A stretch of 41,859 nt of DNA from a virus. Shown piece after piece: positions 1-41,859 of the stretch; positions within the stretch are counted from its first letter, which is position 1; each line of letters starts with the position of its first letter. The translations under genes were made by a program, and so were the position numbers. The notes beneath the pieces were generated by a model. It ran no database searches, was not told the DNA's origin, and worked only from the letters and a program-made list of their open reading frames with translations. Location: the IMG/VR virus record IMGVR_UViG_3300021964_000156, positions 1-41,859 of that record, one strand, 5' to 3'.

Positions 1-1347
1 GATTGTACTGTTAACTAGTTTCGCGTTTGTAATTGAACCGGCCAGTTGAGTGTTCGAAACACCACCAGTTGCAATTGAAACAGCGCCGGAAGAAACACTA
101 AAGTCTGCAGAAGCAAATGATGCAACACCCTTTGCAGTAGTCGTAGCATTTGCTGCAGTGACTGTTATAGTCGTGCCAGTTGCACTAGTGCTAATTCCTT
201 GAGCCGAAGTACCCGCAATAGTAAAGCTTTCACCAAGAGTTGCAGCTGCAGATCCAGCATCACCACTTAGTGTAATATCTTCTGATGAAATTACTCCAGA
301 AGAAGCGCTAAAGTTTGTTGAATTAAAGGCAGCAATACCTTTTGTTGATCCATCAGCCGCAGCATTTGTTCCAGCAATTGTGACAACGTTATCTGTTACA
401 GTGGTTGCAATACCAGTACCACCGGTAAAGGTGATATCAGAATCAAGAAGATTGACTGTATCAGTGCCGGTATCTGCAGCGATTGACAGGTCAGTAGAAA
501 TATTTGTTTGACTGGCAGCAGTTAAACGACCTTGTGCATCAACAGTGAATGTTGGAACAGAAGATGCAGATCCGTACGTACCCGGAGTTACTGCTGTATT
601 GTCAAGAGTAAATGTTACCTCATTATTGGAAACTGCTGATGTAAGTCCAGTGCCACCAGAAAATGTAAGAGTCTCACCAAGTGCAACAGCGTCTGTTGAT
701 GCGCCATCGCCAGTAATAGTGATACTAGAATTAGTAAGACTGCTATTTGGAATTCCGGATCCAGCAACACCGATAGTTACTTGGTTGTCTGTGATGGTTG
801 TTGCAAGACCATCTGCACCGTCGAAGGTTAGAGAAGAGTCAGCAATATTAACTGTATCACTACCGGTGTCACCGGTGATAGTGATAATACTTGCGCCAGA
901 GACTTCATCGACATATTCTTTAGTAGCAAGTGAGTTTGTACCAAATCCTGCACGATCTTTGTAACCAGATGGAGCGTTAATGGCACCCGTTCCATTTGGT
1001 GAAAGAATAAGATTTCCATTTGTGTCAGTGGTGGAGACTGTATTACCATCGATAGTAACATTATCAACATTCAAGACATCAATCTTGCTGGAGGCATCGA
1101 CAATGATTGCGCTTGAAGCTGTAAGTGTACCTGGAGTGTGGTCTAATTTATCGGTAAAATATACACCACCGATAACTTCGATTTCGTTAGCATTGCCGGA
1201 GCCATCCACTCCGCCAGTACCCATATATAATCGATCACCGCCATTTCCTTCTGTACCCGCAAGATACGAGTACGCCATTTCCCCCAGTTTTAGGGTACTG
1301 GGAGCGCCCGCGGTACCGGATCGTTTAATCTTAATAATTGATGCCAT
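1..1347 (-). CDS. Large tail-fibre/appendage protein, 3' end outside window
   Basis: The minus-strand frame is open from the ATG at 1347 to the window edge (449 codons, no stop), so the C-terminus is missing. The start overlaps the stop of the upstream gene (TAATG). The N-terminus (MASIIKIKRS, then a GELAYSYL-like segment GEMAYSYLAGTEGNGG) is typical of marine T4-like phage fibre proteins that begin with a virion-attachment segment. The rest is low-complexity beta-rich repeat: Thr/Ser/Gly/Asp-rich units such as ITGDTGSDTV, FTGGTGIATTVTDN and PTFTVDAQGRLTAAS. Modules of the type KGxAxFxSxxFSxSSG occur twice near the window edge and again in the fibre gene at 14883-16472. Probable role: trimeric fibre or adhesin contacting the host. 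The receptor cannot be read from sequence. Confidence 0.75.
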   Translation of the reverse strand, partial: MASIIKIKRSGTAGAPSTLKLGEMAYSYLAGTEGNGGDRLYMGTGGVDGSGNANEIEVIGGVYFTDKLDHTPGTLTASSAIIVDASSKIDVLNVDNVTIDGNTVSTTDTNGNLILSPNGTGAINAPSGYKDRAGFGTNSLATKEYVDEVSGASIITITGDTGSDTVNIADSSLTFDGADGLATTITDNQVTIGVAGSGIPNSSLTNSSITITGDGASTDAVALGETLTFSGGTGLTSAVSNNEVTFTLDNTAVTPGTYGSASSVPTFTVDAQGRLTAASQTNISTDLSIAADTGTDTVNLLDSDITFTGGTGIATTVTDNVVTIAGTNAAADGSTKGIAAFNSTNFSASSGVISSEDITLSGDAGSAAATLGESFTIAGTSAQGISTSATGTTITVTAANATTTAKGVASFASADFSVSSGAVSIATGGVSNTQLAGSITNAKLVNSTI

Positions 1348-1655
1348 TAGTAAAAGCCTCCGTCTGAGTTAATATCTGCTCCGACAATCTCATTTCTTGC
1401 GACCCACTCATCGCTTGCCGAGTCGTATATTAATAGTCCCTGTTCTTGTAGGGTATCTAGGTTAACATCATTTAGATCACGAATTCTTAGCGTTCCAAAC
1501 GCCAAGGTACCACTTCCATTTGTTTTAATTACTTCGTTTGCGTTTCCATCTGCTGTAGGATACTGAATACCCGATGCTTTAAAGACTCCACCAACTGTGG
1601 CTGAATCTGCAACTTCAAGTCCCGTCTTTACTACAAAATTCTGTTTAACGGCCAT
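1347..1655 (-). CDS. Small fibre-associated structural protein
   Basis: About 102 aa. Two adjacent ATGs exist (1658 and 1655). The Shine-Dalgarno-like AGGA at 1665-1662 is 3 bases from the first and 6 from the second, so I chose 1655 (MAVKQNFVVKTGLEV). The start of the protein resembles N-termini of marine phage fibre proteins (VKNGLxV-type), and the C-terminal half contains an RDLNDVNLDTLQEQGLLIYD segment, also common in appendage proteins. It lies between two fibre genes, overlaps the next by one base, and follows an exact late promoter at 1686-1693. Likely virion structural; exact position in the tail is unknown. Confidence 0.65.
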   Translation of the reverse strand: MAVKQNFVVKTGLEVADSATVGGVFKASGIQYPTADGNANEVIKTNGSGTLAFGTLRIRDLNDVNLDTLQEQGLLIYDSASDEWVARNEIVGADINSDGGFY

Positions 1656-1685
1656 CATAAATCCTACTTAAAAATTTCTTTACTC

Positions 1686-1693
1686 TATTTATA
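1686..1693 (-). promoter_or_regulatory. T4-type late promoter (TATAAATA)
   Basis: An exact TATAAATA octamer on the minus strand in the 38-base gap between two structural genes. With T4 geometry (octamer about -13 to -6), transcription would start near 1680, leaving a short leader with the AGGA ribosome site before 1655. It would be recognised by a gp55-type late sigma factor plus sliding clamp. Confidence 0.75.
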
Positions 1694-1696
1694 ACA

Positions 1697-2626
1697 TTAC
1701 GCATTTACGTCAATTCTCTTTGATTTGAAACTTGTGTTTGTATATGATGGAGTAAGTGTAAGAGTAACATTTCCACCAGATATAGAAGCATCAAATTCTC
1801 CAAGAGATGAATCAGTAGTCACCATAGCATATTCGGTAATATAAACTTGTGATCCATTATGCGTTAATAGCAATTCCGAAGAATGATATTTGCTATCAGA
1901 ATCATGTTCAATTTGTACAAGATACTTTGCTGTTCTCAAAGCAGAAGCTGAGAAGGTATCAATTGTTTGTTGTGTAATTGTAGTAAAATCTTGAGAGACC
2001 TCTTCTAGAAGTCTACCATCATATACAGAAGAATCTAGGCGATCATCGATGATACGATTGACTTGATCAGAATCAATTGCTGATGTTAGTACAGCGTTCT
2101 CTGATCCTGGAATAATGTTTCCACTTGAGTCAGTAGCACCGATTGTAAGAGATCCACCAGAATCAGATAAAGATAATCCACCAATATATACCGTTCTACC
2201 CGCAATATAAAGAGCTCTAAATTTATTTGTCGGTGAACCAAGATCATACTGCTGATTTGCATCGGGTATTACATGATCTGTAATCTTAACAGGGCCAATG
2301 AGTTTAATGCCACTGCCACTATCTTCTATATTTTGTAAGCCAATCTGATCAATATAAGCAGAATCAATTAATGCTAATACTTCAGAAGAATCAAGAGTAA
2401 ATCTCTTGACCATATCAGAATCTAAGATTGTAGGAGTATTCGTAAAGTTATTGTAGTCAAGATAATAGGAAGCAGAATCGCCATTTAAAGTCGACGCATC
2501 AAATTTAGCAGCGGTAATACGTTTAACTGGAGGACCTAGAACAATCTTTTTAACGATTGTTTGATCTTCTGACAGTTTTACCTGAGCGTTTTGGGAGACC
2601 TTTACAAGGATCTTATCTGTCGACAT
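1697..2626 (-). CDS. Tail-fibre/virion structural protein
   Basis: 309 aa. The N-terminal ~50 residues (ending KRITAAKFDASTLNG) precede a DSASYYLDYNNFTNTPT segment that I recognise from fibre-type proteins of marine T4-like phages. The middle contains VIPDANQQYDLGSPTNKFRALYIAG, a motif widespread in phage and prophage fibres near C-terminal knob regions. The C-terminal ~100 residues (YLVQIEHDSDSKYHSSELLLTHNG ... SFKSKRIDVNA) form a beta-rich domain also seen in phage structural proteins. It follows the 117-aa gene by 9 bases and is probably co-transcribed from the late promoter at 3044-3051. Host receptor and place in the virion are unknown. Confidence 0.7.
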   Translation of the reverse strand: MSTDKILVKVSQNAQVKLSEDQTIVKKIVLGPPVKRITAAKFDASTLNGDSASYYLDYNNFTNTPTILDSDMVKRFTLDSSEVLALIDSAYIDQIGLQNIEDSGSGIKLIGPVKITDHVIPDANQQYDLGSPTNKFRALYIAGRTVYIGGLSLSDSGGSLTIGATDSSGNIIPGSENAVLTSAIDSDQVNRIIDDRLDSSVYDGRLLEEVSQDFTTITQQTIDTFSASALRTAKYLVQIEHDSDSKYHSSELLLTHNGSQVYITEYAMVTTDSSLGEFDASISGGNVTLTLTPSYTNTSFKSKRIDVNA

Positions 2627-2635
2627 TTAAAATAC

Positions 2636-2989
2636 TCATTTCGTCACCGATGGTGTTACTTGAATGCGGCCTTCAAGTATCCTTTCAATCACGGAATTTG
2701 AATCGCTATCAAGATATGAAAGTTCTACGTCATATACGTATCTTCCAGACTTGAGAACGTCAGTTTGAGTATTTGTGAGCGACAATGTGACAATGCCATC
2801 TGTTGCTGGAGAAGCGACTATTGTAGTAAAGTCGTGAGTATCGGCGCTATCGCTATTATAATTTTTCTTCATTTTAGCATTTACAGTATAGCCATTCAGA
2901 TTCTTGGCTGCACCTGCAGTATCTGTTAAATGAAGTTCAAAAGCGATGTCTGCTCCTTGATCGATGGTAAATTCTTCATACTGGGCCAT
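2636..2989 (-). CDS. Small Ig-like/BppU-N-like virion protein
   Basis: 117 aa. It starts MAQYEEFTIDQGADIAFELHL and ends in EGRIQVTPSVTK. The pattern (a polarity-alternating beta-sandwich with TxxxLKSGRYVYDVEL and ILEGRIQVTP) resembles the N-terminal fold of baseplate upper proteins and similar small phage virion proteins. The ribosome site GGAAGG is strong, 6 bases before the ATG. It is the first gene downstream of the minus-strand late promoter at 3044-3051 and heads the fibre operon running to the window start. Probably an adaptor or minor structural component; function not proven. Confidence 0.6.
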   Translation of the reverse strand: MAQYEEFTIDQGADIAFELHLTDTAGAAKNLNGYTVNAKMKKNYNSDSADTHDFTTIVASPATDGIVTLSLTNTQTDVLKSGRYVYDVELSYLDSDSNSVIERILEGRIQVTPSVTK

Positions 2990-3043
2990 GAAATACCTTC
3001 CGTGATTTCTTTGTCGGACGCGAACGCCCCTGCCTACAGAGTA

Positions 3044-3051
3044 TATTTATA
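3044..3051 (-). promoter_or_regulatory. Minus-strand T4-type late promoter, overlapping a plus-strand one
   Basis: TATTTATA on the plus strand is TATAAATA on the minus strand. It would start transcription near 3038, about 50 bases ahead of the 117-aa virion gene. It shares two bases with the plus-strand octamer at 3050-3057, giving a 14-base palindrome TATTTATATAAATA. Confidence 0.75.
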
Positions 3052-3057
3052 TAAATA
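3050..3057 (+). promoter_or_regulatory. Plus-strand T4-type late promoter for the accessory island
   Basis: An exact TATAAATA octamer. With T4 spacing the start would fall at about 3063, the A of the first ATG of the next gene, so the message could be leaderless. No Shine-Dalgarno sequence lies before that ATG. It is the only exact late promoter found on the plus strand before the island. Confidence 0.7.
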
Positions 3058-3062
3058 ATTTT

Positions 3063-3608
3063 ATGTACATGATGAAACAATGGAATGAAACTCTAGATTT
3101 GTCAAGTTTTTATGATGAGGCTCGAAAACGTGGCTATCATAATAATGACTCATACGACAGTATGATTAAGCCGTTTGAAGATCTAGATGATACTCAAATT
3201 CTTATTCTGTATTACAATGATAAAGCTGTAGGAAGTTCTATATCACATCCATTTTTAGATGGTTATCGAATATTTGCAAGGCTATGCGTATTTACAGATC
3301 TAACACCATTCAAGCGTTGTGGAACGGTTAGAGCATTTAAAGAACACCAACATATAACAGCAAGGTTCTTTTTACCAGAACACGCAAAACTCAATGGCCC
3401 TTTATATTTTACTACACATCCTGAGCCAACAGCTAAAATGAAAGGTGTTCATAATAACGCAGCTAAGTGGTTCGAACAAGCCGGAGTGTCTGCGTGGTTA
3501 GGTGACATGAAATATAGAGGATGTGTACAGTCTATTTGGAAAGTTAATACACAAAAGTGGCTTGATGATATGGACAAATATCCCATATACTATGGAAATT
3601 TAAAATAA
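3063..3608 (+). CDS. GNAT-like protein of unknown substrate
   Basis: Up to 181 aa. Three in-frame ATGs are close together (3063, 3069, 3072) and none has a clear ribosome site, so the exact start is uncertain. The order of segments (ILILYYNDKAVGSSISHPF, then RIFARLCVFTDL, then a C-terminal region with YRGCVQSIWKV) is reminiscent of GNAT-fold acyltransferases, but I see no convincing acetyl-CoA R/Q-x-x-G-x-G/A loop, so the call is tentative. It begins directly after the plus-strand late promoter and overlaps the next gene by one base (TAATG), so the two are probably translationally coupled. It opens the island of tailoring enzymes. Confidence 0.4.
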   Translation: MYMMKQWNETLDLSSFYDEARKRGYHNNDSYDSMIKPFEDLDDTQILILYYNDKAVGSSISHPFLDGYRIFARLCVFTDLTPFKRCGTVRAFKEHQHITARFFLPEHAKLNGPLYFTTHPEPTAKMKGVHNNAAKWFEQAGVSAWLGDMKYRGCVQSIWKVNTQKWLDDMDKYPIYYGNLK

Positions 3609-4102
3609 TGCATTACTATCCTACAAATATAGAACTGGATATTCCACATGAATATATTCTAGAATTCATTTCTAAAAATAATTGGACAAGACACAAAAGC
3701 ACTGTGTCAAATAGAATGACATCTTTGTGGTATACACCAATATGGCAAAACAATAATCTAATTAATGAAAATTGGAATCCAAAAATAAAAACAAAGATTC
3801 CAAGATTAAAGCATTCCGTAATATTGCTTAAGATACCGGCGCACGCTCATGAGCCTCCTCATGTAGATGGTGACAAAAATCCACGTAAGACTGCTTGGAT
3901 TTTTCCTCTTAGTGAATCATACGCTCCAACTAGATTTTATGAAGGAGATAATCTTATTGATGAATACGCAGGACAAATGTTATTAAACACTGCAAAAATT
4001 CATGAAGTTTGCAATGGTGAGAAAGACAGATATAATTTACAAATTTGTTTTGAAGAAAATATAGAAACAGTTTTAGAAGAACATTTAGATATTATTTTCT
4101 AA
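3608..4102 (+). CDS. Putative 2OG-Fe(II)/cupin-type oxygenase
   Basis: 164 aa. The central part carries HEPPHVDG (an H-x-D pair), then TAWIFPLS, then LLNTAKIHEVCNG with a distal His, followed by KDRYNLQICF where the Arg sits on a C-terminal strand. This H-x-D...H...R order is that of double-stranded beta-helix Fe(II)/2-oxoglutarate oxygenases. Substrate unknown. The gene is coupled to the upstream GNAT-like gene by a TAATG overlap and its 3' end overlaps the convergent PP-loop gene by 18 bases. A catalytically inactive cupin is the alternative. Confidence 0.5.
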   Translation: MHYYPTNIELDIPHEYILEFISKNNWTRHKSTVSNRMTSLWYTPIWQNNNLINENWNPKIKTKIPRLKHSVILLKIPAHAHEPPHVDGDKNPRKTAWIFPLSESYAPTRFYEGDNLIDEYAGQMLLNTAKIHEVCNGEKDRYNLQICFEENIETVLEEHLDIIF

Positions 4103-4732
4103 GTAACTTCTTTCTGCGCATCCAAAACATGTTCCACATTCTGATCCATTATACTTATCACATGATAAAGTAAGATCAAATAAATCTTGTATATCATAAG
4201 TTTTGTACATTTCATATATTTGAGCTTTAGTAAATTCGCTCAAAACGTAGTGAATAGGCCAATCACCAAGATTAGGACTTCTTAAAGTTTCTGCGTTGTC
4301 AATCATGTATCTTATTTTATCAAAAGTAGTTCCATGATATTTTTCTATTTTTTCAAGATAATCTAACTCTAGGATTTTTGTCGTACCAGTTAATACAATT
4401 GCGTTAATAGAATTTTCTTTCTGGTATTCAAGCGCTTCTTCTTTTAGTGCTTTTCTTGGTACTAGAGGATCATCAAATACTTTACGAATATACCTTGAAT
4501 TGTCGACATCAACACTTGGAAATTTATTTTTAACGTACTGAATAATCTTATCAGTTTTTTCAATCACGTAATACTCATTATCAACTGTCACTTCAGATAC
4601 AGGATGAATAGTAATATCAATAGAGTTTTCACTTACATATTTACATAATAAATAAAACAAAATGGCGCCCTTTGTTCCAGGCGACATAGCTAGCACAATA
4701 TCAGTTTTATCTGAAGGAATATTGAAATTCAT
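4085..4732 (-). CDS. QueC-like PP-loop (adenine nucleotide alpha-hydrolase) family protein
   Basis: 215 aa. The N-terminus (DIVLAMSPGTKGAILFYLL) sits where PP-loop enzymes carry the SGGxDS nucleotide loop; here it reads SPGTKGA, a degenerate version. The C-terminus carries a C-x7-C-x2-C-x2-C zinc motif (CDKYNGSECGTCFGC) like that of QueC (7-cyano-7-deazaguanine synthase), followed by AERSYLE as in QueC-type CxERxxAF. QueC makes preQ0 by ATP-dependent nitrile formation. With the altered loop and no queuosine neighbours here, the substrate may be different. Its 5' end is divergent to the hydroxylase gene at 4752; an exact late octamer for its strand lies at 4802-4809. Confidence 0.55.
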   Translation of the reverse strand: MNFNIPSDKTDIVLAMSPGTKGAILFYLLCKYVSENSIDITIHPVSEVTVDNEYYVIEKTDKIIQYVKNKFPSVDVDNSRYIRKVFDDPLVPRKALKEEALEYQKENSINAIVLTGTTKILELDYLEKIEKYHGTTFDKIRYMIDNAETLRSPNLGDWPIHYVLSEFTKAQIYEMYKTYDIQDLFDLTLSCDKYNGSECGTCFGCAERSYLENNI

Positions 4733-4751
4733 GATTATCTCCGAGTCTACA

Positions 4752-5252
4752 ATGCCAATTACTTTATTACCAGAAAAATTTGATGTTTCCGAATTACTAT
4801 CTATTTATAACTCTATAGACATCACATCTCAACAGATCTATATTACCTCTCTTAATGGAAAAACATATTCATATGATTCAATGGAAATGAAGAAATATAT
4901 GGCTGAAGGAAAAGCGTATCTTCTTAATGATATGATAATTATAAATGAATTGTTTAAAGATTCATATCTTGAAGATGTTTATAATGAAGTAAAAAAGAAA
5001 TACGACGTATGCCGTGCTAGATTTTTAAAGCTAGATCCTAGAATAAGAGCATATTCTTATCACAAAGATCAATCAGAAAGATATCACATACCTTTAACAA
5101 CAGACAATGACTCCATGCTTTTAATTGAAGATAACGTATATAGACTTTCAGAAATTGGAGCACTATATAAAGTTGACACACTACAGAAACACACTGCTAT
5201 GAATTTAGGTTGGAATGATAGAATACATATAGTATTTGATAAAAGGATATAA
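4752..5252 (+). CDS. Putative aspartyl/asparaginyl beta-hydroxylase-like 2OG oxygenase
   Basis: 166 aa from the ATG at 4752 (MPITLLPEKF). ATGs at 4731 and 4662 are in frame, but the latter runs antisense through the PP-loop of the opposite gene. The C-terminal half shows RYHIPLTTD, then VYRLSEIGALYKVDT, then KHTAMNLGWNDRIHIVFD. This matches the order (first His, acidic residue, distal His, Arg on the last strand) of the AspH/LpxO-like family of Fe(II)/2-oxoglutarate hydroxylases. The stop is one base before the radical SAM start, so the two are probably one operon and could act on the same substrate. Substrate not readable from sequence. Confidence 0.55.
   Translation: MPITLLPEKFDVSELLSIYNSIDITSQQIYITSLNGKTYSYDSMEMKKYMAEGKAYLLNDMIIINELFKDSYLEDVYNEVKKKYDVCRARFLKLDPRIRAYSYHKDQSERYHIPLTTDNDSMLLIEDNVYRLSEIGALYKVDTLQKHTAMNLGWNDRIHIVFDKRI
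4802..4809 (-). promoter_or_regulatory. Late promoter octamer for the PP-loop gene, inside the divergent gene
   Basis: TATAAATA on the minus strand, inside the coding region of the divergent hydroxylase gene. A start near 4796 would give a leader of about 64 bases to the ATG at 4732. Exact match, but being in a coding region it could be chance. Confidence 0.45.
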
Positions 5253-5253
5253 T

Positions 5254-6549
5254 ATGAACGAAAAAGATTATGGGTGGTTCTGCACGACTCTCTTTACTCA
5301 CATTCACACCAATGTTGACAATGAATGGAGCCCATGCTGTAGATCTACAAGAGATGAAAACTTTCCTGTTAAAACTGTAGAGAATACTACACCTCTGGAA
5401 TACTTTAATTCTGAAGAAATGAATCTTTATAGAGATTTGACTCTTGCAGGAAAAACTCCTTCTGTTTGTAAGAGATGCAGATACGAAGAAGACATCGGTG
5501 TTCAATCCTATAGACAACTATCAAACAAGTATGGTGATATTGAAAAAGCATATAAGATTGCAGATCACTATAAGAAAACAGGTGAAATAAATTTTGAAGA
5601 TAGAGTCTTAGACATTAAAGTTAAAATCTTTGGTAACTACTGTAACCTTAAATGCTTTATGTGTCATCCTCATAACTCATCATCTCGTCAAGTAGAACTA
5701 AAGAGAATGGGAAAACATTATGACTTTGATTTTCTCTCTTTAGCCCAACCAGAAAAAGATAGAACATTGTCATTTGAAAAGACTGTACACTTTGATGATG
5801 TAATTGAAGAGCTTGTAAAGTTAGCTCCATACACTACAAGGCTTAAGATTCTTGGTGGTGAACCATTTATTATGGACAGCCATTATGATCTTCTTGATAG
5901 ATATGTTGAAATAGGAGAAGCAAAAAATATTTCTCTATACTATGTTTCTAACTTGACAAAGTTCAAAAGAAAGAACAAAGACTTTTTAAAGTACATTGAT
6001 TTATTCAAAGAAGTTTTAATTACAGCTTCAATGGATGGGATATATGAACAAGCAGAATGGGTAAGATATGGATTGAATTGGAATGAGTTTGTAGAAAACC
6101 TTGAAACAATTCAAAATTATGACAACGTGCATCTCAATATTAATTTTACAGCGTCAGTATTGTCAGTTTTTCAAGCCACAGATTTTTACGACTACTTTGT
6201 TCTAGAGCATGGAATAATTCCACACGTTGATGATAATGTAGTTTTTACTCCTAATATATTAAACATGAGACACTTGCCAGACGATATAAAAGAAAAGCTG
6301 ATCACCAACATTGAAAATCATTCTCGCTCTGAAGCTTTCAAAGGAATTGTTTCGGTGTTAAAAGAAGAACGAGATGAAGAAGCTTTTCAGTTAGGTATGA
6401 CTTATATTAAATTACTCAATGATTTTAGAATGACAAATGTAGAAAAGCTTTTTCCAGAATTAGAATTCTATATCAACAACGCTAACATGGACTTACACAA
6501 TGAAGTTGAACATATTGTGCGCAAAGTGGGGAAAGCAGTATACGGATGA
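5254..6549 (+). CDS. Radical SAM protein with N-terminal SPASM/twitch-like cysteines
   Basis: 431 aa from the ATG at 5254, which has AAGGA six bases upstream; a TTG at 5236 is in frame but lacks this support. The radical SAM [4Fe-4S] motif is C130-NLK-C134-FM-C137, followed by LGGEPF, the GGE motif for S-adenosylmethionine binding. Ahead of it lie cysteines C28/C29, C72 and C75 (SPCCRS ... VCKRC), as in auxiliary-cluster (SPASM/twitch) domains, here at the N-terminus. The family generates a 5'-deoxyadenosyl radical and often modifies peptides or sugars. It follows the hydroxylase by one base and overlaps the next glycosyltransferase by 50 bases. Substrate unknown. Confidence 0.8.
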   Translation: MNEKDYGWFCTTLFTHIHTNVDNEWSPCCRSTRDENFPVKTVENTTPLEYFNSEEMNLYRDLTLAGKTPSVCKRCRYEEDIGVQSYRQLSNKYGDIEKAYKIADHYKKTGEINFEDRVLDIKVKIFGNYCNLKCFMCHPHNSSSRQVELKRMGKHYDFDFLSLAQPEKDRTLSFEKTVHFDDVIEELVKLAPYTTRLKILGGEPFIMDSHYDLLDRYVEIGEAKNISLYYVSNLTKFKRKNKDFLKYIDLFKEVLITASMDGIYEQAEWVRYGLNWNEFVENLETIQNYDNVHLNINFTASVLSVFQATDFYDYFVLEHGIIPHVDDNVVFTPNILNMRHLPDDIKEKLITNIENHSRSEAFKGIVSVLKEERDEEAFQLGMTYIKLLNDFRMTNVEKLFPELEFYINNANMDLHNEVEHIVRKVGKAVYG

Positions 6550-7186
6550 GTATGTAGAAAAACTCTATAGAGGTTGCAAAGATAAGCTACTCTATGATTT
6601 TGAATTTTACTGCTTGACAGATAATACCGATCCTATTAAAGGTGTGCACTTACGAGAACCTGATGGAATTAAGTATTGGAACTCATCTGTAAAGATGATG
6701 GACCCTCCTAAGATGCATTACTTTAGAGAGAATTTCTTAAATTTAGAGGGATATATTTTAGCTCTTGATCTAGACATGATTATTCTAGATCACTTTGATT
6801 TAAACTACAATAAGCCAACCACTATTTGGAAATATTGGAGATCTCAATCTTGGTTTGATTCTCGTCAACACGAAGAGCGTACACAGACGAATGGATCAAT
6901 GTATTTCTATAAACAAAATAGTATGGTTGACTATTTCAATGAGTATATAAAAAGAGAAGATGAATATGTTCAAGCATATGCTGGAACTGATAATTATCAT
7001 CAATATTGCGGCAAATATGGCTGGCAGTATTTTGATAAATTGACATGCTATTCGTACTCACAAGGCGCTCATGAGAATGACACAAAAAAAGAAAAGTATA
7101 GACCAGCTTATTCTACATGCATTTTTAATGGGGATTCACCAATGATTCATACCTGCAATAATTGGGTAAAAGATTATTGGAGTTAA
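6500..7186 (+). CDS. DxD glycosyltransferase, paralogue group A
   Basis: 228 aa. The start MKLNILCAKWGKQYTDEYV overlaps the radical SAM gene by 50 bases; it is fixed by likeness to the N-termini of the proteins at 9313 (INILCVKWGTAY) and 12908 (LEIICVKTGTKY). YILALDLDMIILD supplies the DxD motif that binds Mn2+ and nucleotide-sugar in GT-A enzymes. The C-terminus ends MIHTCNNWVKDYW, placing a His where GT-A enzymes often coordinate the metal. Probably transfers a sugar to a glycan or protein; donor and acceptor are unknown. It is the last plus-strand gene before a terminator hairpin at 7195. Confidence 0.75.
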   Translation: MKLNILCAKWGKQYTDEYVEKLYRGCKDKLLYDFEFYCLTDNTDPIKGVHLREPDGIKYWNSSVKMMDPPKMHYFRENFLNLEGYILALDLDMIILDHFDLNYNKPTTIWKYWRSQSWFDSRQHEERTQTNGSMYFYKQNSMVDYFNEYIKREDEYVQAYAGTDNYHQYCGKYGWQYFDKLTCYSYSQGAHENDTKKEKYRPAYSTCIFNGDSPMIHTCNNWVKDYWS

Positions 7187-7194
7187 TCTTCATA

Positions 7195-7225
7195 GATGAA
7201 CACCGGTTCATCCTTTTTCTTTTTT
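7195..7225 (+). terminator. Rho-independent terminator
   Basis: A perfect 7-base-pair stem GATGAAC/GTTCATC with loop ACCG (7195-7212) is followed by a T-rich run CTTTTTCTTTTTT. It lies 8 bases after the stop of the glycosyltransferase and ends the first plus-strand half of the island. The next gene is convergent. Confidence 0.8.
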
Positions 7226-7237
7226 AATAATCTCTTT

Positions 7238-8032
7238 TTAAGCATAAATTTTTTCATAAGTTTTCGAAAATATCTTAGCAATTTCTTCTTGCCCTTTACC
7301 GTTTGGGTGTCCATCAATCTTTGAAATCCTAAATTCTTCAATGTTTTCATTAATAATAGTGTCTAGATGATGACCTCCAATCACGTCAAAGAGTGGCCAT
7401 CCATAAAAATTTTCTACATCTAAATCATCATAATACATATGATTAAGAAAATTTTCTAGTTTTGGATATATTGTGTTTTTGATATAAGTAAAATCAAAGA
7501 AAGAAAATTGTATTGGTTTTACTCCTTGTGCAAAAATATATTTGATATTTCTTTTCTCGAGAAAATCTTTTAATATCCACATATGAAATAACGTGTCATC
7601 TAAGATTTCTCCAAAATCTAAATAATTTTCCATAATAATTTCTGATAACTCGTGTTGCAATTTATATTTTGGATTACGAGCTAATAATTTATCTTCTTGC
7701 TCTTGTGTTATCTTATTCTTTTTATCGCACATTGCAATAGGACAAAACTTACGTCCATAAAGATTAAATCTATCCCAACCAGACCATAACACTAAAACTA
7801 ATTTTACATTTGGATTTTCATTGACAGCATTAATGACTGATTGACATATGCGCTGATTTCCACTTCCACTAGTACCTAAATTTAAAACTTTATAATTATA
7901 TTGCTTACCAAAAATAGCAGGCCATTTATCCCAAGAAGTATCAAGATCCAGATGAAATATAGAAGTAAAATTAGGATCTGTAAAACTACATCCACCAGCA
8001 ATCATCAAAGGTTTCTTAGAAAACTTTAACAT
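7238..8032 (-). CDS. SGNH/GDSL-type hydrolase
   Basis: 264 aa from the ATG at 8032 (AAAGGA six bases upstream); a TTG five codons earlier is weaker. IAGGCSFTDP supplies the block I serine, NLGTSGSGNQRI gives glycine and asparagine blocks, LVLWSGWDRF is a conserved strand, and KIDGHPNGKGQEEIA near the C-terminus gives the catalytic D-x-x-H type block V (here D-G-H). The fold removes acyl or acetyl groups from sugars or lipids, or sometimes acts as an acyltransferase. Its start overlaps the 3' end of the carbamoyltransferase by 17 bases, so the two form a minus-strand pair inside the island. Substrate unknown; a glycan O-acyl group fits the context. Confidence 0.6.
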   Translation of the reverse strand: MLKFSKKPLMIAGGCSFTDPNFTSIFHLDLDTSWDKWPAIFGKQYNYKVLNLGTSGSGNQRICQSVINAVNENPNVKLVLVLWSGWDRFNLYGRKFCPIAMCDKKNKITQEQEDKLLARNPKYKLQHELSEIIMENYLDFGEILDDTLFHMWILKDFLEKRNIKYIFAQGVKPIQFSFFDFTYIKNTIYPKLENFLNHMYYDDLDVENFYGWPLFDVIGGHHLDTIINENIEEFRISKIDGHPNGKGQEEIAKIFSKTYEKIYA

Positions 8033-9323
8033 TATACATCCTTTCAAATTTAACAGCGTCTGTTAAATTATCAACCATTGGCTCACCTTTTATATTTAAA
8101 CTAGTGTTAAGTAACATAGGACATTTTGTTAAATCATACCATTCTTCTAAAATTTGCCGAAGAATCGATTTGCAGTCTTTTTTTACAATCTGAACTCTGG
8201 CCGTGCCATCAACGTGCGTAACAGAATCATAATCATGTCTTGCCTTTGCCACATATTGCATATACTCATTCATAGGACCAGAAAAATATGCATATGCGTG
8301 TTCCTCTAAAATTGCGGGGGCAAACGGTCTGAACTTTTGTCTTTTTTTAATTTCATTAACAGTGTCTTTAATAGCTCTACGAGGATCACCGATAAGACTA
8401 CGATTACCAAGGGCCCGAGGACCAAACTCAGCACGACCATGAGCCACACCACACACACCACGCTGAGAAATATATCGAGCAATTTCACGAGGATTGATGT
8501 CATTTTTTATTTCAGTTCCTAAGTATGGGTCGATCCACTTTACTTTCTTATCTATATAGGCTGCAGCAGCACCAAGACTCGATCCCGCATCTCCCGGATT
8601 AGGCATGATCCATATCTTTTCAAAAAGAGGATAAATCTTTGAATTGGCTACACAGTTAAGAGCTACACCACCGCCGTAACAAAGATACGATGAGTATGAT
8701 CGAGCTCTTTTCATAATCTTATAGATTTCATCTTCAATTATTTTTTGTGCACTCGCAGCTAGATCTTCGGGCTTTCCATCTAGTTCTATACCTCTATGAT
8801 AATATTCATATGGATCCAAATCATATAGAGGTTCACCAAACGCGGCCATGCCCATAGTAATATATTCATCTTCATTTGGCTTTAGACCACACGCCTTTGT
8901 AATAGCAGAATAGAATAATCCAAGTGACTTCGGATATTTTAATGACCAGACTTTTTTCTTTTCCCACCAAATACTGGCGGTATCCCATTCACCGATTGCA
9001 TCGATGACTACACATACCGGTTCTTCTGGCCACGGGCGGGTGTAGTACGCGCCCGCAGCATGCGACCAATGATGATGTACGTATGCATCATACTTTGGTC
9101 TGGACTTCCAAGACTGGCCAGCGTATAATCTTCGAGTATTTTTAAGAAATGGCTTTTCATAAAAGACAGTCGTGCCTTTCAGATCAAAGAGAGGAGATAA
9201 CTCCTTATCATTCTTTTTTCTGGTAAGACGCTCTGAATGAGATGCATATATAATATTACCATCGCTATCTATTGTAGCGATCGCAGCGTCATGAAAGCCG
9301 TGTGAGATACCAGTGATTAACAT
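8016..9323 (-). CDS. Carbamoyltransferase (NodU/CmcH/TobZ family), short form
   Basis: 435 aa from the ATG at 9323; a TTG at 9335 is in frame. ISHGFHDAAIATI and SERLTRKKND are the N-terminal family signatures, HHHWSHAAGAYY carries metal-binding histidines, and HGRAEFGPRALGNRSLIGDPR with FRPFAPAI is the C-terminal signature. These enzymes form carbamoyl-adenylate from carbamoyl phosphate and ATP and transfer the carbamoyl to a hydroxyl of a sugar or antibiotic. Family members I know are about 550-600 aa, so this one is shortened in the middle. It is paired with the SGNH gene and its start overlaps the divergent glycosyltransferase start by 11 bases. The acceptor is probably a glycan. Confidence 0.85.
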   Translation of the reverse strand: MLITGISHGFHDAAIATIDSDGNIIYASHSERLTRKKNDKELSPLFDLKGTTVFYEKPFLKNTRRLYAGQSWKSRPKYDAYVHHHWSHAAGAYYTRPWPEEPVCVVIDAIGEWDTASIWWEKKKVWSLKYPKSLGLFYSAITKACGLKPNEDEYITMGMAAFGEPLYDLDPYEYYHRGIELDGKPEDLAASAQKIIEDEIYKIMKRARSYSSYLCYGGGVALNCVANSKIYPLFEKIWIMPNPGDAGSSLGAAAAYIDKKVKWIDPYLGTEIKNDINPREIARYISQRGVCGVAHGRAEFGPRALGNRSLIGDPRRAIKDTVNEIKKRQKFRPFAPAILEEHAYAYFSGPMNEYMQYVAKARHDYDSVTHVDGTARVQIVKKDCKSILRQILEEWYDLTKCPMLLNTSLNIKGEPMVDNLTDAVKFERMYNVKVF

Positions 9324-9978
9324 ACTATGCGTCAAATGGGGAACAGCTTATTCATCAGAGTATGTTAATAAGTTACACTCGATGATTAGCCGGCACTTAC
9401 ATATTCCTTTTCAAATGTTCTGTCTTACCGATGATCCTCAAGGGATCATTAACGATATTACTTGTTTATCTATAATCGATGATAGATGGGAAAAATGGTG
9501 GAATAAAATTTCTCTTCTCAACGATCCAAGAATTCCAAAAAATACTTGTTTACTTTTTGATCTAGATGTGGTAATATATAATGATATTTCAAACTTAGCC
9601 TTAGAAGCAAATGATACTTTGACTATCGCAGAATCCTACTGGGTTGATCCTGTTCGAAACTTTAAGGGTTACAATCGAAATTTATCTTGTGATCTTAACT
9701 CTTCAATTATGATCTGGAGTCATACACCAGAAGTTAAGAAGATCTATGATTTCTTTGATAACAACCAAGAATATTTGGTAAACAACTATAAAGGCATTGA
9801 CAAAGTTTTTTACTATTACGAATTTGAAGAATTTGAAGTTAAGACTATTAGCAATGATTGGCTTCAATCATATCACCATACTGGATTTAACAAAGAAAAA
9901 GGATCTGTTCTTATTTTTAATCAAGGTATTAAACAGCATGAGATAGAAGATAAGTTGGTGCATGAACTATGGCATTAA
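9313..9978 (+). CDS. DxD glycosyltransferase, paralogue group A (GTG start)
   Basis: 221 aa. The start is GTG at 9313 (INILCVKWGTAYSSEYVNKL), chosen because this N-terminal motif is shared with the proteins at 6500 and 12908; the next ATG would remove it. CLLFDLDVVIYND carries the DxD motif. LNSSIMIWSH is shared in pattern with LNSSIISWKG of the 12908 protein, and both have KGIDKVFYYYEF / RGVDKYLYENF. So these two are closest relatives. The start overlaps the divergent carbamoyltransferase start by 11 bases, and the 3' end overlaps the methyltransferase by 10 bases. Sugar and acceptor unknown. Confidence 0.75.
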   Translation: MINILCVKWGTAYSSEYVNKLHSMISRHLHIPFQMFCLTDDPQGIINDITCLSIIDDRWEKWWNKISLLNDPRIPKNTCLLFDLDVVIYNDISNLALEANDTLTIAESYWVDPVRNFKGYNRNLSCDLNSSIMIWSHTPEVKKIYDFFDNNQEYLVNNYKGIDKVFYYYEFEEFEVKTISNDWLQSYHHTGFNKEKGSVLIFNQGIKQHEIEDKLVHELWH

Positions 9979-10589
9979 ATTTCGAAATACCGGTTGAATA
10001 CTTATATGAAATGCAAAGAAAACTTGACACCTTCGAAGATGTCAAAAGATATTCTGAAACATATTGCAAAACTCAAGTTGAAAGTAAACAACACTTAATT
10101 CGTTGTATGCATGAGCGTTTATACCTTCATCAAAATTATACGGTGTTTGTAATAGGAGCCTGGTACGGAACATTAATTGTTCCATATTTGCTTAATAACT
10201 TCAGAGTTAAGAAGCTCATTTTAAATGACATCGATACAAGTGTAAGAAGAATTCTTAAAAGCTACACAAAAAAGTTTACAGATAATTTTGAAATAACGCA
10301 CTATAATATGTTTGACACAAATGAATGGCATAGCCAATTAGGTGAAAACAATATTATCATTAATACGAGCTGCGAACACATGACAGATATGCATGAATTT
10401 CACGATAACTTTGCAGATGCCATTTATGCTTTACAATCAAATAATCACTTTGATCATCCTGAACACACGCACTGTGTAGCAGACTTAGAAGAATTTATCT
10501 TAAGAAGTGGATTATATTCTCTCTTCTTTGCAAATGAAATACCAATGAAAGAGTATAAGAGATTTACTCTCTTAGGAAAAAGAAGATGA
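9969..10589 (+). CDS. Class I SAM-dependent methyltransferase-like protein
   Basis: 206 aa. A hydrophobic strand and glycine-containing turn (FVIGAWYGTLIVPYLL, near residues 58-74) stands for the SAM-binding motif I. It is followed by KLILNDID, an acidic motif II, and by NIIINTSCEHMTDMHEF, which in related proteins forms motif IV. The fold is Rossmann methyltransferase. The gene overlaps both neighbours (10 bases with the glycosyltransferase before it, 4 bases ATGA with the one after), so it is inside the glycosyltransferase operon and could methylate the same glycan. No direct evidence of the acceptor. Confidence 0.6.
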   Translation: MALNFEIPVEYLYEMQRKLDTFEDVKRYSETYCKTQVESKQHLIRCMHERLYLHQNYTVFVIGAWYGTLIVPYLLNNFRVKKLILNDIDTSVRRILKSYTKKFTDNFEITHYNMFDTNEWHSQLGENNIIINTSCEHMTDMHEFHDNFADAIYALQSNNHFDHPEHTHCVADLEEFILRSGLYSLFFANEIPMKEYKRFTLLGKRR

Positions 10590-11449
10590 AAAGAATAATC
10601 TATAGCCTTTATATTGATATACCTTCTGAAAAGCTAGATGATCAGCCAGCTTATCGAGGTGACACGATATCAAAGTCAGAAAGAACAAAGATTGAATTAG
10701 CAAAGAATTATGATAAGCTAATACAGACAAAAAAGAGATATGCTAATCTTGTCGGAGCAGACTTTTTCATGTATGAGTATGATGACTATATTCCATACTA
10801 TAATGAAATGAAAAAGAAATATCCTCAAATTACAGACTACAATATCATTAATTTCTATAAAATTAAGTTGCTATATGATCTTCTCGATTATGATGAGATC
10901 TTGTATCTAGATTTTGATGTAGTTCCAATTACTAATGAAAACTTTTTTGAAGCTTGGAATCTAAGTGAAGGAATTGCAATTGCACACAATAATGATCATA
11001 TTCGTAGAAATAATAAGAAGAAACTAGATAATAGATCTCCTACAGCAAAACATTATAATTGCTCAGCTATGTTAATGGATAGAGGGCTTCCGCCATCAAA
11101 TCATGTCTATAATACAGGAATCATTGGAGCTAAATCTCGTCATTTAGAACAGCTCGATTATTTTTCTCAATTTCAATCAAATATAGATTTGATGGACTAT
11201 CTTGTGAATACTCCAGAAGAAGGAATGTTCCCAGAAAATATTTCAGCTGGCTTCGGATATGATAATGAAACGTTGTGGAGTTATAAGGTAGAAGAGACAA
11301 GCACACCTATGCAATGGCTTGATGAAAAGTGGCATTATTTCTTTGATAATGACTACATATTCAAAGACACTAAGTTTGTGCATGCTATTAATAAAAAATT
11401 TGATCATATATGGAAATACTGTGAAGAGAATAATATTCAGTATCTTTAG
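10586..11449 (+). CDS. DxD glycosyltransferase, paralogue group B
   Basis: 287 aa. MKRIIYSLYIDIP opens the protein; YDEILYLDFDVVPITNENFFEAW holds the DxD motif (DFD); NHVYNTGIIGA and KFVHAINKKFDHIW are further blocks, the last with a C-terminal His likely to touch the metal. All four blocks recur in the next gene, so the pair arose by tandem duplication. It begins by ATGA overlap with the methyltransferase. It resembles GT-A fold sugar transferases in general; I do not assign a CAZy family. Confidence 0.75.
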   Translation: MKRIIYSLYIDIPSEKLDDQPAYRGDTISKSERTKIELAKNYDKLIQTKKRYANLVGADFFMYEYDDYIPYYNEMKKKYPQITDYNIINFYKIKLLYDLLDYDEILYLDFDVVPITNENFFEAWNLSEGIAIAHNNDHIRRNNKKKLDNRSPTAKHYNCSAMLMDRGLPPSNHVYNTGIIGAKSRHLEQLDYFSQFQSNIDLMDYLVNTPEEGMFPENISAGFGYDNETLWSYKVEETSTPMQWLDEKWHYFFDNDYIFKDTKFVHAINKKFDHIWKYCEENNIQYL

Positions 11450-12203
11450 TCAGTTACCTACTCATGAAAGAGTGACTAACTATAGTTCAAATCAGTTTAA
11501 GAAATACTACGATCGTCTTTATGAAAGTAAAGATGAATATGCAAAGTTATGCTCAGCTGAATTCATGCTACTTTCTCCAAATGAAATGAGCTATATTGAT
11601 TTACAACATTATAAAATAATCATGATGGAAAAGTTTGCAGAAGAGTATGATGAAGTATTATACTTAGACTTTGACGTTATTCCTATGACAAACCAAAACT
11701 TCTTTGATGTTTTTGATTTAAATAAAATTTGTATACTAAATCAAAACACAAATCTTATTATCCAAAAAGAAATTGAGAATTATCAATATACCGAATGGCA
11801 AGGCGATTTATCTTCTAGTATTAGCAATTACAAAAAATATGTTATTCAAAAATTTCAAAGGGACGAATATCATCGATGTTCAAAAGCATTTGCAAAAAGA
11901 GAAATGCTATTTAAAGATGATATTATATCATATGATGAACACATTGTAAATACCGGAATTATTGCCGGCAATAAAAAATCTATATCTCTTCTTAAATACG
12001 AAGAAAGATTAGATAGCATGAAGTTGCTATCTAATCTTAATAATAATGAGATATTTTTTTCTTATCTTTTAGAAAGATATAACATTCCATTTACAAATAT
12101 TGGAGATGATTGGCATAGATTATATGATGAGTTGGATACTCATTTAGAAAATAGTTATATGGTTCATGTAATTAATAAACAGTTTGAGGATGTGTATGGT
12201 TAA
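11421..12203 (+). CDS. DxD glycosyltransferase, paralogue group B (GTG start)
   Basis: 260 aa from GTG at 11421 (KRIIFSIFSQLP), which lines up with MKRIIYSLYIDIP of the upstream paralogue. A longer frame from 11319 exists but is only overlap with the upstream gene in another phase. YDEVLYLDFDVIPMTNQNFFDVF holds the DxD motif; EHIVNTGIIAG and MVHVINKQFEDVYG match the paralogue. The start overlaps the upstream gene by 29 bases and its stop overlaps the next start by 8 bases, so translation is probably coupled. Function as for its paralogue; divergence in the middle suggests a different acceptor or sugar. Confidence 0.7.
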   Translation: MKRIIFSIFSQLPTHERVTNYSSNQFKKYYDRLYESKDEYAKLCSAEFMLLSPNEMSYIDLQHYKIIMMEKFAEEYDEVLYLDFDVIPMTNQNFFDVFDLNKICILNQNTNLIIQKEIENYQYTEWQGDLSSSISNYKKYVIQKFQRDEYHRCSKAFAKREMLFKDDIISYDEHIVNTGIIAGNKKSISLLKYEERLDSMKLLSNLNNNEIFFSYLLERYNIPFTNIGDDWHRLYDELDTHLENSYMVHVINKQFEDVYG

Positions 12204-12945
12204 AATCTTCTGTTTATATTTTGAAGGAAAATACACGCCTGACTACGTAGAGAAACTTTACAATTCTATAAAAAGAAATTGCAAAGTGCCTGTTCATTTT
12301 GTGTGTTACTCCGATACTCCTGTAAAGTGTGACGAGTTAATTTCACTTCCATCGAATACAAGCATTAAACAACATTGGTTTAAGATGCAGTTTTTCGATA
12401 AGAAATTTACTGGTGACGGTGAAATTATTGTAATGGATATTGATCAGGTGATTATTTCAGATATAACAGAAATGATATCATATCCTGTAAATGATAATGA
12501 ATTAGTATCTTATTGCAAGTGGTGGGGCGGTGATGACTTAAAAATTAACGGAGGTTGGTACAAGTTTAATGCTGGAAGTCTTCAAGCTGTATGGGAAAAA
12601 TTTATCAAAGATCCGGAAAAATGGCAATTACATTATTTTATTAATGGTACTGTTCACTATCGGTATTTTGGTGAGCAAAATTTTGTATATGACACTTGCG
12701 CAGAGAACGGTATTAGTGTTACAACTATGCCAGGAGAATGGGTAGCAAAATATACAGATGACTTCGATAACAATAATAAATTAAACAGACAGTATATTCA
12801 AGCATTTGATGAAATGTACATGTATTTAGGAGATGAATTCAATCCTAAAATTAAAATTGTTCACTTTGCAAATCCTAATAATACAATACACAAGCATATA
12901 AAAAACGATGACATTAGAAATAATTTGTGTAAAAACTGGTACTAA
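12196..12945 (+). CDS. DxD glycosyltransferase, diverged group A
   Basis: 249 aa from ATG 12196 (MVKIFCLYFEGKYTPDYVEKL), with GAGGA five bases upstream; in-frame TTG 12184 and ATG 12190 fit less well. The N-terminus keeps the x-I-x-C...KY..DYVEKL pattern of group A. IIVMDIDQVIISD gives DxD (DID), FNAGSLQAVW is a likely acceptor-side block, and KIKIVHFANPNNTIHKH gives a C-terminal metal-site His. It overlaps the preceding gene by 8 bases and the following by 38. Donor and acceptor unknown. Confidence 0.7.
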   Translation: MVKIFCLYFEGKYTPDYVEKLYNSIKRNCKVPVHFVCYSDTPVKCDELISLPSNTSIKQHWFKMQFFDKKFTGDGEIIVMDIDQVIISDITEMISYPVNDNELVSYCKWWGGDDLKINGGWYKFNAGSLQAVWEKFIKDPEKWQLHYFINGTVHYRYFGEQNFVYDTCAENGISVTTMPGEWVAKYTDDFDNNNKLNRQYIQAFDEMYMYLGDEFNPKIKIVHFANPNNTIHKHIKNDDIRNNLCKNWY

Positions 12946-13483
12946 GTACGATCAATGGTATGTTGATAATCTAAAGCATATGATTGACACATACTCTTGT
13001 TTAGAGTATGCTAAATTTCATGTAATTACTGAAGATCGTTATGATGATCACAGAGGCGTATTTAATAAATTATTAATGTTTGAAAAATTCACAAAGAATC
13101 AATATTTGTATTTTGATCTAGATGTAATAATTAAAGGTGACTGTAATCGATTCATATATGACAGTTTACATGTGTGTCATGCTTGGTGGAGAGATGCTTG
13201 GCATACACCTTTAAACTCATCTATCATTTCATGGAAAGGAGATGTATCTTATATACATGAAAAGTTTGCTGAAGATCCTAATTACAATATGGTAAAATAT
13301 TGGAGAGGCGTGGATAAGTATCTTTACGAAAATTTTCAGCCAAAGCGTTATTACTATGGATTCTGTTCATATCAGACTATAACAGAAGAACGACCGGAAT
13401 ACCCAGTCGTTCTTTTTAATCAGCGATATAAACATTTGAAAACTACTGGCTGGTGGAATAAATTTCAATTGCCGCACCAATAG
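12908..13483 (+). CDS. DxD glycosyltransferase, paralogue group A, last of the island
   Basis: 191 aa, the shortest of the group. MTLEIICVKTGTKYDQWYVDNL matches group A; YLYFDLDVIIKGD is the DxD block; LNSSIISWKGD and RGVDKYLYENF match the 9313 protein. It starts 38 bases inside the upstream gene and its 3' end overlaps the convergent 167-aa gene by 41 bases. The protein ends soon after VVLFNQRYKHLKTTGWW, close to the end of the 9313 protein (VLIFNQGIKQHEI), so it is not obviously truncated. Probably a small GT-A sugar transferase. Confidence 0.7.
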   Translation: MTLEIICVKTGTKYDQWYVDNLKHMIDTYSCLEYAKFHVITEDRYDDHRGVFNKLLMFEKFTKNQYLYFDLDVIIKGDCNRFIYDSLHVCHAWWRDAWHTPLNSSIISWKGDVSYIHEKFAEDPNYNMVKYWRGVDKYLYENFQPKRYYYGFCSYQTITEERPEYPVVLFNQRYKHLKTTGWWNKFQLPHQ

Positions 13484-13946
13484 CATGAACGAATGATGGA
13501 GCTTTTCTTAGTTTAGCTTTAAGTTCTCTATTATCAGATTTTCTTACTTGATCTAATTCAAATAGTGCTAGCTTTAAATTGAATAAGTCTTCTTTGTCTT
13601 TTTCTTCATCGTATTCTACAAAAACAGATTTGACAAGAGCTTCATATTTGTTTTTGCTTTGCTCTGTTAGAGCTTCTGCAATCAATCCGTCTCGTTTTGC
13701 AATTGCATAGACAACTTCTTCAAATACCTGTCTTTCTTTTCTAAAATGATTTACTGTATTTTCGTGTATTTCATCTAGAGAAATTAAGTCAAGTAGTTGC
13801 ATATAGTGTGGATGTTCTGGATTAAGTTCAATTCCATATGTGTGCAGATCTTGTTTTTTATCTTTCCAAGTCGTTTCAATAAATTTTTTTTCTTGATCTG
13901 TAAAACGCGCTGTCACAAATTTATAATCATCATTCTCAAAAAACAT
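13443..13946 (-). CDS. Hypothetical protein of the late block
   Basis: 167 aa, strongly charged and predicted mostly helical (for example NHFRKERQVFEEVVYAIAKRD and ELDQVRKSDNRELKAKLRKAP). No motif I recognise. It is the last minus-strand gene of the long late structural block, 9 bases after the 307-aa structural gene, and its 3' end overlaps the glycosyltransferase operon by 41 bases. Its position suggests expression with the structural genes. It could be a chaperone or minor component of the fibres; that is only context. Confidence 0.55.
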   Translation of the reverse strand: MFFENDDYKFVTARFTDQEKKFIETTWKDKKQDLHTYGIELNPEHPHYMQLLDLISLDEIHENTVNHFRKERQVFEEVVYAIAKRDGLIAEALTEQSKNKYEALVKSVFVEYDEEKDKEDLFNLKLALFELDQVRKSDNRELKAKLRKAPSFVHAIGAAIEIYSTSQ

Positions 13947-13955
13947 AATAATCCT

Positions 13956-14879
13956 TTAAGTCAAATTAATATTAAAAGCAGTATTAACTGTTGTCTCTGT
14001 TCCATTCGGAAATTCTTGTGCACGGTAATCATCTGTGTTTATTCGATTTGTTTGATAATTGCCAGTAACACCAGTTAAAAATGTATTGGTAAAAGTTCCA
14101 CGAGCACTTCCTGATCCACCATAGTTATATGAGATTCTATAACCAGTGTGATTTACAGCAGCCCATCTTACGTAGTTTTGCAATAGTGTGTTAAAGTTTG
14201 ATGTAGTATAAACTTGAAGATTATTGTCTGTACGAGCATATACTGGAGTGGTGTATGCAGAATCTGCACCATTGATTCTATGCAAATAATAATTTGCCAC
14301 TGTGGTAGTTTGCTCTAAAGTTTCTGGAATTCCACCAGCAGTATACGCACTTACATTTGCTTTTCTATCTCTAAAAACAATATCACCACTTACAGCAGTA
14401 GCACCACTAACAGAAGAACTTGTGCTAACAAAATATGTTCCACCTTGAGCTGTTCCAGTCGAACCAGATGAAAGAGAAGTGATAGCGGGTTCAATAAATG
14501 TATCGAGCATATCAGCAGCAGACATAGCTTGGAGATTGCCACTATTGTTGAATAATGGAAAAGCGACTCCTCCGGTGTCTGATGGTTGACTTACACTCGC
14601 AAGACTTTGTGAAATATGTGCATACGTATCTGTTGAAGTTGTAGGCTCTGCTGTTTCAGCTTCGGTAGCAAATCTATCTGCACGAGTAATAGCTGCTCCT
14701 GCGATTACGTAAGAATCTGTTAGAGATCCTAAGCTACCGCCGGACGAGACCCGTGATAATGTTACCGATGGATTAAGTGAGTAGAGGTAAATTGTTTTTG
14801 CTACAATCTGATCGATCATAGCAGATGTCATTTCTCTCAGGTTCCCACTTGACTCATATAGAGGAGTCCTGACTGCCAT
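13956..14879 (-). CDS. Virion structural protein (marine T4-like type)
   Basis: 307 aa. MAVRTPLYESSGNLREMTSAMIDQIV at the N-terminus and FPLFNNSGNLQAMSAADMLDTFI near residue 110 are two copies of one motif (P-L-[YF]-x2-SGNL-x2-M). I know the first form from structural proteins of T4-like marine phages. The remainder is Thr/Ser/Gly/Tyr-rich beta structure with little charge, and the C-terminal part includes SYNYGGSGSARGTF. It lies three bases after the repeat-rich fibre gene and is probably an appendage or fibre component. Exact place in the virion is unknown. Confidence 0.65.
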   Translation of the reverse strand: MAVRTPLYESSGNLREMTSAMIDQIVAKTIYLYSLNPSVTLSRVSSGGSLGSLTDSYVIAGAAITRADRFATEAETAEPTTSTDTYAHISQSLASVSQPSDTGGVAFPLFNNSGNLQAMSAADMLDTFIEPAITSLSSGSTGTAQGGTYFVSTSSSVSGATAVSGDIVFRDRKANVSAYTAGGIPETLEQTTTVANYYLHRINGADSAYTTPVYARTDNNLQVYTTSNFNTLLQNYVRWAAVNHTGYRISYNYGGSGSARGTFTNTFLTGVTGNYQTNRINTDDYRAQEFPNGTETTVNTAFNINLT

Positions 14880-14882
14880 AAT

Positions 14883-16472
14883 TTAACTTCCTGCGCCATA
14901 TAATGTTTTAATTGCTGAACCACTTGAATTATATATTACTAATTCAACTTCATCTTTCAAGTTAGCTCTTGCAACACCGTCATTTGCAATTGATACTGCA
15001 CCACTCGAAACACTAAAGTTTGTTGAGCTAAATGAAGCAATACCTTTATTTGAAGTAGTAGCATTTTCGCCAGAGATTGAACCAGATGATATATCAATAC
15101 CTTCACCAGCACTAAAGTGTGCTCTTACTTCAGAAGCTGAAGGACCAGTGTATGTAAGAACACCGGTTGAATTATTGTATGATAAGCTTCCATCACCACC
15201 TGCATCTGTAACTGAGATAGATTGCCTTGCACGTGCTGTGGTATGATAAAGGTTTGAGCCTTCTGGAAGACTAGAGGTTGATGCGTCGCCGAGGTCCGAA
15301 TCAAAGTTTGCTTTTGTATAGATTGTTTCTACGTCGATACTAAAGACGCCGGTGCTACTATTATACGATAAGTCACCACTTGCAGACACGGCACTGCGAA
15401 TATCAGTAGTCTGGTTTGTATTAGCAGAATCGACTCGACTGACTAATTCATTGATAGCTGCTACAGTGCTTACTTTAGTGCTAGTAGTAAGAGAGCTAAC
15501 ATCACCGACAACATTCACAAAAGCCAAATCAGAATCAATTTGACCGATTTCAGTTTGTAATTCATTAATTGCTGAAACTAATGAAGATTTATCACTAGTA
15601 GTCAATGAACTTAGAGTTCCAACATCGGAATCAACATTATCGAGTTGAGTATGTAATTCATTGATAGCAGTGACTGCTGTAGAAGCAGAAGTAGCGAGTG
15701 CTGTTACATCTCCAAGTTCTGTTCTCAATTCTCTAGCTGCAGCTGATAAGTCTGAAGCTGACAATCCAGTCAGAGACATATTACCAATGTCAGTCTCATG
15801 CTCATTGATTGCTGCTGTCAAATTAGATGCAGTCGTATTTAATGACATGCTACCGATGTCGGTTTCATGCTCGTTGATAGCACCGACTAAAGTTTGAGCA
15901 GTGGTATTTAATCCACCAGTTCCAATCGAATCATTGATAGTAGTAATGTCAGCTTCATGCTCGTTGATAGCACCACGAAGTGTAGTAGCACTTGTATTCA
16001 GTGAAGCTGCACCAATCTCAGTGTCATGCTCGTTAATAGCACCAATCAGAGTTTGGGCTGTAGTATTAAGTCCACCGGTTCCGATTGAATCATTGATTGT
16101 CGTAAGATCAGCTTCATGCTCATTGATAGCTGTAACTACTGTGGAAGCTGTTGTATTAAGAGCGGTGACATCACCTACTTCAGAAATGGTTTCACGAATT
16201 GCACCAGAAATATCAGTCGCTGACAATCCAGTGAATGTCATATTGCCGATATCAGTTTCATGCTCGTTAATTGCACCTACGATTGTTTGAGCCGTAGTGT
16301 TAAGTGAACTCGGAGTTCCGATATCTGAATCTAGACTATTGATCGCTCCAACTAAGTCAGAGTCAATATTAGTCGTTAGATTAGATAAATCACCAACTTT
16401 ATCCGATAGTTGGTTATTTTTATCGACCCAACCAGTTACGGTGTCGGTGTAATTAACGATAATTTTTGCCAT
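14883..16472 (-). CDS. Repeat-rich fibre protein with AINEHE repeats
   Basis: 529 aa. The N-terminal ~330 residues carry about ten copies of a degenerate unit built around LNTTAxTxVxAINEHExDIG, with longer blocks duplicated (GLSATDISGAI... and GLSASDLSAAA..., each followed by GDVTAL). The heptad-like spacing of hydrophobic residues fits an elongated, possibly coiled-coil trimeric shaft. The C-terminal third switches to fibre-type beta modules (YHTTARARQSISVTDAGGDG, then NKGIASFSSTNFSVSSG), the latter shared with the fibre at the window start. Starts by TAATG overlap with the 67-aa gene; an internal late promoter octamer lies 128-135 bases upstream. Confidence 0.7.
   Translation of the reverse strand: MAKIIVNYTDTVTGWVDKNNQLSDKVGDLSNLTTNIDSDLVGAINSLDSDIGTPSSLNTTAQTIVGAINEHETDIGNMTFTGLSATDISGAIRETISEVGDVTALNTTASTVVTAINEHEADLTTINDSIGTGGLNTTAQTLIGAINEHDTEIGAASLNTSATTLRGAINEHEADITTINDSIGTGGLNTTAQTLVGAINEHETDIGSMSLNTTASNLTAAINEHETDIGNMSLTGLSASDLSAAARELRTELGDVTALATSASTAVTAINELHTQLDNVDSDVGTLSSLTTSDKSSLVSAINELQTEIGQIDSDLAFVNVVGDVSSLTTSTKVSTVAAINELVSRVDSANTNQTTDIRSAVSASGDLSYNSSTGVFSIDVETIYTKANFDSDLGDASTSSLPEGSNLYHTTARARQSISVTDAGGDGSLSYNNSTGVLTYTGPSASEVRAHFSAGEGIDISSGSISGENATTSNKGIASFSSTNFSVSSGAVSIANDGVARANLKDEVELVIYNSSGSAIKTLYGAGS
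15640..16330 (-). repeat. Tandem degenerate coding repeats (AINEHE units)
   Basis: On the plus strand the segment TCATGCTC(A/G)TT(A/G)AT(A/T)GC recurs about six times between 15,787 and 16,275, and weaker copies extend the array on both sides. All copies are in the fibre reading frame and vary mostly at third positions, as expected of selected protein repeats. Unit lengths vary, so it is not a CRISPR or a satellite. Confidence 0.7.
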
Positions 16473-16675
16473 TACTGTTTCTCTACTAGCTTAAGAAGTA
16501 ATTCTTTGATTTCACTTACCTCATTCTTTAAGTCTTCGAATTCTTGCTCTTTAAGTTTTCTTTGTTTTTTTCTTTCTCGTGCAGCTTGTATCTCACTTTT
16601 ATTTATATTCAACACCGCACCGGTGTCTCTATCTCGAACATAACCAGATTCACCTTCTATTTTAATATGATCCAT
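16472..16675 (-). CDS. Small coiled-coil protein conserved in marine T4-like phages
   Basis: 67 aa. MDHIKIEGESGYVRDRDTGAVLN at the start, then a highly charged helix with regular leucine spacing (ERKKQRKLKEQEFEDLKNEV...LLLKLVEK), predicted to form a coiled coil. I recall similar short proteins (xGxxGYxRDxxTGAI...coiled coil) next to fibre genes in T4-like marine phages. The coding frame runs exactly from the stop of the 519-aa structural gene and overlaps the fibre start by one base. It may help fibre assembly or be a linker; not established. Confidence 0.6.
   Translation of the reverse strand: MDHIKIEGESGYVRDRDTGAVLNINKSEIQAARERKKQRKLKEQEFEDLKNEVSEIKELLLKLVEKQ
16600..16607 (-). promoter_or_regulatory. 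Internal late promoter octamer for the repeat fibre gene
   Basis: TATAAATA on the minus strand, within the codons for NINKS of the 67-aa gene. A start near 16594 would give the 529-aa fibre gene its own late message with a leader of about 120 bases. Exact match inside coding sequence, so chance is possible. Confidence 0.45.
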
Positions 16676-18235
16676 TTATACACTCAACGCAATAATTCTA
16701 AGATCTTTCATTATCTGAACACTAGCTTGATTACTAGATTTTAACACAAATTTGAATTGCATTTGTTCAAATGGATCTAATGATCCACCGGGTCCGCCAA
16801 TTAAATACTCATAGTCTCTAAATGTGAATCCATTGTTATCGGAAGGATTACTAGTTTCTTCAGTTGCGAGAGTATAACTTTTATTAATAAGATCTTCATC
16901 TCTTGTTCCGAACCTATAGTATACTTGAATAGAAGAACTTGCTGGGCGCTGTGCGGCAAAGATGACTTTAGCTCCCACAGCATCTTCTGCAAGTGTAATT
17001 ATTTTTGTGATATGCTTCGAAGCAGATGAACCTTCTCCGGCATCAGTTTCAGCCACATAATTAATTGCATCCGAAGATCCAGACTGATTATCAATGACGT
17101 AATTGATAAGAGAAGCCGACGCTCTTTGTAAATCAATAATTGGTGAAACATTGCTATCTCGAGAACTAATATCTATTTCCATATCAAAGGATTTAACGCC
17201 TGCACCTAATTCAGATGTTTCACTTGCTAAATTAGCAACTTGATAAAATACAGTTGAGAAATTATTTTCATTTAATATAACAGGTTGATAGGTTGATCCT
17301 TTTTGAAAACTAGTTTCTGTTCCGCCTAATGATCTTGCAGTAGTTCCTTTCACTCCAGCTACAATACTAGTGTTATTTGGTTTTAGATTTTGAATATGCG
17401 GATAAATAATCGAGTACGGAATATTTTTTGTAGCTTGTATATTAACTCCACCACCGACAATATCTGAATCTGCGCTGGAGTCTGCAAGGAACTGATATCC
17501 ATTATAATCAACTTTAGTGATATTTCTATTTCCAATTAAGCTATTATATCTAATTCCTCCAAGGCCAGCAGAATCGATTCCAGTAAGATTTACTTGTTGA
17601 CCAACCTGCATTCCATGATTATAGTGCTCTACAGTAACAGTTGAGCTGCCGGCAGCAAGTGTAATCGGATCTTCATTAAGTAATTGTTTAGGCAAGTCAG
17701 CATTGTAAAGATAAACTTTACTTGGTGTTTCTCTTCTAAATCTAGCTTGATATAAATTAAATGTCAAATCTTGATTCTGCGCTGCTGTAAAGGTTGCTCC
17801 ATTTTGTGAATAAAACAAGCTTCCTAACACAGGCTGACGTGTGATTCTTTTCTCAGTAGATCCTAATAAAAATTCATTTGTTTGAGCTACATAAATTTTA
17901 TAATCAGGAGAATCTGCAGTTACAACAATTGCAAAATCTGTTAAACCTTTTAAAAATACGGGTTCTGGAAATTCAAAGGTTGTGGCTGCAGTGGCATCGC
18001 TAGATACATTGATTGAACTTCCTGGTTTAATTATATGAGTTCCAGGAAGAACTGCATCGGCAGAAGGAAATCCATTTACCATTGGCCGAAGCTGCACTGC
18101 TACAGGAAATGAAGTATCACGTACTTGGAAAAATAAATCTACTTTCGTGCAATAGATTCCATTAATTTCATCTACATAGAATGACTGAGCAATTGGATGC
18201 TTATTTAATCTATATCCGGTTGATGTAATTGCCAT
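16676..18235 (-). CDS. Virion structural protein next to the DUF4815 protein
   Basis: 519 aa. MAITSTGYRLNKHPIAQSFYVDE, then VDLFFQVRDTSFPVAVQLRPM, FLKGLTDFAIVV and LGSLFYSQNGATFTAAQNQDLTFNLYQARF. This set of segments is familiar from large structural proteins of marine T4-like phages, where it can be joined to the DUF4815-type region. The C-terminal region has VQIMKDLRIIALSV and is beta-rich. It abuts the 1358-aa gene with no gap, so the pair may be the two parts of a function that is a single chain elsewhere. It probably forms part of the baseplate periphery or a fibre attachment site. No T4 homologue recognised. Confidence 0.65.
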   Translation of the reverse strand: MAITSTGYRLNKHPIAQSFYVDEINGIYCTKVDLFFQVRDTSFPVAVQLRPMVNGFPSADAVLPGTHIIKPGSSINVSSDATAATTFEFPEPVFLKGLTDFAIVVTADSPDYKIYVAQTNEFLLGSTEKRITRQPVLGSLFYSQNGATFTAAQNQDLTFNLYQARFRRETPSKVYLYNADLPKQLLNEDPITLAAGSSTVTVEHYNHGMQVGQQVNLTGIDSAGLGGIRYNSLIGNRNITKVDYNGYQFLADSSADSDIVGGGVNIQATKNIPYSIIYPHIQNLKPNNTSIVAGVKGTTARSLGGTETSFQKGSTYQPVILNENNFSTVFYQVANLASETSELGAGVKSFDMEIDISSRDSNVSPIIDLQRASASLINYVIDNQSGSSDAINYVAETDAGEGSSASKHITKIITLAEDAVGAKVIFAAQRPASSSIQVYYRFGTRDEDLINKSYTLATEETSNPSDNNGFTFRDYEYLIGGPGGSLDPFEQMQFKFVLKSSNQASVQIMKDLRIIALSV

Positions 18236-21200
18236 TTAACCCTCTATTTTTCCACTATTTCTCATTTTAATTTTACCCGCTGCGTATACAATCGGATGAA
18301 TAATTTTACACCAAACATTTCCAACTAAGCTATCTTTAGCTCTTCCTTTTGTAAGAACATGTTTCAAGTGTTTAGTTCTTTCTTGTGCAAGATAAGCACC
18401 CAGTTTAGTAAGTGCACTACTGTTTTGCATTCCTGCAACGTAAGGCTTGAACAACCAGTGATAACCTACCTCATGTAGAGGCGTCAGATGTCTACGTTGG
18501 TAAGTATCCCAGATCCTCATAGCACGCTTCCAATCTTCAAGCTGTGTTTGTCTATACATTTCAGTACAAACAATCTTCTGTCCTGGATCGCCTGCGGAAT
18601 TATGCTGCTCAGTTGCTTTATCAAGGATGTCTTTACCTGTGTAATAATCAGTATCATGATAATTCGCAAAGCCGCCAGCAAATCCTTTCGGATCTCTAGC
18701 CCAACCTCCGACAGTGACTGGATCATTTGACCACGTGCCTGTCTTACCGAGTTGTACGTTAACATATCCATCAACTTTAGTATGACCACCGCCATCATCT
18801 CCTTGATAGCTATAATGTTTATTGTTAACAGTTTTTTGTCCTTGAACTGTTAATACTCGAGTTGATAGATATTCTTTTTGATATGTGTCGATATATCCAG
18901 CAGCAGTGTATGGAGCACGAGCGACTGCAAGCGCGTCTTGTTCTTTATCTACACTAATATCTAAGATCTTAAATTGGCGTGTACCACATCTAAATCTAAT
19001 AGTTTCAGTGTTAGGAAGGAAGAAAGATCCAGTCACTTCACCGTTAGCATCTGTTTCAAGTGTATCACTTCCATCAGGGTGTGAAGTAGCATTTTTATAA
19101 AGATTTCCATAATCCGTAGTATCATTTGAATAATATTGGAAAGATTCCGGTCTTACCCAATCGGCTACAGATACTCCGTCAAAGTAAGCAAAGACTTTAG
19201 AGTTTGGTCTTAAGCCAGTAGCTTTAAAGTAAATTTTACGAGATCTTATGAACGGAATAAGCACAACATCAATTACTCTATTCGCTACTGCCTTTTTAAC
19301 TACTTCATCAGATACAACTCGGTTTGATTCATAAACATATTTTGAAGATGTTGAAGATTTTTTAACATTTGTGGTACTTCCAACTTTTAATTTTTCGATT
19401 GGTGTACCGCCCCAGTTCCATTCCCAGTTATTCCACATGAATGCTTGTTCGGTGTTAAGTTTGACGCCTCCATCAATAGTCTTAGGTGCTGCTGTTACAA
19501 CATCTCTCCATTCGTCTGATGCTGGAGAAAGTTGAACAGTTCCTTCATGAACTACAACCGAGAAAGGATTAATTTGAATAGATTGGCTGGCTAGATTTTG
19601 ATTTACATATAATGCTTCATCATATGCAATATAAACATTATCACCTTTTTTTATAACATTTATAGAAGATGCAGAATCAAAAAGTAACTTAATATTATCT
19701 TCACCGTGTGCGGGTCTTAAACTCTTTCTTTGTGGATCAATCGAAGCATTATAACCCTGATTAGCAACTGAAGAGAGCATTTGTGTAGAAAAGTTATCTA
19801 CAAAGAAACCAGATTTAGTTCTGTTATTTCCAGAAGAATCAAGAACGTCAAAGTTCTTTGTATCCATTTCTAGCATAGATAAAGCTGTAATTTCTTCTAG
19901 CTTATCAATGCGCTCTTCTAAATCACCTATGTCAGCCATAGTGTATCTTTTATAATCGATTCTTTTAATAGCAACATCTTTTGGACTTAGTGTGTTGCCA
20001 CCTAGTCCAATATTATATAATTCTAAAGTCTGAGGAGGCTTAAGAGGAAGCTGTGGAATCAATCCTGGGGTACCTTCTTCAAATACAATGTTGCCTTCAA
20101 TGTCAAGAAGCAATTTACCAGCCGTAGGTATGTAATGTACAGCATCAAATTGTATCAGATCATTTGGTTGAGGCAATTCATGTACTCGAGCACCAGTGCC
20201 ACTGTTTACAAAATCTCCATCAGAATCTTTAATAGATCTAAAATCTAAAACTTCTCTTAAACGAACTATTCCTCTATTACTTGGTAAGATATAAGATGGA
20301 ATATCCTTATAATCTACTTGACCGGTATAAGAGTTGACCGAGAAGAAATCTCCATTTGTGCCATGCCTAAAGTACTTAAACTTTGCTGTGACATTTCCGG
20401 AAGGAGCTGAGTTTCCAGCTTTAAGAATAAGTCTACCAGTACCATAAAAAGAATTGCGCTGACCATTATCTAAAGTAAATCTATTAAAATAGCTTTGACT
20501 GCTATCAGCAGTATTAACAATTTCTGTCAAAGAATAAATATCAGCTTTTCTCATAGACAGATACTTTAAGCCAGATCCATCTGACTCCATTTGTCCGATG
20601 ACAGATCCGTCAGTCAAGATTTTTTGTCTTACACTTGCTGCAGATTTTCTAACATATCCGATTACTTCTAAATTACTCGAGCTAGCAGGACCGCCAGTGA
20701 ATGTGCCATCAGATGCAAATACAATTCCAGTATCAATCGAACTATCAGCATTTGCTGCAATCCAATCACCTACATTGACAAATGTTTCTCCAGTGCCAGT
20801 TAATGAAGCTACTGATCCAGCTCCGCCGGCGTCAGTTGTGACATTTGAAAATTTTCTTTGTACATCTACAGTGATATCACTAATTGCTTTAGGTCTTTGT
20901 TCTGGAATTCCAAAAAGTAAAAGATTATTTCCCGGTTCTTTAATAACGGCTTTACTATTTTCTAGCGTAGGATTAAAATAGTCTGTGGCACTCGTTCCAA
21001 TACTCTTTACATTCCGGAATGCTTGTCCAGAATTCATTTGAATATCAATTAAGTGATAGTTATAACTAGATCCTGCTCCTTCATTGATAGCAGAAATTCT
21101 ACATGTTCCTATAGTGCTGCCTCCATAGTCAACAGCACTTCTTAAATTTAATTTTTCAAAAGTGTTGATATTAGGGAGGCCACTTGTATTTGAAGGATCT

Positions 21201-22312
21201 ACTACTACATAATTTCCATAATTTGCTGAGCTTTGTTGATTTTCTAAAGAAATTGTATTAGTAGCTCTATCAATTCTTAGAACCGAAGGAAAGTGTCTTG
21301 CTGCTCTATATCCTTCAACAACTGCAATACCATCGCTGACTTGAAGTTGAAGCTTTGTAGCATCACTATCTAAATCAAATTTAACAGTAAATGGTTCTAC
21401 GACATAGTTACCAGAATTTTCGAAAATTCTTTGCGCAATTACATCATTAGGAACTTCATAAGCATCTGTAACTTGATTAGTCGCGAATGGTGCACCATTC
21501 TTTAGAGTCGCTAAGTGAATGAAGTTTTCATCAGATGCAATTTCAGTTTTTAATGCAATAGTTAATCTAATTTTTAATCTATCAGCGCCAGGAGATGAAA
21601 GATTAGGAGTAGCACCTTGGTTATCATATAGTCCATCATCATCAGAAACAGTGACTGTTTCTTCTATGACTTTAAATCCAATATCAGCATCTGGCGCATC
21701 TGAGTATTTCGAGATTACTTTAGATTGATTATCTGTAAAGACAAAAAATCCTTTAGTGTAGTAAATTCCAGATCCAACAGAAAATCTAGAACCAGTTCCG
21801 GTTGCCGGATTAGAAGTAGTATTAGTTGTCTGTACTGTTAAAGTAACACTTCCATTGTTAAGATCTTCGCCTGGATCAAACCTAATAGGACCCGTAGTTG
21901 CGGATGTCGATGAAAGAGTGTCAGTATATTGTACATAGAGAGTAGCTGGATCACTGCCCTCAGCAGCAATAACTTCAATAACTCTTGCAATAACTCCAGA
22001 TGTTTGGCCAGTAAAAGAAGTTCCAACTAAATTACTCGGTGTATTTGGAAGAGCGTTTGTAGAAGTGTTTAATTTTACAAATTCAAAGCTATTATTAAGA
22101 GCAATACTTCCTGGCTTTACTACTGCACCTTCCTTAAAGATGTTATCACCGAATCTTCTAATCTGCTCTTGCAGAATAGTTTGCATTTGCGTAAGTTCAC
22201 GTGCCTGTAAAGCTTTACCACTATTAAAAAGAATACGATGATAACCATCGCTATCAGCAAAGTCATCCTTATAAGTATTCGTGAAAGTTGAGCTAGTAAG
22301 TACAGTTGCCAT
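18236..22312 (-). CDS. Giant virion structural protein with DUF4815-type N-terminus
   Basis: 1358 aa, the largest gene here. The N-terminus (MATVLTSSTFTNTYKDDF ... ALQARELTQMQTILQEQIRRFGDNIFKEGAVVKPGS) is the DUF4815 signature of phage tail proteins. An early segment (TGQTSGVIARVIEV ... RFDPGEDL) resembles a small beta module also seen in gp8 and gp53 here. Downstream are long beta-rich parts, a helical segment (DIGDLEERIDKLEEITALSMLEMDTKNFDV) and GSFFLPNTETIRFRCGTRQFKILDIS, which is typical of tail proteins with carbohydrate- or fibre-binding jelly rolls. Likely a large baseplate-fibre connector. The ribosome site AGGA is eight bases before the ATG. Role inferred from family and context. Confidence 0.75.
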   Translation of the reverse strand: MATVLTSSTFTNTYKDDFADSDGYHRILFNSGKALQARELTQMQTILQEQIRRFGDNIFKEGAVVKPGSIALNNSFEFVKLNTSTNALPNTPSNLVGTSFTGQTSGVIARVIEVIAAEGSDPATLYVQYTDTLSSTSATTGPIRFDPGEDLNNGSVTLTVQTTNTTSNPATGTGSRFSVGSGIYYTKGFFVFTDNQSKVISKYSDAPDADIGFKVIEETVTVSDDDGLYDNQGATPNLSSPGADRLKIRLTIALKTEIASDENFIHLATLKNGAPFATNQVTDAYEVPNDVIAQRIFENSGNYVVEPFTVKFDLDSDATKLQLQVSDGIAVVEGYRAARHFPSVLRIDRATNTISLENQQSSANYGNYVVVDPSNTSGLPNINTFEKLNLRSAVDYGGSTIGTCRISAINEGAGSSYNYHLIDIQMNSGQAFRNVKSIGTSATDYFNPTLENSKAVIKEPGNNLLLFGIPEQRPKAISDITVDVQRKFSNVTTDAGGAGSVASLTGTGETFVNVGDWIAANADSSIDTGIVFASDGTFTGGPASSSNLEVIGYVRKSAASVRQKILTDGSVIGQMESDGSGLKYLSMRKADIYSLTEIVNTADSSQSYFNRFTLDNGQRNSFYGTGRLILKAGNSAPSGNVTAKFKYFRHGTNGDFFSVNSYTGQVDYKDIPSYILPSNRGIVRLREVLDFRSIKDSDGDFVNSGTGARVHELPQPNDLIQFDAVHYIPTAGKLLLDIEGNIVFEEGTPGLIPQLPLKPPQTLELYNIGLGGNTLSPKDVAIKRIDYKRYTMADIGDLEERIDKLEEITALSMLEMDTKNFDVLDSSGNNRTKSGFFVDNFSTQMLSSVANQGYNASIDPQRKSLRPAHGEDNIKLLFDSASSINVIKKGDNVYIAYDEALYVNQNLASQSIQINPFSVVVHEGTVQLSPASDEWRDVVTAAPKTIDGGVKLNTEQAFMWNNWEWNWGGTPIEKLKVGSTTNVKKSSTSSKYVYESNRVVSDEVVKKAVANRVIDVVLIPFIRSRKIYFKATGLRPNSKVFAYFDGVSVADWVRPESFQYYSNDTTDYGNLYKNATSHPDGSDTLETDANGEVTGSFFLPNTETIRFRCGTRQFKILDISVDKEQDALAVARAPYTAAGYIDTYQKEYLSTRVLTVQGQKTVNNKHYSYQGDDGGGHTKVDGYVNVQLGKTGTWSNDPVTVGGWARDPKGFAGGFANYHDTDYYTGKDILDKATEQHNSAGDPGQKIVCTEMYRQTQLEDWKRAMRIWDTYQRRHLTPLHEVGYHWLFKPYVAGMQNSSALTKLGAYLAQERTKHLKHVLTKGRAKDSLVGNVWCKIIHPIVYAAGKIKMRNSGKIEG

Positions 22313-22322
22313 TCTTCATATC

Positions 22323-23696
22323 CTAGAGTGAAATAATAACTTTAATATCTTCTGTTTGATCTGTTGATCTAACTACGGGTGCTCTATTTTCAATATAGAG
22401 AATGTCACCCGAGAATTTGTTGACATCGTCATTCGTAAATGCATCACTATCCACATCGTACCCTTCGGCGGATAGTGTACCGGTCGCACCAGGTGATGTT
22501 ACAGCTTCTCCTTCTTGGAAGCTAACAAATCCAGTAGCTTCTGTCTGGTGAGCATAAATCTTATCACTATCAACTTGATCAATAATTGCTTGCGCAGTTG
22601 AAGTGCCTCCAGTGATTGTTCTATCAACCACAAAGTTAGAAGCATCACTTACTGATGTAAGTCTAAGATAACGAAGAACTTTACCAGTCGTGTCTGTATA
22701 AGCAGAATCATTATAATCCGCAGGTGCTCTCATAAGAACAATTTGTCTAAAGTCCTGATCTACAATAAAATCATTGCCATCGGCCCCGGCAGGCTTTGCA
22801 TTAAACATGATCGAAGAAGATCTAAGATCATTAATAGGATTAGCACCAATTCCATTCGCTGGACTTAAGATAGCTCTAATTTCTGCACCTGATCCTCCAC
22901 CGCCAGTTAGAGTTACACCAGCATATTGATATGAATGACCCATTGTCATGCCACTATCAACACTCGAATCTAGTTCAATTTTTGTAATAGCACCACCACT
23001 TACAGTAGCAGTGGCAGAGACTCCAGTTCCATCACCATTAATAGTAACAGTAGGTGCTGAAGTATATCCTGTTCCGCCATCAGTAATTCTAAATCCTAAA
23101 AGCTGTCCAGAACTTGCTGCTTCTTGGACAAGGGCTTGCTGTTGCTGAATTGAATTCAGTGCAGCAGAACCCGAAGAATCTTCGATAAGAGCAACCGGCA
23201 TAAAGTTAGCCGATAAGAAACGTGCAGATGTTACACCACTCAATGAATAGAGATACTTCCAAACATATCCATCAGAAGTTCTAAGAGGCTTAGTTGACTG
23301 TCCAGTAGGTTTCACCGTTGAAGCAACTGCTAAACCATTACTATCTCTGCCTTGTTGCAGACAAATGTAAATCTGATTATCTTCGGTCAATACATAATAA
23401 GCATTTGTAGGATATGAAGAATACGCATCATCATAGCCACTATAGATTGTACCAGAAGACCAGTTATGGCGAGGAATAACGTACGATGCATCGGATGCAA
23501 GTTTAATAGACTGCAAAGATAAACGAGCATTTCTTTGAGATCTCAAAGAATTCGTAGGAGTAGGTACTGTTTCAGCACTATCCCATTGCTCAGATCTTCC
23601 GATCCCAATATAGTACTTAGTAGCGCCTGCATCAAACTCGTCATAAATCGTATCGAGTAATTGTTTTTTCAGTGCGTCAGTAATAATTGCTGTCAT
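22323..23696 (-). CDS. 8: Baseplate wedge protein gp8
   Basis: 457 aa; T4 gp8 is 334 aa. Matching blocks to T4 gp8 are YYIGIGRSEQWDS (T4 IFITFGRSEPWSS), YVIPRHNW (T4 VIPRRDW), TSDGYVWKYLY (T4 GDGYVWEYLF), DFRQIVLMRAP and the C-terminus GDILYIENRAPVVRSTDQTEDIKVIISL-like end (T4 GEMIYMENRPPI...DQTEEINI). gp8 is a dimeric wedge protein that joins gp7, gp10 and gp6. Relative to T4 it has inserted segments: a GFRITDGGTGYTSAPTV-type beta repeat near residues 200-270, and a module ending VSFQEGEAVTSPGATGTL. Ten bases after it lies the DUF4815 gene; it is preceded by a fibre-like gene. Confidence 0.85.
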   Translation of the reverse strand: MTAIITDALKKQLLDTIYDEFDAGATKYYIGIGRSEQWDSAETVPTPTNSLRSQRNARLSLQSIKLASDASYVIPRHNWSSGTIYSGYDDAYSSYPTNAYYVLTEDNQIYICLQQGRDSNGLAVASTVKPTGQSTKPLRTSDGYVWKYLYSLSGVTSARFLSANFMPVALIEDSSGSAALNSIQQQQALVQEAASSGQLLGFRITDGGTGYTSAPTVTINGDGTGVSATATVSGGAITKIELDSSVDSGMTMGHSYQYAGVTLTGGGGSGAEIRAILSPANGIGANPINDLRSSSIMFNAKPAGADGNDFIVDQDFRQIVLMRAPADYNDSAYTDTTGKVLRYLRLTSVSDASNFVVDRTITGGTSTAQAIIDQVDSDKIYAHQTEATGFVSFQEGEAVTSPGATGTLSAEGYDVDSDAFTNDDVNKFSGDILYIENRAPVVRSTDQTEDIKVIISL

Positions 23697-23706
23697 CGTT
23701 TATCTC

Positions 23707-24708
23707 TTAAGTAATAGTTATATATGTATCAGACGAATCAGCAGATCCAATCATGAACCAATTGCTGCCGTCCCAAATAACTTGGCATGAGCCATTTTCT
23801 GCAATTGAGAAGGAAGTGCCTTGTGCAAAGCTAGCTGGTGTTACTGTGACTAATCCAGTGTTTGCGTTTACCATTACCTTAAATTCACCAGTGACTGTGC
23901 CATTAGCAAGTGTAGCAGCAAGAGCAGATGCCTTACTGAAAATAATAAATGATCTTTCAGTTGATACAGCACCGTCTGCAGTTTGACTTACATGATTAAA
24001 GGCAATCTTATTCGTCTCAACTGCACCTGAACCTTTAGCACTCACATTTAAGTTTACATTTGTATCAGTGCCCGTGGCAGAAATAGTTGGGCCAGAACCT
24101 GTCGCAGCATTTGCAATTGTTACTTCATTCGTAGCTGATGAAGTAGCAGTAAGCTTAATAATTTCAGCGCCATTTGCATCATTGATAAGTGTACCGATTG
24201 TAGGTGAATTTAGTGTTGGAGTAGTTAAAGTTTTATTAGTAAGCGTTTGAGTGTGATTAGCAAATACAAATGTATCATTTCCTGTTAAGAGAGGAAGTGT
24301 CACCGTTCTATTCGCAGTTAATTCACTGACCGCAATATTATATGTATGATCTGCCGAAGTATCATTAATCTTTGGAGTCGTTAAAGTAGGCGTTGTCAAA
24401 GTTTTGTTTGTAAGGGTTTGAGTCGCACTATTCAATACGATTGTTCCTGTTGCATCAGGAATAGTCACAGTTCTATCTGTAGTAGGATCAGCAACAATAA
24501 GACTTGTTTCCCAACTGTCAGCACTAGTACCTTCCCAGATAATAGCAGTATTTGACAGTGTAATTTGCGTTGACAGCGCATCACTGTCTCCACCGAACCG
24601 ACGATAGATCTCTACAAAATTTTCATTAATCTTTTGACCTGCCGCGCGAAGAGTATCGCCGGTGCCATCATTGGCAGAAGATCCGATTGCAATATTTTGT
24701 CTTGTCAT
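23707..24708 (-). CDS. Fibre-like structural protein with TLTNKTLTTPTL repeats
   Basis: 333 aa. IAIGSSANDGTGDTLRAAGQKINENFVEIY at the N-terminus is a widespread start for baseplate-attached fibre or collar proteins in T4-like marine phages. The segment TQTLTNKTLTTPTL occurs twice with TVTIPDATGTIV and TVTLPLLTGNDT before it, a known fibre shaft repeat. The C-terminal half (SGAVETNKIAFN ... SCQVIWDGSNWFMIGS) is a beta domain found at tips of phage fibres. An AAGGGA ribosome site is five bases before the ATG and an exact late promoter lies at 24736-24743. It sits between gp8 and the gp6 group, so it may be attached to the wedge. Confidence 0.7.
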   Translation of the reverse strand: MTRQNIAIGSSANDGTGDTLRAAGQKINENFVEIYRRFGGDSDALSTQITLSNTAIIWEGTSADSWETSLIVADPTTDRTVTIPDATGTIVLNSATQTLTNKTLTTPTLTTPKINDTSADHTYNIAVSELTANRTVTLPLLTGNDTFVFANHTQTLTNKTLTTPTLNSPTIGTLINDANGAEIIKLTATSSATNEVTIANAATGSGPTISATGTDTNVNLNVSAKGSGAVETNKIAFNHVSQTADGAVSTERSFIIFSKASALAATLANGTVTGEFKVMVNANTGLVTVTPASFAQGTSFSIAENGSCQVIWDGSNWFMIGSADSSDTYITIT

Positions 24709-24735
24709 TTTAATCCCTTACAACGTGATTAAAAG

Positions 24736-24743
24736 TATTTATA
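24736..24743 (-). promoter_or_regulatory. T4-type late promoter (TATAAATA)
   Basis: An exact octamer on the minus strand in the 61-base gap upstream of the fibre-like gene. The expected start is near 24730, giving a leader of about 22 bases. Probably drives the fibre-like gene, gp8 and the DUF4815 gene. Confidence 0.75.
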
Positions 24744-24769
24744 TTGAAAATAAGCATTAAGTATCAAAC

Positions 24770-25708
24770 TTATGCATTATTGCTGTCAGTATATCTTGTT
24801 CCATCCATTGTGTACAGTGTGCCTGCCATGTCTGCTTCAGCACCAGCATTTGCACTGTCGTCGAAAGTAGGAGCGTTTGGTGAAACAAGGTCATTAATAT
24901 TATAGAAGTTGCGCTGAAGTTCTTGAGCAGTATATGTCTGATACCTTGAAATGTAGTTCTTATCAATATCCGAATACTGTGTTTCATTTTCAACGAGTGC
25001 AACTGCTTGGGTAAACGGTGCAGTTACATCGAGTGAAGCTTGAGAAAGAAGAATAGGACCAATGTTTGAATCTGCCAGCGATAAAGGCATAGAATTTAAT
25101 CCAAGATCAGCTTCACCTTCATTGACAACCTGCCCTTGGAAATACCATCCGGCTGGATGAACATATTTTTTATAGAGAGTATTCCAAGTTTGTGTACCAA
25201 TTCCTGTTTTAATAAGAATAGAATAAATTTGATATAACTCATAGTTCTGAATAAACTTTAAGGAGTTGAATCCAATTTCAGATTCACCGACAATAAACAT
25301 TTGTCTTTTAGGATATTCAATTTCAACTTCTTGTTGAAAGAATGCTCTAAAGAATTCACGAATAGAATTTTCAGATCCCTTTGATCTAAAGAAGTTTGCA
25401 AATCTTCGAGCTGTAAAACGAGGATCTGTGAAGAGATCGCCGTTTTCTAATCCAGCACTTAGTTCTTTAATAATCCTATTTAAGTTTGCAAGTTCGGTTT
25501 CTGGAATATCTCTTACTTGATATAACTGCTTTACATCAATATCATAATTATTTGCTGCATCTTCTTGATTAATAAAATCATAATATGCCGTAAGAAAAGT
25601 CACAAGGTCAGGATACTCTGCTCTGAAATACTCAGGCAAAACATCCTTAATTTTTCTTTCAATTAAATTAACATCTCTGCGACCGTAATCGCTTAGTTTA
25701 TGCGCCAT
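24770..25708 (-). CDS. Baseplate-associated structural protein next to gp6
   Basis: 312 aa. MAHKLSDYGRRDVNLIERKIKDVLPEYF is followed by FLTAYYDFI, ARRFANFFRSKGSENSIREFFRAFF and a KKYVHPAGWYFQGQVVNEG segment, all conserved in my memory of T4-like marine phages, where the protein follows gp6. It is helical in its first half. The name is unsettled; its location directly after gp6 makes it a candidate for a wedge subunit, for example one that replaces part of the much larger T4 gp7, but I see no direct match. It overlaps the gp6 stop by one base (TAATG). Confidence 0.65.
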   Translation of the reverse strand: MAHKLSDYGRRDVNLIERKIKDVLPEYFRAEYPDLVTFLTAYYDFINQEDAANNYDIDVKQLYQVRDIPETELANLNRIIKELSAGLENGDLFTDPRFTARRFANFFRSKGSENSIREFFRAFFQQEVEIEYPKRQMFIVGESEIGFNSLKFIQNYELYQIYSILIKTGIGTQTWNTLYKKYVHPAGWYFQGQVVNEGEADLGLNSMPLSLADSNIGPILLSQASLDVTAPFTQAVALVENETQYSDIDKNYISRYQTYTAQELQRNFYNINDLVSPNAPTFDDSANAGAEADMAGTLYTMDGTRYTDSNNA

Positions 25709-27540
25709 TAGAGAGTCAACCTAGTTTCTTGATAATCAATCTGTGCAGACGTAATAGAATTAGTAGTGTCAATATTTAGAATATAATTTCTTAAAGGCCG
25801 AACGGTGCTTTGATTTGTAGGTACTGCAGAAATTTTTACTTGAGAAGTACCTTCAATGCTCGTTGGATTAAACCCTACAATATTCACTGTTCCAGTTTCA
25901 GGTGTATAAGAACCAATGTTATCAACTTGGATATTGCCTTCAATATCAACAACTTCTAATTTATTAGACTTTAACTTGTTTCTTATGATGCAAGATAGAT
26001 TATTAAATACAAATCTATTACTTGTGATTCTATAAAATTCATCATCAGGATTTGCTAATGCTACCGGGAATTGTAATGTATAAGACAGTGATTGACCGAT
26101 AGACGGAGTAAATCTTTGCTGAACTTTTACATCCATTCTCGAGTTTAGAATAGCTTCATCCAATTCATCGATATCTGCTAATAACTGTGATCTTCTAAAT
26201 ACTTTGCCAAAATTCTTAAGATTATTATTAAAGAATGTCTGAATTAATTCATCAATATCATTTGCTACAGCAAGAGGAGTTGAGTTTGTTAAGTCAGGAT
26301 CTAAATTAAAGAACGTAGTTAATTCGAGGAATGTCGTGATAGCATCCGTAAATAACGTGTCAATTGACATAACAGAAATATTTGAAGTCAAATCACCGAC
26401 AATCTGATCTTTTACATCCTGCTGAATGTCAGCTGATACACCATCTTTAAAATTCAATGAGACATAAACTGCTCCGTACTTAGGCGGATCGTTATCCATA
26501 CCGCCCCAAGCAATTACGTCAGTAAGATAGTTATTATAACGAGCAAGAATCTGTGCCTTATAATCTTCGGCTGTGACTAATCTTTGTTGAGACGCAAAAC
26601 CAATAGGTGCATTTCTACGAATTGAATCAATTGATTCCTTATAAGCTCCACCCGAAGATTCAGATGAAACAGTGACTGCTAAAGGATAGTCTACATCATT
26701 AATAGTCAAGTCAGCATTTGCAGTAAAGCTTGTAGCTCCATTCGCTTCCATTGCTTTTGTCGAAAGATACTCAACTACAATTTTATTTCCCGCCGAAGGC
26801 TTCTTACCTGTAGTTACACCATCACCAAAAAGTAATTCATAATTACCATTAGGCACTTCTTTAATCTGATAATGTGTAGACGTAGTATCAATCTTTACAG
26901 CATCTCTGAGATTAGTATATGAAGTGTATGAATTGCCCGAAGCTGTATCATATACTTTCACATTTAAGGAAGACGTATCCATAGTAATATCACTTAAAAC
27001 ATAAATCTGTTCTTCACTGGTCTCACCAACAAAGAAAGTTTTAGTTTTCATAGTACCTTCATAGATAGGAATATCTTCACTTCCTTGATTAGTCAAAAAC
27101 TGATAAAAGCCACTACCATCATCTACAGCTGTGTATTTTTCAAGAGTCTGGAAAGTATAGCTGACACTATTTACTTCAGTTGAAAATTTAGTATTAGCAG
27201 GCAATGTTATGCTTGTCGGACGATTAGTGAGATTAATGGTCAAAGCAATATTAAGAAGACCTTTTGCTGAAGTGTACGAGCGAGGAACATAACCTAAAGC
27301 TTCAGCATGAGATACAACCGAACTTCTTAATTGAGCAGTATTCAGAAAAGATTCATTCAAAGCAAAGTTAGCAATTAATCCATTGAAGTGCGTATTATAT
27401 GCCAACACATCTAAAACATTTGAAATGCCGGATGCTTCGAAATTATAATCCGAAAATTCGTCTTGTGATTTTAAGTAGTCTTTTAATCGAGCTTTGATAG
27501 TATCAAAGTCTAGATCAGTTGACTTAATAGTGGTTGCCAT
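25708..27540 (-). CDS. 6: Baseplate wedge protein gp6
   Basis: 610 aa; T4 gp6 is 660 aa. The N-terminal block NFEASGISNVLDVLAYNTHFNGLIANFALNESFLNTAQLRSSVVSHAEALGYVPRS is the conserved gp6/baseplate J-like region. VPNGNYELLFGDG and KIVVEYLSTKA continue the J-like domain, and RLVTAEDYKAQILARYNNYLTDVIAWGG is another conserved part. gp6 dimerises and links neighbouring wedges into the iris of the baseplate. It follows gp25 directly with no gap, as wedge genes often do in marine T4-like phages. High confidence. Confidence 0.9.
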   Translation of the reverse strand: MATTIKSTDLDFDTIKARLKDYLKSQDEFSDYNFEASGISNVLDVLAYNTHFNGLIANFALNESFLNTAQLRSSVVSHAEALGYVPRSYTSAKGLLNIALTINLTNRPTSITLPANTKFSTEVNSVSYTFQTLEKYTAVDDGSGFYQFLTNQGSEDIPIYEGTMKTKTFFVGETSEEQIYVLSDITMDTSSLNVKVYDTASGNSYTSYTNLRDAVKIDTTSTHYQIKEVPNGNYELLFGDGVTTGKKPSAGNKIVVEYLSTKAMEANGATSFTANADLTINDVDYPLAVTVSSESSGGAYKESIDSIRRNAPIGFASQQRLVTAEDYKAQILARYNNYLTDVIAWGGMDNDPPKYGAVYVSLNFKDGVSADIQQDVKDQIVGDLTSNISVMSIDTLFTDAITTFLELTTFFNLDPDLTNSTPLAVANDIDELIQTFFNNNLKNFGKVFRRSQLLADIDELDEAILNSRMDVKVQQRFTPSIGQSLSYTLQFPVALANPDDEFYRITSNRFVFNNLSCIIRNKLKSNKLEVVDIEGNIQVDNIGSYTPETGTVNIVGFNPTSIEGTSQVKISAVPTNQSTVRPLRNYILNIDTTNSITSAQIDYQETRLTL

Positions 27541-27984
27541 TTATCTCAACCTCGCTAATGTTAAATCGATTGTAAATTCTTCTGAAGTGCTTAAAATTTG
27601 AAATGTCACCGTAACTCTCGCAGAATTCTGATCGCCGTTTATTGTAGTTTTAACTGACATAACTCGGGCTCTTGGCTCATACTTATTAATAGAATTAATA
27701 ATTCTTTCGCGGACATCGCCTTCAGCAAAATCAGTATCTAGGCTAAACAACAGAGAAGACAAATCAGAACCAAATTGTGGCGCAAATGGTTTTTCATATA
27801 AGTTAGTCAAAAGAATATTCTTAACAGCTTGTTTCACTGCAGCGGCATCTGTCTTTTTATAGATGTCACCAGAAGGTTTACGAGCAAATGTGAGATCTAT
27901 ATCTCTATAGACTTTCTCTTTTGCGACAACTACAGATTTAGTCTGTAGATTGCCATCTTCTGCTGCAAATGCTCTTACTGCCAT
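27541..27984 (-). CDS. 25: Baseplate wedge protein gp25
   Basis: 147 aa; T4 gp25 is 132 aa. Motifs are DIYKKTDAAAVKQAVKNILLTNLYEKPFAPQFGSDL and INKYEPRARVMSVKT, with the EPR motif typical of the gp25/lysozyme-like family (also in type VI secretion TssE). gp25 joins the wedge to the sheath and needs contacts with gp6 and gp53. The gene precedes gp6 with no spacer. Two late-promoter-like octamers (CATAAATA and GATAAATA) lie just upstream at 28007-28023. Confidence 0.9.
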   Translation of the reverse strand: MAVRAFAAEDGNLQTKSVVVAKEKVYRDIDLTFARKPSGDIYKKTDAAAVKQAVKNILLTNLYEKPFAPQFGSDLSSLLFSLDTDFAEGDVRERIINSINKYEPRARVMSVKTTINGDQNSARVTVTFQILSTSEEFTIDLTLARLR

Positions 27985-28006
27985 ATTAATCTCTATTGTA
28001 TAAAAC

Positions 28007-28023
28007 TATTTATGCTATTTATC
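28007..28023 (-). promoter_or_regulatory. Two near-consensus late promoters ahead of gp25
   Basis: On the minus strand CATAAATA (28007-28014) and GATAAATA (28016-28023) differ from TATAAATA only at the first base. That base is the most variable one in marine T4-like late promoters as I remember them (NATAAATA). The nearer octamer would start transcription near 28001, 17 bases before the gp25 ATG. Confidence 0.55.
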
Positions 28024-28648
28024 CATAAACTTGAGCTGAAGTTTCTTTTTCGGGCATTAAAATTTCTACTAGCTCATTTGTAGATTGAACATAATTATTG
28101 AATCTTGTTTCAAGAGTGTTTTCATAAGTTACACTCCAAGAATCTAGAACCTTTGGCATAATCAAAATAATCTGAGCATTCAGATGTCCATTTGGATCAT
28201 AAGTATCATAATCAAGAATCAATTTTTCAAATTGTAATACATCTTTCCAGTAAACTGCTAAATCAAAGGTTTTTGCGGTTGCATTCAAGCCTTTACTATC
28301 TAAAAGTTCATATACAACAGCGTATCCATTTTTTAAACTATCATTAACACTTCCCGGTAAAAGAGTTTCGTTTGGTCCTGGCCTATATAATCCTTCAGCA
28401 ACAACTAATCTGAAATCTTCAAATTCTGAGTCATTACGAGAAACACTGAGCATTACTTGTCCGTGTAAATAGTATTGCTTAGCAAGTTTAAGTTTTTCGA
28501 TATCACTTCCAATATGATTTAGATTAGAGTTATCGCCATATCCTGCTAAAAATTTAGCCATAGTGATACCAGGAGCTAGCTTAGTCCTTGCAGTAATCTT
28601 ATCTTGAAACTCAGGATTATATAGAGGATCTGGAGTAAATGTAGGCAT
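28019..28648 (-). CDS. Virion structural protein between spike and gp25
   Basis: 209 aa. MPTFTPDPLYNPEFQDKITARTKLAPGITMAKFLAGYGD opens it; the centre has SDIEKLKLAKQYYLHGQVMLSVSR and the end has ESWSV-like LDSWSVTYENTLETRFNNYVQST. No clear T4 match; I recall similar marine phage proteins in the same position between gp5 and gp25. It overlaps the spike gene by one base and ends 34 bases before gp25. Probably a baseplate component. It is not gp53, which I assign to 34255-34992 by direct sequence likeness. Confidence 0.6.
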   Translation of the reverse strand: MPTFTPDPLYNPEFQDKITARTKLAPGITMAKFLAGYGDNSNLNHIGSDIEKLKLAKQYYLHGQVMLSVSRNDSEFEDFRLVVAEGLYRPGPNETLLPGSVNDSLKNGYAVVYELLDSKGLNATAKTFDLAVYWKDVLQFEKLILDYDTYDPNGHLNAQIILIMPKVLDSWSVTYENTLETRFNNYVQSTNELVEILMPEKETSAQVYG

Positions 28649-30027
28649 TACGTAAATCTCCGAGTGTCTAGTCTACCCGCGATTGGCTTGCTACTTCTAC
28701 GCGGTGTGGACTCTGGCCCAACTTTTCTTCCTGTTTCTGGTGGCAATGCATTAATATAATCAGGAGAAAGTTTTCCTTCAGCAATCATTGAACCAACAAA
28801 CTGTTTATTTGTTGCAGTGTTTGGATCTCTCATCTTAGATCTAATTTCTGGTGTTGTTAATTTACGAGTAGAAATGCCACCATATTCTACAGTTTTATCA
28901 ATCTGATTTTTCATAATAGCACCAGGATCAATGTCAACCTGTCTTACACCAAATGAAGATTGATGCAAGTAAGCATCCATCTTTGCATTATTTGTTAATA
29001 CAGTAGCTTTAGGATCTACATCAGTAGCCGTTTCAGTTGTATACACACCTGATCCGCCTCCTGGACCAGGAGCAGCTGAAGTATCAGCATCACCTGCTCT
29101 TGCTGCTTTACCAGCTAAGTCACCGTGGAATGTAGTAGCGTGCATTGATGTAGAGTTGACTCGATCAGAATAGGTAGTGGCAGTGGTGATAGTATCAACA
29201 GCTTCAATAGAGTGACCGGTGTACATATTATAGTTGTACATAATAATATTCTCGCCACCGACTGTACCGCTATCACCAATAACAGTCAGAGACTTAGCAC
29301 CAATATTGATATTAGGTGATGACATTGTAATAATATCTTCAGCTGTTAACACAAGGCTTCCACCACTCAGCTGTTCAATGTTACCCTCTACATAATTTCG
29401 AAGAACACCTTTTGTGATATTATTTCTATCACCAAGAATAGTTTCAGTATTAGTACCGAGCGTATAAGATGATCTATTTTTCTTTACAGTTTGTTCAAAA
29501 TTCTTTTCAACTAAATCTTTTCTTCCACCACGTGTTTCTTCGAACTTATCGCCAGACGTAACTACATTAAAGTTACCACCGACTTTGAGGTCAAAATCAC
29601 CAGTAACATTAAGTGTAAGATTACCATTGTAGGAGATTTCACCATCACCTTCTACAATAACCTTCTCGTCTCCGCCAGTGACTCGTACAGTGTTATCAAC
29701 AGAACTAATGATAACAGTTCCATCTGCTCTCATCTCGATACCAGATCCAGTGCGATGGCGATATAACATACGCTCATTACCGGGTGTATCATCAATCTCA
29801 ACAATATGGCCGGTAATGGTTTTCTTTACGTTATTCTTTGGATACTGCGAAGGAAGAAGAGGTCTTAACCCAAGATCAACTGTAATATCTCCGCCGCCGA
29901 GATATACTTTATTTGTCTTGCCACCTCGCACAGCCTTATTTGTCGAAGGTTGATTCGAATATTCGGGGAGAGGATATTGGCGATTAGCATCTTTGAATCC
30001 ATCTACAACTGTTGGTCTTCTTGCCAT
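28648..30027 (-). CDS. Central spike, gp5 C-terminal beta-helix type
   Basis: 459 aa from ATG 30027 (MARRPTVVDGF), with GGAG eight bases upstream; an earlier ATG at 30045 has no ribosome site. Residues roughly 80-260 contain repetitive short strands (NTVRVTGGDEKVIVEGDGEISYNG, NLTLNVTGDFDLKVGGNFN, LVLTAEDIITMSSPNINIG), the pattern of the gp5/VgrG triple-stranded beta-helix that pierces the outer membrane. IEMRADGTVIISS resembles the VgrG/gp5 entry into the helix. The C-terminal ~140 residues are polar and Pro/Gly rich. No lysozyme domain is present. It follows the amidase-like gene by two bases and is one of three genes that together look like a split gp5. Confidence 0.7.
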   Translation of the reverse strand: MARRPTVVDGFKDANRQYPLPEYSNQPSTNKAVRGGKTNKVYLGGGDITVDLGLRPLLPSQYPKNNVKKTITGHIVEIDDTPGNERMLYRHRTGSGIEMRADGTVIISSVDNTVRVTGGDEKVIVEGDGEISYNGNLTLNVTGDFDLKVGGNFNVVTSGDKFEETRGGRKDLVEKNFEQTVKKNRSSYTLGTNTETILGDRNNITKGVLRNYVEGNIEQLSGGSLVLTAEDIITMSSPNINIGAKSLTVIGDSGTVGGENIIMYNYNMYTGHSIEAVDTITTATTYSDRVNSTSMHATTFHGDLAGKAARAGDADTSAAPGPGGGSGVYTTETATDVDPKATVLTNNAKMDAYLHQSSFGVRQVDIDPGAIMKNQIDKTVEYGGISTRKLTTPEIRSKMRDPNTATNKQFVGSMIAEGKLSPDYINALPPETGRKVGPESTPRRSSKPIAGRLDTRRFT

Positions 30028-30029
30028 TA

Positions 30030-32114
30030 TTAAATCTCCACCCATGTATTTGATTGTTTATCATATGTAAAGTTATTATTCATAAGATCTTTCTTTAGTG
30101 CAAGTAACTGAGAATCAACATCTGCTTGTTCATTATATTTTTTATTTAAATCATTTGTCACAAAGTCCGGAAGTTCCTTACCGTATTTTTGCTTTGTTGT
30201 TTTTTCAATATTTTTAATATTTGAGTCTAATCTTTCAGATCTTCTCAACAACTTAGTATATTCTTCTGAAGCTGCTTTTAACTGCTCTTCAGTAGGTTCT
30301 GATTTTCCAGCAGGAGGAGTAGTTTCTACAGGCTGAGGCACCGTCTTTGGTACTAACGGTGGCTCTTCTGGCAAATTAACTCGAGAAGGTTTAACAACTT
30401 CCACTGGCTTCTGTGTATTCACTTCTTCTGGCGCAAGGAGTTTAGTTGTTACTGTATTTGTCTTTTTATATTTGCTGGATATATATGTCTCTACATCAAA
30501 TCCTGGACCCGTAGGTAAATCATCATTATAAAAAGTTTGAGCTCCAACAATCGAACCACCCGGAATAGCATTATAGAATGCTGTAATGAATGCATCAAAA
30601 GCTTGCCACTGATTAGGTGTAATAGAGTCTGAAGTAAGTTTAGCTGCAGGATCATCGTTAGGTCCATTAAAACCAGCAATGAATCCTATCTTCAATCCAT
30701 TTTCTTCTTTTATGTTTGCAGACTTTGGAACAAAATCATTGAGAGAAAGAGGCCGGCCTCTCTGAATAACACCATCTTTACGAATAACATAGTGCCATTC
30801 AATTTTACCAAACGTAGGATCATTTGCAACTAACCTTGAAAATGCTCGAGCGCCAAGTCCGTTAATTTGTCTATAAGTATGAAACTCATTTAATTGATAT
30901 GAATCCCAGTCACGATTCGAATAAGTCGTAGACCAATATACTATAGATGTTGTCAAAGGTCTTTTGCAATTTCTAATTTCAGATTCAAGTTCTTCAAATC
31001 CTCCGACTTCTGTAAATTTATAACTGGCTGGAAGAGGGAATGTAAAGTCCGAAGCACCGGCACTTAAATTTAGTGGAGGCTCTGAGACCTGAACACTTGG
31101 TGGTAAAGGATTAGTTTCTCTCAGATTACTTCTAATATTAGTAGATGCATCTGGCAAAATAATACTTGGCGGAGCTACTGCATTATCTGGTAATACAAAA
31201 TCTTTTGGCAGACTAGGCATTTCTTGTCCAAAGGATTGCACCTGAGGAATAGATAAACTCTTTCCAAGAACTGCACCTAATAAATTACCAAAGTCTAGGC
31301 CGAGTGAACCAAATCCTATTTTATTTGTTACTGCATCAACAGCTTTAAATGGATTATTCAGAAGATTCATTGTTCTAGTGGCAATTTTTTCAGAAGTATT
31401 TGCTACATCAACCGAAACATTTTCTTCTACTGCAACCGAAACTTCATCAGGATATGGTGATACATTTTGTATTGCAACTTTAGTTTGTCTTTTTGTAGCT
31501 CCAACCACACTTGTCAATGCTGCTTCAATTCCTTTTGGATTTCCTGTTACAATCGTTGCATTAAGAAATCCTCCACTCGCAGTTCGACCAGTAAGAGTTG
31601 TGATATCCCCTTTATCAGAAGATGATATAGATTTTGTAACAGTTACACCCGGAACACCATCAACCATAATTGAAACAACTGTTTCATCTGTTTCGGTCTG
31701 AGTTTCTTTGACAGAAGCTGATAGGGAAGTAAATCCACCTTTTGATGTACCAACATCGACGCCGAGTGTAGTTCCTTCGACAGATGCTCTTTTTTTCTTA
31801 GCAGTCGTAGCTTGTGTTTTAAGTGCGGTGTTTGAATTTTTAATGAGAAAATTTTTCAAATCACCATTGAACACATCATTAGTAAAAGCAATATAATTAT
31901 TCACTGCTTCTGGATCTTGAGCAATATCATATTCATAATTCACAGTAATATTTGCATATACTTTATCTAAAGTAATAGTCTTTCCAGATAAAGTATATCT
32001 TTCTGTCGAAGAGAAAAACTGTGCGCCTTTCTTCTTTACATTGACAGATTCGATTTTTGTTGGCTCGAATTCAAGCGTAATTACATTTGTATTTGAAGCT
32101 TTCTGTATTGTCAT
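30030..32114 (-). CDS. Baseplate/spike protein with amidase-like (PGRP/Amidase_2) domain, third zinc ligand apparently lost
   Basis: 694 aa. Residues ~385-540 look like an N-acetylmuramoyl-L-alanine amidase: YQLNEFHTYRQINGLG (H412), KIEWHYVIRKDGVIQRGRPL (H441 in the usual yHfvI-DG-I-GRP strand), and TGPGFDVETYI near the end. The usual GHxD segment reads GAQTFY (A525 in place of His) and there is no Cys before PGFD, so the zinc site seems incomplete. Flanking parts are long: a beta-rich N-terminus (~1-230) with a Pro-rich linker, and a charged helical C-terminus (SKSEPTEEQLKAASEEYTKLL). Starts by TAATG overlap with the gp5-lysozyme gene. It might bind peptidoglycan rather than cut it. Confidence 0.65.
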   Translation of the reverse strand: MTIQKASNTNVITLEFEPTKIESVNVKKKGAQFFSSTERYTLSGKTITLDKVYANITVNYEYDIAQDPEAVNNYIAFTNDVFNGDLKNFLIKNSNTALKTQATTAKKKRASVEGTTLGVDVGTSKGGFTSLSASVKETQTETDETVVSIMVDGVPGVTVTKSISSSDKGDITTLTGRTASGGFLNATIVTGNPKGIEAALTSVVGATKRQTKVAIQNVSPYPDEVSVAVEENVSVDVANTSEKIATRTMNLLNNPFKAVDAVTNKIGFGSLGLDFGNLLGAVLGKSLSIPQVQSFGQEMPSLPKDFVLPDNAVAPPSIILPDASTNIRSNLRETNPLPPSVQVSEPPLNLSAGASDFTFPLPASYKFTEVGGFEELESEIRNCKRPLTTSIVYWSTTYSNRDWDSYQLNEFHTYRQINGLGARAFSRLVANDPTFGKIEWHYVIRKDGVIQRGRPLSLNDFVPKSANIKEENGLKIGFIAGFNGPNDDPAAKLTSDSITPNQWQAFDAFITAFYNAIPGGSIVGAQTFYNDDLPTGPGFDVETYISSKYKKTNTVTTKLLAPEEVNTQKPVEVVKPSRVNLPEEPPLVPKTVPQPVETTPPAGKSEPTEEQLKAASEEYTKLLRRSERLDSNIKNIEKTTKQKYGKELPDFVTNDLNKKYNEQADVDSQLLALKKDLMNNNFTYDKQSNTWVEI

Positions 32115-32899
32115 TATGCTAACCTATCATAAAACTTTTTAGCTTCTACTATGCGAGTATCTGTACTTCCGGGCTGAGGTCTTTCATAGCGAAATTCAAA
32201 AATCTTAGATGCAATTTCAACAGTCTGAGCATCTTTCAAATCTCCAAGATTTTTATCTACTCTATATCCCGGTGTTTTATCCAAGTCATATTTTAAGAAT
32301 TTTAATTGCCCGTTGAGTGACGTTGGATCATATCCGTTTAGTGTGCAATATTCAAATAGCTCTTGCTTTCTATTCACTGCCGGATTCCATTGAGCCAATC
32401 CAAAAGACTCTTCGCCTGGAACCTGTGAAATAGCTTTCGGATTTAGACCAGATTCATGTTGTAAATTACCCATAATTCCACAGGCCTGCTTAGGCGTATA
32501 TGCATGTTGATCCGAAGAGATAAGATAAAGAAAAATCTTTTCTGCAGTAGATTCACCCGGAAGCTCATCATCTACAGTAATATCCTGTTCACCTTCTTCA
32601 ATCTTTGGAATAGAACCAAGAACAAGTGGAAGTTGTGAATTCTTTCCATCCAAAAAAATTCCAAAAACTTGAGCTGTCACAACAAGTCGAGAATTTGCAC
32701 CAAATCCAGTAGTTCCTTCTTCAGTTACAGGAATCATGACTTGAGCCCATGGTAGTGCATAATCAGGAATATCCTGACGATTTGAACTATGAATCCCATA
32801 AATTCTTACTTTTACTCGACCGAGATAGAGAGGATCGTTATTATCGACAACCCTTCCAATAAACCATCGAGTTTCATCTCCGTAAAAATCAAGAGACAT
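32114..32899 (-). CDS. 5: Baseplate hub gp5-like: OB-fold plus tail lysozyme
   Basis: 261 aa from ATG 32899 (MSLDFYGDETRWFIGRV), with GAGGA eight bases upstream; the longer frame runs into the gp27-like gene. Residues ~10-110 form the gp5/VgrG OB-fold (VVDNNDPLYLGRVKVRIYGIH, ALPWAQVMIPVT, FLDGKNSQLPLVLGSIPK). Residues ~125-255 match the phage tail lysozyme family (CGIMGNLQHESGLNP with the catalytic Glu, SFGLAQWN). T4 gp5 has an OB-fold, a T4-type lysozyme and a beta-helix in one chain; here the beta-helix is a separate gene (28648-30027) and the lysozyme is of another family. It overlaps the hub gene by 11 bases. Confidence 0.75.
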   Translation of the reverse strand: MSLDFYGDETRWFIGRVVDNNDPLYLGRVKVRIYGIHSSNRQDIPDYALPWAQVMIPVTEEGTTGFGANSRLVVTAQVFGIFLDGKNSQLPLVLGSIPKIEEGEQDITVDDELPGESTAEKIFLYLISSDQHAYTPKQACGIMGNLQHESGLNPKAISQVPGEESFGLAQWNPAVNRKQELFEYCTLNGYDPTSLNGQLKFLKYDLDKTPGYRVDKNLGDLKDAQTVEIASKIFEFRYERPQPGSTDTRIVEAKKFYDRLA

Positions 32900-34253
32900 T
32901 GATAAATTCCTCTGCACTAAGATCAGCATTATAAGATGAAAGCTTAGCACATAATAGTGTGCTATCAATTCTATTTGGATTCTGAGTTGAAAAACTATGT
33001 TTAGCAGCGTACATTATATAATTTCCAGATTTCTTTGAATCAATATTAGGAGTCGAAGAATTATCATGATTTGATTCTAAAAATAGAACTCTTACAATAT
33101 TTCCGGTTGTATAATCTCCATCACCTCTCATAAAAGGCCGACCAGGAACAACAATTGAAATAGGTGTTTTAGTCATGAAGTTTTTCAAAGCGTGACCGAC
33201 TACTCTTTTCTTATAGTAAGCAGTTTCTGTTTCCTCATCTAAAGAATTTTTTCCATAATTATCATATGTATATGCGCCGCCGGCGGCAATTTGAGTAATT
33301 ACTTTTGAAGTGTAAGTGCTTAAAGGTTGTCCATCTATTCCTTGTTCTGGTGCATAGATAAATCGAGGCTGATCCTTAAAGTAGTCTTTTGATGACAGTG
33401 TTCTAAATACATCATCCGAAACATCAAACGGCACTACTTCATTTGTTCCTTTCAATGTATTCAAAAAATTGTACTGAGCTCCAACGTATCCTTTACGAAT
33501 AAGGGAAATAACATCATGGATATTTTCATATCTATAACTAAAAATTGGAATATGTCTTTCTTCTAAATACTGAGATGAACTTTGTACATAAAGAAAAGGT
33601 AATTGAGTATTTACTGGTTCTCTTAAAAGCAAAGCTCCAAGATCAACTAAATTTAATGAATCAGAAGCAAGAGTAGAATATAAGTAATAGGGCATGCCAT
33701 CTGTATTAGTTAATCTATTTTTAATCCAAACAGCAGCTTCAATAGGATGCATATTTGGAACGATTAATCTCATGGCACTTTGTTGCAAGTCTTCAGTATA
33801 TAGAACACCTTTATCTAAATATTCTTTCAACATTTTCGAAATAATATCTAGAGGATTGCCATTATAATGTTTATTGACATTCTTTACGCTTGATCTTAAA
33901 ACCAGATCTTCATAGCCATGTAAGTAAACTACCTCAGTTCTTTCATCTGCTCTTTCAGATTTAATAATTTTGTCAATGACAAAGATCTTTGTTATGGTTG
34001 AACCTTCTTTCTTTGTCTCCGAAGATTGGATTGTAAGAGAAAGAGATTCGGCACCTTGAAAATCAATGTCTTCAAAGAAAGATGTAGTGTCAAGCACAGC
34101 AAATTTTGCAGATAAGAAAGGCTTATCTAAATGTTCATAAATTTCGAAATCTGTAATGATTTTTGAAATGTCAACAGTTCTTCCGCCCGATCTCTCGCTA
34201 GAAAAGAGCGCTTCAACAATTTCAAAATCATCTTGTGTATTTCTAGGAGACAT
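32889..34253 (-). CDS. 27: Baseplate hub protein, gp27-like
   Basis: 454 aa; T4 gp27 is 391 aa. Position directly before the gp5-like gene and segments such as DISKIITDFEIYEHLDKPFLSAKFAVLDTTSFFEDIDFQGAESLSL and KIFVIDKIIKSERADERTEVVYLHGYEDL resemble the tube-like domains of hub proteins, where a trimer of this protein carries the gp5 spike. The C-terminal part (GRPFMRGDGDYTTGNIVRVLFLES) has the beta-barrel pattern of hub domains. I could not recall a residue-level match to T4 gp27, so the call rests on context and fold pattern. It precedes gp5 by overlap. Confidence 0.65.
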   Translation of the reverse strand: MSPRNTQDDFEIVEALFSSERSGGRTVDISKIITDFEIYEHLDKPFLSAKFAVLDTTSFFEDIDFQGAESLSLTIQSSETKKEGSTITKIFVIDKIIKSERADERTEVVYLHGYEDLVLRSSVKNVNKHYNGNPLDIISKMLKEYLDKGVLYTEDLQQSAMRLIVPNMHPIEAAVWIKNRLTNTDGMPYYLYSTLASDSLNLVDLGALLLREPVNTQLPFLYVQSSSQYLEERHIPIFSYRYENIHDVISLIRKGYVGAQYNFLNTLKGTNEVVPFDVSDDVFRTLSSKDYFKDQPRFIYAPEQGIDGQPLSTYTSKVITQIAAGGAYTYDNYGKNSLDEETETAYYKKRVVGHALKNFMTKTPISIVVPGRPFMRGDGDYTTGNIVRVLFLESNHDNSSTPNIDSKKSGNYIMYAAKHSFSTQNPNRIDSTLLCAKLSSYNADLSAEEFINVS

Positions 34254-34254
34254 A

Positions 34255-34992
34255 CTAAGATCTTAAAGCCTTTTTATAATTAGTAATGATACTATTAATG
34301 ATACTGGGTTTTATAATTCTAATTCTTTTCAAGGCTTCGTTTTCATTATAATATCTTTGATAATTTGTAATTTCTGTCAATTGTGCACCGGGTCCAATAA
34401 AAGGATCGATATCTACAATGTTGCCATTTATATCTTCATAATGATGTGCAGAATTATATTCTTCTTCGCTTGATACAATTGAGATAGATTGCACTATATC
34501 TTCTGTTAAAGTAACAACAGTCGATTGTAGTTGTTCTCCGTCTTGAAAAGTGCCTACTGCATCATCAAGCATAAGTTGTCCTAAGTCTAAGTGACGGTGT
34601 ACAATTGTGCCGGTTGCACCAGAAGAAGAACCAGTAACATTTTGTCCGACTTTAAAAATGCCGGTCAAGTCATCTCTAGTTGTAACAGCTCTATGCGGAT
34701 ATTCTCTTTTAATCACTCGGTCAAGTTCTTCATTTGATAAAGGCCAACCCTGCTGTCTTAATTTATCATTCATAATAAAAAATGTCCAGTAGTAAAGTGG
34801 GGTTCCGTATAGTGCTAGAGACAATTGATCAGGGCGGTATCCTTCATTAATATCATACAATGAATAAAAAGCAATAGAATCTTTTACTTGATCAATTACA
34901 TCTACATAAGAACTAATGTCTTGAAAGCTGACAGTCGTTTGTTCATTTCCAAATTTGTATAAAAGGCGTTCTAAACTTGTAAAATACTTCAT
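34255..34992 (-). CDS. 53: Baseplate wedge protein gp53 with inserted beta module
   Basis: 245 aa; T4 gp53 is 196 aa. GYRPDQLSLALYGTPLYYWTFFIMND corresponds to T4 GSPRPEELANAIYGNPQLYWVLLMCND, and NENEALKRIRIIKPSIINSI to T4 LENEKLRQIKIIAKSDINSF. gp53 contacts gp6, gp25 and the sheath and holds wedges together. Between the two blocks is an extra segment, roughly residues 105-165 (GIFKVGQNVTGSSSGATGTIV ... DDAVGTFQDGEQL), which resembles a small beta module in gp8 and in the DUF4815 protein of this same window. It overlaps the gp48 gene by one base. Confidence 0.85.
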   Translation of the reverse strand: MKYFTSLERLLYKFGNEQTTVSFQDISSYVDVIDQVKDSIAFYSLYDINEGYRPDQLSLALYGTPLYYWTFFIMNDKLRQQGWPLSNEELDRVIKREYPHRAVTTRDDLTGIFKVGQNVTGSSSGATGTIVHRHLDLGQLMLDDAVGTFQDGEQLQSTVVTLTEDIVQSISIVSSEEEYNSAHHYEDINGNIVDIDPFIGPGAQLTEITNYQRYYNENEALKRIRIIKPSIINSIITNYKKALRS

Positions 34993-36251
34993 TACTTACC
35001 TTCCTCTACAATATCTTTCTTAGAAAGAGCTCTGTATTCTTGGAATCTGAGAGTTAGATCAATTTCATTCGGGTATCCATCTGCATGAAAAGATTGTCCA
35101 GTTGGATTATAAGATGACTGGACACCTCGAAGGAAACAATATTCTAATTGAGGAATCTTTGCATTGCTATTTCTGTGCAGCAATTCAATCTTAAACATGT
35201 TTGGAAAATGATAACCGAGAGGCAATCCGCCTACATCAAATGCTTCAGGGTATAGCTCTGATCTAAAGAACTTTATGATAGAAGCAATTTCACGAGCTTC
35301 TTGAGCTGACCGCGGTATCATTTTAAAGTTAAAACTGAATTCACGAATCGTAACTCCTCTAAAGATGGTTCTAGTATTTGGATTAACTGCAGCTTGAGCT
35401 GCGACTGTAAGCGCTGTTTGCAGTCCTTGAGGCCCGAAGTTTCCAAATTTAGCAGCAGCATATTTTGCAGCATCACCACTTAAATTTCCAAACGCAAAAT
35501 TAAAAATATTGCCTAATCCTTTACTCACTGATTCTGCGACAGCTTGAGTAATTGTTTGATTATTTTTTAATCCGCTTAATGCTCCTGCCCCCAATCCTCC
35601 TAAATTAAATCCTTCATATTGAACATCATCATTAAATGTAACAGAGAGAGGAAAATATAATTGTGCTTCTACAAATTCACTGCCCATCCTTCCATCCTCA
35701 GAAGGACCTGGCTCTACTTCTTCAATAGTCAAACCTCTTATAATATTTTCAGACAAAATCTTTTCTGTCTCAGCTTTAGCGTCTTGTAACGCTTTCTTTT
35801 TTTGAGAAAGTGCACTTGCTTCATCAAAATTGCCTGCTTCTGATGCAGCCACAATATCAGCATCTACTGCTGCAATATCATCGTCCGTGATAGCTGTCTT
35901 TTCTCCTGTTATAATTTCTTTAACATTATCTAGATATGGCTTTTCTTTCAGAGCATTCGCATTGAAAGATAAAGCCTTTTGTCTATATAATTTAAATCTA
36001 ATTTTTCCGGAATATGCAGGATTATCTACAAGAGGAAACCTTAGGGAAGGAGATCTAGATCCAAGATGAACCTGCTGCACAATAGCATTGAGAGTATTAA
36101 TAGTCGCAATAGTTTCATTGTAAGTAGTTGTTTCGCCACGAGAATTTGTAGTAACAGTGGTACCACCGTCATCAATTTTTACTGCATCGATGATTTTTCC
36201 ATCGGCTGTAGTTTTCATATTTTTTCCGCCATTTGGCAATCTATACGCCAT
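34992..36251 (-). CDS. 48: Baseplate tail-tube cap protein, gp48-like
   Basis: 419 aa; T4 gp48 is 364 aa. The C-terminal third (REFSFNFKMIPRSAQEAREIASIIKFFRSELYPEAFDVGG ... FHADGYPNEIDLTLRFQEYRALSK) is the conserved tube-cap region shared by gp48 and gp54-type proteins. In T4, gp48 and then gp54 sit on the hub and start tube growth. A long helical, charged insertion lies at residues ~115-175 (DDIAAVDADIVAASEAGNFDEASALSQKKKALQDAKAE). It is the first gene of the minus late block after the promoter at 36289-36296. I name it gp48 mainly by size; gp54 is the alternative. Confidence 0.7.
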   Translation of the reverse strand: MAYRLPNGGKNMKTTADGKIIDAVKIDDGGTTVTTNSRGETTTYNETIATINTLNAIVQQVHLGSRSPSLRFPLVDNPAYSGKIRFKLYRQKALSFNANALKEKPYLDNVKEIITGEKTAITDDDIAAVDADIVAASEAGNFDEASALSQKKKALQDAKAETEKILSENIIRGLTIEEVEPGPSEDGRMGSEFVEAQLYFPLSVTFNDDVQYEGFNLGGLGAGALSGLKNNQTITQAVAESVSKGLGNIFNFAFGNLSGDAAKYAAAKFGNFGPQGLQTALTVAAQAAVNPNTRTIFRGVTIREFSFNFKMIPRSAQEAREIASIIKFFRSELYPEAFDVGGLPLGYHFPNMFKIELLHRNSNAKIPQLEYCFLRGVQSSYNPTGQSFHADGYPNEIDLTLRFQEYRALSKKDIVEEGK

Positions 36252-36288
36252 TAGCTCATCCCTTATAGATAGTTAAATAACTCTTTCT

Positions 36289-36296
36289 TATTTATA
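36289..36296 (-). promoter_or_regulatory. T4-type late promoter for the baseplate operon
   Basis: An exact TATAAATA on the minus strand in the 52-base gap between the divergent gp48 and gp4 genes. The expected start is near 36283, giving a leader of about 32 bases with AAGGGATGAG before the gp48 ATG at 36251. It probably drives gp48, gp53, hub and spike genes. Confidence 0.75.
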
Positions 36297-36303
36297 TCAA
36301 ATC

Positions 36304-36801
36304 ATGGCATATTCTGGAAGATACACAGTAAAGAACAAATCAAAGTATAGAGGTGATTTCACAAATATCATCTATCGTTCCTTGTGGGAGAAATATGTAT
36401 TTCAATGGTGTGATTCGAATCCAGCTGTCAAGCAATGGTCATCTGAAGAAGTAGTGATTCCATATTATTACGATGTTGATAAAAAATATCATAGATATTT
36501 TGTTGATCTTAAAATTGTAATGAAAGAAAAAACTATTTTAGTTGAAATCAAACCCGACAAAGAAACAAAGCCGCCTACTGGAAAAAGAAAAACAAAGCAG
36601 TATATTTCTGAAGGATTGACTTACGTAAAAAATATGAATAAATGGGAAGCTGCAAATGAATATGCAAAGGATAGAGGATGGGAGTTTCAAATCTGGACAG
36701 AGCATACATTACAAGAAATGAATCTTCTTCCTAAGTCTATGCCGGGTAAATTAAAGAAGTTGAAACCGTTACCACCATATCGCAAAAAACCTAGAAAATG
36801 A
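36304..36801 (+). CDS. 4: Head completion protein gp4
   Basis: 165 aa; T4 gp4 is about 150 aa. KYRGDFTNIIYRSLWEKYVFQWCD, VKQWSSEEVVIPYYY, HRYFVDLKIVMKEKTILVEIKP and EGLTYVKNMNKWEAANEYAKDRGWEFQIWTEHTL all match the gp4 pattern. The D...E-x-K spacing (FVDLKIV ... LVEIKPDK) is that of the PD-(D/E)xK nuclease fold to which head-completion proteins belong. gp4 acts after DNA packaging at the head portal, before tail joining. It is divergent to gp48. Its own promoter is not clear; the next gene has a late promoter overlapping its end. Confidence 0.9.
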   Translation: MAYSGRYTVKNKSKYRGDFTNIIYRSLWEKYVFQWCDSNPAVKQWSSEEVVIPYYYDVDKKYHRYFVDLKIVMKEKTILVEIKPDKETKPPTGKRKTKQYISEGLTYVKNMNKWEAANEYAKDRGWEFQIWTEHTLQEMNLLPKSMPGKLKKLKPLPPYRKKPRK

Positions 36802-36809
36802 TATAAATA
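36802..36809 (+). promoter_or_regulatory. Plus-strand T4-type late promoter
   Basis: An exact TATAAATA starting one base after the gp4 stop. The last A is 5 bases from the next ATG (36815), the same spacing as at 3050-3057. With T4 geometry the start would coincide with the ATG. No ribosome site lies in between. Confidence 0.65.
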
Positions 36810-36814
36810 CGATT

Positions 36815-37399
36815 ATGAGTAATTTATTTCAAAAGCTAGAACTCGAAGCATTTAGAGCTGGTATTAATCCACGCACTCAACAATCGCGTGATTGGTTTCG
36901 TAAAAAGGCTCAACAGATGAGAAGAGTTAATCGTAATCAATTGATGCAAGAAGATGAAATTAAATTACGGAATCGCTTTGGTGTTGGTAACATGTACATG
37001 TTTTTCTATGATCCAAAAACAAAGGATAAGCTTCCGTATTATGATGCCTTTCCTTTAGTGATTCCAGTAGAACCAGCTGAAGGTGGATTCTATGGATTAA
37101 ACTTACATTATCTTCCACCTATTCTTCGAGCTAAGTTTCTTGATTCGTTATTAGATATTACAACAAATAAAAAGTATGACGATAAAACTAAGTTTGATTT
37201 GTCATACAGGCTTTTAAAAGCTTCACAAAAATTTAGACACTTTAAGCCATGCTTTAAGAGATATTTAACTTCGCATGTCCGTAGTCGATTTGCTCTTGTT
37301 CCTGCGCCTGAGTGGGAAATTGCAACTTTTCTTCCAACGGCTGATTGGCGTAAAGCGAGTGGTTCAAAAGTATATAAAGATTCAAGGGCAATGATCTAA
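36815..37399 (+). CDS. Conserved T4-like marine phage protein, function unassigned
   Basis: 194 aa. FQKLELEAFRAGINPRTQQSRDWFRKKAQQM at the start, then GVGNMYMFFYDPKTKDKLPYYDAFPLVIPV, GGFYGLNLHYLPPILRAKFLD, and FRHFKPCFKRYLTSHVRSRFALVPAPEWEIATFLP. I remember this protein in cyanophage-type genomes near gp4, without a secure name. The basic, aromatic-rich surface would allow DNA contact, and the position between gp4 and tail-tube genes suggests a head or neck completion role. That is inference. Start has no ribosome site; it lies 5 bases after a late octamer. Ends by one-base overlap with the next gene. Confidence 0.6.
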   Translation: MSNLFQKLELEAFRAGINPRTQQSRDWFRKKAQQMRRVNRNQLMQEDEIKLRNRFGVGNMYMFFYDPKTKDKLPYYDAFPLVIPVEPAEGGFYGLNLHYLPPILRAKFLDSLLDITTNKKYDDKTKFDLSYRLLKASQKFRHFKPCFKRYLTSHVRSRFALVPAPEWEIATFLPTADWRKASGSKVYKDSRAMI

Positions 37400-38010
37400 T
37401 GGCAACTATCGATGAATTAAAATCTATTGCTTCAACTAAACTGGGTTTCGCTCGATCGAATAGTTTCCTTGTCACTCTTCCTAGTCGATGGGGTGCTGAT
37501 GGCAGAGAGATGAATGTACTATGTACAAATGCATCTCTTCCTGGCAAACAGATCTTAACGACAGAGCGTCGTATTGGCATGGAATTTCAGAAGATGCCAT
37601 ACGGCTATGCAGTTGATGATGTATCAATGACATTTTATTTGATGAATGATTATGGCGTAAAGAAATATTTTGATAATTGGAGAAGAGCCATTATCACAGA
37701 TAATTTTGACTTAAGATATAAAGAAGAATATGTGAATGACGTGGTTATTCACCAATTAAGAAAGCCTATGATAGGATTTAGTAAATCTATAGGTCCATTT
37801 AGAGCGGGCATTGGTGTAGGCGGCGGAACTGTATATTCATGCAAATTGATTGATGCATTTCCGACTACACTGCAAGCTGTTGAGTTAAGCAATGAACTCG
37901 ATGGATTAGTACAATTTACTGTACAATTATCATATACAAATTGGGAAGTGGATGCAAGTCCACAGAACTTTATTACAGGATCATTTAATTTAGGACAAGT
38001 GTTTGGGTGA
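37399..38010 (+). CDS. Tail-tube-fold protein (gp19/gp54-like)
   Basis: 203 aa. GFARSNSFLVTLPSRWG, then NVLCTNASLPGKQILTTERRIG, FQKMPYGYAVDDVSMTFYLMNDYGVKKYFDNWRRAI and YSCKLIDAFPTTLQAVELSNELDG...VQFTVQLSYTNWE. These blocks are the tail-tube fold of T4 gp19 and its relative gp54 (the tube initiator that sits on gp48). The surroundings (gp26, gp29 and gp48 nearby, no sheath gene) favour gp54-type tube initiation over the major tube protein, but length and sequence allow both. Overlaps the upstream gene by one base (TAATG). Confidence 0.65.
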   Translation: MATIDELKSIASTKLGFARSNSFLVTLPSRWGADGREMNVLCTNASLPGKQILTTERRIGMEFQKMPYGYAVDDVSMTFYLMNDYGVKKYFDNWRRAIITDNFDLRYKEEYVNDVVIHQLRKPMIGFSKSIGPFRAGIGVGGGTVYSCKLIDAFPTTLQAVELSNELDGLVQFTVQLSYTNWEVDASPQNFITGSFNLGQVFG

Positions 38011-38015
38011 TTTGA

Positions 38016-38261
38016 ATGGGAAAGAAAAGACAAAGAGCGCATCAGGTATCAAAAGGTATTCACCATCAAAAACCAAGTAGATGGAAGAAGATGGCTCGCA
38101 AAGAATGGGTTGGGAGTGGTGCACAAGAGCATGCAAAATATAAAGCATGGCTTAGTGGTAAAAACGTAGTGCTTACTATTCCAAACCCGAATACAAATGA
38201 AACGAATAAGAAATTTATTCGTGTGAATGCAAATGAAGTATGGAGAAGGAAAACTGCATAA
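38016..38261 (+). CDS. Small basic protein upstream of gp26
   Basis: 81 aa, very basic at the start (MGKKRQRAHQVSKGIHHQK and SRWKKMARKEW), then AKYKAWLSGKNVVLTIPNPN and RVNANEVW. I recall small proteins of this kind near gp26 in marine T4-like phages. It starts 5 bases after the tail-tube-fold gene and overlaps gp26 by one base, so it belongs to the operon. No function known to me; charge suggests binding to nucleic acid or to an acidic tail protein. Confidence 0.6.
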   Translation: MGKKRQRAHQVSKGIHHQKPSRWKKMARKEWVGSGAQEHAKYKAWLSGKNVVLTIPNPNTNETNKKFIRVNANEVWRRKTA

Positions 38262-38980
38262 TGGCTTTACCAAAACTAAATGATGTACCAAAATATGAAG
38301 TGACAGTACCATCGACAGGAGAACAAACATTTTTTAGACCATATCTCGTGAGAGAAGAAAAAATTTTGTTAATTGCATCTGAATCAGGAGATGAAACAAG
38401 TATTTCGAAAGCTACAATTGATTTAATCAATGCATGTGTAGATACAGAATTAAAAAATAGTAATATCACAACATTCGATATTGAATACTTGTTTTGTAAG
38501 ATTAGAGCAAAATCTGTCGGTGAAACATCAAAGATGAAGATGATTTGTTTGTCTGAAGAATGTACACATGAATCTGAGATTGATATTCGATTAGATGATG
38601 TAGAATTAACGCATGAAGAAAAAGTTTCAAGTCTTATTCCTTTGACTGATTCTGTTACTTTAGAAATGAGGTATCCGTCTTTTAACGTGACATTAAACAA
38701 TAAGTATATTCAAGAAGCAGAAACAGAAGCTGAGATTATGTACCATACGGTCATTTCTTGTATTAAATCGATTATGACAGACGAAGAAAGAATTAGTGCT
38801 GATGATGAAAATTATGAAGATTTAGTAGAATTTGTCAATGGAATGACAACTGAACAATTTGAAAAAATGAAAGAGTTTATTTTAAACTCTCCAGAAATTC
38901 AACTTCCAGTTAATTGGACATGTGAAGCATGCGGACACGAAAATTCATTTGAACTAAAAGGATTAGCAGATTTTTTTTAG
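38261..38980 (+). CDS. 26: Baseplate hub assembly protein gp26 / tail assembly chaperone
   Basis: 239 aa from ATG 38261 (MALPKLNDVPKYEVTVPSTGEQTFFRPYLVREEK); an ATG at 38240 is in frame, but this start overlaps the upstream stop (TAATG) and matches family N-termini. T4 gp26 is 208 aa. Two Cys-rich loops (CLSEECTHESEI and CEACGHENSF) could bind zinc. The C-terminus ends GLADFF on a run of eight T followed by TAG; an SD-like AAAAGGA lies just upstream, and the -1 frame stays open for 60 codons to the tape measure start. This is the layout of tail assembly chaperone genes such as lambda G, immediately before the tape measure gene. Confidence 0.8.
   Translation: MALPKLNDVPKYEVTVPSTGEQTFFRPYLVREEKILLIASESGDETSISKATIDLINACVDTELKNSNITTFDIEYLFCKIRAKSVGETSKMKMICLSEECTHESEIDIRLDDVELTHEEKVSSLIPLTDSVTLEMRYPSFNVTLNNKYIQEAETEAEIMYHTVISCIKSIMTDEERISADDENYEDLVEFVNGMTTEQFEKMKEFILNSPEIQLPVNWTCEACGHENSFELKGLADFF
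38956..38980 (+). promoter_or_regulatory. Candidate programmed -1 ribosomal frameshift signal
   Basis: In the gp26 frame the sequence reads GCA GAT TTT TTT TAG. The heptamer T TTT TTT (38971-38977) lets both tRNAs slip back one base, and the next zero-frame codon is the stop UAG. AAAAGGA (38956-38962) lies 8 bases before the heptamer, like the SD-like stimulator of dnaX frameshifting. No obvious hairpin downstream. Confidence 0.6.
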
Positions 38981-39159
38981 TAGCCCTTTCTCATGAAACA
39001 TTGCAGAACCACTTTGAAATTAATTTTTTATTAATGGAAAATCACAATTATTCATTAGAAGATTTATATAATATGATACCGTGGGAAAGGGAAGTTTACG
39101 TTACATTATTGACTAATCATTTAGAAATGCAAGAGCAAAGAAGAAATGAGGCCCAGTAA
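38977..39159 (+). CDS. Frameshift extension of gp26 (tail assembly chaperone second part)
   Basis: This frame is too short to be listed as a gene by length alone. Read at -1 relative to gp26, it starts with TTA (38977), GTA, GCC and gives 60 residues: LVALSHETLQNHFEINFLL, then MENHNYSLEDLYNMIPWERE, then VYVTLLTNHLEMQEQRR, ending TAA at 39157-39159. The fused product would be 299 aa. PWEREVYVTLLTNHLEMQEQ resembles the second part of G-T type chaperones (P-x-x-ER-x...LL...HLE-x-x-E). An internal ATG at 39034 could give a 41-aa protein instead. The stop overlaps the tape measure start (TAATG). Coding with frameshift is inference. Confidence 0.6.
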   Translation, partial: LVALSHETLQNHFEINFLLMENHNYSLEDLYNMIPWEREVYVTLLTNHLEMQEQRRNEAQ

Positions 39160-41174
39160 TGGCTATCACTTTAAAAGAAGTAGCAGCTCTGATTAAAACC
39201 GGAGATGCCGTACAAATTCAAAATCAAGAAGATCAAGGAAAGACTCTTGATAGTATTGATAAAGGCATCAAAAAGTTTCTTGCCGTTCAAGAAAGAGATC
39301 GTCTAGATAAACTAGAAGATCGTAGAGAACAGCGCAAAGTAAGAACTATTGCTGGCGGTGGTGTGGCTGTTGCTGGTGGAGCTACTGCCGGTGGTGGTAG
39401 CGGTGGTCCTAGCACAATGTCTAGAATATTGACACAAGGTGTAGGAACAGCTTTAGCTCTTGGTGCATTAAAAGCTATACAACTCGGATTTAGAGGAATT
39501 AAAAATGCTTTAGCCACATCTTTTGGCACTCAACGCGGCGCTTTATTAGACATCAATAAGTCTCTTACCAGTGAATTAAAAGATTTTCAAAAAGTATTAA
39601 AAGATGATATTAAAGTTTTAAAGGCTCAACAAAAGGCATTAAATAGCGAGCTTAAAAAGGCTTTCTCGACTGAAGCAGACTTGCGTAGACAAATTCAAGC
39701 CGAAACTAGAACCTTCACTGAAGCCGGTCAACAGCGAATGAAAGCGCTGCAAGCACGACTAGATGATGCAATTGCAAGAAGACAAGTTTTGCAAACAGAT
39801 TTAGATTCTGCTCGAGCAGATCTTTCTTCTGCGAGGCTAGATCTTAAAGAAACAAGAGTGGCGTTATCAGAAGCTCGAGCAGCAGGAAAACTCGATGCTC
39901 AAGCACTACGAAATCAAGTAGCAGCATTAGAAAGAAGAGTTGCTGGATTGAGAGTAGGCCAAATTGATACAGAACAAGCATTTGCAGATAGAGCCTCTCG
40001 GTTAGCTGGACCTAATGCACAGCTAGGCACATTAAAAGTCGGCGATAATATTCAATATAAAACTACCACTGGAAAATTACTTGATGCTCAAGTGATGGAC
40101 ACTGCAGGCGGAAAAGTTCAATTACGAACTGGCACAAATGTATTTTCTGTTGATGCTCAGAACTTAGCAGATAGGACAAAACTTCCTGGTTATGGTGAAG
40201 CTCGTATTCCTATGACTATTCAAGATGCATTAAGACAGCAGTCTCTTAATCCATTTGCTCGAGGGACAAGATTTAATAATTTGTTAAGAGTGCCGGGAAT
40301 ATTTAGTCCAGAAGGCATTGTAGAAGCTGGTGCTGCGACTGGCAGCAGAATAACTGGTGCTTTAGGAATGTCTAGAACAGCCGGCACTTTAGCATCTGCT
40401 TCTAGATTATTAGCATCAGGACCAGCACTTTTTGCTTCACTTGTCACTATTCCTTCATCTATTGGTGCTGAATCTGGAAACACTGCTACACTCGCATACA
40501 ATATCGTAGAAGCATACAGAGACAATGATTTAACTAAATTTAAGCAAAGCAGAAATGCTCTAAAAGATTATCTTAAGAAATCATTTCCACAAATGGCGCC
40601 TACAATTTCTGCTTTTATTAATAGCTACTTATTTGGAGACATGTTATTGCAATTAGGGTTAAAAGATAACCTAGAAGCAGCTCAAGGATTAGTTGAACTT
40701 TTAACGATTTCTGAAGTTGATGTAGCTCGAATTATGAAACAGAATCTTGGTGGAGAAGAAGCATTTAAGAAGTTTAAAAATTTCAACGCTGCCTTAGCCG
40801 CGGCCAAACAAAATCCAGAAGTAATTGCAGCAGCTGAAATACAAGCAAAGACACAAACACCTTCATATATTTTACCCGGATCTAACGCAGCTCAAGGAAT
40901 ATATTCATCGGCTTTATCGCAACAGGCTCGAGCATTTGTTGCTTCTGAATTAGGGCTAAAACCCAATGAAGCTTTGCGCAATGGTTCTAAATTTGCTGCA
41001 ATTGAATCAGCGATTGCTACTTCTGCATATGGTCCTCGTACAGACAAGGTTCCTACAATCACAGGCCAGATTGGAGATAATGTAGTTTCTAATAATGCAT
41101 TTAATAATCTGCCTCAATCTGCGGTTGATCCATTTGACACTAATTCAATGCTTTATGGTACAGCAGCACCATAA
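39159..41174 (+). CDS. 29: Tail tape measure / baseplate hub protein gp29-like
   Basis: 671 aa; T4 gp29 is 590 aa. N-terminus MAITLKEVAALIKTGDAVQIQNQEDQGKTLDSIDKGIKKFL; a Gly-rich hydrophobic part (GGGVAVAGGATAGGG ... GTALALGALKAIQLG); a long coiled coil at residues ~125-265 (LKDDIKVLKAQQKALNSELKK, LQTDLDSARADLSSARLDLKETRVALSEARA); then alanine-rich and helical sections, including a hydrophobic stretch (TLASASRLLASGPALFASLVTIPSSIG). It lies right after the gp26/frameshift unit, which is where tape measure genes lie in tailed phages. It sets tail tube length and is inside the tube. Starts by TAATG overlap. Confidence 0.7.
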   Translation: MAITLKEVAALIKTGDAVQIQNQEDQGKTLDSIDKGIKKFLAVQERDRLDKLEDRREQRKVRTIAGGGVAVAGGATAGGGSGGPSTMSRILTQGVGTALALGALKAIQLGFRGIKNALATSFGTQRGALLDINKSLTSELKDFQKVLKDDIKVLKAQQKALNSELKKAFSTEADLRRQIQAETRTFTEAGQQRMKALQARLDDAIARRQVLQTDLDSARADLSSARLDLKETRVALSEARAAGKLDAQALRNQVAALERRVAGLRVGQIDTEQAFADRASRLAGPNAQLGTLKVGDNIQYKTTTGKLLDAQVMDTAGGKVQLRTGTNVFSVDAQNLADRTKLPGYGEARIPMTIQDALRQQSLNPFARGTRFNNLLRVPGIFSPEGIVEAGAATGSRITGALGMSRTAGTLASASRLLASGPALFASLVTIPSSIGAESGNTATLAYNIVEAYRDNDLTKFKQSRNALKDYLKKSFPQMAPTISAFINSYLFGDMLLQLGLKDNLEAAQGLVELLTISEVDVARIMKQNLGGEEAFKKFKNFNAALAAAKQNPEVIAAAEIQAKTQTPSYILPGSNAAQGIYSSALSQQARAFVASELGLKPNEALRNGSKFAAIESAIATSAYGPRTDKVPTITGQIGDNVVSNNAFNNLPQSAVDPFDTNSMLYGTAAP

Positions 41175-41196
41175 AGAAAAGGGAGCCGAAGCTCCC
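41171..41196 (-). terminator. Minus-strand terminator after gp32
   Basis: On the minus strand GGGAGC-TTCG-GCTCCC (41196-41181) forms a 6-base-pair stem closed by a C(UUCG)G tetraloop, followed by TTTTCTTTAT. The T-run overlaps the end of the gp29 coding region. It would end gp32 transcription. Confidence 0.7.
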
Positions 41197-41204
41197 TAAT
41201 CCCC

Positions 41205-41232
41205 GACTACCGAAGTAGTCTTTCTCCTTTGT
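41205..41232 (+). terminator. Plus-strand terminator after gp29
   Basis: GACTAC-CGAA-GTAGTC (41205-41220) is a perfect 6-base-pair stem followed by TTTCTCCTTTG, a broken T-rich run. It would end the gp4-gp29 operon. On the opposite strand the loop reads UUCG. The T-run is weak, so efficiency may be partial. Confidence 0.5.
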
Positions 41233-41245
41233 TGTTCACCAACTT

Positions 41246-41270
41246 TTGTCCGAATCTTATTCAGCGACAA
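41246..41270. other. Imperfect inverted repeat in the gp29-gp32 gap
   Basis: TTGTC-C-GAAT-CTT-ATTC-AGC-GACAA folds to a 5 bp plus 4 bp stem with a small internal loop. It lies 28 bases after the gp32 stop, in the 3' untranslated part of the gp32 message. No function is known; it may only add RNA stability. Confidence 0.35.
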
Positions 41271-41297
41271 GGCCTAATTGGTTGGCTGACCTTATTC

Positions 41298-41859
41298 TTA
41301 GTCTTCATTTGCCAATCGTGCAAAATAAGACATTGTATCGTCATCATCATTACCCATACTCATGGATTCTGCTGTGACAGGTTCTGCTGCACGTGGTTCT
41401 GGAGCAGGAGCCGGTTCATTGATCGCAGCTTCTTGCTTAACAGTATATGCACCAGCAGTCGCTTCTTCACCAAGTACACGCATCAACTTCGCTTTGAGTT
41501 CGTCGTATGATTTGTAGTTCTTTGGATCGGTGAACTCACCGAGATCATGTAGTTGATTATAGACTGACTCCAGTCTGGATTCGTCTGCATCATAGAGAGC
41601 AGATGGGCTCGCAAACTCTGACTTATCATAATTACGGTATCCTTCAACTTGACGGATTTTCAATTTAAAGTCTGCACCCTCCCAAAAATCGAAAGGATTG
41701 ACCGGTGTTTCATCTGCAAAGTCTGGCTGCATAGAGTCCATGATCTTATCAAAGATCTTCTTACCAAACTTATAGAGGAATACTTTACCCTCATTCTGAG
41801 GAGCACTCGGATCTTGTACAACTAGGACATTAGCTACATAGTGGAGCCGGCGCTTTTGT
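41298..41859 (-). CDS. 32: Single-stranded DNA-binding protein gp32, 5' part outside window
   Basis: The open frame continues past the window end; 187 codons are present. YVANVLVVQDPSAPQNEGKVFLYKFGKKIFDKI is the OB-fold core conserved in gp32, followed by NPFDFWEGADFKLKIRQVEGYRNYDKSEF, matching T4 gp32 ([24 protein letters not shown]). A Pro/Ala-rich linker leads to an acidic tail (MGNDDDDTMSYFARLANED), which in T4 binds replication and recombination partners. The N-terminal part with the basic motif and zinc site is not in the window. Convergent to the gp29 operon; two hairpins lie between. Confidence 0.9.
   Translation of the reverse strand, partial: QKRRLHYVANVLVVQDPSAPQNEGKVFLYKFGKKIFDKIMDSMQPDFADETPVNPFDFWEGADFKLKIRQVEGYRNYDKSEFASPSALYDADESRLESVYNQLHDLGEFTDPKNYKSYDELKAKLMRVLGEEATAGAYTVKQEAAINEPAPAPEPRAAEPVTAESMSMGNDDDDTMSYFARLANED

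Follow-up and report, generated by a model that had tools for sequence, protein, structure and literature searches.

A hypervariable enzyme cassette in the fibre locus of a pelagimyophage-like virus, with a possible role in virion fibre glycosylation

Positions 3063–13483 of IMG/VR record IMGVR_UViG_3300021964_000156 hold 14 genes for enzymes of an unusual combination, set among tail fibre genes. The question raised by this locus is what these enzymes make and where the product is placed. The first-pass annotation had proposed a pathway for a decorated glycan, on the virion fibres or the host surface, or for a modified peptide-sugar conjugate. The window analyzed (the entire stretch of 41,859 nt) is a 41.9 kb fragment of a marine T4-like phage (myovirus). 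By sequence comparison the virus is classed as a pelagimyophage-like T4-type phage, and the nearest relevant isolate is Pelagibacter phage Mosig EXVC030M. The window gp6 displays 43% identity to Phage C48C1, 36% to Methylophilales phage Melnitz and 32–35% to Pelagibacter phages HTVC008M and Mosig. No near-identical DNA was found in phage records. A longer twin contig, IMGVR_UViG_3300044723_008170, is 99.997% identical to the window across 31,379 bases, thus the same virus has been assembled at least twice. Among relatives of the cassette the host is known only for Mosig (HTCC1062).

The 14 open reading frames have no internal stop codons and overlap as first described. From the sequence, F starts at an ATG at 6500, L at a GTG at 11421 and M at an ATG at 12196; G and H start at 8032 and 9323. 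Given the start of F at the ATG at 6500, its overlap with E is 50 nt. The island lies inside the fibre locus, with tail fibre genes at the right and a relative of the L-shaped tail fibre assembly gene at the left. The features are as follows.

2636..2989, minus strand: L-shaped tail fibre assembly relative, far border of the island (phrog_3304, 1.7e-18)
3044..3057, both strands: overlapping divergent late-promoter motifs, TATAAATA on each strand (motif scan)
3063..3608, plus strand: A, candidate GNAT/FeeM-like acyltransferase, left module (ORF; weak FeeM/Acetyltransf_1 matches)
3608..4102, plus strand: B, candidate 2-oxoglutarate oxygenase of Asp_Arg_Hydrox type, left module (residues aligned with the D family)
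4085..4732, minus strand: C, QueC-like PP-loop relative, left module (PF06508 C-terminal match, 0.0015; motif comparison)
4752..5252, plus strand: D, predicted Asp_Arg_Hydrox-type 2-oxoglutarate oxygenase, left module (PF05118, 2.2e-4)
5254..6549, plus strand: E, predicted N-twitch radical SAM enzyme, left module (NF033640, 5.5e-96)
6500..7186, plus strand: F, predicted glycosyltransferase (DxD), relative of I (phmmer I–F, 3e-9)
7195..7212, plus strand: terminator-like hairpin between the convergent F and G (scan)
7238..8032, minus strand: G, putative SGNH hydrolase/acyltransferase, core module (GCSFT and DGHPN motifs)
8016..9323, minus strand: H, predicted carbamoyltransferase, core module (PF16861/PF02543)
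9313..9978, plus strand: I, predicted glycosyltransferase (phrog_1962, 2.4e-11)
9969..10589, plus strand: J, SAM-dependent methyltransferase-like, core (family alignment; profile match 7e-6)
10586..11449, plus strand: K, GT8-like glycosyltransferase, core (PF01501, 4.9e-6)
11421..12203, plus strand: L, predicted glycosyltransferase, paralogue of K (phmmer K–L, 1e-16)
12196..12945, plus strand: M, predicted glycosyltransferase, core (phrog_1962, 1.6e-14)
12908..13483, plus strand: N, predicted glycosyltransferase, core, usually adjoining R (phrog_1962, 7.7e-4)
13443..13946, minus strand: R13443 (R), 167 aa protein of the fibre operon, candidate adaptor or acceptor (synteny, co-variation)
13956..14879, minus strand: fib13956, candidate virion protein of the fibre locus with three internal repeats (IMG/VR relatives)
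14883..16472, minus strand: fib14883, tail fibre protein (phrog_25848 tail fiber, 1.5e-26)

H is predicted with certainty to be a carbamoyltransferase, as first annotated. It matches PF16861 (1.6e-47) and PF02543 (2.1e-38), the catalytic motifs are present, and its PDB relatives are novobiocin carbamoyltransferase, GdmN and TobZ. The prediction of E as an N-twitch radical SAM enzyme is equally certain. E scores 322 bits against the NF033640 family, where the curated cut-off is 170, and displays the CxxxCxxC motif as CNLKCFMC, with five further cysteines at its N-terminal side. The radical SAM assignment of the first-pass annotation thus stands, however the NF033640 match indicates that the additional cysteines belong to an N-terminal “twitch” and not to a C-terminal SPASM domain.

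The six glycosyltransferases originally listed (F, I, K, L, M and N) are recovered through profiles or phmmer links. I, M and N match phrog_1962 “glycosyltransferase”, and K is GT8-like by PF01501, which is also matched by 10 of 29 K relatives. L is tied to K by phmmer; F, which has DLD at residue 77, is tied to I by phmmer and a common start motif. The methyltransferase, J, is by profile a Rossmann methyltransferase/spermidine-synthase-like protein. The assignments of G and A are weaker. G was called an SGNH hydrolase, and its two motifs and a weak match (0.017) speak for this; a signal peptide was not seen. A has a weak GNAT/FeeM-like match in a family of 8 members. Single-sequence scans for close relatives of A and B returned the same virus alone, and relatives of A surfaced later by way of radical SAM loci. 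Searches of PDB profiles with K and A gave no matches.

Two putative 2-oxoglutarate oxygenases had been proposed. D is by its PF05118 match, although weak, an oxygenase of the Asp_Arg_Hydrox type, with HxD, H and R conserved. B is probably another: a Pfam search gave no match for B itself, and its assignment comes solely from the HxD...H...R residues in common with the D family. C, annotated as QueC-like, matches QueC only at the C-terminal zinc end, where CxxCxxC is intact, and with a score far under the QueC cut-off. The SGGxDS loop of QueC (preQ0 synthase), which most relatives retain, is replaced by SPGTKG in C. Since the loop is lost and the zinc end alone is kept, C probably is not an active PP-loop enzyme, a degeneracy that was missed at first.

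Comparison with related phages shows that the site is fixed and its content hypervariable, as expected of the variable cassette that had been suggested. A scan of IMG/VR with fib13956 confirmed 395 relatives. The best 80 of the 395 were read and gave 49 non-redundant loci with at least 2.5 kb beyond R. In the relatives, gp10/VrlC is followed by fibre genes, then by fib13956, a 242 aa nucleotide-sugar epimerase that is optional, R13443 and the enzyme cassette. The cassette is usually on the opposite strand, and the L-fibre assembly gene is often found beyond it where the contig reaches that far. A glycosyltransferase of these families is present in 47 of the 49 loci and directly follows R in 37, and N directly follows R in 28. 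The number of loci with each gene is J 45, M 38, K 37, N 33, H 26, G 21, E 17, L 14, I 12, C 7, D 6, F 4 and B 1; because of the relatedness of the loci the counts do not represent independent events. The reverse test gives the same association: fib13956 or R is present in every one of the 26 contigs longer than 18 kb that were recovered with K.

Of 50,697 phage records, none but Mosig has fib13956, K or J, and there the three genes are adjacent; M is found in Mosig together with one weak partial match in C48C1. HTVC008M, Melnitz and C48C1 are without fib13956, and such a cassette was not found at the corresponding site. The fibre proteins of the loci are only about 50% identical and the gene content is shuffled, thus shared descent alone appears to be a poor explanation of the link between fibre gene and cassette.

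The same genes do not all travel together. Scattered, independent occurrence in related phages had been named as an observation that would count against a single pathway. This is what is seen for the radical SAM, oxygenase and PP-loop genes, but not for the glycosyltransferase core. In 79 loci found through the radical SAM family, J-like genes occur in 54, D in 41, C in 23 and A in 11; K, M, N and R are mostly absent (one each). The left module, A–E (GNAT-like protein, two oxygenases, degenerate PP-loop protein and N-twitch radical SAM), therefore belongs to a set that travels independently in phages. The right, fibre-linked core consists of G–N and R13443, i.e. glycosyltransferases I and K–N together with J, H and G. 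Both modules are joined in the window and likewise in one other locus, L304.

The classical targets of Asp_Arg_Hydrox enzymes are Asp/Asn side chains. This property, and the position of N-twitch radical SAM and PP-loop genes directly or nearly directly after R in L117, L145, L179 and L304, is what would be expected if the radical SAM/oxygenase module modified side chains of the fibre (hydroxylation, C–C bonds, epimerisation) and the glycosyltransferases then acted on the modified residues. This is improbable, however, as the left module is common without this fibre module and is absent from most fibre cassettes (E is in 17 of 49, D in 6 and C in 7).

Radical SAM enzymes often mature peptides, and arrays of up to nine radical SAM genes are found in other phage contigs. 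Both would suit a pathway for a RiPP or another peptide natural product that has a small precursor peptide of its own, but for the island this is very improbable, as its core consists of glycosyltransferases. A search for a precursor-peptide gene within the island found none that fits. The intergenic gaps are all 73 nt or less, and the longest is occupied by promoter motifs, which also disfavours the peptide-sugar conjugate of the first-pass annotation in so far as it would have a precursor gene of its own.

The product of the cassette is very probably a glycan, and the evidence for this is strong. This is because sister cassettes encode nucleotide-sugar enzymes, namely DegT/PseC/LegC-like aminotransferases and nucleotide-sugar epimerases/dehydratases. 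One of these epimerases is encoded between fib13956 and R, in the orientation of the fibre genes, and the Mosig cassette has an ArnB-like aminotransferase. Sugar-nucleotide enzymes combined with glycosyltransferases and methyl-, carbamoyl- and SGNH enzymes point to glycan chemistry. The recurring cassette, the enzymes of the sister cassettes and the late-promoter motifs at the edges give good support to a pathway for a decorated glycan linked with the fibre locus, as first proposed. The entire gene set was not found in a classical bacterial polysaccharide locus, where it had been suggested to look; an Alphaproteobacteria MAG chromosome contig (L187) has relatives of H and G only, near two radical SAM genes of this type.

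Carbamoyltransferases of the Pfam family of H act on cytosine in some phages (PMC8670742), so that H and the glycosyltransferases could in principle modify hydroxymethylcytosine in DNA. This is the least probable of the alternatives and hardly credible here. The phage 5-carbamoyloxymethylcytosine genes are accompanied by those for thymidylate synthase and dCMP deaminase (PMC8670742), neither of which was recognised among the open reading frames of the 41.9 kb fragment. In addition, the neighbours of H are fibre, SGNH and amino-sugar genes, and late expression would postdate most replication.

Expression at least partly from a late promoter, as originally suggested, is supported by exact motifs at the island edges, upstream of A and C. 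The window has eight exact TATAAATA sites, each of them 5–127 nt upstream of a gene start and in the correct direction, a placement with a chance probability of about 3e-10. Three of these are at the edges of the island, one each upstream of A (3050–3057), C (4802–4809) and the adjoining fibre-assembly gene. Late promoters as a general trait of glycosyltransferase operons were also considered and are not borne out: exact motifs are few in the relatives and were not found before most of their glycosyltransferase operons.

R13443 is encoded on the fibre strand, in the fibre operon, and adjoins the cassette. By synteny and co-variation it belongs with the cassette, thus the limits first given for the island hold for the 14 enzyme genes but overlook R13443. 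In the 21 loci that have all seven compared genes, R distances correlate with those of N, M, K and J (r 0.80–0.87; 0.85–0.87 for the glycosyltransferases). A partial Mantel test given the fibre gene retains this correlation (r 0.66–0.75, permutation p 0.001), whereas those of the fibre gene with the enzymes, once R is controlled for, drop to values from −0.12 to 0.26. The co-variation of R and enzymes is also visible on up to 48 loci. From these partial correlations the exchange boundary seems to separate fib13956 from R, in spite of their common location on the fibre strand. R13443 may be an adaptor, an acceptor or, as the null case, simply the gene at the outer end of the block that is exchanged; the confidence in a role as adaptor or acceptor is weak to moderate. 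R may track the enzymes merely through a recombination boundary between fib13956 and R. The AF2 model of R13443 is confident (pLDDT 91) and that of fib13956 has a pLDDT of 89; fold searches with each model gave no confident match.

The explanation that we prefer, and to which we give an even chance, is that the cassette of the fibre locus carries out late, cytoplasmic glycosylation of a virion fibre by way of R. Late in infection the cytoplasmic glycosyltransferases K, L, M, N, I and F would assemble a short glycan on a fibre component of the virion. The glycan would be methylated by J, carbamoylated by H and O-acylated or de-acylated by G and perhaps A. R13443, produced from the fibre operon, would couple fibre and enzymes as adaptor or acceptor, and the left module (E, B, D and C) would be an optional addition that modifies the sugar or side chains of the acceptor. 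The order of these steps is speculative. The acceptor is placed on the virion with moderate confidence because of the position of the cassette, the late-promoter motifs, the lack of membrane machinery and R. No membrane helix was found in the island proteins at a mean hydropathy of at least 1.6 over 19 residues; C and J are just below this threshold. A literature search on phage-encoded virion glycosylation gave no usable experimental precedent.

The main rival, which we consider possible but rather doubtful, is that the cassette alters a host surface glycan, e.g. outer lipopolysaccharide sugars, and so blocks binding of sibling or competing phages. Its position in the fibre locus would then reflect the need for receptor binding and receptor alteration to match, and co-inheritance with fibres is expected. 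This reading is preferred by those who described the cluster (PMC7029224); GT8 and other LPS-type enzymes and the sugar-nucleotide enzymes of the sister cassettes are consistent with it. However, the 14 products include no membrane glycosyltransferase, flippase, polymerase or Gtr-type protein, the edge promoter motifs are late and not early, and a small co-varying protein of the fibre operon is by itself left unexplained. It may be noted that host-surface genes could likewise be co-inherited with receptor-binding fibres, and that GT8 enzymes are commonly lipopolysaccharide enzymes; both observations run against glycosylation of the fibre.

If fibre glycosylation is correct, the receptor-binding apparatus of a large group of uncultured ocean phages would carry sugars that can be exchanged, which would bear on host range. 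Glycosyltransferases long annotated as LPS genes would then have another task. A more far-reaching proposal, which is unlikely as it stands, is that proteins of the R13443 type serve as dedicated adaptors or acceptors by which abundant ocean phages swap entire glycosylation cassettes on their fibres, to which the radical SAM enzymes and oxygenases add unusual chemistry. Since R co-varies with the enzymes and a cultured phage, Mosig, carries the cassette, the choice between fibre and host is directly testable.

Gtr-type O-antigen seroconversion cassettes consist of membrane proteins with a flippase. They share phage-borne glycosyltransferases with the island, however by hydropathy and Pfam the island has neither a membrane flippase nor membrane glycosyltransferases. 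The phage 5-carbamoyloxymethylcytosine transferase has the same carbamoyltransferase Pfam domains as H (PMC8670742), but the neighbours of its gene differ, and thymidylate synthase, deaminase or dCMP hydroxymethylase were not recognised in the window, which is a fragment contig.

Positions 60990–74403 of Mosig EXVC030M (MT647606) hold homologues of fib13956, R, N, M, K, J, H and G that are arranged as in the window, with the cassette on the strand opposite to the fibre genes. Unlike the window, Mosig has its own sugar aminotransferase, MoaA-like radical SAMs, nitroreductase-like proteins and epimerase, and counterparts of A, B, C, E, F, I and L were not detected in its cassette.

In pelagimyophages, whose hosts are SAR11, the host recognition cluster (HRC) is an island that follows VrlC within the fibre region and is hypervariable (Zaragoza-Solas et al. 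2020, PMC7029224). It holds several glycosyltransferases (GT8) and radical SAM cassettes, and its other border is the neck gene gp14; the window ends before gp14. The HRC was handled as one variable region, and host O-chain modification was favoured by the authors (PMC7029224). The window island is located after VrlC/gp10 among fibre genes, varies strongly in content between relatives and has several glycosyltransferases, of which GT8 is prominent. By these sequence features it is an exchangeable cassette of the HRC kind, and this kind of island is thus already known. It differs from the published description in being split into a fibre-linked core, which includes R13443, and an independent radical SAM/oxygenase module. 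As far as the searched literature shows, three points are new: this dissection into two modules, the link in both directions with one fibre gene and R, and the degeneracy of the PP-loop.

Three neighbouring open reading frames lie where the island meets the fibre operon:
12908..13483, plus strand, glycosyltransferase N
13443..13946, minus strand, R13443, a 167 amino acid protein of the fibre operon
13956..14879, minus strand, a fibre-locus protein that is a virion protein candidate

R13443 and glycosyltransferase N overlap tail-to-tail by 41 bases, at positions 13443–13483. The 13956–14879 protein displays three internal repeats by eye, and no confident match to it was found among solved structures or viral predicted structures. 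Elsewhere in the window, two tail proteins encoded at positions 30030–32968 have putative amidase (PGRP)-like and lysozyme-like stretches, as judged by eye. At positions 36802–36815 and 3050–3063 the end of the late-promoter motif is only 5 bases from the start codon, therefore a ribosome-binding site cannot fit. The transcripts may be leaderless at both sites, or the real starts may be further downstream.

Phage genes of this family are found on two contigs assigned to Flavobacteria MAGs. On one (L198) the genes follow the complete order gp10 - fibre - R - radical SAM; the other (L195) has J-like (methyltransferase-like), glycosyltransferase and radical SAM genes. Both contigs therefore look misbinned.

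A set of radical SAM genes with a protein resembling an amidinotransferase (by eye) is present at loci L289 (5610–11194) and L186 (669–11197); the L289 protein gave no Pfam hit. This set is seen repeatedly, both on contigs of phages and on chromosomes of Bdellovibrionia, and the chromosomal copies also have Asp_Arg_Hydrox relatives. In an Alphaproteobacteria MAG contig (L187, positions 1043–9133), a carbamoyltransferase gene and an SGNH gene lie close to a pair of N-twitch radical SAM genes; this contig is a possible bacterial source or counterpart. Six viral contigs (L302, L351, L304, L288, L294 and L300) each have 8 or 9 N-twitch-type radical SAM genes within a single 18–21 kb stretch, accompanied by oxygenases and PP-loop proteins.

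At the fibre-locus end of Pelagibacter phage HTVC008M (positions 56402–59681, i.e. 23403–26682 of locus L201), the place of the glycosyltransferases is taken by a ferrochelatase gene and four genes for 2OG-Fe(II) oxygenases on the opposite strand.

Follow-up and report, generated by a model that had tools for sequence, protein, structure and literature searches.

Organization of the gp26 locus

The window analyzed here is a virus record of 41,859 bases from IMG/VR and represents a genome fragment of an uncultivated virus. Its gp26 gene is followed by an open stretch in the −1 frame and by a gene for a 671-aa protein (Table 1). The 3′ end of gp26 reads GCA GAT TTT TTT TAG, so that eight consecutive T are found at 38971–38978. 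After a slip of one base backwards, the first codon would be TTA (38977–38979), and translation in the −1 frame would continue as LVALSHETL...RRNEAQ up to a TAA (39157–39159) that overlaps the ATG of the next gene (39159–39161). The predicted gp26 fusion is 299 aa long; a product starting at the internal ATG at 39034 would have 41 aa. An earlier sequence-only reading of the locus had placed the end of gp26, the heptamer, the AAAAGGA element, the −1 frame, the length of the fusion and the start at 39034 correctly. The motif P-x-x-ER that it ascribed to the −1 frame was misread and is P-x-E-R (PWER). Runs of seven T were depleted in the window, with 13 found and 36 expected from shuffled sequences.

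Table 1. Positions of the features around the end of gp26 in the window, and of relatives' loci that lack the heptamer
Feature	Position	Strand	Description
gp26, short form (TAC-N candidate)	38261..38980	+	239 aa; stop TAG at 38978-38980
SD-like AAAAGGA, candidate stimulator (16S rRNA pairing)	38956..38962	+	8 nt upstream of the slippery heptamer
Slippery heptamer T TTT TTT	38971..38977	+	in phase with gp26 (Phe-Phe); U UUU UUN class
−1 frame ORF, long-form C-terminal domain (TAC-C candidate)	38977..39159	+	60 codons plus TAA
TAATG junction	39157..39161	+	TAA of the −1 ORF and ATG of the next gene share one base; read from the sequence
671-aa protein, candidate tape measure protein	39159..41174	+	assigned by position and size
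Heptamer-less loci	L008:3780-3965; L099:3060-3261; L100:3280-3456; L237-L254 around the gp26 stop		

Two further genes of the window were noted. A basic ORF of 81 aa (38016–38258) separates gp26 from the tail tube gene; it matched phrog_23239, a family of unknown function (E = 8 × 10−7), and is missing from the same place in C48C1. A 694-aa protein with an amidase domain (30033–32114, minus strand) adjoins baseplate hub/lysozyme genes and is probably a tail-associated lysin.

Identity of gp26 and the −1 domain

The gp26 protein matched the curated profile PF12322 (T4_baseplate, gp26/gp51) with E = 7 × 10−56 and 189.8 bits (cut-off 24.5), as well as phrog_150 (baseplate hub, E = 2 × 10−59). A profile search with only the 60 residues of the −1 frame, as proposed in the sequence-only reading, led to gp51: the residues matched positions 59–116 of phrog_634, “baseplate hub assembly catalyst” (E = 1 × 10−21). 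A second, separate match was to the C-terminal end of phrog_150. AlphaFold models were confident (pLDDT 90–91, with 90 for gp26). In the model of the long form, the terminal helix of gp26 continues and is followed by three more helices.

Public records treat the −1 stretch in different ways. It is annotated as a short gp51 with an internal start in C48C1 and S-RSM4 and as gp51 right after gp26 in S-PM2, and it is unannotated in S-CAM1. Cyanophage gp51 has been described as having only about 20% of the length of other gp51 proteins (PMC3037559). The frameshift reading explains this shortness, as the ORF annotated there would cover no more than the part that follows gp26 in the shifted frame.

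When the gp26 model was compared with known structures, the HK97 tail assembly chaperone 2ob9 was matched with a Foldseek probability of 0.87, an E-value of 0.59 and a target TM-score of 0.43–0.50, which gives only a hint of a kinship in fold. A fold search of the PDB with the long-form (gp51) model found no tail chaperone. Homology of gp26 to P2 gpE and Mu gp41 was also considered and set aside, as hhalign gave no match to these proteins with the thin profiles at hand.

Conservation of the slippery site and the −1 frame

A comparison of gp26 junctions from related phages, likewise suggested by the sequence-only reading, comprised 93 slippery-type loci: the window, 80 IMG/VR loci selected on gp26 similarity and not on the junction, and 12 named phages (C48C1, S-CAM1, KVP40, ACP17, S-RSM4, Ah1, vB_VmeM-32, S13, Mendera, Cr30, Melnitz-3, and S-PM2). 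An in-phase T TTT TTN was present in all 93 loci and lay 0, 1 or 2 codons upstream of the gp26 stop. Its last base was T or C in 43 loci each, A in six and G in one. Without exception, the codon ahead of TTT TTN had T as its last base, and TTT encoded the first Phe. Given gp26 codon usage and taking loci as independent, the chance of these two regularities is 10^−18.9 and 10^−12.7, respectively, values which overstate the significance because the loci are related. Protein identity to the window was only 33–46% for the 38 loci compared with it.

The −1 frame was open at all 93 loci and encoded a homologous ORF with the same domain, 54–66 aa in length (one being cut by a contig end). Among relatives, dN/dS was 0.11 between the slip point and a conserved Met (codons 4–18). 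The −1 frame is therefore conserved as coding sequence ahead of this Met, and translation must come in from upstream.

Elements flanking the slippery site

Upstream of the heptamer, SD-like matches of 4 nt or more were found at 82 of the 93 loci. Their spacing peaked at 10 nt, seen at 41 of these 82 loci, and at 8 nt (17 loci). Matches of at least 5 nt were found in 45% of the loci compared with 27% in synonymous shuffles; the mean match length was not much above that of the shuffles. In the L-E-G motif, Glu was encoded by GAG in 38 of 48 cases (38:10), as against 28% elsewhere in gp26 (p = 3 × 10−13), and the SD bias therefore acts at the RNA level. The SD-like element proposed in the sequence-only reading is thus enriched about 10 nt upstream among relatives, beyond what the amino acids require.

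Downstream of the site, the RNA was more folded than shuffled sequences (mean z of −1.8, with 46% of loci below −2), compared with 0.0 for an upstream control. Clear hairpins were found in the S-PM2, S-CAM1, and S-RSM4 types. No downstream hairpin was predicted in the window (z about 0 to 0.3). The idea that stop-adjacent sites dispense with hairpins and rely on the stop instead was tried and dropped, since no difference was seen (p = 0.51).

Relation to T4 gp26 and gp51

T4-type phages have a gp26 of about 208 aa without a slippery run and a separate gp51 of about 250 aa, both of which match PF12322. The frameshift fusion and T4-type gp51 aligned collinearly over their whole lengths, with the slip point inside the alignment (hhalign E = 3 × 10−24). 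The −1 domain on its own aligned with the C-terminus of gp51 (E = 3 × 10−13), and hhalign found no alignment of it anywhere in T4 gp26. Whole records contained one PF12322 gene in 12 of 12 frameshift genomes and two in five of five T4-type genomes; the window, being a fragment, shows one gp26 locus and no T4-type pair of PF12322 genes. Because of these one-versus-two gene counts and the end-to-end alignment of the fusion with gp51, gp26 and the fusion look, from their sequences, like a tail assembly chaperone made in a short and a long form, the situation known from lambda G/GT.

One gp26 and one gp51 were found in each of 46 T4-type records (phage HP3 and 45 others), one gp51 being broken. 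The two genes are divergent, except for a tandem overlapping pair in an RB43-like phage. In this phage, Klebsiella phage phi1_146010 (L097:2501–3794), gp51 and gp26 lie in tandem on one strand with an overlap of 14 bases; a gp29-family tape measure was not detected in its genome. The broken gp51 (L140) consists of two ORFs of about 120 and 123 aa split by a frame change, which may reflect a sequencing error or a real defect. In a gene tree, the frameshift, gp26 and gp51 groups were separate, with RB43-like gp26 on a long branch. The tree did not place its root and was therefore rejected as a guide to polarity, i.e. to whether frameshifting or duplication was the ancestral arrangement.

Junctions without the heptamer

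Relatives without the slippery run exist; the sequence-only reading had named such relatives as grounds against a frameshift, provided that they keep a separately started ORF with its own ribosome site. In Ackermannviridae (L008, L100, and L237–L254) and Vibrio phage K448 (L099), the −1 domain is kept, and no T TTT TTN (U UUU UUN in the mRNA) is present. The junctions read ATT TTC ATT TAA or CTT TTC AAG TAA, and the stretch ATT TTC ATT TAA TTTTTGAAATTGATTTA hardly varies at these loci. A TAATG is present in Dickeya-type (DP23-type) phages and in K448; Kutterviruses have no TAATG and no start for 11 codons. These phages do not refute frameshifting in the lineage of the window, because they form a separate lineage.

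Possibly, one protein family reaches its long form by at least three routes, although we hold this view only tentatively: (i) slippage at U UUU UUN in the window, cyanophages, KVP40, and others; (ii) two genes in T4 and its kin; and (iii) a heptamer-less route in Ackermannviridae. The last would be either an undescribed shift at AUU UUC AUU UAA or reinitiation at TAATG without a fusion, and, if real, would be new.

The downstream 671-aa gene

The sequence-only reading took the next gene to encode the tape measure protein. Its position and size fit, and we regard it as a tape measure candidate on these grounds; the assignment by homology failed, since neither a match of the 671-aa protein to phrog_1283, the gp29 family, nor an hhalign similarity to T4 gp29 was found. 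Profile searches gave weak matches of coiled-coil type and no convincing match to any tape measure profile. A gp29-family match better than E = 0.0025 was found in none of the 11 frameshift genomes checked, and in four of five T4-type genomes. Most relatives have a gene of 490 to more than 1000 aa at the same place; between most clades these genes displayed no hhalign similarity. The first 50 residues of the 671-aa protein weakly resemble those of C48C1-type and L035-type loci. In Acidovorax phage ACP17 (L006:3762–4515), the slippery site and the −1 domain are kept and the next gene encodes only about 200 aa; adjacency to a gene of tape measure size is therefore not universal.

Proposed mechanism and alternative explanations

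Judged from the sequences, gp26 and its −1 frameshift fusion are very probably the short and long tail assembly chaperone forms of a T4-superfamily phage. The view of gp26 as G-like and of the 299-aa fusion as GT-like, put forward in the sequence-only reading, gains support from the conservation of the site, the homology of the −1 domain and the alignment with gp51. Slippage during infection, its rate as outlined here and a chaperone role are what we infer. Most ribosomes would terminate at the TAG at 38978, yielding the 239-aa form. A minority would pause at the adjacent stop while both of their Phe-tRNAs are on T TTT TTT, with pairing of AAAAGGA to 16S rRNA perhaps adding to the pause; these ribosomes would shift back by a single base and translate a further 60 codons, which gives the 299-aa form. 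If the parallel with lambda G/GT holds, both forms would use their shared part to cover the tape measure protein, and the domain present only in the long form would bring in subunits of the tail tube or hub. Both forms would be released before tail completion. Weighing against this explanation are the missing downstream hairpin in the window, the lack of sequence similarity to P2 gpE and Mu gp41, the PDB search with the long-form model that yielded no tail chaperone, and the negative homology searches with the 671-aa protein.

Among the alternatives, the one that survives best concerns the role of the two proteins, not the frameshift, and overlaps with the explanation above. The short and long forms could serve assembly of the hub (gp5-gp27-gp29) specifically, rather than acting as chaperones of the tape measure in the manner of lambda. 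Studies of T4 assign gp26 and gp51 to the assembly of the hub and describe them as chaperones of that process rather than specifically of the tape measure; gp51 was listed as essential and of unknown function in a review of 2010 (PMC3004832). The gene that follows in Ackermannviridae is a gp5-like hub gene and not a tape measure. We nevertheless consider an exclusive hub role unlikely, as the short/long logic fits G/GT and gp26 has its weak match to the HK97 chaperone fold. Hub and tape measure roles may also be one, because the T4 tape measure gp29 is itself a hub component (PMC3004832).

The other alternatives dispense with ribosomal slippage. The −1 domain could be a separate small gene, i.e. 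gp51 as in cyanophage annotation, expressed from an internal start such as the ATG at 39034 and never fused to gp26. Short gp51 ORFs are indeed annotated in S-RSM4, C48C1, and S-PM2; at 60 of the 93 loci, some ATG, GTG or TTG follows an SD-like stretch of 4 nt or longer, and TAATG starts are present in KVP40, DP23, and K448. The candidate starts are scattered, however, many of them beyond codon 30, and their use would remove the conserved N-terminal half of the domain. Moreover, a separate gene accounts neither for the strong purifying selection on the −1 frame ahead of the conserved Met nor for the invariant in-phase T TTT TTN and the natural fusion represented by T4 gp51. We therefore regard this explanation as very improbable.

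Marginally less probable still is transcriptional slippage on the T run, by which a mixed pool of mRNAs would provide the fusion without any slip of the ribosome. The eight consecutive T of the window are long enough to allow slippage of the polymerase, but half of the relatives have only six (T TTT TTC/A/G) and yet have lost neither the codon phase nor the T that closes the preceding codon, nor the SD-like element. A slip of the polymerase requires neither codon phase nor an SD, and the hairpins 3′ of the site in many relatives also argue against it. That a T gained or lost by sequencing or assembly error split one long gene is conceivable for an uncultivated IMG/VR record with an error-prone homopolymer, but has a negligible chance given that 92 other loci, including the isolates KVP40, S-PM2, and S-RSM4, share the arrangement, always with the stop 0–2 codons on.

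Comparison with known systems

In the frameshift signal of Escherichia coli dnaX, the heptamer has an SD-like element some 10 nt before it and a hairpin after it. The relatives studied here resemble it in the presence and spacing of the SD-like element and, in many of them, in the hairpin. The window differs from dnaX in its run of T instead of A and in lacking a hairpin.

The record of phage P2 annotates a −1 site in GGT TTT TTG (E/E′). Its heptamer is of the U UUU UUN class, as at the present locus, and stands at the end of a small gene that immediately precedes the tape measure gene, a place which the locus would share if the 671-aa candidate is the tape measure; P2 E and gp26 have no detectable sequence similarity. 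Lambda G/GT, together with P2 E/E′ the nearest functional parallel, is another pair of short and frameshift-extended tail assembly proteins (PMC5009743), likened to gp26 and its fusion by arrangement and not by sequence. A 2016 review described the G-T frameshift as widely conserved “except T4” (PMC5009743). T4 gp26 is homologous to the short form and T4 gp51 aligns with the whole frameshift fusion; T4 has two genes, usually divergent, without a slippery run or a frameshift, whereas the type represented by the window has one gene.

The sequence-only reading knew of no such frameshift in T4-like phages, but a report exists. Tail assembly chaperones of T4-like phages, designated TAC-N/TAC-NC, are the subject of Vladimirov, Gautam, and Davidson (Virology 2022;566:9–15). 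PMC10885494 cites this study on T4-like phages that have a short gene and a long, fused one, and PMC12846349 cites it on −1 signals of the poly-T type within the TAC-N genes of T4-like phages. To judge by these citations, the frameshift cannot count as unreported in T4-like phages; the discovery is not new, and the window adds a member. The abstract of the 2022 study reportedly names T4 genes 26 and 51. In the papers accessible to us, we found no earlier report of the codon bias at the SD, of the tandem pair in the RB43-like phage or of the Ackermannviridae exception, which that study may nevertheless cover. Our wide sample provides independent support for the view that T4 gp26 and gp51 correspond to two lengths, short and long, of a single chaperone, both of which would be made by frameshifting in many relatives. 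In many cyanophage and vibriophage records, gp51 is truncated or missing and should become a joined annotation as a gp26 fusion. As far as the title of the 2022 study and the papers citing it tell, its systems involve the same kind of protein, made with poly-T −1 sites in some phages and from separate short and long genes in others, and the window would be one more, uncultivated member.
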